NCBI RefSeq assembly: GCF_964340395.1
Contig: NC_135562.1
Coordinates: 6,229,634-6,293,633 of the forward strand
Origin: Glandiceps talaboti
Lineage: Eukaryota > Hemichordata > Enteropneusta > Spengelidae
DNA: 64,000 bases
Direction of reading: 5' to 3'
Shown piece after piece: positions 1 to 64,000 of this stretch (position 1 is the first letter of the stretch; every line of letters begins with the position of its first letter). Under the pieces are notes generated by a model. That model was not told the origin of the DNA and did not search any database. It saw only the letters and a list, made by a program, of their open reading frames with translations. A program made the translations under genes and the position numbers.

Positions 1-1359
1 TATATTGTTCTCTCCGAGTATGTTTTGCGTTGCCTATCCATTACACATTCAACTTATTGGTTCATAGTTAGCCAATGAGTGTGAGGGGATTATGTCACGT
101 GCAAAAGTTCACGAGTCAATAAGTATAAGATTCCAGATATACGTATCTGAAACATACGTGCGTGGCACATTCCAGGCGTTCACATCACGTAAGTTCAGCC
201 GTAGTAAGATAGACTGTCCTCGGTCCAAATAAAGAAGATTATAAAAAGCGGGCGTTTCAGGAATAATCCTTCTATCAATCTCATGAGTTCAGATCTACTT
301 CTCATATTTCTATGAAATCAGTGTGGGAGGGAAAGTATGGAGTAACTTCATACTTCTCACATCACTAACTACGGTCAAACGATCACCCCCAATTTCTGGG
401 GTTTTTTGGTTTTTTACTTTGATATTCATACAGTTTAACTATTTTTACTTTACCTCTTTCAGTTCCTTCCGCACAGCTCTAGTCAGGACAATATGGTGTT
501 TGTTCACTGCTTTCATCGCACAAATTTTACTCTGTTTAAGATAACCAAAGACATATATAACAAGAAGAATAACCCATCACATCCATCGGACCACTGCTAG
601 GTGATCATTGAATATTACAGAAAAAAAATGTTGACTTGTACCACAAAGAGGTATTACATATCTTGATGCAGTGGAAACTTTTTCGATCTGTGTGTCAAAC
701 TTAACTATGACTCGGGTACAATGGTACCTTTAACATGAGGATGAAATAACGACTAGGCAGTATATAACCACAGCCAAAACAATAACACCCCACATCCACT
801 GGGGCACTGCTAGATATAGCACATGACTACTGAATATAGAAGACACTCTATACTGCATTTTGAATTGTGATGCAAAGAGTGACTATAACACAAAATAACA
901 TAACCTCGTCAGAGTATTCGTTAATGGCGAATATAACATAGTTTGATAAACACACCTTATACGTACAGATCTTGGTAAATATTTGCTGTTTTTCTTGGTT
1001 TCCAAACAGAGAGACAGTACTCAAAAACTGTGGATAAAGAGTATTTGATCAGTAAGGCGAACGTCAAAAATGATGACCTGTGAATTCGAAGTTGCTACTG
1101 ATGGACAAATTTTCTCTGTGTTGTGTTCGCCATCATTCGATGATAATTGTGAATAATGTTGTCATTTGTGCAATTATTTGTTGCAGTTCTGTGATGCAAA
1201 CGACAAGGGAAGATTTCTATAACAACAAATAACAAATATAAAATATGTGCACGGATGGATAGTTCAAAAGCTGTTCGACTTTGGTTTCCAATTGTAAATT
1301 TTCAGTTCATTACAAGAGCATAACATGTATGTAAAATTGACACAAACGAAGGACAACAA
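1..1359. other. No recognised exon; presumably intron 10 of the cyclase gene
   Basis: I saw no kinase-homology or cyclase exon on the minus strand here, although exon 10 ends with a good donor at 1749/1748. The stretch is AT-rich without clear repeats. A 73-codon plus-strand frame at 323-544 has no family resemblance. Confidence 0.4.
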
Positions 1360-1612
1360 TACGGAACTTGCAAACCCGCCATGTTGAATTTTGCATCATG
1401 GGAAATTTGATAACAAATACTTATCAAATAGCATTGTAAACAATACTGTTACATTGTTATAACCACAAATGATCAATTCATAGTCATCCTGACCATTGTG
1501 GGAGGTTAATTTTATTAGTAGCTCCAGATGAGGTATTACCGTCCGATAACCACAGATAATCCCACAATCCTTTGCGTCTGAGCATGCTCAGTTTAGATTG
1601 CAAGTCCCCTAT
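1360..1612 (-). mobile_element. MITE family I, copy 1
   Basis: About 253 bp, ending in inverted repeats close to AGGGAACTTGCAA. Internal marks shared with the other copies (5579-5825, 57103-57353) are TGAGCATGCTCA and CATGATGCAA-type words. It lies in opposite orientation to the other two copies. The ends have drifted (ACGGAACTTG and CAAGTCCCCT). No coding capacity. Confidence 0.8.
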
Positions 1613-1749
1613 TACATATTGTGCATAGAACTTAAAATTTCACTACTTATATTGATTGGAAACTTAGATATTAAATAAAGCATGATGTTTTCGATATGCC
1701 ATAATCCAAGAATATTCAATTTCGCTTTCATTCCGTTTACTTGACTTAC

Positions 1750-4700
1750 CATACTTTTCATAGATAACGCCTGTGACTTTTTGTGATCACCCCGAGTTGT
1801 GACGTCATCCCAGTTCACTTTCCAAACCAGATTGTCCAGGTCAGCTTCATATTTACGCTTCCTGTGACGTCAGATGTATGCACGTGATCAATATTTTAAA
1901 TAAATAATTCATATCATAATATACGCATGCGTAGTGTTTTTTGCATGGTTGTTTGACTTTAAAGCTAAATCAATACTACTCGTCCACTTTCGAAGGGGGG
2001 AGTGAAATAATAAAAGGCATTTTAAATTCTTGAGACGAAAATACGAATACGATTGATGCAGTTTCACCATATATAAATGTACAGCGTGTATCCTGGGTTA
2101 GCAAGTATACATTTCTCCGACAATGTGGGGGTTAAACTTTCCCCAGCAATACATTAAGAATTTTTATAATTTGTAATTGATGAGTACATGTAGATGTATA
2201 CATTGTATCCTGGACGGTAAATCTCCTCTACAAGGTATAGGTCCATGATTGTTGTTTACGTACAAACTTTGGGGTTTAGACATTCCACCAGCAGTACGCA
2301 TGCTCAGAGTGTGATTGAAGAAGGTAGCATGACGTTCAGAACATTAGGAATCCCACCATGAACAACGTTTTCAATAAAAACAAAATTTAAGCCTGCCACT
2401 AGATGGCGACATACCTGTACAGGAAGTAGAGTGCTATAAATAGACAAACGATGATGGCGCACACTGGTATGACAGTGACTGTGACTACATCTGTTTCTGT
2501 TGAGTGAAGATGGAAAATTGGACTTATGCAGTACTAATTTAGAGCAAGGCTTTAGATACTGAATGAATCTTGGGTTGCAAATTAAGGCCTTGAATCATGA
2601 TCACCTTTGTGAACTCTTCAAACTTTTAGAAAAAAGAATTGTGACAAGGGAAAGTGTTTACGTCACCACAATGTGAGCTTAAGTCATCAGTGCTGGTGCA
2701 CCTGAAATAACTTTTAATAGGTTCTCATAACTCCGCTTGTAGAAGATTGTGTATGTTTACCTTCAAAATGGCATTGTATGTGTTCTAGTTCTCTGGGATT
2801 CCATAGATTGATGCGACCTTCCTCACCCTATCGCCGCCAACCACCAACCCCCATCCCACACCCATACACCTTGACTCCTTCCCACCCATACACCCTTAAC
2901 CTCATCCCAAACCCATACACCTTAAATCCCGAAATTCCCATGCCTAAATAGACAGAAATATGGGGAATGGTATCTCAGGCAACAAACCTGGGCAGAGTTC
3001 ATTAAAGAAACCACACTCCGGCATGTCCAATGGAATCTCATCATTTGGCCATTGTATTTTTCCAGAATAAGCATCAGGATCATAGATCTGGAATCAAAAA
3101 ATAAACGATTGGGTTTGTATCAGATACACTCAGTGATTCGCACGTGCATGTGTCTGTGTCTGTGTCTGTGTCTGTGTCTGTGTCAGTGTCTGTGTATGTA
3201 TGTCTGTATGTGTATGTGTGTGTCTGTGTCTATGTGTGCTATTCAATCGGTCGGTACAAAACGCAGGTACAGGCCAGTCCAGGTCAGGTATCGACAATAT
3301 ATTTTAGGTTCACATTCAGATGTATCAAACACGCGCAAAAAGAAGTTGTGCACCAATGTTTCAGGCGTTTGAGACTTTAGTATGGCATCGGAGGTGACTC
3401 TAGTAGGTGACTCTGTTTCAAATGAAAATTTGTCACCCTAACTCAAAGGGTACGTCCTAATTTTTTGTCGAGATGCTATGTTGACATTAACGCCTTCCAG
3501 ATGAAAAGGGTAAAGGTTATTCAGTCGGCGATATAATAATGGTCTTTAGAATTTAACAGTTGAAACAGTGTGTGTAATAATAAGAATATTTCAAAGTTAC
3601 CGAAATATTAAATCTGTTTTATATGAATATTTTAAGTTACGCTTTAATATATTGATATACTATATATGCGTTGCGTCAAAGGTCAACGAAAGGTGGTGTG
3701 AATAATTAGTTCAGGTGATGGGTACATTCTATGCTTTGTAATTGTATAATTGGGCATCTACCATTTATACTCACTTCTTTGTATGCAATGTAACAAATAG
3801 GATTTGATTTCTGCTTGCTTACTCAACACACTCTACGACACATATCTAAATGTGCATGCTCTGTGTGAGCGGTGATGGCTGTCAAGAGAGATAATTGCCT
3901 GAGCAGTTTCGAGTATTTATAGACGTTCTCAACAGAATATGAACATATTCGAGTACTTACATTGTTGAATTAGCATTTATAAAGGAGAAATTTGCCATGA
4001 AAACCAATCTATACTGCAAATAAAAATAGATGACGGATCTTTGGATCCGAACCGAATGTGAATCCAAAAATAAAGTTCAGTCGATACCTGACCTGACCTG
4101 GCACCTAGCCTGTACCTGCGTTGTATACTGACTGGTTATTCAATTAAAGAATGCAAAACGCCTGGAGACTCGAGTAAGTCTATACTCACACGTGTACACC
4201 CTCGTTCTCCCACATGACCCATTGCATGGTTGAATACTTACCCATTTTCCTGTTTCCGTGTCTTTCGTGATACTGCTTGCATGTATCATTCCGTAGTCTT
4301 GATACAACTTCAAATTGTCGTCAAAATATATTCCAAAACTGATAAATGTCTGCAAGTCGTAGAGTTGCCAAGATTTCAGATCGTATTCCCCTAATGCATC
4401 ACCATTTTCATTAATGTAAGTATATCTGTTGAATTTACCTGTCAACAGAATTAAAACTTTTCGTCATTTTTTGTAAAGTGCAACAGCTGTTAGGTATGCC
4501 CTTGCAGAAGTGAGGGTATCAACACGTACACCTTACTTGTATAGTGTCAGATTCACAAGTCTAGAGGTTTTAGCTGCACGTAGTTACGTCATAATCACGT
4601 GATTCACAGGCTACGCACCCGTTTCGTAACAGACGTCTAGTGATACGTGAAAAGGGTCATTTTTCTTCATACAGCCGGAAAATACCCGTAACAAGGCGTC

Positions 4701-7286
4701 AGTCCCATCTCGTCTGGCGACTAGTAGCGGCAAGGCCCCTTAGATCACTTGTATTAACTTGGCCGAATGAAGAAAAATACTGGGTCCAGGTGACAATTCA
4801 TTTAAAAGAGACTAGACTTACTTGCAAATGTTGACTTGAATATATAGGACATGACAGTGTTTCCATCGGCAATGTCTTTACCATCAGCAAGAGTTGAGTT
4901 CATTGCTGAACACATTTGCATGGCAGCGTCGTAAAGGAAGAATCCCTTGTTGTCAAACTGTTGTGGGATGAAGTAATCATATTGTAAGATGAGAGTGAGG
5001 AGAGCGGTATTCCCATCATTAATGATGGAATTTGTACAACAACAAAACAGCATATTTTTTTAAACATTTAAATAGCACAAGCTGGGGTTATATACCTTTT
5101 ACTCAGGTGAAAATATTTGCCTATGTTAAACGGTTACAGCATCGACCCTACACGATATGTTTAAAGTCATTGCATGCCTTCTATGACATAACAATTGCGT
5201 TCTGGTTTTGTGAAAGCAGTTTACAGCTTAGATTGGGTTCCTTAACATTTTTATACGTATCAAAAATTACGTCATCGGGTCATTTATATGTATTGCTATA
5301 TCGTAATACCATATTTTTTATAGTTCAATCAATTCCAAGTCATAGCTAGGTATGCTTCAGTACGTAGAATACTATGAATGACTTTTAAATACGCAGTATA
5401 AATCTCGCCCCAAAAATGTATAAACTCAGCTTGTGTCCCTTTAATAGATTTTCTTAATACAAGTGATTGAAAGTGTATTATTGTTAAATGGGAACAACAT
5501 TCCAAGGTAAGACATTTTCATAAACTTTGGGTTCGGGAGAGTCATTTCGTAATTTAACATCTATAAAGTTTGCACAATAGAGAACTTGCAATCCAGACTG
5601 AGCATGCTCAGACGCAAAGGAATATGGGATTATCTGTGGTTATTGTAATACCTAATCTGGAGCTTCCGATAAAATAAACCTCCCTCAATGGTCAGGGTGA
5701 CGTAGAATTGATCATTTGTGGTTACAAACAATGTAACATTATCGTTTACGATAGTAATTGGTTAGTATTTAATATCACGTTTCCCATGATGCAACATTCA
5801 ACATGGCGGGTTTGCAAGTTCCCTATTGCCAAGAAACAACAAAGTGGTGCTGGTATCACCGTAAGGGTCCGAGCAGTGGTACCGCGTGGCTTCACGGGAG
5901 TTAGCAGACATGCATATGTCTTACATGACTACTTTTCTGAATGAAATTAACGCTTGAATTGAATAGTCAGAAAACAATCTAGGTTTGTATGGTGCCTGAA
6001 TGTATGATTGTGCACCCTTTCCGGCGTATGAATATCTCGAGATATATGCGTCGGATCTACAAACGGGAAAATGTTTTGAAAAGAGGTACGAGGCTCTCTA
6101 TACCACGTTAAACTGCAGCAGTTACACATACAATTTATTCGTCAAGTTCTTACCACAAAATCCTCAGGTCCATTAAATATGGTATGAGTTCTTCGAATGC
6201 TTTCCTCTGAGAATTCATAGTATTTAGAAGGGAGCATCAGTGGCTGACGAAACTCTATGATCAATGAGTATTTTATGGCTTGTTTGGCAATTTGATCATC
6301 GGTTGGATCGAGCCAGTCTGTGAGTGAAAAACAGAAGTGGGCATGCATGGGGTTAAACGTAACGGGTGAAGACTGCAACCTGTGTGGCTTAGTGAAAAAG
6401 AATTGAGAAATTTAAAGAAAACCATACAAGGGAAAAGGGGTATTGAAGTGAAAGTAAGTTAAGACAAGGGGAGGGGAGAACATTGAGGAAAAGGGGAGGG
6501 AGGAAGATATGGGAAGGAGATGCGAGGGAAGATAAGGTACTAGAGAAGAGAAGAGTCGCGAAGGGAAGGGAAGGGAAGGGAGGGAAGGGAAGGGAAGAGA
6601 AGAGAATGAGGAGCAGAGAAGAGAAGAGAAGAGAAGAGAAGAGGAGAGGAGAGGAGAGAAGAGAAGAGAAGAGAAGAGGGGAGATCAGGGGGGAGATCAG
6701 GGGGGACAGCGGAAGGGTGGGGACTGGATGAGAAGGGAGGGGTTGGGGAAATTATCCTGAATCAAGTCTGATATATGTGCAAATATGACAATAAAATATT
6801 TTAAATAACTATCATGTCGAAAGTATATGTTTGGATTGATTGTAATACGCACCTCTGACGTATCCCCTGAGACCATGGTAAAAATGATCTACCGATGTCG
6901 CTATGACAACAGTGTCTTTATTTACATACACTTTATCCTTGTACATTTGTACGATGAAATCGCGATGATGAATAATCTTGCCAACAAACAGGTAGACTGT
7001 TGTGGGATAAAACAGAGATTCATTTAATATTTGAATATTATTAAAGTGAACAGTATACAAATAATGCCAGGCTTCACTTTCCAAACACACATGAAAGATG
7101 AAAAATACCAACTTGGCAACAGTTGGATAGATAGAATAGGATAACCACCTATATCCACGAAATACATAATGGTATATTGGTATATATGTGTGCGTCAACC
7201 TATTACCAAACAGACAGACGAACAGACGGTCAGATAGACAGACAGATAAATGGACGGTCAGGCAGATGACAGACAGACAAACAGAC

Positions 7287-7333
<47 letters not shown>

Positions 7334-9351
7334 CTTACTACGTGTTGTTTTCCTAATACTCTTAATGACATTAGGCCAATCATGGTAGTCTCTAGTACTA
7401 TGATTTGGTACGTAGGTTCCAGGAAACACGTGATGATTGGTAACCTCAATTCCATCTTCTTCAAACAAGGTAAGAAGCAAATCCGTAATACTGACAAAAT
7501 TTTGGTCATCTGAGCTGACGAGACTGCAGCGCCGCCACCCGAACGTATTAAAGACTAACAGAATAGCGTGTGCAATCTCCGAGTTGGATGGTTTGGTTCT
7601 TGCAAAGGTTTTATACACTGTCTTGTCTGATACTGCCGATTCATCACATAGCTGTAATTAAAAATACAAGTAAGTCAATGTTTTCATTCTGACCCAGCTG
7701 AAACGCCAGTAGAGCAAAGTATATAGTGATTTTTCCGATGACGTAACGGAAAATGACATGAAATATCGTTGTATCACGTGAGTGATACTTCAATGGCTGT
7801 CGTAAAGAGGAAAATGGTTTATGACATACATGCATACATGAGGTAGCTTTACCGTAGAGGAGTGTTTTACGACATACGTGATGAGGTGGCGTTGCTGTAA
7901 AGAGAACAGTGCTTTACGACATACGTGAGGTAGCGTTTGCCGTAAAGAGGACACTGCTTTACGACACAAGTGATGTAGCGTTGCCGTAAAGAGGACACTG
8001 CTTTACGACATAAGTGATGTAGCGTTGCCGTAATGACAGTGACGACATACATGAGGTAGTATTGCCGTAAAGAGGACAGTTCTTTTACGATATTCCTGAG
8101 GTAGTATTGCCGTAAAGGGGAAAGTGTTTTACGACATAAGTGAGGTAGCGTTGCCGTAATCATTATACAGAGGTTTACGACATTGGTGCAAACTAGTATC
8201 AAATAAACAAATTGCAAGATGGGCAAGTTGTGAGACAGAGACAAATACTTACATAGTCTACCATAGGCATGTTGAGAGATGATGCAAAGCGAGCTTCAAA
8301 GGAACATGTATTTCCTGGTCCGATAATGCCATGGTAACCATCCCTCCAGTGATTGGCTACAGCTTGTAAACCTTTGTTAATTTTACCATACGTGTCAACC
8401 CATGAATATTCCACATGATAACCTAGATTTGAAGAGTTGGGTCAAAGGTTAAAAGTACGTCATATTGTTGAACATTGTTATCACAGTATCGACACTGTTT
8501 TAGACGTGAGATTTTCAAATACGATTGCTAAGTCAAGCATTATTAACGTTAACCTGTAGAAATTTAAAGTGCCACGATCTGAGTTTCTGAGCTTTTACTC
8601 AAAATTTTCTAAATTTAGATTAATATGACTACTAAATTTTAATCAAAAACACAGCATAAAGTGATGATCTTTTATAATTGACGAGCTGATAACTTTCGAC
8701 TGCAAACTGTATGTCTTTAATAGTCACTCTATGATAGATGGCGCTGTTTACTGTGATCACATCACAAAGTGACGCGTTATCACGGAGAATGCTAGGTCTT
8801 GGGGATAAAGTACCGTCCTTCATGTATGGTCAGGTTATATGGGCAGCTCTTAGTTATAATGAACTACTTATATCACCGTGACGTTTTTTGTGCCAGTTAG
8901 ACTCCCTATCGAAGACTTTGACGTCCTCAAGCAGATTTGACGTTCCCCCCCCCGTCCCTCTCTCAGATGTGTCGTGTTGGTAGGTCTACTGTATACGCTC
9001 TTGTGCTCGTTCAGTCAGCCACATGTCACGTGAATCCCCAGGCCTTTGCATTGCTATTTCTATACAAAACTTACCTTGAACGAAGCCCATTTCGTTTGCA
9101 TCGGTTATAGCCATATCAAATGCCCCAGCTATAAACTTCCCAATTGGGAGGAGCGACACTTGGAACGGATCAGTCATTGGTATGAGGAAGAGTAGACGGA
9201 TAACTTTATCGTCGACGTCGTAAATAGTAGTGCCATTGCCTGTGATGTTACTGGTGATGTTGTTTGTTGTGTTGGAACAATCAGAGAGTGACAGAAAGAC
9301 AGACATATAAACCAAAACCAGCGATATTTTTACAACCCAAACTTTGCCCAT
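1750..9351 (-). CDS. Receptor guanylate cyclase, 5' part (ten exons, continues beyond the left edge)
   Basis: Membrane receptor expected to bind an extracellular ligand and make cGMP inside the cell. Exons, each with GT/AG borders and matching phases: 9351-9075, 8422-8253, 7651-7339, 6996-6853, 6317-6154, 4957-4822, 4438-4242, 3087-2988, 2496-2415, 1861-1750. Together they give 565 uninterrupted codons. Residues 1-26 are a signal peptide (MGKVWVVKISLVLVYMSVFL), followed by four N-glycosylation sequons. The ANF-receptor-type ligand domain follows, with CDESAVSDKTVYKTFARTKP at about 150-169, FNTFGWRRCSLV and GPEDFV. Exon 8 carries the family-like WPNDEIPLDMPECGFF. Exon 9 encodes one transmembrane helix (about 504-526). 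Exon 10 starts the juxtamembrane stretch with YRKRKYEADLDNLVWKVNWD, which is typical of receptor cyclases. The kinase-homology and cyclase domains are not in the window. A clearance-type receptor without a cyclase cannot be fully excluded, but the juxtamembrane sequence argues against it. Confidence 0.88.
2795..2935 (+). repeat. C-rich minisatellite
   Basis: Irregular repetition of CCCATACACCTT and CATCCCA words, in intron 8 of the cyclase gene. Confidence 0.6.
3143..3238 (+). repeat. (TGTGTC)n/(TG)n microsatellite
   Basis: Hexamer TGTGTC repeats grading into TGTA/TG repeats, ending directly at the left target duplication of the neighbouring hAT-like element. Confidence 0.9.
3240..4144. mobile_element. 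hAT-like non-autonomous transposon with 8-bp target duplication
   Basis: The sequence TATTCAAT occurs at 3240-3247 and again at 4137-4144, flanking an 889-bp body (3248-4136). The body ends in long imperfect inverted repeats of roughly 75-80 bp. Both arms share CGCAGGTACAGGC, CAGGTCAGGTATCGAC and TTCACATTC in opposite orientation. An 8-bp duplication is the hallmark of the hAT superfamily. No transposase frame is present, so it would need help in trans. It sits in intron 7 of the cyclase gene, about 100 bp from exon 7. Confidence 0.75.
4640..4790. mobile_element. Fold-back repeat family II, copy 1
   Basis: Partly palindromic: ATTTTTCTTCAT on the left is mirrored by ATGAAGAAAAAT on the right. 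The core CAAGGCCCCTTAG is shared with copies at 18955-19290 and 21855-22150. Intron 6 of the cyclase gene. Confidence 0.6.
5064..5442 (+). mobile_element. MITE family III, copy 1
   Basis: The right end ATAAACTCAGCTTGTG is roughly mirrored at the left by TAGCACAAGCTGGGGTTATA. Internal words (TACTCAGGTGAAAATA, TGCTTCAGTA) recur at 50095-50422. Length about 380 bp, non-coding, intron 5 of the cyclase gene. Confidence 0.6.
5486..5577 (+). repeat. Dispersed repeat, related to 61568-61650
   Basis: Shares CATAAACTTTGGGTTC and GAGAGTCATTTC with the later copy. Short and degenerate. Confidence 0.45.
5579..5825 (+). mobile_element. MITE family I, copy 2
   Basis: Ends GAGAACTTGCAA and TTGCAAGTTCCC with TA on both sides, suggesting a TA target duplication. 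The interior closely matches copy 3 (57103-57353), including TGCAACATTCAACATGGCGG. Intron 5 of the cyclase gene. Confidence 0.8.
6420..6745 (+). repeat. Long polypurine tract (GAGAAG/GGGAAG)n
   Basis: Almost pure A and G for over 250 bases, with pentamer GAGAA and GGGAA repeats. Such mirror-rich polypurine DNA can form triplex structures. Intron 4 of the cyclase gene. Confidence 0.85.
7200..7332 (+). repeat. (CAGA)n microsatellite
   Basis: CAGACAGA repeats directly abutting the donor of cyclase exon 3 (exon ends at 7339). Apparent cysteine-rich frames here are repeat artefacts. Confidence 0.95.
7850..8175 (+). repeat. Minisatellite, unit about 45 bp, about 7 copies
   Basis: Units share GCCGTAAAGAGGACA, TTTACGACATA and TGAGGTAGCGTT. 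Copies differ by several substitutions and small gaps. Intron 2 of the cyclase gene. Confidence 0.85.
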
Positions 9352-10977
9352 AGTTGTTGGGAAACTTTTCGATGTTTACCTCGAACGCAGTGATATGTGC
9401 TCTGACAAAATTAAGTATAATCATGTTCACAACAACAAGAAAGGGTCGGAAGTATGCCGTACGGATACGGAGATGATGATGTACGTCATCTTGTAAATCT
9501 TTCCGAACATTTTCGTGTGACGTCACATTATATGTAAATGAGACAGCTGGTGAACGAGTCTGGTTCGATAAATGAGCGTGCCGCCCGCCGCAGCAGAGCG
9601 CTCCTCTTTGATCAGAACAACGTTTGGAACACAAACAAAACGCCAGGAGGCTTACAGTCTTCTAGCACAGGACAGAGTGCTAAAATCGTTCATAGAAACT
9701 CTTTTTCATTAGTTTCGATCCATCAAATATTAGTATTATCGCTGGAGCAATAATATTGTACATTTGTTTCTTTTGCGTGTCACGTCGCACCGCCCTCTAC
9801 GGTATGGTGAATTGTGTTTCGATGAGCACTAGCGAGGGCGCGCCCAATATTCGACACGGTGTGTACCTTACAGGGGATTGTTAACCGTGTTGATATTGCC
9901 ACACATGCATATGTTAGCCGAAAAAATATATATGGAATTAGGCCTAACATAATTGTTTCTTACACGTACTATTAGTCTATACCACACACGTACGTTCATA
10001 TGACGTTTTAGTCTGTAAGGTGCGCCATGACTTGCAGTTTTCTCTGCGCCTGTATTTCACGAACATAGAGAGTGAAAGAACAGCACAAAACACTGCAAGC
10101 ATGAGTGCAAATACTCAAGATACTCAAATTCTCCGCAGTACTCACACTGGAATTCACGTGACATGGGGTTCTGATTTTTTTTTTTACATATATTTATCTG
10201 AAACTGCAAATTATACAGATTGGTCCGAGTGTCTGATATTATGAGCTGTTTCGACCACGATTGTGTGCGCTGCGACTAGCGCCCTCAAACCAACGCTCGA
10301 ACCTGGTACCATGCCCGGAAGTAGTTATGGTCTAGACTGACAACGATGACCCCTGAATTGGCGGACTGACAAATATGTGCAATAAATCTTGACTGATATG
10401 CAGACCCTGTTTTGTCCCGTAAGTACATTTACCGTCCAGCAAAACTTTTGACCGAGCAGTTCACCAGACCTTGCATTTTAATTTCGAAGTAGGTTTGTTT
10501 GAACTTAAACTTGTATAGTCTAGTCTAAACAAATGGTTTACCATGGACTCCTTTTTACGTACGCTATCTTCGAGGACTGAGAAAGTACTAGTAAGTATCT
10601 CGATTGCTTACTCAAGTTGTTGGACTGGTTTACTTGAACTGCAAAGGTCAACCCACTGAGTCATGGATCTATTATTGAATGAGTCTCTATATATCCATGA
10701 CCCAATTCACACCTTCTATTTCAAAATCCCTGTTTGTCTTTATAGTTACACTATCCATTACTGATAAGACTTCAGCAGCAACACAGACAGTTGGTTACTA
10801 GTATCATCCGCTTCTGTGGATGTGGAGAACAGACGAACACTGCACTGTTCAAGTTTGACAATAACCCAACGAAGTTAGGGGGCCTTTTATACCCCTATCT
10901 CGTCTTTGAAACATTCCATTCCTCTGCTAATGTGTTCCAACTTTTAATTCTCCTAGAAAGTACAGTGAAATACCACA
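9352..10977. other. Intergenic region between divergent cyclase and oxidase A
   Basis: Contains the upstream regions of both genes. No exon was recognised. Positions 10624-10800 belong to a dispersed repeat also seen next to both ends of the 30.5-52 kb element. A polypyrimidine tract and AG at about 10958 look like a 3' splice site just before the oxidase A start codon, implying an upstream non-coding exon that I could not place. Confidence 0.5.
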
Positions 10978-13900
10978 ATGCCACATACAGTATGTATTGT
11001 TGGAGCAGGAGTAGTTGGAGTTTCTACAGGTGTCTGTATCCAGGAGACCATCCCAGATGTAGAGGTTACCATAGTAGCAGATAAATTTACCCCAGATACT
11101 ACAAGTGATGGAGCAGGGGGACTGTGGGAACCACATGCTTTGGGATCAACACCAGTGCATCTCATGAAGTGAGTAGTCTCTCACCCCCTGTAGTTATTGG
11201 TTCCACCCAAGCAGATGCCCATACTATTAAAGCTGCACTAGCTGAAACTGGAATATATTTTTTTTTTGAACCTCAGTAATTAGTTAGATATTATGACTTA
11301 CTTGTAACATTGTACACCCTGATTAGTATCGAATCTCCTGTGGGTCAATATAATCCTGTAGCTGTACATGTAACATTGGTACAATAAATTCAATGAAATT
11401 GATTTTTGGGTCCACACCCTAAAATCAGTTCATCATTATGATCATGACTTTAGCCTGTTACTGTACTACCTATGGATAAAATCAACCTCTTCTTAATATG
11501 TACAGTGTCTAAATATCAGTATTTTAACAATTTTCAGTGAATATATTTCTGGTTGTCTGATAGAAAAACAATGCTTCAGTTATAGCTAGTGCAACTTTAA
11601 ATTCATTTTCAATTAAATTTTCAACTTTTGATAAACCAAGACTTCAGTAGATGTACATAAATCACAAGAGGTCTTTGTGCCATTGTTTAATACATTATTC
11701 AGAGAGAACATTACTTTGCATGTAATGAAATGTCTGATTACCTTGTAATTTTTCACTAATTTCTTTAATAGACAGTGGTGTGATGCCACCTTCAAACATT
11801 TGTCCAAATTACTACAGCTGGAAGATGCCAATGACGCAGGAGTCCACCTAGCATCAGGTTATCATGTATTCAGAGAAAAAGTTAGGGTAGGTTTAGCTAC
11901 AATCATTGTAGCGTTTTGCTGTGATTTTGAGGGTTTTTTCGTCTGTTTTGGTGACTTTTTAAGTTTTATGTGCAGGTTAAACACTAAAATTTAAAAAGTC
12001 ACCAAAAAAGACAAAAAAACCACAAAACCGCAGCAAGACGCTACAATTATTGCAGATCTCTACCAATTGCACCCAACTAAAAATAGTTTCCCTGTTTGTA
12101 TCAATTGTTTATAATATCCATATCAAGTGTGAAAGTAAACTGTTTCAGTTTTAATTATCAGCCCATTTTGTGGTGTCTCTCAATTACTATGTTCAGACAA
12201 CAAATGTGAGTTTCACTCTGAAGCGATACATGTAGCAAAACTGATAACCAGGATTTTTGTGTCCCATTCACATAGTATTTTGTACTTGACTAATTGTCGA
12301 CACAAATCACATTCCAAAACCGGCGCAACACTACTATAATCGCATACTGATATCAAGGGCTGAAGGCCCGAGAGATCGAGGGCCGAAGGCCCAAGTCTTC
12401 GGCCCTCAATATCAGTATGCGATTATAGTAGTATTGTGCTGGATCGGAATAGACAATGACTTAAGTTTAGATAAAACATAGGGAAAAAAGGCACGAGCGA
12501 CTGTCGACAGTCAAAGAGTCAACATAACTGGCTACTTGTGAACCCCCTAAGTGTAATCAATATGTAAACAATGTTACCAGTACAAAGTGCAAGTTAGTTT
12601 AATAACTAGAGTAAACATAAATGCCATGATATATATATGTCTCCCTTTAGCCATGCTTTAGCTATAATGAATGACTATGTATACTCCACAAGTCAAACTA
12701 AATAGATTAACATATTTAAATACTTCATTGAAGTATATTAAGTTCATAAGGTTGGTCAGAATTGAAATTTAATTAAATATATAATAAATTTTTTCGGCAA
12801 CCATTTGGATTTATACAAATTAGATACTGTTCCACCACTTAGATTGAGGAGGACTTTTGATATTTCATTATTAGGACCAATCTGAAGATAATGGTGAAAA
12901 AATAAATTCTGTTGCATTTAGTGATGAGTCATTCCATATTTTGACTGGACTATAAATAATCAGGTGTGACATTCTCATTGTACTGTATTCAGTTTGCTGT
13001 TTGTTAGCTGATAACATTGTTTATAAATTGACTACAGGTGAAAGGTCCCATCACTTTATATATCATATCATGCCATGCCATATGTCATATCACATCATAG
13101 TAGACTAGATGATATCAATTCAAATTTAGCTAAGTGAGGCTAATAGTCTATGAGCTGCTATTAAAGTCAAATGCCAGAAAGTTAAAGCTGTTATCAGAGG
13201 TCCTAGGATGAGAATTTGCACATCGCAAATAGGAAATCGTTTGCAACATTACTGGGACAAGCCATTAGCCAAGCAAGTGGACTTGTTATCAAAGAGTACC
13301 AATATTTACACATGTGATGATGGGCTCTTACATAACACAAGTAAACAGCTGTAAAAGTGTAGTTCACAGCGTAAGATCATTTCTAAGGAGTGAGTCAATT
13401 GAGGCAAACCTTATCTCCGTCTTATATCAGTTGTTATCAATTTATTAGGCTATTATAAGTAACGCTACAAACAGCTTTAGAGATGCAAACAACTTTTATG
13501 ACACCCGTTTTCGCCAGGCAAGCCCGCGGGTTTGTTGCACTTGGACCGCTAATGGTTTGTGACTGTCATGAAATCTCCAGTAGCGTAAAACCTCCTCTCA
13601 AGTAAAATATTGCAGCGTTTGCTGTTTATAAATTATTGAAAAAGGGATAATCTATTACCATATTTCAGATTACCTGATTCAATTTCTCATGAGAAATTGA
13701 TTTGTTTATGTTTAGGACCCAGATTGGGCAGGCAGTGTGTATGGTTTCAGAACTTTAACAGAATCTGATGAAGAACTGAAGATGTTCCCTGGCTACAAGT
13801 ATGTATTCAAATTATTGACCCTTGACATTGATGAAGGCCCAATCATATTTACCTATATGTGTATTTGGTGGCACATACTAATATTAGATAGTATACAATT

Positions 13901-15545
13901 TTTCTAGTTTGACCTCGGTATATTTGGTCACATACAACAGAATGGTTTGTTTTTTTCACTTGAATCCCATATTTGGTCATATGTATGTAAACCAATATCC
14001 ATATTTGGTTGCATGTACATAAACCTGTATCCATATTTGGTCATATGTATATAAACCTATATCCATATTTGGATACCACTTTATCTAAGTGGTAAAATTC
14101 TCTTGCGTAATTATGTTAATGTGATGTGGTGATATCTTTCAGTAGCATACCATATATTCTAAATCTGACTTTTGATGTACAAGATGTTTTACGCTAAAGT
14201 GTACGTATGAAGTGTTTGTCACAGACAGACATTTTAGAGTAATTATTACTATTTTGTCTTCATTTCAGATATGCTTGGTTTTTCACATCAATAATGTGTG
14301 AAGGGCCAAGGTATCTACCATGGCTGACCAAAAGGTAAATTGTTTTTGTTGATTTGTTGTTGTTATTATCTTTTTAATGATAGCAGTGTAGTTTATTGCT
14401 TTATGTTACAACTAGACTGTGAAATACATCAGCAGGAGTGTCGTTATTGTCCCTCATCTTGCGACTGTAGGTACAAATAATGCAGTAGACTGTCGACAGT
14501 TGTTCGTGCCTTTTTAGCTACAATTCATCTAAATCAAAGTCGTCGCCTCACTCCGTAGCACTGGGTAATGCATACTGATAGGAACTGCGATTGCCGAAGG
14601 CACAAACTGTGAGTGCCGAAGCTCATGCCTCCGGCACTCGCTGATCAGTACGTCGTGGTTATAGTTATGCTCCGGATCGGAGCGAGGCAACGACTTTAGT
14701 TTTAGATAAAACATAGCAAAAAGGAGAGAACGACTGTCGACAGTCTAATAATGCAGCAGAAATCAAAGCAAAGAATCCTACACAGCTACCAATAAATGTC
14801 TAATATAGTAATATATGTAAATATGTTGCTGATATTTATTATGTAATCTCCTATTTATGGGGCCAAATATAAACATCCACAGGTCTAGGATCTATCTGCA
14901 GCCTTATCTAAATTTGATCACCAATATTCTGTTTCACAGAGTTTACTGGCTTCAATTTTACAAGAAACAAACTTACAGACTTAGTCTATGTTGTTTCATT
15001 TTTTTTAACGAGTAGATTAAAAATCCAAATAATCATTTTCCTCCATGGCCATTTTAATTTGATATTGTTTATGTGCACTTTATTACTTGTAAATACATTT
15101 TAATGAGGAAGACACCTTCAAATTTAATGTCTAGGTATAAAGGAAAAGGTGGCAAGCTTGTGAAAAGACATTTAAATTCACTGTCTGAGGTGAGTATTTC
15201 TGTATTATATAGAATTCTGATTTGGTGTGTTTGTCAACAGAGGCAATCTTATATGTATAGATAATACAGGCCTGTATTTTTGGTAACGAGTAGTACCTCA
15301 AATTGTCTGTTTCCAGTCAGGTGAAATGTATCAATAGGTATAATGTAACAGCCCTAGTTTGTCGACATCTAATCTGTATTTCTAATGATTTAATGATTGT
15401 AGCATTCCAGTAGAGTATGTATGTATGTAGGCAAGTCAAGTGTTATTATTATGATTTTGCCAAGATTTGTACTTGTGACAGATGTGTCTACATGTATCTC
15501 ACATTGGTTGATATTGCAATAAAACAAAGGCTTAATACTTTTTTG

Positions 15546-15620
<75 letters not shown>

Positions 15621-18233
15621 CTCTCCACCCTCCCTCTCTCTCTCCAGCTTTCTAGCAAATATGATGTTGTGGTGAATTGTTCAGGCCTTGGTGCATATTC
15701 ATTGATAGATGACAAAACAATGTACCCAATAAGAGGTCAGCTTGTAAGGGTGAGTTTGTAACCTCATTGTTGATTTTGATATTTGTGGAAGTTTAAACGT
15801 ACACATAACTCATATAATATCATACAAAATATATGCCACTGGGATTTTGCTTCAGCAACAGAACCTTCTTTTATTTCATAACCATCACTAACCTGACTTA
15901 AATAGCAGTGACAAAATATGTTTTATTTTTATCCAATCTTCTGTAAATATGTCACTGTTGAACCAAATTTTTTGATAGTAATTCTGAAATAAGGATTATA
16001 TAGTATTATATATATTTAGTTATATAGTATTATATATTATTTAGTTTTTAGCTGAAAAGAAAGGTTATATGCAACAACTTAATACTCAAAAAATCATAAT
16101 TTTGTTTGATATTTTTGGCAGGAAAGTTATAATTTAGCGTGAAAGTACACTGAAGATGCAGAGAATATATTTCCCCTTCATATTTCCTATAATACAGTTA
16201 TGGTACTCAAACTTATCAGTTTTACAGAATCTGTGCACATACGTGGTCCATGGAATTGGATAAATTTCCAGCAAAACTATTTTCATTGTCCTCGCCATAA
16301 TTATTGTCTTTAATTTTTTACTTCCACCAATTTTCTTATTGAGGATTTCTTTTCACTATCTGGTGTCATAAGTTCACTTCACTTGATTAATCTTTCTTTG
16401 AATATATTTACCATTCTAGGTGGATGCACCTTGGGTCAAACATTTTGTTGCCTTTGATGACTTTGTCTATTACATATTCCCAGGGTAAGTTCAGTGAATG
16501 GTGAATATATCATTAGAACACATCGTTTTCATATAGGCTTCTGTGATTGGCTTTAGATTGTATCACATGGTATGGACTATTGACCCACAGTGACCCCAAT
16601 TTGCATATAGGGTCACTAGTCGTGTTCTGTTTTCCCCAGGGCAATATTCATGTAGCATTAAAGTCTTATTAATGATTTGCTTTGACTGTGGAAAGAATCT
16701 GAGCCTCAGAATGTGATGTGTTATAAAACACTTATTGCCTGGCCGTATTCAGGCACTAGACGACATCATATTACCCTTCATGCTGTTATCAGCTTTCAGC
16801 CTTGGGAAATAGTTGCTACATATCAGCCCTGGGGTTAATATGATGTCTACTAGTGCCCGAATAAAGCAAGGCAATAAGTGTATAAAATGATATGCAACTT
16901 AAATTCATACAAATGTTATATCTTGACTACAAACAAAAATTGGCCTGGACACGTGCCCCACTTGAGCCGCTACAAATTTGTAGGTGATATATAAACACCA
17001 CATACATGTAACACAAAAATATCATTTTTGAAATCTAATATATGAACTGATAATACTAATGATAATGTAATTTTATTGCCATGCTACTTATACAGATGCT
17101 GAAAATTCAGTATTAGCAGCAGTGCACAAAAAAACGGCTTAATTCAAAATGTTGTTGTCTTTGTTTTCATCAACCTGACTATTATTTTTGTGAAAATCTT
17201 TCCCTTTTAGAGACAAGACAGTAGCCCTTGGTGGAACTCACCAGTACAAAGATTGGCGTCAAACAAATGATGAGAAAGATTGCGACAAAGTGTTTGATGG
17301 GTGTTGTAAACTAGTTCCTAGTCTAAAGGTATCTACAAATTCCTTCATCTTACATACAGATAGTCTAGAGGCTGCCCATGACTTTAAATCTGTTCTCATG
17401 TCTAGCTCAATGAAGTCCTGAAGTGAAATGTCATATTCAACCAAAACCACCCTCAGACTCATTAACGCCAGGTCTTTGTTACTCAAGAAAATTAAGTGTT
17501 TATTTCCCCATAGAGTTGATACAGTATTCGGCGGCCATATTGGATTCTAAAAACTTTTGTCCAAATCCATTTCAAACTTTGAATGGTGAACACAGTTTCT
17601 CTCTTTAATGACATGAACTTAGAATTGGTTTATGTCCAAGAGAGAACGCAAAGTGTATCAGTTTTATTTTCGAGTTGTAACCACATTTAATAATAGGAAT
17701 TATAAATACTTTTCGGTTCATAACCCCATGCAGCAACAAACATGGTGATGTTTTATTTCCCTCCCTATAAGTTCTATAATATTTGTTGTTTTCATTGATT
17801 TTTTTATTCAGAAAAGTAAAGTGCTTGGGAAATGGGCTGGATTGCGACCAGGGAGACCAACTGTCAGACTGGAGAAAGAAAAGATGAATTTTAGAGGTGA
17901 ACATATGAAGGTGAGCTTTGGCAAAGAAATTTAGCTTTCCATGATCTGTGAACTTGATATTCATTTTTCAAAGCTTTGAACAAATAATATATTGTGGTTG
18001 GAAAACACTGCTCTGATGAATTGATAGTAGAGCTAATATTTCATCAAACCACCATGGTGGTATTTTATGGTGAAAGTTTGTTTAATAGAAGGAATTGTCT
18101 TTTTTTACAGGTTGTTCATAATTATGGTCATGGTGGCGGTGGGATTTCTCTTCATTGGGGCTGTGCACAAGATGCAACCCGACTTGTCAAAGAGTCTCTG
18201 AGTTCATCAATGATACCAACATCCAGACTCTGA
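10978..18233 (+). CDS. D-amino-acid/D-aspartate oxidase, paralogue A (complete, ten exons)
   Basis: FAD-dependent peroxisomal oxidase that would deaminate D-amino acids to 2-oxo acids, ammonia and H2O2. Exons: 10978-11168, 11772-11886, 13716-13798, 14269-14334, 15135-15189, 15648-15749, 16420-16484, 17211-17328, 17812-17910, 18111-18233. They give 338 aa, close to the usual 340-347. Residues 5-14 ([10 protein letters not shown]) are the dinucleotide-binding fold, and GAGGLWEPH follows near 48-56. [11 protein letters not shown] lies in exon 6, then APWVKHF and the pocket loop VYYIFPG (tyrosines present) in exon 7. The substrate-arginine motif [12 protein letters not shown] (about 275-286) and [11 protein letters not shown] follow. 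The C-terminus is SRL, a type 1 peroxisomal signal. Oxidase family membership is firm. Whether it prefers neutral or acidic D-amino acids is not decided: the position that is Gln in human DAO is Glu here. The start follows a likely 3' splice site by about 20 nt. Confidence 0.93.
11905..12047. mobile_element. Fold-back element family IV, complete copy
   Basis: Two arms of about 60 bp (ATTGTAGCGTTTTGC ... TTTTTAAGTTTTA and its inverse TAAAATTTAAAAAGTCACC ... GACGCTACAAT) around a short spacer TGTGCAGGTTAAACAC. Oxidase A intron 2. A one-armed relative lies at 28826-28921. Confidence 0.8.
12287..12520. mobile_element. Inverted-repeat element related to the 14486-14747 element
   Basis: The right end is CGACTGTCGACAGTC, and AGTTTAGATAAAACATAG is shared with the 14.5-kb element. 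The centre is a strong palindrome: CTATAATCGCATACTGATAT and its inverse flank GGGCCGAAGGCCC. No clear target duplication was seen. Oxidase A intron 2. Confidence 0.6.
14477..14756. mobile_element. Mutator-like MITE with 9-bp target duplication
   Basis: A 262-bp body (14486-14747) starts TAGACTGTCGACAGT and ends ACTGTCGACAGTCTA. It is flanked by ATAATGCAG at 14477-14485 and 14748-14756. A perfect 9-bp duplication suggests the Mutator superfamily. The interior has no coding capacity. Oxidase A intron 4. Confidence 0.8.
15549..15646 (+). repeat. (CT)n tract acting as polypyrimidine tract of oxidase A intron 5
   Basis: About 70 bases of pure CT, then C/T-rich DNA, ending in CCAG at the acceptor of exon 6 (exon begins 15648). 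The microsatellite is itself the 3' splice-site pyrimidine tract, so length changes could affect splicing. Confidence 0.85.
16728..16886. mobile_element. MITE with about 45-bp inverted repeats
   Basis: Arms ACACTTATTGCC ... ACATCATATTA and TAATATGATGT ... GGCAATAAGTGT. Flanks ATAAA and ATAAAA allow a short AT-rich target duplication. Oxidase A intron 7. Confidence 0.75.
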
Positions 18234-18277
18234 TTAACCTGTAAAAGGATAATAAGCCCTTTATTCATGGAACAGGG

Positions 18278-18690
18278 GCACATTCAATTTGCCCAATCAT
18301 GATTGTGATTAATCTGATGTCATTTCTGGAAATGAGGTTGTTACAAAATGCTCAATGACAATCATGATTACATACATGTAAACATTTAAAAGAGTTTCAC
18401 ACATTTCCTATAAATTAAATGATTTTGCATCTTCAAAATGATTACAATGATATCAAATTACCAATCTCATTGAACACATTTATTGACATTTCAAACTTGC
18501 CATCAGCCATGTGTGCATCATCCCTTCATGACATTACATTGTCTGCCATCTTGTAATCATGTCAATCATGGTTCGGGGCATGATTAATGTGATTACCAAT
18601 CATGATTGTGATTGATATTTATCAAATGTGATATCATAATTGTGATCGATAAATCATGATTATGATTGTGCAAATCGAACGCACCCAAGT
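18278..18690. mobile_element. MITE with ATCATGATTGTGAT-rich arms
   Basis: The left end GGGCACATTCAATTTGC is mirrored by GCAAATCGAACGCACCC. The interior repeats CAATCATGATTGTGATT words. It starts about 45 bp after the oxidase A stop codon, so it may be part of the 3' UTR. Confidence 0.65.
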
Positions 18691-18954
18691 CCATCAGAAG
18701 TGCGCCCTCATTCAATAGAAATGAATTTCAGAACATGATAGTAATTATTCTAAAAATATCATTGCCAATACCTGAATTTTAAAGCATTGGACAGAAATAA
18801 GTTATTTTAGATTTAAACTCTCAGAAGAAGTATGTCAAAAAGTGATGAACTGTTTAAACGCACGACTCCTGAGGTGAGTTTTAATGGAAAAGTGTCCCCT
18901 TTATTATACCATGCACAAGCTAAGTTATTGTCTTTGAACAGAAAATATGGATTA

Positions 18955-19290
18955 TATACCCTGGTCATTCTATGTCACGTGTAACATGACAACTCGTATC
19001 TACATCACTGGTTTTGCAGTGCTGGAAATATGAGTCAAAATGTTCCATTATTTTTTCCTACTTTTCATAAATTATGCTGAGGAGGTAGAATTATATTATT
19101 CCCCAATATTTTACTTCAATCAGCTGGAAAATACTCTAAACCTAAGGGGCCTTGTCACTACTCATCTAGGGACTCATTGACAAGGCCCCTTAGGTCGCAA
19201 GTATTTTCCTCAGTGGAACAGAGAAAACTATTGGGTAATAATATCTCATTACCTGCTGCAATACATATGTTATCTTGCCTTTATTTCAAC
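18955..19290 (+). mobile_element. Fold-back repeat family II, copy 2
   Basis: Begins ATACCCTGGTCATTCTA like the copy at 21855. It contains the palindrome around AAGGGGCCTTGTC and GACAAGGCCCCTT, and ends with the mirror of ATATTATTCCCCAATA. Lies downstream of oxidase A. Confidence 0.65.
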
Positions 19291-20239
19291 TACGAATACC
19301 CAGGACATTTCCCAGCAGGTGACACAGGCAACTTGATACACAAGAACAAATTTAGTACCTTGCAATAATTTCAAATTTGCACACTCATATATTTTGAAAA
19401 TCTATCTGAATGAAAAACATAATTGTGAAATCAGTGTACATTTCTCACCATACACATCAAGATCACGAAATCAAAGATTTTCAGTGGTGAAATGCTATTT
19501 CAGGTACTGAGAATTGTACATGCATTAGTGTAAAGTATAAAAATCAATTTTTGAAAACATAATCAAATATGATAATATTTTATGAAAATATTAATTATGT
19601 AGTTAGTGTTTGTAATTTCAAAATATACTCGTGCAATAGTTACAATGGTACAAGGAAGTGATATGGGATATTGGAATGATAGAATGAAAAGTATTTAATA
19701 TATTTTATTAATATTTATAATGCTTTAGGAAAAGTTAATACAATATTGTGTAATTTGTCCAAAGTTTGAAATATGAGGCTTTGTCCATATCTTATCATTA
19801 ACAAATTAACATCAGTCAAGCAGCTACATAAATGTGCAGTCGGCCACTTTTCGTACACACTGTACTTTTATTTCTAAAACTCATTTTAGAAAACATTGAA
19901 ACCCATCCTTTAATTCTAAATTAAATAAAATTCAACAAACTTGACAAGTTTGAGATATATTGGCAGATCCCCATCCCTCACTGAGGTGATTGTGGCTGAA
20001 AAATTAAAATGTTATTTTTGTTACAAATTATTAGATACCGAGCAATTGAAAAGAGGTATTGTATTTTCACAGGGCTAAACTGAATCTTTGTTTTTATTGT
20101 GAAAATATGTCACATTTTTATCAATAAAAATTACAAGGTTATAGTGTATCTCATTTAGTGCATCTTATATGCACCTTATTATACATTAATATTATTATTA
20201 GTATTATTATTATTATTAAAAATTACCAGGTTTCAAAAT

Positions 20240-20660
20240 TCATATCTGTCTGTCTCTGTCTCTTCAAAAATTGAATCAAAGCCACAGACAAACAGACAAA
20301 TACACTCATATACACTATTTGACTTTGAAGATGAAGGTCAAAGCCTAGTATCCAGCTTGGAAACTAACCTCTAAATTTAGGTGTAGACACTTGAATGGTG
20401 TCTCTAGATTCAAAACTTCATACTGTTTTGACCAATTTGCTATTTGACATTGTATATTGAGGTCAAGGGTGAATGTATACAAGTAAAGAGAATGCTAACC
20501 TTTGATAATACGAATGTCGACACTTTTGAATATAAGGCTCAACTCATGCACACACATGGATGCGCAGATGGAGCTCATTGTGTAGTTATAACCCCCTGGG
20601 CTGTGTCCCTGTTGGGCTAAAAAAAATTATCTTATTAAAAAAAAATATATCTGACGGTTA
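20240..20660 (+). repeat. Dispersed repeat with A-rich tail
   Basis: Ends in ATAACCCCCTGGGCTGTGTC followed by A-rich DNA, which resembles non-autonomous retroposon tails seen in marine invertebrates. It lies in the convergent gap between oxidases A and B. The region 19291-20239 is AT-rich and otherwise featureless; AATAAA words near 19925 and 20120 are possible polyadenylation signals for oxidase A. Confidence 0.4.
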
Positions 20661-21000
20661 TTGAGTCCACAATATTTTATATAAAAGATGTTTACAGCGG
20701 CTTCAATGACATGTTGCATACAATACTTCATATGATGTACCAAAATATACACATTAAATCATACCCCCACTTCTGAAATATTTTACGAGTAGGTACTATA
20801 TTTCCCACTTCTCTTTTACATCCTGAAACAGCTTTTTTGGAAATACAGCAAGTTGTTGAAAGTTCAGTCGCCATCTGATACACATATATGGATGAAATGA
20901 TTTTGTTTACTGACGTGACAAACATAATGTGTCATGCCACGATCACAATTACCAATCGTAACTTCAGCTACATTGTAATACTTTGGTGTTACCGGTTGTA

Positions 21001-21006
21001 TTTATT
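21001..21006 (-). terminator. Candidate polyadenylation signal of oxidase B
   Basis: AATAAA on the minus strand about 32 nt after the oxidase B stop codon. Confidence 0.5.
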
Positions 21007-21037
21007 TACATTATTTGAACTGGAGCTGTAATAAATT

Positions 21038-27640
<6,603 letters not shown>

Positions 27641-27714
27641 GGTCTCTAATAAAAGAAAAAAACCTGTGTAATTCTGTTATAGTTCAAAGTGATTCTTGGT
27701 ATTTGTAAGTATTA

Positions 27715-27790
27715 ATACCCATATATGGTCAAAGGGCTTAATACCCATATATGGTCAAAGGACTTAATACCCATATATGGTCAAAGGGCT
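27715..27790 (+). repeat. Three tandem copies of a 27-bp unit
   Basis: Unit TTAATACCCATATATGGTCA plus AAGG and two variable bases. Lies about 75-150 bp upstream of the oxidase B start codon, within the presumed 5' intron. Confidence 0.85.
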
Positions 27791-27814
27791 AGGAGAACAC
27801 TCGACTGGAAAATA

Positions 27815-27945
27815 CATATCAAGGAGCACAGGCACTCAAATCAACCTGTATGATTTTATTTTAAATGTATAGTAAATAATTATTTAATTTTACATTTTTT
27901 TTAAAAAATCATACAGATTGATTTGAGTGCCTGTGGCCTGGAGTG
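27815..27945. mobile_element. MITE with about 28-bp inverted repeats
   Basis: AGGCACTCAAATCAACCTGT and its inverse enclose an AT-rich spacer. One arm recurs at 52760-52797 (CATACAGATTGATTCGAGTG). Confidence 0.75.
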
Positions 27946-28004
27946 TCCTTATTTACGCCTCCTCCTAAAGGGACGAGAAGAGCGCCCACAACGGCCGATC
28001 ATTC

Positions 28005-28617
28005 AGTCTAGGGGGGGGGGCAAATTTTAGTTTATAAGGTCATACGTCGTGTTGTTTAGCCCTAATAAAAGTTGTTTGGGGGGGGGTTTCAGCCCTGTTA
28101 TAGGTTGTCACCAGGTGGTCACGGCCCTAGGGACGGTACCACCAAGGGAAATACTAGGGAGCCTTCAGTATTTACAGGGGGGCTGGAGGAAATCACACAT
28201 GGTCTGTTATTAAAGTAAAACATGACCCTCCCCATTCCCCATTTGTAAAAAAAAATGGCCCTCCCCTTTGTCCCATTTTGTAAAATATGACCCTCCCCAT
28301 GACAATTGCATATACTGAATGTTGATTAATCTTCCCATTATATGTATACATACAAATTAAATTGCATATAAAATGAAAAACAGTAAAAGACTGGCTAGTT
28401 ACCTTTCTCTTATAATCGTACACAATCTAGTTGGTATCTAAAACGTGCTTTCCATGTTGTGCATACTCAAACTGATCTGGTCACTTGTAAAAGTTCCCTG
28501 ATATCATTGTCATCATCATCACCTTCACCTTCAGTATTGCCATTATCAGTGTCACAGTCTAATCTGACTCACTGGTACTATTTGAGTCAATATCATTTAA
28601 TTTTAATTTCATACAAA
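28005..28617. other. Intergenic: G-runs and low-complexity sequence
   Basis: G homopolymers near 28012 and 28079, and repeated ATGACCCTCCCCAT words with inverted TGTAAA pieces at 28200-28310. No exon recognised. Confidence 0.5.
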
Positions 28618-28706
28618 ACTTGACAATTTTGAAAACGAAGGTCGTTGATCACGCGATACATTTGCCGAGATCTCGTAGCCGCGAAAGTTTTCGAAATTGT
28701 CAAGTG
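28615..28706. repeat. Hairpin repeat, 19-bp arms
   Basis: ACTTGACAATTTTGAAAAC is mirrored by GTTTTCGAAATTGTCAAGT with one mismatch. Confidence 0.6.
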
Positions 28707-28825
28707 TTGCGGTTAGGAAATGTCAGATTTTCCGTAGGTAGGTCGATATTTTGGCGAAAATAGGGATTGATACGTGCGATGCAGATCCGCATCGCATCAG
28801 CTGATTGGAATTCCTGCACTAGGAA

Positions 28826-28921
28826 TTGTAGCGTTAGGTGCGGGTTAAACACTAAAACTTAAAAAGTCACCAAAACAGACGAAAAAACCCACAAAACCGC
28901 AACAAGACGCTACAATTATTG
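28826..28921 (+). mobile_element. Fold-back element family IV, one-armed copy
   Basis: Retains the spacer GGTTAAACACTAAAA and the right arm to GACGCTACAATTATTGCAG of the 11905-12047 element. The left arm is reduced to ATTGTAGCGTTAG. Confidence 0.7.
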
Positions 28922-29489
28922 CAGCTAGACCTACATGTAATCTATAAAAAAAATTCTCATCTATCTAACGATTTTGGTGTGATAACGATCGACCAAATGC
29001 CGACGCCAGTGTGTACGTGTGCAACTGTAATCTAGTACCTTGTACAAATGATACAAGTAAGTAAGTTTGTTCGTACCCAAGAATTTCAGTTTACAATTTC
29101 ATTGATAGTGATACAAATTGTCACTGTGTAATAGTGTTTGGATCGTGTTAGAACAGGTCCCTCAAAATATAATTTTTCTGGTTATAATTTGTATGTATTA
29201 GTTTATAGAAATACGTGTTTCACCCAGACTGGGTGTCTGGCCGTACGTACGCACCGGAAAAAAACGTAGCAGAAACACTGCCACTAGACTTGAAAAAAAA
29301 ATATAACAAGGGACTCTTCGGATTAGGCAAGAACTACATGTAACCAATATGTGTGAATAGCCACTAATATGTTGATAAACTACCTGGGTCGGATTTACCA
29401 AATGCTCCTCCCAGATAAACAAACGTATTCCGTTGCACATGCGCAAACCTACTTCCGTAGCGTGGGCACATAGCCTGTTTGGACCTAGT

Positions 29490-29660
29490 CTATCAGCTAG
29501 CCCTCGGATGTTCTTCCGATAAAATACGACACACAGCCGAACAACGCTATCGAGGATGGAACATCCCTATCAGCTAGCCCTCGGATGTTCTTCCGATAAA
29601 ATACGACACACAGCCGAACAACGCTATCGAGGATGGAACATCCGAGGTCTAGCGAATGTC
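29490..29660. mobile_element. Inverted-repeat element with internal 77-bp tandem duplication
   Basis: A 77-bp unit starting CTATCAGCTAGCCCTCGGAT is repeated exactly (29490-29566, 29567-29643). The outer ends GCTAGCCCTCGGATGTTC and GAACATCCGAGGTCTAGC are inverted repeats of 18 bp with one mismatch. Confidence 0.75.
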
Positions 29661-29919
29661 ATCAGGATATAAATAACTGCCAATCAGAGAACCGTATTAG
29701 CGACAAGCACAAACAGAGGACAATAGCTAAATTTTCATGCATATTCATCTTAAGGAGGGGCTTGTAAAAATAACCACCAATGCGTTAACTAAAAAGTGTG
29801 AATGACAACGTCTACACACTCATCAAACACAATTACCATAAACTGATAAGACATAGTAATGACATAAATGTGTTTGTCAACACCTGCATGCAGAGATTGA
29901 ATATATTAAAGTATATATG

Positions 29920-29998
29920 TATACAATAGACACCAGTGGAAAGATAAACAACAAGGCGGAGCCGCGTTGTTTATCTTTCCACCGGTGTCTATTGTACT
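29920..29998. repeat. Perfect-stem hairpin MITE
   Basis: TACAATAGACACC ... AGATAAACAAC and its inverse, about 30-bp arms with one mismatch around a short GC-rich loop. Confidence 0.7.
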
Positions 29999-30546
29999 TA
30001 TGCCCGACAAGTTCACAGGATGGCAGGATTAGTCCATCTCACCCTTGCTAGACTAGATTAAGATAAAGTACACACTGTCTCACCCCTTGCCAGGCTAGGT
30101 GATGATAATACTGAGATAAAAATGTACACATTCGGATGGGGACACACACAGCATGCAGTGTTCACGGCGAAACAAATAAGCCATGCAACATTCACAAGCC
30201 CTGATAGGGCTGAACAACGAGACGTGTCTTATTTTATAGTGTAGCTCATATGAAGATCTGTGTAAAATTCGTTTTTTTAAAAATGTTTACCGTTTCTTTT
30301 GAATGGTTACAGTTGTGCCCTTCATTCTTAAACCCTTACTGTGCAGTCACTACGCCATTCATGGTACAGTAAACTTATGACTTATTTTTAATACTACTCG
30401 CCACAACTATTTTTCTCCGTAATTAAGTTCTCCTCGTAATTTTGGCAAACTATTTTGGTCCTCTTGCATTTCATTCCTGAGACCATGGAGGCTTCCCATG
30501 TGCAGGCATATGGTTTCTGACTTTGCTAGACTGGTTTTACTTGAAC
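29999..30546. other. Intergenic, no gene recognised
   Basis: The last 25 bases (ACTGGTTTTACTTGAACT) match the dispersed repeat at 10624-10640. They form the left flank of the 21.4-kb element. Confidence 0.45.
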
Positions 30547-31159
30547 TACCACTGCACCAAATGCTGCATATTCAGTACTATGCGAACAAGCATATGTCAG
30601 CAATACTTTATGTATGCCAGAAGTATGCTGAAATATTCTTATATCTCTGTATGCTTACGTATGCCAGTGTGAATATTACGGAATATTTCGGAATATTGCA
30701 TATGCGTAGTATTTTAAAGTGAATATGTTGGGTAAATTGACATACATATTCATTCTCATATTCCCTAAAGTATTTTGCAAAGAATATTTAGGCAAACCCA
30801 ATATGGAAGCCTGAATACGCTGGAATAGTATTATGAATAAGAATATGTTTGTATAACTCATACATATTCTTGTTCGGGATATTTATGTGTGGGAGTGCAA
30901 ACATTCATGAGTATATGTCCCCTGTTACGAACAATATGTCCAGACGTATTATTAATAAGAATATGTCATTTATGACTCATGCACATTCTTGTTCGAGAAG
31001 ATCATACTGACATTCATATGTGTGTATGTAACAGAGAATACCTATTACATATCCGATATGATACTCTGAACATTGCAGAATTTGTATTGAATCAAATATA
31101 GGTATAAAAACTAATTGGCTCATATACCTCACCAGTTTTTTCATAGGTCACGTGTAGCA

Positions 31160-31908
31160 TTACATCACATTATTGTCCGGATTGTCTAAGGTTTTTGGTA
31201 ATGGCAACCACTTAAAGCGAACACATTTGTGTTGGTTGTCCAAGTGGCAACTGTGTATACAGTCTCGGTTACTAAGACTATCCACCACCAGTCTACCCCG
31301 GCCAACAAGCGATCCATCAGTGGTGAGCTGAATAGCCGAGAGTAAGTGGAAAACAAAAATGAATTCAAATGAAATGATCGCAATTATTTTTCTTATAAAC
31401 AGCGCCACCAACGACTGTATGATAACATCCCAAAGAAATTCAATGAAATCAAGAAAACATTTCTCCTAGTGTAGCGCCCTCTAGTAATGACTTCAGAAAA
31501 TAATGTTAGTCCCCTTTCCACATGTTCATTTTTTTATCTTTTAAAATGGACATTTGGTGTCAATATAAGTGATGATTTACGCCATATAGTCCACATTTAC
31601 CAGACAGCGTCACTCTACGGACACGATCCCAATAGATATTGAGTGCATCACTGTACCTACATGCATACGACCACGAATAGAACTCACGTTATTTTGAAAA
31701 AACGATTTCCTGATGAATGTTACACACAAAAAAGTAGACTGTAAGATACGTCGTGACGTTCTGCCCTTACCGACCTCCTCTCAAGGAGGGTTTGGCCGAT
31801 GTGTGAGGGCGTCCCGTCACGGCGTACCTTACAGACTAACAAAAAAGCTGTCGACATAACAAACAGAAGTAGACTGGAAGTATAGGATACAAGTAAAAAC
31901 AGAAGCAT
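31160..31908 (-). CDS. Possible two-exon small secreted protein with PAN/apple-like segment
   Basis: Exon 1 from ATG at 31908 to a donor at about 31827 encodes a hydrophobic, signal-like start (MLLFLLVSYTSSLLLFVMST). Exon 2 runs from an acceptor near 31325 to the stop at 31160 and joins in phase. It contains DCIHSCHLDNQHKCVRFKW, whose cysteine and aromatic spacing resembles PAN/apple domains. The total would be about 82 aa. The donor lies inside a MITE (31735-31837), so the original exon end has been replaced. The gene is inside the CACTA-like element and may be captured, degenerate or fortuitous. Confidence 0.3.
31726..31846. mobile_element. Mutator-like MITE, 103 bp, with 9-bp target duplication
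   Basis: The body 31735-31837 starts TAGACTGTAAGATACG and ends CGTACCTTACAGACTA. It is flanked by ACAAAAAAG on both sides (31726-31734, 31838-31846). It shares the TAGACTGT terminus and 9-bp duplication with the 14.5-kb element. Confidence 0.8.
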
Positions 31909-32059
31909 TGTTTTGATTACTTATTTAATACTTGCATTCTCTATACTGCAACCTGTGAGATAAAAGAAATTAACGGGAATGCTGAACTCATGCAAGCGCG
32001 ACATTGCACAAAATTTCATGACCGGATTATCGATAAAGGTAAAATATTTACGATGGTTA

Positions 32060-32500
32060 CAGAAAATCTTGTCGGGAAATACCCTCTATCTTCTGTGTAG
32101 TCTAAGTTTTTAACAATATTAGATTTTTAGATGATACTATCGGATAAAAACTCTTTGTCGTGGAAGGCCAGACCTCAACCTCAAATCTGTGTAAGTCATT
32201 CAAAGGGTTCGATTTTTAGACGATACTGTCGAATAAAAACGCTTTGTCGGTCGGGAAAAGCCCGCCCTCATCTGAGTAGTCAGTCAAAAAGATATTCAAA
32301 GTGTTAGATATTTAGCTGATATTGTCGATAATATTAGATAGAAACGCTTCGTTGTGGGAAGCCCTCTCTCAATATCTTTAAGTTTTTTATTAAATGTCCG
32401 ATTTTAGATTGTTATCATATAAAAATCTCTTTGTCGGGGAAGGCTCTCCCTAATCTTTTATTCAAAATGTTAAACTTTCAGACGAATATAGATATTATCG
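32060..32500 (+). repeat. Old degenerate tandem array, about four units of 100-115 bp
   Basis: Repeated core: GATTTTTAGA, then a GATACT-like word, ATAAAAACNCTTTGTCG and GGAAGGC. Units are strongly diverged. The flanks (31412-31725, 31909-32059, 32501-33119) hold nothing recognised. Confidence 0.6.
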
Positions 32501-33119
32501 CAGAAAGTCAAAAAGTGCAATGTTGTAGCTTCAAATTTCGTAATTGTGTCTTTGTGAATATACAAATAGCAATGTGTATATCATTGTAAATAAAAATAGC
32601 AATGTGTTACATATATGGTTGTAACAAGGACGACATATACATTTTATTTATGACAAGCAAAACTGTTCTAATAACTCAATTTTTTTATATAAAATGTTGA
32701 CAAATCAAAGAGGAACACTAGGGCCAGGCAACAATAGTGTTCGTTTGATGGACATATTTTAGAGCAACTGTAATGGTGAAAATATAGAAATTATATCCAT
32801 CTGTAACAACTATTAAGATCTATCACGAAAGTTCGTAGTGTGCATACTAACAATACACAATGTACATTGTGTGCATGACATATATAAGCCGATATTCGGT
32901 TAGCAGAATGGACGTCAATGTGATTAGCTTGTGTGTGACACAGACATTGGTTAAACAAGAGAAAATAGAGAATTCAATGTTTATTCCATCTCGTCTTCGT
33001 CGTTCATCTACACTTTGGAACTGTTGTCAAGGTCTATGACCGTTGCTTATGCATTTTCACCTAGTTCCCTTATGAGTAACATCTCCATGCTCCTCAAGGT
33101 CTATAATAAAGAGAAAACA

Positions 33120-33335
33120 ATAAAGGGTGATTGCTAAAATGAATATGATATGTAAATAAGATGGCAATCTTTTGTATATCAAAACATTTGGTATTGACTA
33201 GTGCTTAAATTAATATGACATGTAAATAAGATGGCATTCTCTTGTTTATCAAGACATTTGGTATTGACCCGTGCTTGATATGTAAATAAGGTGGCAATCT
33301 TTTGTATATCAAGACATTTGGTATTGACCAGTTAA
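33120..33335 (+). repeat. Three tandem units of about 65 bp
   Basis: Units share ATGTAAATAAGATGGCA and AAGACATTTGGTATTGACC. Confidence 0.75.
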
Positions 33336-33821
33336 ATATAAACTGTTTCAAGTCGAATTGAAAACCATTATGTAACGAATGGTTGTATTAGCGGAAAAGA
33401 ATGTTTTTAAGCTTTTGACAATTTGAGGAGATGTGCATTGTTCTCAAATCCAGTTGTAGAACAAATGTACTTCTCTATTTTTCTCTTCAGAGTATATTTA
33501 TACAAGGACTGTAGCAATGTGTTCTATCCACTGGACTGACCTTGAATGTATGTTAGCTCTCTGGAGATATATTCCGCACAGTAACATTACCCCATACATT
33601 ATTAATAGAACCAAGAGATCACTACATTGAAACACACTCATACTGACAGTTAACCTATTCGTGGAGGTCACATATTTGATGCAAATCGCCACTTCAAATA
33701 ACTACATATACTATGAGGTATGGTAGAATAGAACAACATTATGTGTCTGACAAATACTACCTGACACTTGGTTAAAATTGATGATGGTGATCTGTCAACA
33801 GCTTATGTCTGACACAGACAC

Positions 33822-36095
33822 ACCACAAAACCCTCTACACTTTATATCCCTATACACAGTACATATTTTACAGGTCTGAGTTGTGTGGCCAAACTATTAG
33901 AGATTGCTGACCCTCACACCACAAAACCCTCTTTACTTTTATCCCTACACAGTACATATTTAAAAGGTCTGAGTTGTGTGGCCATCCTCATAGAGATTGC
34001 TGACCGTCACACCACAGTACCGCTACACTAAATTATCCCTACACAGTACATATTTAAATGTTCTGAGTTGTGTGGCCAAACTATTAGAGATTGCTGACCC
34101 TCACACCACAAAACCCTCTTTACTTTTTATCCCTTCGCAGTACATATTTAAAAGGTCTGAGTTGTGTGGCCATCCTCATAGAGATTGTTGACCCTCACAC
34201 CACAGTACCTCTACACTAAATTATTCCTACACATTACATATTTTACAGGTCTGAGTTGTGTGGCCAAACTATTAGAGATTGCTGACCCTCACACCACAAA
34301 ACCCTCTTTACTTTTTATCCCTTCGCAGTACATATTTAAAAGGTCTGAGTTGTGTGGCCATCCTCATAGAGATTGTTGACCGTCACACCACAGTACCGCT
34401 ACACTAAATTATCCCTACACAGTACATATTTAAATGTTCTGAGTTGTGTGGCCAAACTATTAGAGATTGCTGACCCTCACACCACAAAACCCTCTTTACT
34501 TTTTATCCCTACACAGTACATGTTTAAAAGGTGTGAGTTGTGTAGCCATCCTCATAGAGATTGCTGACCGTCACACCACAGTACCTATACACTAAATTAT
34601 CCCTACACAGTACATATTTAAAAGGTCCGAGTTGTGTGGCCAAACTATTAGAGATTGCTGACCGTCACACCACAAAACCCTCTTTATTGTTTCTCCCTAC
34701 ACAGTGCATGTTTTAAAGTTCTGAGTTGTGTGGCCATGGCATCCTCATAGAGATTGTTGACCGTCACACCACAGTACCTCTACACTAAATTATTCCTATG
34801 CAGTACATACTTTAAAGTTCTGAGTTGTGTGGCCAAAGTATTAGAGATTGCTGACCCTCACACCACAAAACCCTCTTTACTTTTTATCCCTTCGCAGTAC
34901 ATATTTAAAAGTTCTGAGTTGTGTGGCCATGGCATCCTCATAGAGATTGTTGACCGTCACACCACAGTACCTCTACACTAAATTATCCCTACACAGTACA
35001 TATTTAAATGTTCTGAGTTGTGTGGCCAAACTATTAGAGATTGCTGACCCTCACACCACAAAACCGTCTTTACTTTTTATCCCTTCGCAGTACATATTTA
35101 AAAGGTCTGAGTTGTGTGGCCATCCTCATAGAGATTGTTGACCGTCACACCACAGTACCTCTACACTAAATTATTCCTACACATTACATATTTTACAGGT
35201 CTGAGTTGTGTGGCCAAACTATTAGAGATTGCTGACCCTCACACCACAAAACCCTCTTTACTTTTTATCCCTACACAGTACATATTTAAAAGGTCTGAGT
35301 TGTGTGGCCATCCTCATAGAGATTGCTGACCATCACACCACAGTACCGCTACACTAAATTATCCCTACACAGTACATATTTAAATGTTCTGAGTTGTGTG
35401 GCCAAACTATTAGAGATTGCTGACCCTCACACCACAAAACCCTCTTTACTTTTTATCCCTACACAGTACATGTTTAAAAGGTGTGAGTTGTGTAGCCATC
35501 CTCATAGAGATTGCTGACCGTCACACCACAGTACCTATACACTAAATTATCCCTACACAGTACATATTTAAAAGGTCTGAGTTGTGTGGCCAAACTATTA
35601 GAGATTGCTGACCGTCACACCACAAAACCCTCTTTACTTTTTATCCCTACACAGTGCATATTTTAAAGTTGTGAGTTGTGTGGCCAAACTATTAGAGATT
35701 GCTGATATCGCGACCCTCACACCACAAAACCCTCTTTATTGTTTCTCCCTACACAGTACATGTTTTAAAGTTCTGAGTTGTGTGGCCATGGCATCCTCAT
35801 AGAGATTGTTGACCGTCACACCACAGTACCTCTACACTAAATTATTCCTATGCAGTACATACTTTAAAGTTCTGAGTTGTGTGGCCAAAGTATTAGAGAT
35901 TGCTGACCCTCACACCACAAAATCCTCTTTACTTTCTATCCCTACACAGTACATATTTAAAAGGTCTGAGTTGTGTGGCCAAACTATTAGAGATTGCTGA
36001 CCCTCACACCACAAAACCCTCTTTATTGATTCTCCCTACACAGTACATATTTAAAAGGTCTGAGTTGTGTGGCCATCCTCACAGAGGTGTTACCT
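33822..36095 (+). repeat. Satellite with nested periods of about 94, 188 and 950 bp
   Basis: The basic unit of about 94 bp carries TCTGAGTTGTGTGGCC and CACACCACA. Two alternating variants exist: CCAAACTATTAGAGATTGC with AAAACCCTCTTTACTTTT, and CCATCCTCATAGAGATTGTT with AGTACC and ACACTAAATTA. They make a dimer of about 188 bp. Blocks starting near 33997, 34185 and 34373 recur exactly 950 bp later (34947, 35135, 35323). About 24 monomers. Short frames of 64 codons recur with the dimer and are not genes. Confidence 0.92.
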
Positions 36096-37055
36096 GTCTT
36101 AGATAAATGGATGGCAGTGGCAGTGATTTGTCACCAGCTTATGTCTGACACAGACTAGCTGAGACTTGGTTAAGATGGATGACATTGATTTGTCACCAGC
36201 TTATGTCTGACCCAGACTAGCTGAGACTTGGTTAAAATGGACGACAGTGATTTGTCACCAGCTTATGTCTGACACAGACTAGCTGAGACTTGGTTAAAAT
36301 GGATGACAATGATTTCTCACAGCTTATGTCTGACACAGACTAGCAGGGACTTGGTTAAAATGGACGACATGCAGTGATTTGTCACCAGCTTATGTCTGAC
36401 ACAGACTAGCTGAGACTTGGTTAAAATGGATGACATTGATTTGTTACAGCTTTTGTCTGACACAGACTAGCTGAGACTTGGTTAAAATGGATGACAATGA
36501 TTTGTCACCAGTTTATGTCTGACACAGACTAGCTGAGACTTGGTTAAAATGGATGACAGTGATTTGTCACCAGCTTATGTCTGACACAGACTAGCTGAGA
36601 CTTGGTTAAAATGGATGACAATGATTTGTCACAGCTTATGTCTGACACAGACTAGCAGGGACTTGGTTAAAATGGATGACAGTGATTTGTCACCAGCTTA
36701 TGTCTGACACAGACTAGCTGAGACTTGGTTAAAATGGATGCCAGTGAATTGTCACCAGCTTATGTCTGACACAGACTAGCTGAGACTTGGTTAAAATGGA
36801 TGACAATGATTTGTCACAGCTTATGTCTGACACAGACTAGCAGGGACTTGGTTAAAATGGATGACAGTGATTTGTCACCAGCTTATGTCTGACACAGACT
36901 AGCTGAGACTTGGTTAAATGGATGACAGTGATTTGTCACCAGCTTATGTCTGACACAGACTAGCTAAGACTTGGTTAAATGGATGACAGTGATTTGTCAC
37001 CAGCTTATGTCTGACACAGACTAGCTGAGACTTGGTTAAAGTGGATGACAGGATT
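36096..37055 (+). repeat. Satellite, unit about 62 bp, about 15 copies
   Basis: The unit includes GATTTGTCACCAGCTTATGT, CTGACACAGACTAGC and GAGACTTGGTTAAAATGGA. Some units lack two bases (TCACAGC) or read AGCAGGGAC, and these variants recur in a patterned order. A single unit also precedes the 94-bp array at about 33765-33822. Confidence 0.92.
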
Positions 37056-37111
37056 TATGGCAATCGCTGCATCAAAACGAAACGAATTGAAACGAAACAA
37101 AAAATAAAAAT

Positions 37112-39397
37112 TTAGGTGATTTTTATATGAACAGTGGCTTTCAAATATGTAATTTGTGGAATCAGTTTTTGTCTATTGTAATTCTGTTTTCCAATTAAAA
37201 CAGCTACAGGGATACTAAGGGGCACAATGCAACAACCATAGTGCACACAATATACAACACAACAACCATCCTCATCACTAAACTGAAACACAATACAGAC
37301 CGTTGACCCCTCAGTGAAAGTCACAGCTCGTAACCACCGTTTGCCATTTAAAACAGCTACAGGGATACAATGAGGTACAATGCAATAGCCATAGTGCACA
37401 CAATATACAGCACAACAACCATCCTCATCACTAGACTGAAACACAGTACCGACCGTTGACCCCTCAGTGAAAGTCACAGCTAGTAACCACTGTTTGCCAT
37501 TTAAAACAGCTACAGGGATACTATGAGGTACAATGGAACAGCCATAGTGCACACAATATACAGCACAACAACCATCCTCATCACTAGACTGAAACACAAT
37601 ACTGACCGTTGACCCCTCAGTGAAAGTCACAGCTAGTAACCACTGTTTGCCATTTAAAACAGCTACAGGGATACTATGAGGTACAATGGAACAGCCATAG
37701 TGCACACAATATACAGCACAACAACCATCCTCATCACTAGACTGAAACACAGTACCGACCGTTGACCCCTCAGTGAAAGTCACAGCTCGTAACCACCGTT
37801 TGCCATTTAAAACAGCTACAGGGATACAATGAGGTACAATGCAATAGCCATAGTGCACACAATATACAGCACAACAACCATCCTCATCACTAGACTGAAA
37901 CACAGTACCGACCGTTGACCCCTCAGTGAAAGTCACAGCTAGTAACCACCGTTTGCCATTTAAAACAGCTACAGGGATACTATGAGGTACAATGGAACAG
38001 CCATAGTGCACACAATATACAGCACAACAACCATCCTCATCACTAGACTGAAACACAGTACCGACCGTTGACCCCTCAGTGAAAGTCACAGCTAGTAACC
38101 ACCGTTTGCCATTTAAAACAGCTACATGGATACTATGAGGTAAAATAGAACAGCCATAGTGCACACAATATACAGCACAACAACCATCCTCATCACTAGA
38201 CTGAAACACGATACTGACCGTTGACCCCTCAGTGAAAGTCACAGCTAGTAACCACCGTTTGCCATTTAAAACAGCTACAGGGATACTATGAGGTACAATG
38301 GAACAGCCATAGTGCACACAATATACAGCACAACAACCATCCTCATCACTAGACTGAAACACAGTACCGACCGTTGACCCCTCAGTGAAAGTCACAGCTA
38401 GTAACCACCGTTTGCCATTTAAAACAGCTACAGGGATACTATGAGGTACAATGCAACAGCCATAGTGCACACAATATACAGCACAACAACCATCCTCATC
38501 ACTAGACTGAAACACAGTACCGACCGTTGACCCCTCAGTGAAAGTCACAGCTAGTAACCACCGTTTGCCATTTAAAACAGCTACAGGGATACTATGAGGT
38601 ACAATGGAACAGCCATAATGCACACAATATACAGCACAACAACCATCCTCATCACTAGACTGAAACACAGTACCGACCGTTGACCCCTCAGTGAAAGTCA
38701 CAGCTAGTAACCACCGTTTGCCATTTAAAACAGCTACAGGGATACTATGAGGTACAATGGAACAGCCATAATGCACACAATATACAACACAACAACCATC
38801 CTCATCACTAGACTGAAACACAGTACCGACCGTTGACCCCTCAGTGAAAGTCACAGCTAGTAACCACCGTTTGCCATTTAAAACAGCTACAGGGATACTA
38901 TGAGGTACAATGCAACAACCATAGTGCACACAATATACAGCACAACAACCATCCTCATCACTAGACTGAAACACAGTACCGACCGTTGACCCCTCAGTGA
39001 AAGTCACAGCTAGTAACCACCGTTTGCCATTTAAAACAGCTACAGGGATACTATGAGGTACAATGGAACAGCCATAGTGCACACAATATACAGCACAACA
39101 ACCATCCTCATCACTAGACTGAAACACAATACTGACCGTTGACCCCTCAGTGAAAGTCACAGCTAGTAACCACCGTTTGCCATTTAAAACAGCTACAGGG
39201 ATACTATGAGGTACAATGCAACAACCATAGTGCACACAATATACAGCACAACAACCATCCTCATCACTAGACTGAAACACAGTACCGACCGTTGACCCCT
39301 CAGTGAAAGTCACAGCTAGTAACCACCGTTTGCCATTTAAAACAGCTACAGGGATACAATGAGGTACAATGCGACAACCATAGTGCACACAATACAA
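37112..39397 (-). repeat. 156-bp satellite, about 14.6 copies, with a 761-codon open frame
   Basis: The unit is exactly 52 codons, so a stop-free unit stays open across the whole array. The minus-strand frame repeats VYCVHYGCSIVPHSIPVAVL, NGKRWLLAVTFTEGSTVGT and VFQSSDEDGCCA. Copies are over 95% alike, and many differences change the amino acid (GCS/GCC, VGT/VSI), which argues for recent amplification without strong protein selection. No domain, signal peptide or neighbouring exon was recognised. A cysteine-rich repeat protein is possible but unsupported. The last copy, at the C-terminal end, degenerates into unrelated sequence. Confidence 0.85.
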
Positions 39398-39797
39398 CCA
39401 AACAACAGAACAAAGTCACATACATTATATTCCTAATGAGTGTTTTGTTTCTGAGACACTGGGATACACTTTTTCAGTTTTTTCCTTAACAATATTCATA
39501 TTAAACGCACTTTGTAACTTTTCGCCTGGGACGTTATAGTAATTGTTGGACCATGTAAATAAATAGTATTAACAGTATACAGACCATTGACCTATCTATG
39601 TAGGTCATGCAACAAAAATGGCTACAAAGATGTCCTTCGTATGACCTCGTGATGTAGTTTTATAATAATATCACGATATAGATGACCTTGCCACAGCACA
39701 CATCAAGTCCTTCTGCAAAAATCTGTTTGAAAAAGTGAAAAGTATAAATCTTTTGACCTATATCTTAATTCGCTCACAAACACACATGCACACCGTA

Positions 39798-39799
<2 letters not shown>

Positions 39800-39877
<78 letters not shown>
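39800..39877 (+). repeat. (TA)n microsatellite
   Basis: About 77 bases of pure TA. The surrounding 39398-42110 has no recognised gene or repeat. Confidence 0.95.
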
Positions 39878-39880
<3 letters not shown>

Positions 39881-42119
39881 GTATAACATACTGCATCTTT
39901 GAATTTTGAATTGTCTTCTCTTATGTGTGAGGTTCACGGACAAATGTATACGAGAAAGCTGACGATGCCTGACCGACATATGGCAATATCAGATGTATAT
40001 ATCAGTTGTTAATAGTTGTGTTGACATGTGAAATCATGATGCCCTTCTGTCCTGTGTATGTAATTCGAGTTGGAGAAACTGATACTGTGCATATGTATCG
40101 TATATGTATTTCTTGTCGGAAAAATGAACTTTGTCACTTACAAGGATATTCCCATTGCTGCCTCCTTTAATGAAGTTAATGTATTCCTTGACCCAGGGTT
40201 TTCACAAGGTCACATACGTCACATGCTTGTCTGGTCTGTCAGATCACGATTGCTTTGTCAGAGGTTCAGGTTGGCACCCTATAAATGATATAGTAAAAAT
40301 AATACAGTGAATATTTCGTTTCAAAACATGACCTATCTATTGATTACTTGGCGGGAAATGTACACACAATTCTTTACATTAATCCTCCTTCATTACATTC
40401 TTCTAAAATTATTCGGTTGTGATTAAAATGAAAGATGACCACAAACAATGAATAGTCCTGTGGTGAATTATCTACGGTATCTTATACTCGGGGCCCTTAT
40501 TCTGATGACTTAGTCTGGGTTGTTTGATAGATACATGTTTTAATGTAAACGATCATGCACGTGTGTGGAGTGATGAGATACCCCTAGTCATTGGGTACAA
40601 GTTCGATTTCATTTTAGTTGCAGCTACTGTATATTTATATCAGAAATGCTTGTCATCTACCAGTGCTAATTGTCTTAGAATGACGTAGACCAAAACACGT
40701 CATGATGTATATATAATTTACACTCCTTACGCAAAGTTAATTGCCATGTCAACATTAGACCTACTGACACCTTAATTAATTAAATTATAGACTGTGGTAT
40801 TTCTATACTGAACTAGACTGGGATTTAAGAAAAATGTTAAAAAGGTAAATAAAATACAAACCAAATACTAAATATTTCGAAAATTGAAAGTGGATGCACA
40901 ACTCATCGTCCACATATTTTCATTTAAATACCACTGGGTTGCAGAGAACACCTACATGTATGCAAGCTTGCTTCCAATTGAATTGACCTGTGCTGTAGTT
41001 AAGTCACACCAAGGCTATTTACTTCGAACCGCGGGAAATTTTATTTCTCATGTGACATTACCGGGACCAGGGATCGGAGTCAACTCTACTTCGACAGAAG
41101 TCATAAAACCTAATATTATAAGCTATTGTTTGGTACTGAGAAAGTCAGATTGAATTACTTGACAAATGCGTTTCCCGCCTTAGGGTATTGTTGAGAATCG
41201 TGTCATCAAATGACACCAACATGACTACGAAAGAGGCGTAACCTACACGAATTCATTTCACCGTGTTCACTAGTGGCTACCAATGATTGGCTGTCGGCCA
41301 TTCCGAATAGAGAGACATGCAAGGTGTCGTGTTTCTGATCGATGTGCAAGCTCATTCACACGTTAGCTTTTCGCGCCAACATTCTGCTCGGAACTGAGGA
41401 TGTACATGCGTTGAACACATTTCATACGCAATCATTTTTAAAAAGACAAACATAAAGTATCAGACCAGCCGCGGCTTTGGTAAAAACATAGAAAAAATGT
41501 GTTTACTTTCAATTTATATGGCGATTTCCTGGTGAATGTCATTAGTAAAGAACGTACAAGTTATACAATTCACAAATTCAAGAGGACTCGACCTTGCACA
41601 ATTTGATGTTACATACCAATTAACTAATCGAATGCAAAATCACACTCTACTTACTACAACTTCACATTTCCGATTATTAAATAACACTTACCAATTTATC
41701 ACATTTCAATGATAGGAGATTCTTGTAGACGTTATCTTCAGCATGGTAGGTTTATTTTTTTCCTGCATGTGTGTAAAGCACAGTTCGATCAGGCTCGTTC
41801 GTTCCAATAGAATGGTAATTTACCACGATACGCTGGGCGCGCTTCTGAAACGCGCATGCGTTCTTGATTGTTATGTGCGAATATTCATTGAATTGATTAA
41901 TGAGTTTCCGTGGCTGAATAGAGTGCAGTGAGTGGTAAAAATTCCATTGCACATTGCAAAGCTATCGACTTGCAGAGATGTGTCAAAGGCGTATGAATTT
42001 TGTGGACTCGACCAGAATTCAATATAGACATTACAATTCACGCCACTTTTACATGTAATAAACTCCCAAATGAAATGCCCTATCTGTTACTCAGCAGGAC
42101 GACATTGCCGCGCTCCATA

Positions 42120-42231
42120 ATCCGTTCCTTTTTAATAATAATAATGATAATAATAATATTATTATTAATAACAATAACAATAATAATAATAATAATGGAA
42201 ATGACTACTACTACTACTAATAATAATTATT

Positions 42232-42286
<55 letters not shown>

Positions 42287-42307
42287 CTCATATATATACT
42301 CACCGAG

Positions 42308-42397
<90 letters not shown>

Positions 42398-42549
42398 AAA
42401 TGCATAAGGAACTAATAAACCAGTCCGTATATATAGCTGTTAAATCCGACGTTTCGAATAAATATTCTTTTCCAAAGGAAAAATTGGCGAGACAGAGAAA
42501 TGCCAGGTGAAAACCCGAGCATTTCTAAATATAATGGAACAAAACCCAA

Positions 42550-42628
<79 letters not shown>

Positions 42629-42640
42629 CTCGCATGTGTG
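42120..42640 (+). repeat. Microsatellite cluster with embedded dispersed repeat
   Basis: (ATA)n, then (TA)n runs at 42238-42275 and 42310-42395, then (TG)n at 42569-42620. Between them, ACTCACCGAGTT (42298-42309) matches the inverse of the Penelope-like fragment near 25986. The 42395-42550 piece, with GACGTTTCGAATAAATATTC, looks like part of another dispersed element. Confidence 0.8.
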
Positions 42641-45600
42641 TTTGTACAATTGTGTGTCACGTTTTGCACTGTTTACACACAAGATAAAAGAGTGTCAACT
42701 CTAGAATTTTTTATCAAATGTACTTAGATTCGTAAAAAAAACCACAATAAATTATTTGAAAAACGACCTTTCTACTTCAGATGTATCGAACACATTCCTT
42801 TGCTTGGTCTGAGACTTATTTGTGACCTTGTAAGCTATGTGTGTAGGTTCATCAACTTGTCTCTCAACCTATCATCTGCCACAATCCCAAGTGTATGATT
42901 ATCTTGGTCGATACATTATAAAACGGACTCTTAACGACGGTCCTGTTTTGGTGCAAAGCTAAAGACAACAACTTGACAGTTTTAGCTACATAATTGAAAC
43001 CCTAAACAAGAGATTACGATTGCGTGTTTACACTTCACATTTTCATTGACCGCATCCATGACTGGGAGTACGGGGGCAGGGGTCTTTTGTTGAATTCGTA
43101 GTCGTACGTGCGTAGTCAGTAAATTATGTAATATTATCAATGTCGACCCAATTGGCAAATTGCATGTTATTCCGATTAAGTGGTGTGAATTCTAAGTACG
43201 ATTCCCTGCTTTCAGGCCTGTCATAAAGTATTTGCCTAACAATACCATAAAATGTGAAAATATTTTGTCAAGTTGAGCTTGTATCAATTCCGTTAGTTTA
43301 ACCTACTCTCTTGGATATCAAAGAACTAGCATGCGGTTCGATACAAATTAAGCTACATGAAGGCTCCAAAACTAAGGTGAGCTATGATGTGTCCCCTGTT
43401 GAAAAAAAAACACTCTAGTTCGCAGCTTGCGTTTTTGCCTTTTCTCCTTTATTGACCATTTTGAACGTTTCTTCATTTTACGCTTTCAAGCTTATTACAA
43501 GTGCTAGGGAATTCGAGTTTGTGTTATTTGATAATTGATATGAAGGACGAGAAAGAAACTCCTTAGAGGGGTTTATGTTACTGAGACAGGCAATTAGCAC
43601 TGTTTTGTTGAAAACGGGGTACACACAGAACAAAATTTATGATGACAACTGTAAAAACAAATTGTAAAAAATCAAAATTGCCTTCTACAGGAAAATATGA
43701 AAAATATGATATAATAATATATGCAGGTGTCAAATTTCATCATAATGTAAAAAAACTATCCTTTAATGTTTTTAATGTTACGGGGAATATTAAAGGGACA
43801 AGCTCGGAAAATTTGGAGTCAATATCTTTATTTTTAACAAAGTTACAACAATATTTCTACAATAAAGAATTGGATGAAAAATAGCCTAAACGACAAACAC
43901 CAGGTTTAAAAAAAAAAACCGAAGTGCTCATTGACTTCAAATAAACCCGTACTGTAGTTCCTGATCGTTATGCTGTAAAATAGAATGTGACCGAATATAG
44001 ATACCTAGGATATACAAAGTTTAACTCGCATTTAGGGCGAACACAGATTCCAGGCCTAATAATCATGTTTTGTTTGACAACAATTACTGTCCATTAAGTT
44101 TTGCAGACTGACTTCCATCTTTGAATTTATTTGCATTTCCAACTGCACTGTTCTTACATCGTTTTATTCGACTAACAACAAGAATGTACTGACTAAGCTT
44201 TAACTGACTTGAATATTTTTGTTTTATGGGTGGAAATAGAATCATGAGACAAATATATAGATTCTGTGATGAAAGCATAGCATTAGGAATGGTGAATTGT
44301 AAATATCATATTTTGATACAATTTCGTTTCCAAAAGTTTAGAAGAGTAAAGATAAAGTCGGGTTTTGTACCTGCTTCCATTGATATCCTAAATATCACAA
44401 TAGCTGAAGTACATATTTTCAGTAAAAAATGCTTTGTGCATCTATCGTGTAATTGTTAAATTTGCACACAATTTCATCAGACTTTAAGACATTTTGAGAT
44501 CTTGTGTCCCACACAAAGTCCCCAGTGCAGGGCTTTTAGGCTAGCTAACACCAAAACCAAAACATTTGACAATGGTTATTATATCTGATTGTTAAAACTT
44601 TATTACGCATGACACCTTGAGTAAGAGCTGTTTTCATGTTGTTGAATACGTGAGTTGGGGTATCGTACACAATATGTTGCAACTAACTATAAAGTTAGCT
44701 TCTTTTGATCACATCATCTTATAAATTGGAGATGAATCGATGTCAATACGCATGCTTTCTACGAAACTGGATTGTGTTACACGACTACACTGCAGTTTAT
44801 CATATACTCTGTACAGAGACCAATATATAATGACCTATGATCACTCCATTTGTCCATCCATCACTATTCATACTGTTACAAAGCTAAAGTTTCATGAACA
44901 ATTATACAAATAGTAGCAGAATTGTCGGCCCTTCAATGTAAACTCCCAAGCAATTCATATTGTCGGACCATTTTAAGCGCCGACGAACATTAAAACACAA
45001 ATTTTGATAAAGAAATGATCTACGTGAAATGTATTGATCGAAACCAAAAAGGCTATAACATATTTATTGTCATACTCCTTTCTTTTGCCGTGTTCTTTTC
45101 TTTGCTGTCCACAATTATATCCATGTGTCACGGTTTTACCGCTATATCAATGTTGTCCTACATTTGCCAACTTGTAAATTCTTTCACACATCACCACATA
45201 TAGCTGAATGACCTAAATATCACCAAACCTATCTGGTAGCAGGGAAGAGAACATGTGTTTTTCTAGACAGTAACCCTTCCTTTCCAAAGGTCAGAAATTC
45301 GATTCTGTGTAGTTAATGACATGGTTCCCCATCCATCATTTCTACTATTAAGCTAACAATATCATACTTGTAGATTATTTGTTTACTGATTAATTCACTA
45401 CAAATAAATTGCCCCAATAATCTTTTTATGTAGGCTTGTGTGGTTTCTAATTTTCTTGCGATCAATTGAAGTCGACACTCTACATACCTCGACGTTTAAT
45501 TTGTAAATGGTTATGCTATTCTACATCATTATGATAGTCCCGTCAGTATCTGAATATGCTAGTTTTATGCCAGCACCACATTCAGTCATTTAATCTATTT

Positions 45601-45890
45601 ACGTGTATATTTAGAGGATATCTGTCGAGAAGTTAAAACCAAAGAGCCAAAAACTACAAACAACTACGATGACAATGAGTGAAATTTAAGTTCAAAGTCA
45701 ATATTGTGTTGCGACCTCACCCCCGGGGGGCAACTCCATCACAAGCATTAAAACCCAAACTGTTGTGATACCACTTTTATGCAAAAAAGGATACCCTTTC
45801 TGATACCATTTTAATTAGTCTAAGTACAATCGAACTGTCGTTGTTCGCTGTGACCGTCTCAGTCCACTAGCACTCACTCTGTTGTCTTGT
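42641..45890. other. Interior of the 21.4-kb element, nothing recognised
   Basis: AT-rich. The longest frame (43639-43884, 81 codons, lysine-rich) has no recognisable family or splice context. No transposase motif was seen on either strand. Confidence 0.4.
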
Positions 45891-45914
45891 GTTGATGGTG
45901 GGACTACAAATCTG

Positions 45915-46330
45915 ATAACCCCATCATCATCATCATCATCATCTATATGTTGATTATGATCATTATGGTCCGGTTCTTGGATTTTTGCTTGGATGTTTTG
46001 CTGGAGACACACTTGAGTGTCTGGTTATGGTTGCACTTGCAGGAATATTGCATGCTAGCTGCACGTGACTAAAACCAGGGGTTTTCAGGGGAAGGTGGCC
46101 CTAGATCTGAAGTGGCATGAGCGACGAGAGAAGTTTTTCAAGGAAGAAAAACAGGCTGAAACACATAGTCTAATTTACAGACCCTTTCTGATACCAACAC
46201 TTCATGAAAAGTATACCCTTTCTGATACCAATCAGCATAAAAAACGACCCCTTTCGCGCGGACCCTCCCCGTATAGCCGTCTATGGGAGTTGCCCGCCCC
46301 ATAGACCCTACACCGTAGGGTCTATGCCCG
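45915..46330. repeat. (ATC)n tract, GATACC-word repeat and perfect hairpin
   Basis: (CAT)n at 45922-45942. CCCTTTCTGATACCA recurs at 45796, 46183 and 46216. The palindrome CATAGACCCTAC-ACC-GTAGGGTCTATG lies near 46300-46325. Confidence 0.6.
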
Positions 46331-47429
46331 CCCCGAGACCTTACATTTACTCATCTTGGCATTACATCAGTGTATCATTGATATTATAACTCACTCTTAG
46401 TGTAAAGCTAGCAAATTCAGTATGGATTAGTTAATCATACTTCTCTTGATGTATTGTTCACGACCTTTGATCATTTCAATGTTAAGCAAATCGGCATTAG
46501 CTTGTTGATATCAAGTCAACCACAGTTTAGTTATAAAATTTTCAAAGTTCAGCGACGTTGATGGCTAAAATGGGTCAACGACTTTTGGCGCAATTTTTGT
46601 GCTCTAAATTCCTTGAAATTGAGAAGGGCCGCCCAGCCGTCTAAACATGTTTGTTCCAATTACAGTTTGCGTGGTCGTTCATGCCAGTATGGGGTAATCA
46701 TACAATAATGCAGCTTAAGTTAAGGTGTCTTTTTATGTGTAGTCGCGCCAATTTCAACGTATTATCGGAACGATAGAACGCTCATGATCTTCGAGAGAAT
46801 CACAGAGGTATTCCATCCTAGTAACTGGTTTGGTAGATATAGCTAAGATGGCACTGTCAATGCTGTCGTGTGCCGAATGCCGTATGAAGACATAGAGGAA
46901 CGACAGACACGTAGGTAAGTTGACAAAATTCTTTTAGTGAATTGACAAAATATTTTGTACCATTGTCATTATATGTATTCCATAACAGCAGACTGACTGA
47001 AAATGCTTGAAATGGTTAATTACACAGAAGTGAAGTTCATACATTGTGTCTCCGTTTTCACGACACTTTTTACGCACATTTCCATGATTGGATTTTATCT
47101 AAATCATGTAACATTGACTGAGAAAAATGAAGAACGTATACAATAGAAGTGAGTGACGTGTAACAAAAGTACAGCATACTTTGCTCTTTCGTGACCTTAC
47201 TCCTGATAGTGCATATGCATGTCTTCTGAATATTCATTAACTGATGTATTAAAGCAAAAACTTGGGAAAAGGCGGGAATACAACATATGTGTATCTGATG
47301 TTGTAATCAATCCCGTTAGTAAACTGGCACACTTTATTAATCTAGTGATCTCGTATAACATAGACATGTATGGAATTTGGTGAACATACGCTTTCACTAT
47401 ATTTTAGTTCAATCATCAACCAAGTAGTT

Positions 47430-47965
47430 AATTACTTGCTTACTTACTTACTTACTTACTTACTTACATACTTACTTATTTGATTAATTAATTAATTAAT
47501 TAATTAATTAATTAACCAATTAATTAACCAATTAATCAATCAATTGTAAAGTCTTTTAAGATGGATGTGTATATATCTGTACGAGTAGGTTGATAGAACT
47601 ACTAGATGTAGACACAGGAGACAGTGTTTGCTATTTGGAGGTTGTTAAAAGGATCAGTTACACTGTGATGAGGAGGTGGTATATGTGGATGTTTAAGTCA
47701 TTAGGACCACTTGGCAGTTGAATGTGTATTTTGTGGATACTGCATCGATCAGTCAGTCAATTAATCAATCAATCAATTAGATCAATCAATAGACCAATCT
47801 GTGGATCGATTAATTTAATAAACTTAACGAATATTTAAAAAAGTTATCTTAGTTATCTTATAACTTGAAGTCTCAAATTACGAATGTATGAAGGCTTTGG
47901 TTTCAATTAATTAATTAATCAATCAATTAATTAATTAATTAATTAATTAATTAATTAATTAAATA
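47430..47965 (+). repeat. Simple repeats (CTTA)n and (TTAA)n
   Basis: CTTA repeats at 47437-47475, ATTA/TTAATTAA runs at 47484-47545 and 47906-47961. The remaining interior, 46331-47429 and 47966-50094, shows no recognised feature apart from (TG)n at 49769-49799. Confidence 0.85.
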
Positions 47966-49767
47966 ATTTGTTTATTTATTTATACATATATTTTTATAAT
48001 TCTATTATTTATTTGAGATGTCGTACAATATTTACGAACACTATAAAAACAAAGAACAAATTCACAAAGTTCCGTAACATTTACAAATCAACTATTTATT
48101 TTAGTACATTTTCTCTAAAATTACTAAGACCGGTAAATATGCTGGTATTTTGCAAGATATTGATAAAATTGAATGTCCTAGGTAAAAACGAGTTTTTCCT
48201 TTTGTGTGCAATTAAAATGGGTCACTTCAAAAGTGTAGTGTTAACGGTGCTTCCTAGATCCAGGAGGGAAAATGAAACGGAAACCTGGGAACAATATACA
48301 TTGGGTTAATTAAAAGAGCCGTTTCCCTCGAGATTGAAGGCTTTAAAATACTGATAAAAGATTACTGTAATCTTACTTTACTTCATGTTTATATATATTG
48401 TATAAATGTGTTGATTCTTGAACAGGCAATTAACACATACACGGCTATTACATATAGTAATTAGTGTGTTATATATACTATCTGTAGGCTCCATAATGAT
48501 GGACGTTGTTGAAAACACTCAGAAGAGAATTTATCGTCAGCAAATTATACAGATTGAACCTGCTGAATAAGAAGATAGAAGATTCGACCCTAAAAAAATA
48601 TTGAGAGGAGTTTCGGTACGTCACAGTTATTTACCTTTTTACACCTCTCATCATAAAAATTTAAAACAAAGCATCAGTATTCATCGAGTCACAGTTTGTA
48701 ATCATTCTTTCAAGAAAAAAAGAAACGTTTACAAAAATAGCGCGCGTTTTACATGTATTCATTTACTTTGACTGAAAATGCCATGTGTTGACGTGATACT
48801 GACTGTGTTGACCTTCATCAGTACTGGTGCGATACAGTTACATCGGATCGGATGACACTGCATGCACTCAGGACTAAATATAGTCACTCCTATTCAATCG
48901 ACCATGAACATATACAAATAGTTTACATTGTAAGTACGTTCAGTGTGTTTCACAGACATTAGTAGGACTTTTCTATATTACTTTGTTTCGGATAGATACA
49001 GTATATTACCAAATTATATGGGTACATTTCTCGCGTAATTGTTGCTGGAAATGTAATTCATAATTACTAAAAATCATCACTTAGATAAGTAAGTAAAAGT
49101 TGTATTTGTGTAACTTGTTATTGTTTTCTTAATACTAAAGATAATTAAACTATGGCATCTTTTACTTCGCAGAAACTACAGAGACGGTTGACAGTTAATC
49201 GGCCAAGAAGAAAATAATATTTTATAAGACAGTGCTATATATGAGTTCTGATGACGACGAATCGGAATGGGAAATTTGGAAGTAACACAAGATGAACTAG
49301 ATGACATTGTGTAGCAAACGAACAATCAATGAATTGCATGTTAAGGGAGAGTTCATTTTTACGGCTGGGGATGTGCCGGGAATTGTTTGTGTTGTACTGA
49401 AAGACTTTTCCCCTTGTGAGCCCTTCATCCGAAAGAAGCCCCACCCCTAAATGAAAACAATTACTATTTAAAAAAACAAAACAAAAAAAAAACGTTAAAA
49501 GCAATCTCCAAGTGTATGTCATGGGGTGTTTATAATTACCGAAGGCGATGGTGTTGAATAGCCAAAGAATACTGGAATATGGTCTTCAACACCTCAATTA
49601 GTAATTCAAAAATTATTCTACAGCACAATGTTATTGTCCCAATTTTAACGATATTGTATACATTGTAGATTTGCTGACATAATGATGTACATGACAAATT
49701 CTAGCCAAACGTTTTTACTTGAGTTTATTGGGCACTATCCAGTTTTCAATTTATTACACATGCGCGT

Positions 49768-49802
<35 letters not shown>

Positions 49803-50094
49803 GATAAACTATTAATGGAAGGTTATAACCTGCCACATAATTGTACATAAGTAAATGCACCTTACATAATTGCGGCAAAGCTGAAACATTTTTTTTCTTC
49901 AAATTTACAAGGTTAATAACTGCTCCTGGGGCTTAGTTTGATTCGGAGAGGCAAAACTCGGAATAAGTCAAACCGTCCCACCGATCTGCTTTGTAAAAGT
50001 GATGACTTAGCCCCCCCCCCTCCCCCTCCGGCCGTAAAACTGAATTTGCCCTAAAATGCTTTGAGCAAATTTAGGTAAAGTTTGAGCGAAGGGA

Positions 50095-50422
50095 GGGTGT
50101 TTTAAAGTGGCACAAACTGAGTTTGTAAGCATATTACTCAAGTGAAAATACTTTAACAAACCACATTCCAGTGCATTGTTAATATTAATGCATGTCGTTT
50201 CCCATGACATTACGATTACATAGTACTGATTTCCTGAACATGTTTTTATATCATTACGTATTATAAATGAAATCATCGGATATTTTTTTTAATTATATCA
50301 TGACAACCATGTTTGAGTTCAGTCAATCACAAGTGGTGGTGGTGGTTAAGTGTGCTTCAGTAAGTACAATACTGCAAAAATTACACCGAAGTACTTATAA
50401 ACTCAGCTTGTGCCCTTCAAGT
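50095..50422 (+). mobile_element. MITE family III, copy 2 (nested in the CACTA-like element)
   Basis: Ends AAAGTGGCACAAACTGAGTT and ATAAACTCAGCTTGTGCCCT are inverted. The interior word TACTCAAGTGAAAATA matches copy 1 at 5064-5442. Confidence 0.6.
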
Positions 50423-51299
50423 CTAAGGCGAAAACTATTAGTGTTTCCAATATTTTGTCTTCACTCTCTTCAGGTTATATTGTTAAATTTATTGTACTGA
50501 ATTACGTGTAAATGTTTCACTAATTTTCCATAATGTGCATATAGAGATATGGCAATAATATAAATATCTGACCAAACTGCCAGTGTGTATGTAGTTCTAC
50601 AAGAGTTTACATATATCATATGTTGTGCTAGACAACCACGGTGCATTTCACCAAGTTTGCACATTGAGCCAATTTACTAGCTGTAATTCTGGGCATGTCA
50701 GTGCCTTTAACTTTGATATTGTTAGTATTGGTATTTTATGTCAGTAACTAAAGAGAAGGAAGGGCTTGTTAATTATTTGTCGATTTTCGAAGAACTTTTG
50801 TATTGTTTTTCTGAAGAAAAAAACTTAAACTAGAAATGAAAGCAATCGCTTATTATCGGAGACGATATATTACGGCCGCTAAGAGTTCACTATAGTTAAA
50901 TGAACTCAATTCTTCAGTATGAAGTTGATCGAGGTCAGTGTCAATGCAACCGAAACATTAATACTATCAAATTATGATAGTTTCAAAATAGCATAGTTCA
51001 CTCTCATTATCATTTATCATATTATTCTGATTCTTTTGTTTTACCGGCTATTGCTTATGTCTCCTTTGATCATCAAAAGAGGGCGTACAACTATTTGTGA
51101 GGAATTAATAACTTGACGAAAAGGAAGTGATTTAAGAGATTGTCGTAGAGGTCGCTGCATTGATGAGCAACTATTTCTTGAATGGGAATTTATGAGTATA
51201 CACTTGATGTCACAATACAGCATTCGTGTGAATAGACTAGCAAACACAATAGATCAGTTATTCAGAGAAAGGTAGGACCTAGCCGACCCATTCCAATAT

Positions 51300-51301
<2 letters not shown>

Positions 51302-51396
<95 letters not shown>
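51302..51396 (+). repeat. (TA)n microsatellite
   Basis: Roughly 95 bases of TA, about 150 bp inside the GAATATG-rich right subterminal zone of the CACTA-like element. Confidence 0.95.
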
Positions 51397-51397
<1 letters not shown>

Positions 51398-51952
51398 ACC
51401 TACATATAAATAGCAAGTGACAACTAGATATAGATAATTGTTTCACATATTTCTTTTCTTCTCTGTTTTGTAATGGTTTAGATAATCACCTCTGGAGTAC
51501 ACTCCTTTAATAAATTATTCTTATTATTAATTAATAACGTGTTTGTGTAATCATTTATGCAAATGTATGCATCGGGTATGAAAGATATTCGTGAGTATTC
51601 ATATGGGTATGCCTATAGTATTCTCATCAGTTTACGTTAATAATACGTTTACATATCCCTGAATATGCCCTGATTATGGTTAAAATACGTCCATATTCCT
51701 ATCATAAGGCATGTATTCACATCCTATTCATAGGCGTATGCTAAGATATTCATGGTGAGAATATGCTGTGAATATTATGTGCAAAAGTGGTTCATCTTCT
51801 CATCGTTTTTCATGCTATTCTTATGAGCATACGTCGACTCCAAATTCTTAGAATACGTGTGCATATGTCTGAATAGTAGGATATGCCACTAGATATTTAC
51901 TACAAATGCAAACGTTTTCGTATGCGAATATGTATCATTTGGTGTAGTGTAC

Positions 51953-52050
51953 AAAGGTCAACCCAATTCACACCTTCTAAATCCCCCTTTGTCTTACACT
52001 ATCCAATACTGATAAGACTTCAGCAGCAACTCAGACAAGGAGTTGGTTAT
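51953..52050 (+). repeat. Dispersed repeat, right half, shared with the oxidase A upstream region
   Basis: CAAAGGTCAACCC, AATTCACACCTTCT and ACTGATAAGACTTCAGCAGC match 10641-10800, except that the 10.6-kb copy has about 50 extra bases. The left half is at 30525-30549. It may be a mobile repeat or a relic of a duplicated oxidase upstream region. Confidence 0.65.
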
Positions 52051-52335
52051 AACCCGCTACACAAACTTTAATATTAGCTCCGGTAGAGGACTGCTAATCC
52101 CGTACATGTCAAACAATGTGTCAACATTATGACAGATAAAGGGCATAAATATGCATATATGGCCCAACCCACCGCTTATCGTAATCTCAATGGAATGTCC
52201 GGTCTGAAAATGACATTCGCTAGACTGTTCGGGCAGGCCCTCACATGCGAACTTCGTTCGCTTATAGTTATAGCATCGAAAGAAAGCCCGAACGTCTAGC
52301 AGCAATTAAGACTAGTTTGGACCTTGGCCTTTTAC

Positions 52336-52457
52336 CTTCTTTGTATTGCATGAATTGACCTTCGTGGTAAATGTTTACGTTTTTATCCTGATCGCCTCCT
52401 CTACAGATAAAAACATAAACATGTACCACGAAGGTCAATTCACGCAAAATAACAAAG
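52336..52457. mobile_element. Hairpin MITE, about 50-bp arms
   Basis: GAATTGACCTTCGTGGTA and GTTTTTATC on the left are mirrored by GATAAAAAC and TACCACGAAGGTCAATTC on the right. Confidence 0.75.
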
Positions 52458-53318
52458 GTAGAATAGCAATGAACGATTAGCCGACATCTAAATAGGATTT
52501 TAATCAGATTGCGAACTGACAAACATTGATACAAAACAAGAGCGGACCCCCTCTGGTGTAAATTCACTCGACTCCCCCATCGTACTTTTAATCATTTTGT
52601 TTGTCTATGAATTATAATCTCTAGCCAACGCCTGTGGTCTGTCTGGTCCTAAAATTCAGGACGTCCAACGCTATGCTAATGAGGGTGCAATCAAGGTCAG
52701 CAGTTCAAACGTCAAGTACCTTCGTACCCTCTCTTATTCACTATACATCCCCCCCCCCCCCAAGTCATACAGATTGATTCGAGTGCCTGTGGTTGATATG
52801 GTGCTTCTTTGGATTGACATTTCTAAAATAAATTAGGTACTGTGTTTGTAATATTTTCAATCAAAATAGTTGTCACATTGAGACAAATGTGTAAACCAGT
52901 ATTCATTGCAAGGACAGGTAGTCTGTATTCGAGGCCGCATAGCACGCCCGACTACTATCGGTAGCCTATATACTAGTAGCATGAGTAATCTGCGCGTTCG
53001 AGGTGACTTTGGTTCACCGGTAGTCTGCATCCTGGTCGAAACGAGAAAATACTACCCATATTAAATAAATTACATATTAGATACTTACAGTTGTCCAAAG
53101 TTCTTCTAATGTTGAATTGTACGACCTATCCTAAGTAAGACACACTCGAGTGATTATGATATGAACGTGTGTACGGTCATGTAAATGTGACTAGTCCCAC
53201 GCCTCTCATTGGAACAATACAAATAATAAAAAGCCTGTCCTGTCATGCACAGGGAGCCCAGGAACTATATGTTACAAACGAACAAACAAGCAAACAAACA
53301 AATAAGTAAATAAATATG
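52458..53318. other. Intergenic, no gene recognised
   Basis: C-run near 52750. The arm CATACAGATTGATTCGAGTG at 52768-52787 belongs to the 27815-27945 MITE family. Confidence 0.4.
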
Positions 53319-53556
53319 TAAATGAAATATCATTTTAAATTCATGGATAATTATCAATAAACATGTTTATGTGTATACGGGCCTGTATACTATTGAAATA
53401 ATATACTATATTTTTAAATTTTTATGTATACAATTATCTATACACACGATAGAAATACACAGCATATTATTTGTATACGAGTATATACATGCCCGTATAT
53501 ACATATACATATCTATAAATAGTTATCCATGAGTTTAAAATGACATTTCATTTAGC
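53319..53556. mobile_element. Inverted-repeat MITE
   Basis: AAATGAAATATCATTTTAAA and GGATAATTAT are mirrored by ATAGTTATCC and TTTAAAATGACATTTCATTT, with a second inner inverted pair around ATACGGGC. Confidence 0.7.
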
Positions 53557-53799
53557 TATTTTTTTTATTGTTGTTGCTCTTTTGCTAGTCTTTCTCATTT
53601 TGTAATGTTCAGACCGCTGAGACATGTTGTGTAGTGGTCTTTAAACAATAAATTATTATTATTATTATTATTATTATTATTTGGGAGGGAGGGAGCTCAT
53701 AGTATAAGCGGAAACACGGGCACTTGTTTCCCCCGAGATGTTTCAGAATTTACTGAGGGATGTCTAGGATCGCGTAAGTCCACACACCACGAAATAGAG

Positions 53800-54005
53800 T
53801 ATAATACCCATAGCAACCATAACCACGCCAATAGCAACAGCCAAACGGTAATGTATTTCACAAAGCCAACAGGGAGGTACAGTTGTGGTTCTTGCCCAAG
53901 GACTTTAGCTACTCAGAAACATATGGCAGCAATGGAGCTCGAACCTGCCACCTGCAAGCCAGCCACTGTAACCATTTGCCCATCATGACAATGCAAGATG
54001 CAAGG
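53800..54005 (-). mobile_element. tRNA-derived SINE
   Basis: The minus strand shows an A-box-like TGGGCAAATGG, then GGTTCGAGCTCC as B box about 26 bases further on, and SINE-like body ATTGCTGCCATATG. The pol III promoter spacing fits a tRNA-derived head. Confidence 0.6.
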
Positions 54006-54094
54006 TAAAGTGTTAGTGTAAAGATACAACAGTGATTTGGTACAAGTGAAAGAATGGATGGACAGGATGGTCACAGTGTCAGTCAAAAAAGAGG

Positions 54095-55200
54095 GTGAAT
54101 ATATTCAGCCATAAAAGAAGATTAGAAGATATTCTTTGTTTAGACAATAATGCAGAGAAAGAAAGAAAGAAAGAGACAAGAAAAAGTAGTTTTATTCATC
54201 TCAAATACACACACACAAACACACAGACATGCATGCACACGCAAACACACACACATACACATAATAAAATGCTACATCACATGCCCACTCCTCACCTTGG
54301 TGTTTATTTGTATTGATTACACAGGTCGTGACTGCACCATCAACGATTTAAAACACTGAGTATTTTCACCCATTTTAGTATATATTTGGTGTCTTTTTAT
54401 TCAAAAATAAATCACAAATATAGTAATGTTATTTATTGTACTTATGCTTCTTTGTGATTAAAATAGAATTTATAAAATTAAGTGTTAGTAGTAGTTCGAT
54501 TTTTCTTTAAAAGACACGCAAGTCTTATAGCTAGCCATATTTTGACATGTGACATCTTTAATGTAGAATACACCTCGGAAATAAATTCTTTAAATTTTTC
54601 CTGTTACTTTGTTCAAGAAAACTCCAACCTGTTCTCAGTTTAAATCAATTAAAACATCTGGGTTCATCTCTTTTAAATAGAGGTCCAAATGATATCAAAA
54701 TTTAGTCATTTTAGAATCCAATATGGCCGCCAAATCCAATATGGCCACCAAATCCAATACTGGGTTATAACCCTATGGGAAGATAAGAGACTGATGATTT
54801 TCTTGACACAAGATGACAAGCCCCACTCCCCACCCTCATTTTTTTATTATGACATGGAGGGATCAGGAAGAACAGGCTTTCATCCTGCCAAGTTTGGATT
54901 GAAGAACTGTGAGTGTGATTCTCTGGAAATTTGTACCTGAGGTGCATTGATCATGTTGTAGCATCAAAGATGTTACTTTGATACAAGTCCTTGATTGCTT
55001 ATTTGATTGATTAATTAATAAATACCTTGGCTGACATTTTGAATGTGACTATGAAATAGTGTTTACATTCCTTACTTTATTTTCAAGGAGTGATTTATAA
55101 AGATATTTACTACTCATGAAATTCTTTCATGTAAATACTGACTCCAACGTAATGTTGGTCAGAACCTTAGAGGTGTCAGTATTCATGTGTTATGTCATTG
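54095..55200. other. Intergenic downstream of oxidase C
   Basis: Short (AC)n near 54207-54262 and CCAATATGGCC repeats near 54718-54755. AATAAA on the minus strand at about 55075-55080 is a possible polyadenylation signal of oxidase C. No exon recognised. Confidence 0.4.
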
Positions 55201-55216
55201 TTTACGACTCTACAAA

Positions 55217-55366
55217 TCTATAAGATATACCGTGTCATTTTGCCCTCACCGGTCTGCTTTAAAGTGGTTGACTGATGTGTGAGGGCGCCCCGTCATGTCA
55301 TACCTCACAGACTAGGAGTTGACTGATGTGTAAGGGCGCCCCGTCATGTCATACCTTACAGACTAT
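55217..55366. mobile_element. MITE relative of 31735-31837, in the oxidase C 3' UTR
   Basis: Shares GTGAGGGCGCCCCGTCA, CATACCTTACAGACTA and the CCCTCACCGG words. The right part is duplicated in tandem (about 54 bp). It starts about 22 bases after the oxidase C stop codon. Confidence 0.65.
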
Positions 55367-55388
55367 GAGTCCACAAACATATTGAAAT

Positions 55389-55715
55389 CTATAATTTTGA
55401 TGATGGCATGTTCACAAAGTTGACTTTATGACCGAGGAGTTCTCCAACCAGTCTTGTTGCATGTTGTGCACATCCCCAATGAAATGTGATACCACTTCCT
55501 CCATGCCCATAGTTATGAACCACCTATAAGAGAAAAGACTATTGGTTTGACCACCTGTATATTATACAATATGTAAATTCTGTCTATATACCACCTGTAC
55601 TAATAGATACAAATTGAATACACACCCATATGATCATACTATTTGCATGTCGCTTTATCCGTTCATATCTGTCTATCTATCCATCCATCCATCTATCTAT
55701 CTATCTATGTATCTA

Positions 55716-55753
<38 letters not shown>

Positions 55754-58700
55754 CATCCGTCCGTCCGTCCGTACGTCCGTCTGTCCATCCATCCATCCAT
55801 CTATCTATCTAAACAAACAACTTTTGGTTCATGATTATATATTACTTAGGCGTAAAAAAAAATGTGGTTCCGATTACATTCATTTTTACAATAGGTGGGG
55901 TAGATAGATTTTTTATATTATTTTATTATATTTTTTGTTCATGTGTGAGTGTCTAGTTCAAGTTTTCCATTGTTTTCCAAATGGTCTCTGTGTTGTTTAT
56001 TTCTTCATATCAGATGTACAGCCATTACAGATTTGAAGAATAGTTTTATATTGTCTTTTTATGTTGATGTCAGTTTCCGCATCTACTATTCTTGCTAGAC
56101 TTCACAATTGTTTGCAATTTTATTATTATTTTTCTCGAATACATCGGGTAACCAGAACCAAACAACATTTTTTATTTGGCCTTTAGGAGGAAACAATGAG
56201 TGCTTACCTTTATATTATTGTCTTTGATAGTCATGACTTCCTTCTCAAGTCGCACACTAGGACGACCAGGTCTTAGACCCACCCATTCATGATCAATGGT
56301 TGCATTCTGTAAGTCAGAACAGAAAGTCTGCAAGTCTTACAACTGTAAAAATCAAGCCATAAGCAAACTAAGATAGATACAAACTAAAAATATTGTTGCA
56401 ACATGTTGATATAAGCTAGCAACAGCCATTGATGGAATTCTACTCACAGTAGGTGGCATATTTGATAACACATTTTTTCTCACCTGGACAAACACATTCA
56501 ACTTCACTTTCAGTATTTTTTTCACCTGACAAATATGTTAACTTTTCCTTTTCTTATTTACACTATTCCTTTTGAACTTGCACTAAAATAATTGATTTTA
56601 ATAACGAAAAAAAAAAAAAAAAAAAACTTTGTCTTTATGCTATCTTGATTACTTTTTTTTTGTAATTTATCCTTAATACTATTGTCACTGAAATTAATAG
56701 AATTAAACATAACATGGTGTGTGCTGGATGTTTCATGAAGTCAAATTGACTGTTCTAACTCACCAGACTTTCATTTCTATGAATATTTATGAGCGTCCTC
56801 GCTTATGGAACGTCTAACTCAGATACCACTAGGGAGTGTTTGAGGAAATAGTGCAGACACTAGATTATATTTTATGTGTCCAAATCCTCAGTCAGTGAGT
56901 AGCGTGCGTTCTGTATGTGCATTGTGCATGTTGACTATTAGATTGTATGTTACAGGTTATGTAAATATAATCTGCATCTGAATACAGACTATGTGATTAT
57001 ATCAACATAACCAAGGCACCACTATCACTCACTTGTGTAATCAACTAGCAAGTTTTAGTTTCTGTCCAGTATGTTGTGAAAACTAAGTCAATGATGAGCC
57101 AATAGGGAACTTGCAATCCAGACTGAGCATGCTCAGACACAAAGGACTATGGGATTATATGTGGTTATCGTAATAGCTAATCTGGAGCTACCGATAAAAA
57201 AAACCTCCCACAACAGTCAGGGTAAACTATGAATTGACCATTCGTGGCTGCAAACAATGTAACAGTATTGTTAACAATACCAATTTATTAGTATTTATTT
57301 ATCACATTTCCCATGATGCAACATTCAACATGGCGGGTTTGCAAGTTCCCTATTTGGAGACATGGACTTGAGAATATGTTAAGTTGGGGTTTGATATTAA
57401 GTTGACTCTCTCCCAGTCCTCGGAGCTTCACATTACTAAAATTAAAGCTAAACGAGTTATTTTGTATGTACCGATATCATCTACATAACCGTACTTGAAT
57501 ATCCTTGTACTGTGCACCCTCATCGACCATGATAGAGATAACCATTCATTGACATGTGACTGCGAAGCTCCGTGTTTTCACGAAGCCCTCAGTGAGTGGG
57601 ACGAGTAAGGGTCAAAGGTTGAGGGCGCTCAGTAGAACTACCTCATAAATGCAAGTGTACTCGTAAGAGTCATATATCACCATTGTCATTTTAATAAACT
57701 TAAAAATCTACATGTAAGACTTGCCTTCAGACTAGGGTACAATTCACAACTTTTTTCAAATAATCTTTTCTTGATGTCTTCGTATGGGTTGGTATTCCAA
57801 TCTCCTTTGTCTGTTGTACCTCCCAATACAACATTATTGGCACTGAAGAAAACATTAAAATTAAACATTAAAAAACACCTTGAGGTTAAACACCAAGCAT
57901 ATTAACCACAGACAAGGAAGAAATCAACAAACTATTTTAATGACTGGAACTCAATAAATCATGATCTGAAAGCCAGCTGGGACACTGATGCTTTCACTGC
58001 ATACCTCTCCCAAGTGTGATATGTGTAAGGAGTTTAGCTGATATTAGGCCTAATAAAAAAAATTGTGTGGTTCTGATTACACTCAATTTTGGAATAGGTG
58101 GGGGTAGGTAGATTTTTGAATTTTTTTTATTACATATTGTTTTCATGTGTGAGTGTCTAGTTCAGGTTTTCCATTGTTTTCCAAATGGCCTCTATGTTAT
58201 TTATTTTTTCTTCCTATCAGATGTACAGATTGGATGAAGAGTTTTATATTGTCTTTTTAAGTTGATGTCAGTTTCCGCATCCACTATTTCTCGTGAAACT
58301 TGACAATTTTTGCGATTTTATAAAAAAAAAATTCTCGAATACGTTAGAAAAATTCTTTGGGTCAGCACTGAAAAACTAGGTGGGGTCGGATAACCGGAAC
58401 CAAACAATTATTTGTTTAGGCCATATATGGATACAGAAAGAGATCAGTAATTATTATGGGATAACTTGCATCAGTGCATGCACATACTAGTGGTATTTAC
58501 ACTGCTGTGCTGTGCCAGAAAATATTATTGCATGTTCCTGTATGCAAATTACTGTGCATATAAGTGTGATTATTCTTGTACATTGTACATAAAATACCAT
58601 GAATGCATAGTAACTGTTACTGCCAATTTTACATGATTTTTCTTTTTTTTTGGATAAATGCAAATTATTGTAACAATACCAGAACCCATCCATGACATGT

Positions 58701-61700
58701 GAGTGTCTGAGTGGATATTTAGGCTACATTTTCACTCATATTTGCAAAGTTTACAGATGCAGCCGACACTGCAGGCACTCATGAAAACATCCCAAGTACG
58801 CAAAACGTGCACTCAAGCATTATGAGGTTCTGTCATAGTATACACAGAAATACCAGCCATAAACAGAACTATACATTCTGTAAGGAAAACACAGTTAGGC
58901 TTAATTTTTCTTTCACACATTGCCTGTACATGAAACTGCAAGTGCATTGAAATGAGGTGTGATTTTGGTGGATCAGATTTGACTGTGTGGAAAACCGAAC
59001 CTCATTTCAGTTAAGCAAGAATGATGTGCATTAAACTTACCCTGGTATAACATACATAATGCATCTGACGTTATTATTATTGCAAAATGATTGCCATACA
59101 CAAAACAAAAAGTTGAACATTATTTTTAATTTCTGAACTGCATGCATATTTGCTTGGAATAATCATGTGTTTTAAACTTACCATGATACAATATAGCTGG
59201 GATCTCCATCTGTTTTCAATATCACAAAATGTTTAACCCATGGTGCTTTGACCTTGAACGTGTCACAGTTGCAAAAGGAAAAGTTTGGAATTATTTTCAT
59301 TTCCAAACTATGTTTGTTTGGAACATTTCTATGTGTTAAACTTACCCTGGTATAACATAGACATCTGGCTTGTCTGTTAATAGCATTGCAAAATGTTTGA
59401 TCCATGGTGCCAGCACCTTGAAATTGACAAAATGTTATTTCTAACTTCTGAAAAACATTTGTTAGTCATGCCTGAAAGTGCAACAAAATAAATTCTAAAT
59501 ACTTCATGCAACAAACTTCAAATGTGTCCTTCATAAATCTTTCAAAGCTTAAACTACAAACAAAATTTTGATAAAAGAGAGAAAAAACAAACGTGTTTTT
59601 TGCTTGTTCCTCATATACATAAATGAGGGTTCTCATCATTACGAAATCTGAGAAACTTTAAACATTCCTCCCCTGGGATTTTTGTTCTACCCCTCGACAC
59701 AAGCTAATGTCAAGTGGACTTGCAGGTATACATATTTAGATTAGATACACAGGTGGAAATTCAACTATTATGGTAGACTCTTGAATAAATTAGTACTAGA
59801 TGACGAGAGAACAAGACTGAGTTTGCAGTCAGAGCTCTCAATTATCATATACCCAGTATCGATTCCAATGCAATTCAATGGGGAGCAGGTGCAATGAACC
59901 TGTGCAATAATTTTCCTTATCACAGCCCGGCACACTTTGCCCAAATATGGCAAGTGGCACACTCATTGATTTCTGTTGATCCACTCAGTGATTTGGCTTT
60001 GTTAATTTCATCACTATTTTGACTTTTCTGCGAACAAAATAATATTTCAGTGCCAATTTATGTGCTTATTTAATTCAAATTCTGTTTCCGTCCCATTACT
60101 TGAGGCATATGATATAATCTTTATGGCCCGGTTACGGGTTTCATGGACCTCAACATTACTGCATACGGGACCTTCTATTAAAGTCGGGCCCTTTCACCGT
60201 ACAACCTTGCTCCACAAAACACATATCCTGGCCATAAAGATTATTATCAAATTATGTTGTGTGCTGTGGTTAAAATTTGAGAACTCATGGCTGTAGGTAG
60301 ATTATACTTTCTAATGCATTACAGCAATGTATCATTTCATGACGTCAAGGAACTTTATGTCATCTACAAAGCCTCACTTGTCATAGACTTCCATCAACAA
60401 ATCTCTTGGTGATGTCACATAATTTCATGGCTAAGGTTTTACTAAAAACACTTAAAGTAAATCCGATGGTAAATGACCGAAAAACCTGTCATATTTTTAA
60501 TAGGCTTACATGGGTATTTCTTTCAGTAACATACAGCATAATATATTTCATGACAACGTTGTCAATTAAAAATTGCAATAATCAACAGGAGTGTTTAGAA
60601 TCACCTTTAAAATTTCTAGAGTGTTTGTTTACTAGTAAGTCAACAATTGTTGTGTACAGCTACTAGTCATATTTGTAATGTGTAAAGTCCAATTCTCGAT
60701 ACCTGTAATACCATTTTGTGTCATGCTGGGGTCAAAATAGCCAGAAGGTCAACCTATTGACATACACACCCAGAGTAATGCATGTACCGGTATAGCATGT
60801 GGTGGGGAAGTCATGGTGTCAACCAAGAAATCAATGATTGTAATCGTTACGAGATGTCCAATATGATTTAAATCCGATGTACCGTACGGTACTCAGTGCG
60901 ATTTCCTTGTAGCTCTTACATTTATTGCGATTTGTTCTTTAGTGAGCACCTGATATCTACATCTGACACAATACAATAGGTGTTCTCAAGCCACACAAGA
61001 ACGCTGAATGAATTTACTCAACGAATGAGAACGTGAAATGCGCTGAAACATACAGGTACAGTACGTATACTTCAGCAAAAAGAGATTGAGGACTGAGTGC
61101 ACACAATGATGTTATTATTATTATTTGGTGGTTTTCTTTCTTTCAATTTCGAATGTTAAATGTAAAATTGCAAGATGGATTCTGGTTGGCTACTCATAAC
61201 TACGAGTTCGGTTTCGGGAAAACCTATGTTACTGTGTTAGATATCAGTAACGGGCACTCACAAAAGAACAAATGACAGTATTAAAATGTAAGAGCTAAAA
61301 AGAAATCGCGCCGAGGACTACATCAGATTTTAATCAGATTATGAGATGCCTATAAGTTGATTGGTGGTAACGAGAATTAGTTACTATCTTTTACTAATTT
61401 GCATGCCTTCAAAAACCAAGGTGGTCATACCCGTATTAGTTGACCTCTGATTGGCTGCACACTGTGGTCACCAATCAATGATCTTGCATGAAGCCCTGTA
61501 CAGTTAACAATCACATCAAACTCTCCTACAAGCTGGAACAAAAAGTGATAAAAGGTAACTTAAGGGAGAATACCACTCCATGAAATACATACATCTTCAT
61601 AAACTATGGGTTCTGGAGAGTCATTTCATGATTTTACATCACCTACAATTACTTGTGATTTCAGAGAAACATCAAGTTGATTATGTGCATTTATAGGGTA

Positions 61701-63572
61701 TCTTTGCTATGGGTTATTGCATCATGGGAGTCAGCAGAAATAATATATTCTAGGGGCTATTGCATCATGGGAGTCAACAGAAATAATATGTTCATGGTTG
61801 AACAATGAATCCTAGAAAGGGCAGGGGTTAAATTTTCTTAACATTCACAATTACCTCCTCCATGTCACCTATTCTTTTACACACAACCTTTCCACCTTTA
61901 GTCTTGAATCTGATTAAAATAAGACACAGTGAGTGATTATTGTTATTCTGTCAAATTTTTCATTCGCCAAAAATAAATATGTTCACAGTATTTGCTTGTA
62001 CTGGTTGTCCTTTTTTCATACACTTTAAAACTAGTGTATGCCCTGTGAGAGAGACTTGTATGTTCCTCTTACCTATTCATCAGCCAAGGCAGGTACATCT
62101 TACACTCGGCAATTATTGACGTAAAGTAAGCACCATATCTGTCAAAATGTATTTGAAACTGTAATTACTAATAAGATATTAACAAATTATCAACTGATTT
62201 TGTCATACCTTTATACGAGAGCATTCTTAGTGCATATCTCACTTAGCACCTGCTGAAAAGCTTGTTTTTAGATTTTTCCCATCATGTATTCCCACACTGA
62301 CTGTGCATACACAGAGCTGCATTCAAGGTCACCTTTCATGGTGGTGGCCTATCCTTTAAAAACCTGTCTATGGTCAAAATGGGTACGAGCATTGATTTTT
62401 GGTCAAAATGGCAGCATTGGCCATACGCCCCTACCAGAGCTGGGCACAGGTACCCCCCCCCCCCCCCATTAAACTAATACTTTTAATTCATTTCACTCCC
62501 AGCCTGTCATTTTGCTATCAATTTGATGGCAACTGTCAATTAACCATTAATTAATCATTCTTAATTAAAATGACAACAATTATATCTTGAACATTGTGAA
62601 ATGTACTACCACATTTCAACTTTCAAATTTCCAGTCTCAAAACTGCTTTCCTAGCTGTTAAAAACTTACTTGGCTGTAGGAAATAATTGAGAGATTTCTT
62701 CCGTGGATACTCTTCTGTAGTTGTACACTGTCTTTGACCAGTGGGGATCCTACAATGACAAAAATACAATTTACAAAGAGTCCAGGGGTAGCAGAGAATA
62801 CAAATTCTGATTCTGAGTAATAGAAATTCAACCATCATAATTTGACAAACTGAGTAAGTTATATTAAAACCACGCAGATTTATCAAACTTTTATTTTTTT
62901 TATCGACAAGTGCTATAATTTCATATAATTCTTTATTTTTTAGGATATTTTTCAGCAGGATATGCTGGCAGCCGAGTAAACCTATATGTAACTACCTAAG
63001 GTGTATCAACAAAACTTCACTCTGCTAGGTGGTTCTTTATGAACATTCTTCACTTTGCTAGGTGGTTCTTTATGAACATTCTTCTCTTTGCTAGGTGGTT
63101 CGTTATGAACATTCTTCACTTTGCTAGGTGGTTCTTTATGAACATTCTTCACTTTGCTAGGTGTTTTTTATGAACATCCTTCTCTTTGCTAGGTGGTTCT
63201 TTATGAACATTTTTGACTTTGCTAGGTGGTTATACACAAACGTTACTTTGCTACGTGGTTAAACAATACTCTGCTAGATTGTTCTATGAACCAACTTTAC
63301 TTTGCTAGGAGGCTATGTACAATCGTAACTTTGCCTGGCATTGTGTTAAATACTTACTTACTTACTTACTCACTTACTTACTTACTTACTTAACCTGTTG
63401 GTCCAGCTTCAATGTCATGAACTTACCAGAAAGCTTTATGCAAATAAAACTTACTTCTTGTGGTTTGTCTAAAAAAAGATGCCATCCTGATAAAAGGCCA
63501 ACACCAGCAATGGATGATTCCTCAGACTTAAACAGTGCTTCTAAGTGTCTGAAAGTAGCATTTCCCCACTCT
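55389..63572 (-). CDS. D-amino-acid/D-aspartate oxidase, paralogue C (exons 2-10; exon 1 beyond right edge)
   Basis: Third peroxisomal FAD oxidase with the same intron map as A and B. Exons: 63572-63455 (2), 62749-62670 (3), 62138-62073 (4), 61909-61855 (5), 61532-61431 (6), 59416-59346 (7a) or 59252-59182 (7b), 57842-57725 (8), 56306-56208 (9), 55523-55389 (10). No stops occur. Marks: [10 protein letters not shown] in exon 2, [11 protein letters not shown] in exon 4, [20 protein letters not shown] in exon 6, [15 protein letters not shown] in exon 8, [15 protein letters not shown] with the substrate arginine in exon 9, [20 protein letters not shown] in exon 10, and C-terminal SKL. Exon 7 exists in two intact versions. 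The donor after exon 8 is GC (AAG|GCAAGT) instead of GT. The FAD-binding first exon should lie right of the window. Confidence 0.9.
55640..55812 (+). repeat. (CTAT)n/(CTGT)n/(CCGT)n microsatellite
   Basis: Tetramer repeats with successive single-base variants, in intron 9 of oxidase C close to exon 10. Confidence 0.95.
55847..56183 (+). mobile_element. Dispersed repeat family V, copy 1
   Basis: About 340 bp, matching 58045-58423 over GTGAGTGTCTAGTTCA, TCCATTGTTTTCCAAATGG and GATGTCAGTTTCCGCATC. The ends suggest inverted repeats of the type GGCCTAA...TGTGGTTC. Confidence 0.75.
57103..57353 (+). mobile_element. MITE family I, copy 3 (best preserved)
   Basis: Perfect 13-bp inverted ends AGGGAACTTGCAA and TTGCAAGTTCCCT, with TA adjoining each end. 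Intron 8 of oxidase C. Confidence 0.85.
58045..58423 (+). mobile_element. Dispersed repeat family V, copy 2
   Basis: Starts GGCCTAATAAAAAAAATTGT and ends ACAATTATTTGTTTAGGCC, imperfect inverted ends of about 30 bp. Same orientation as copy 1 and in the neighbouring intron of oxidase C. Confidence 0.75.
59025..59430 (-). repeat. Triplicated exon 7 of oxidase C (two intact, one decayed)
   Basis: Three tandem units of roughly 140-165 bp including flanking intron (TTAAACTTACC on the plus strand beside each donor). 7a encodes [12 protein letters not shown] and VYVIPG; 7b encodes [16 protein letters not shown] and SYIVS. Both are 71 nt with the same start and end phase. The third copy (about 59041-59101) keeps the donor and CATTTTGCAATAATAATAAC, but is one base short relative to 7a and has no visible acceptor. 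Confidence 0.88.
60112..60246. repeat. Hairpin repeat in oxidase C intron 6
   Basis: ATAATCTTTATGGCC is mirrored by GGCCATAAAGATTAT. Confidence 0.6.
61568..61650 (+). repeat. Dispersed repeat, related to 5486-5577
   Basis: CATAAACTATGGGTTC and GAGAGTCATTTCATG as in the earlier copy. A separate 44-bp duplication (ATTGCATCATGGGAGTCA) follows at about 61708-61795. Confidence 0.45.
63010..63315 (+). repeat. Minisatellite, unit about 33 bp, about 8 copies
   Basis: Unit CTTTGCTAGGTGGTTCTTTA TGAACATTCTT with decay toward the right end. A (CTTA)n tract follows at 63348-63392. Intron 2 of oxidase C, next to exon 2. Confidence 0.9.
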
Positions 63573-64000
63573 CTGAGAAAATAAAACAATTCCATATCAA
63601 TTAAGTTAAACATATTTCTCTTTCTTCCAACTTGTAGTTGAGTACAAACAAATAATGCCTTGAGAGAAAGTAAGTTAAAGCGGATTAACTACATTATACA
63701 ATCTAGCAGGTTCATATCTTTATGACGAATGCATGCAATATACGATGTATTTGTTATCTGCATTTTGACAGGATGTTAAGTTGGTCACATGTGCAAATCA
63801 AATTAGGATATTGAAATGGTTGCAGTACCATGAGTCTTAAAGCTGGAAGAAACCAAATTACCTGAGGAAATCCTGTATTGTTCAATAGAGTCAAACTATG
63901 AAGTCTTTCATACCTCAGTGTTGCAGCCAGCCTTTTGAAAGAGTGGGACATTGTGTCCCAAGACTTTCATTTCTCTGGGTCATCATAAATATTTTGGGGA
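63573..64000 (-). other. Intron 1 of oxidase C, no exon recognised
   Basis: The acceptor of exon 2 lies at 63574-63573. No FAD-binding first exon occurs before the window ends. Confidence 0.5.

Follow-up and report, generated by a model that had tools for sequence, protein, structure and literature searches.

Candidate mutually exclusive exons for the active-site lid in D-amino-acid oxidase-type genes of Glandiceps talaboti

Introduction

Can a single oxidase gene carry two versions of its active-site lid and choose between them by splicing? The question is raised by a 64,000-nucleotide stretch of the Glandiceps talaboti genome (the whole stretch analysed, hereafter the window), in which a gene of the D-amino-acid/D-aspartate oxidase (DAO/DDO) type, gene C, holds two intact copies of exon 7. 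We consider it somewhat probable, judging from their sequences, that these copies, 7a and 7b, are mutually exclusive versions of the lid exon. If splicing does swap the lid, one gene would give rise to two enzymes that are identical apart from their natural lids, and comparing them would offer a clean test of the role of the lid.

Results

Gene C and its neighbours

Three oxidase genes of the DAO/DDO type, named A, B, and C, lie in the window. Their features, and the exons of gene C in order of transcription, are as follows (window coordinates, unless another location is given).

Gene A: 11772-18233 (exons found), plus strand
Gene B: 26502-21038, minus strand
Gene B exon 7: 23486-23562, minus strand
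Gene C: 63572-55389 within the window, minus strand
Gene C exon 1: L088:1543-1350, outside the window; contains the ATG, followed by VGVIGAGVIGLSS
Gene C exon 2: 63455..63572, minus strand
Gene C exon 3: 62670..62749, minus strand
Gene C exon 4: 62073..62138, minus strand
Gene C exon 5: 61855..61909, minus strand
Gene C exon 6: 61532-61431, minus strand; ends in phase 0
Gene C exon 7a: 59416-59346, minus strand; 71 nt, phase 0 to 2, 23 residues followed by GG
Intron between 7a and 7b: 59253..59345, minus strand; 93 nt, resembles the stretch 3' of 7b
Gene C exon 7b: 59252-59182, minus strand; 71 nt, phase 0 to 2, 23 residues followed by TG
Degenerate copy 7c: 59103-59041, minus strand; keeps YVIPG and a GTAAGT donor, has deletions, homologous AG missing
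Gene C exon 8: 57842-57725, minus strand; first base is the last of the split codon; GC donor
Gene C exon 9: 56208..56306, minus strand; contains the Arg of RPSVRLE
Gene C exon 10: 55389..55523, minus strand; HNYGHGG, C-terminal SKL, stop

With 7a, the ten coding exons of gene C form one open frame from ATG to stop. Exons 6–10 score 92.8 bits with 7a and 89.1 bits with 7b against the Pfam DAO model (PF01266; cut-off 27.9), and match mammalian oxidases in the PDB at E values of 1e-38 or better. The FAD-binding motif of the N-terminus, GxGxxG, is present in VGVIGAGVIGLSS. RPSVRLE aligns with RPQVRLE of 1dao, and we take its arginine to be the equivalent of the carboxylate-binding Arg283 of human D-amino-acid oxidase (hDAAO). 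A tyrosine occupies the Tyr228 column in both 7a and 7b. The C-termini read SKL in genes C and B, SRL in gene A, and ARL in gene D, a related gene on another contig described below; all are presumably peroxisomal PTS1 signals.

By sequence, gene C is an FAD-dependent oxidase of the D-amino-acid/D-aspartate oxidase family, lacking the residues expected of the D-aspartate oxidase subtype. In human D-aspartate oxidase (hDASPO), acidic substrates are served by Arg216 and Arg237 (PMC8260693, PMC5715370). The Arg216 column holds Met in 7a and Ile in 7b, and the Arg237 column holds Thr in gene C (GGTTDKGDW versus GGTRQKGDW), so that neither form would be expected to favour acidic substrates.

A single exon 7 was found in each of genes A and B, of 65 and 77 nt. 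Oxidase B, whose exons are open, has Gln at the column of the substrate-binding Tyr228 and Cys at the Gly232 column, and may act on an unusual substrate. In gene C, intron 8 begins with GC (AAG/GCAAGT, 57724-57719, minus strand), and exon 6 of gene D likewise has a GC donor. Elsewhere in the window, a partial gene on the minus strand (6812-7657) encodes an ANF_receptor domain (Pfam E 9e-13) with weak likeness to GABA-B receptor chains. Three adjoining tandem-repeat arrays at 33819-39394 have units of 94/188, 62, and 153 nt; the 153-nt array holds a 767-codon open frame on the minus strand that is probably not a gene.

Two copies of exon 7 in gene C

The preliminary description of this locus reported two 71-nt exons, both in phase with exons 6 and 8, that could not be included together without breaking the frame and that end in VYVIPG and SYIVS. 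Coordinates, phases, and translations bear this out (..DVYVIP+G in 7a, ..PSYIVS+C in 7b). Each copy has an AG acceptor, with AAG directly before the exon and GTAAGT directly after it. The two are identical at 42/71 nucleotides without gaps and at 11 of 24 residues, counting the split codon, and they found each other reciprocally in a search of the 64-kb window (E ~1e-5). The similarity extends into the flanking DNA, where alignment of the intron 3' of 7a with the one 3' of 7b scores 53, a value reached by none of 300 shuffles. Length, GT–AG sites, frame, and homology, the features by which mutually exclusive pairs are recognized in the scheme outlined in PMC3228551, thus all agree between 7a and 7b.

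Predicted transcripts joining 6-7a-8 or 6-7b-8 are each open as far as the stop in exon 10. Inclusion of both copies leads to a TGA inside 7b, and skipping of both to a TAA in exon 8. Since the frame is broken in both of these cases, only 6-7a-8 and 6-7b-8 would yield a full protein.

The third copy, 7c, lies within the span covered by the preliminary description, which does not mention it. In gapped alignments with 7a, 7b matches at 50/64 positions and 7c at 49/56, so that the broken copy is the one closer to 7a. Use of 7c as an exon was considered and rejected: the homologous AG is absent, and the upstream in-frame AGs score poorly in the splice-site matrix described below. An AG at the extreme end of 7c scores well in that matrix.

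Exon 7 encodes the active-site lid

In hDAAO, the lid is the loop 216-228 (or 217-227), which includes Tyr224; Leu215 and Ile230 line the pocket, and Tyr228 holds the substrate (PMC8260693, PMC5715370). Exon 7 spans the stretch before the lid, the lid itself, and the tyrosine that binds the substrate carboxylate. The preliminary description spoke of pocket tyrosines in this segment of known oxidases; the cited sources place it in the lid and pocket, with Tyr224 and then Tyr228 (PMC8260693, PMC5715370). As summarized there, mammalian DAO owes its broad choice of substrates to the plasticity of the lid, and product release is limited by how slowly the lid moves (PMC5715370, PMC8260693).

A protein made with 7a would have the standard lid, in which Tyr-x-x-Pro-Gly is kept. 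The 7b form would carry a different lid with an altered turn after the substrate-binding tyrosine, and access, turnover, or the preferred D-amino acid should differ as a result.

Conservation of exon 7b

A copy that had been decaying since the duplication should lie farther from other oxidases than 7a does. Replacement differences to gene A amount to 18.8/50.8 sites for 7a and 17.3/51.1 for 7b, and those to gene B to 20.0/55.9 and 20.1/56.7, respectively. The two copies are therefore equidistant from A and B; a clear excess of replacement changes in one copy, proposed in the preliminary description as the mark of decay, was not found, and the case for plain decay is weakened. In addition, 7b retains VxAPWxKHF, the substrate-binding tyrosine, and 8 of the 10 residues that are fixed across A, B, 7a, and a mammalian DAO. 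Its change from Gly to Cys is shared with gene B.

The most conspicuous departure is at the Pro231 column. Here 7b has Ser, and Pro is found in A, B, 7a, mammalian DAO, both copies in gene D, and 86/86 sampled prokaryotic relatives (80 of at least 481 found, plus 6 chosen from 57 plasmid records; mostly actinobacteria). Among the 22 solved chains matched by the protein with 7a, 18 score lower with 7b, three score higher (7ct4, 1c0i, and 9vpf), and one is lost. Between 7a and 7b, synonymous differences (9.3/16.9) and replacement differences (19.7/55.1) do not differ significantly in proportion (Fisher p 0.26).

Whether an unused copy could have stayed as intact as 7b was simulated with substitutions alone, without insertions or deletions. 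The outcome depends on the clock. With 0.14 substitutions per site, about what the introns suggest and the lower of the two clocks, such a copy arose in 23% of runs; the share fell to 2.7% at 0.28 and to 0.06% at 0.5, the value from synonymous sites. The estimate from introns is rough, being based on identities of 57/75 with gaps (after 7a versus after 7b) and 28/36 without gaps beside the donors. Because alignments of shuffled sequence already average 70%, the intron alignment score is informative and the gapped identity is not.

These data bear most directly on the proposal that 7b is a duplicate without a use whose decay does not yet show, with 7a as the sole working exon 7 and 7b and 7c as leftovers of tandem duplication. 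The Ser at an otherwise invariant Pro column, the nonsignificant purifying signal, the 23% survival on the lower clock, the broken neighbour 7c, and the abundance of tandem repeats in the window all fit it. Against it stand the equal distances to A and B, the 0.06% survival on the synonymous clock, and the retention of frame, length, and both splice sites by a copy more diverged from 7a than 7c is, as well as the two intact copies kept in gene D. We regard an unused 7b as rather unlikely. The evidence on 7b from gene C alone is mixed.

A second gene with a duplicated exon 7

The genome (590 Mb, 47 contigs) was searched with exon 10, five candidates being scored; the resulting counts are lower bounds. 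At least four places matched at E 0.01 or better, namely C, B, A, and, on another contig, gene D. The exon 7 region of gene D is arranged as follows.

Gene D: L101-L103, another contig; exon 7 present twice, with exon 6 before and exon 8 after the pair (L101:8469-9130)
Gene D upstream exon 7: L101:9130-9063; 68 nt, VHAPWIKHFTYTNTGPSYYVVP followed by GG
Gene D downstream exon 7 (D7d): L101:8539-8469; 71 nt, VTAPWLKHFVISQHTDQERLVVP followed by GG

The lid exon is thus duplicated in two, C and D, of at least four DAO-type genes. Both gene D copies run from phase 0 to 2 between AG and GT sites. Either copy alone reads to the end of exon 10, and inclusion of both or neither leads to stops. Of the residues corresponding to the fixed set, the upstream copy holds 10/10 and the downstream copy 9/10, and the Pfam scores are 79.2 bits with the former and 73.2 with the latter.

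Unlike the pair in gene C, the gene D pair has a significant deficit of replacement differences (20.2/51.8, against 12.7/17.2 synonymous; Fisher p 0.011). In the same kind of simulation, an unused copy stayed as intact as that of gene D in 0.43% of runs at 0.3 substitutions per site and in 0.025% at 0.46, a value exceeded by the synonymous estimate for the pair, which is itself near saturation. These signs of constraint suggest that the pair is too diverged for easy survival without selection. No similarity was found between the introns that follow the two copies, and the pair accordingly looks old.

Genes C and D are alike in that just one of the two copies retains the standard Tyr-x-x-Pro-Gly: 7b of gene C is without the Pro-Gly, and D7d, as in gene B, is without the Tyr228 equivalent. 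The like arrangement in gene D strengthens the idea of mutually exclusive use in gene C. Of the preliminary proposal that 7a and 7b are so used, the architecture stands and now has a parallel in gene D; the Ser of 7b at the Pro231 column and the broken state of the neighbouring 7c speak against it.

The first coding exon of gene D is also present in two copies, L102:6427-6626 (200 nt) and L102:5059-5264 (206 nt), which correspond to 16427-16626 and 15059-15264 in the joined L101-L103 coordinates. Each has its own ATG (MAPVKVCVVGAGV...), and both end in the same phase before GT. They are possible alternative first exons.

Origin of the exon pairs

A tree of exons 6, 8, 9, and 10 joins B with C (80% bootstrap) and then A (72%), leaving D and 1dao outside. 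Trees of exon 7 rejected none of five topologies, with the within-gene pairs slightly ahead; they fit separate duplications or one old pair with losses and cannot tell the two apart. A closer relationship of 7b to oxidase B, suggested by the common VKAPW, DGD, and CATG before the donor, was considered and dropped, as no topology was rejected with either four or six exons.

In genes A and B, introns 6 and 7 were compared with exon 7 for remnants of a second copy, and none stood out in 16 comparisons with 200 shuffles each (lowest, 7/200). A wider scan, in which 24 of the 42 comparisons concerned A or B and each used 100 shuffles, yielded about what chance would give, the two results at 5/100 or below being A exon 7 in A intron 7 (4) and C7a in D intron 6 (3). 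The stretch after 7b showed weak similarity to intron 7 of B (9/300 shuffles) and of A (15/300).

It is doubtful, although a real alternative, that the C and D pairs descend from one old pair with an a-type and a b-type copy, reduced to a single copy in A and likewise in B. Copy order and phase are alike in C and D, and the exon 7 trees do not reject such a history. Within-gene pairing fits slightly better, however; A and B have no standout remnant in introns 6 and 7; and the introns around the pair are alike in C and dissimilar in D, which points to a younger event in C. This alternative concerns origin and is compatible with mutually exclusive lid exons.

Splice signals and a model for exon choice

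The matrix used to score splice sites drew on sites outside 7a and 7b, 23 acceptors and 20 donors in all, less one wherever the site being scored was itself among them. The matrix is small and rough: it ranks several AGs in or near 7a and 7b above their real acceptors, and the end of exon 3 of gene A (its second exon) is probably misplaced. Among 22 donors, that of 7a ties for best and that of 7b is 10th; the acceptors of 7a and 7b are weak, ranking 22nd and 21st of 25. Weak acceptors fit regulated exons, though some nearby AGs score higher.

A search for docking-selector pairing across four intron pairs turned up nothing convincing (of 60 shuffles per pair, 8, 24, 59, and 1 were equally low or lower), nor did folding of four introns singly (z -0.5, 1.6, 0.3, and -2.1), and Rfam and tRNA scans gave no lead. 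Steric block of mutually exclusive exons involves less than 50 bp between donor and branch point (PMC5740500); with the 93-nt intron here, it would be possible only if the branch point lay far upstream.

The data suggest a model in which a tandem duplication of exon plus intron produced 7a and 7b, and in which each transcript takes one copy or the other, perhaps by regulated choice. Transcripts with both copies or neither would stop early and hence be lost. An improbable alternative gives 7b a regulatory role, joint inclusion with 7a or joint skipping producing early-stop transcripts whose degradation sets the amount of oxidase; the early stops on both routes, the weak acceptors (22 and 21 of 25), and the loss of the invariant Pro would suit it, but a poison exon has no need of the open frame, phase, and VxAPWxKHF...Y that 7b keeps, and both gene D copies keep coding constraints.

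Discussion

Lid exons as alternatives

Taken together, mutually exclusive use of two lid exons may extend beyond gene C. It is quite possible, if short of probable, that in the animal lineage concerned this oxidase family has come to switch its lid through exon choice more than once, by two gains or by one gain with two losses. Genes C and D would then each encode a pair of D-amino-acid oxidases that differ in the lid, with the standard Tyr-x-x-Pro-Gly in one and an altered version in the other. Thanks to the gene D pair, the lid idea can be tested twice within one animal. The two pairs also raise the question of whether the same exon can be duplicated again within an enzyme family, as is described for ion transporters (PMC9741552).

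Mutually exclusive tandem exons are already known as such; the lid-exon pair in DAO-type oxidases is a good candidate for a further case, at a telling position in the enzyme. No mutually exclusive or duplicated exon in DAO or DDO genes appeared in open-access titles and abstract openings among the matches listed, a scope outside which subscription papers mostly fall, and in this the open-access literature agrees with the preliminary description, whose author knew of no case in the enzyme family.

Comparison with known systems

The isoforms of human acyl-CoA oxidase, ACOX1, differ in the chain length of their substrates. ACOX1 resembles gene C in being an FAD oxidase that exchanges a tandemly duplicated exon (PMC9741552), and its exon pair keeps 28/55 residues, about half, as here, including all five predicted FAD-binding residues (PMC9741552). 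It belongs to another protein family, and its isoforms are established, whereas those of gene C are predicted.

Mutually exclusive exon clusters in general share similar length, the same splice-site type and frame, and homology, as do 7a and 7b (PMC3228551, PMC5740500, PMC6071210). According to the same reports, 60% of human clusters include exons with lengths not divisible by three, for which joint inclusion fails, as it does with 7a and 7b; the human set is backed by junction reads, a kind of support that differs from the genomic sequence underlying the present pair.

A further comparison is with the mammalian DAO and DDO enzymes. In the account given in PMC8260693, human DAO is without splice variants in UniProt, unlike the exon pair predicted here, and the human DDO variants it describes arise by skipping of exon 4 or by an N-terminal extension, never by a swap of the lid. 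Family and segment are nonetheless the same: the column of hDAAO Leu215 and hDASPO Arg216, the lid (216-228 or 217-221), and Tyr228 or Tyr223 all have their counterparts in the stretch that gene C carries in two versions.
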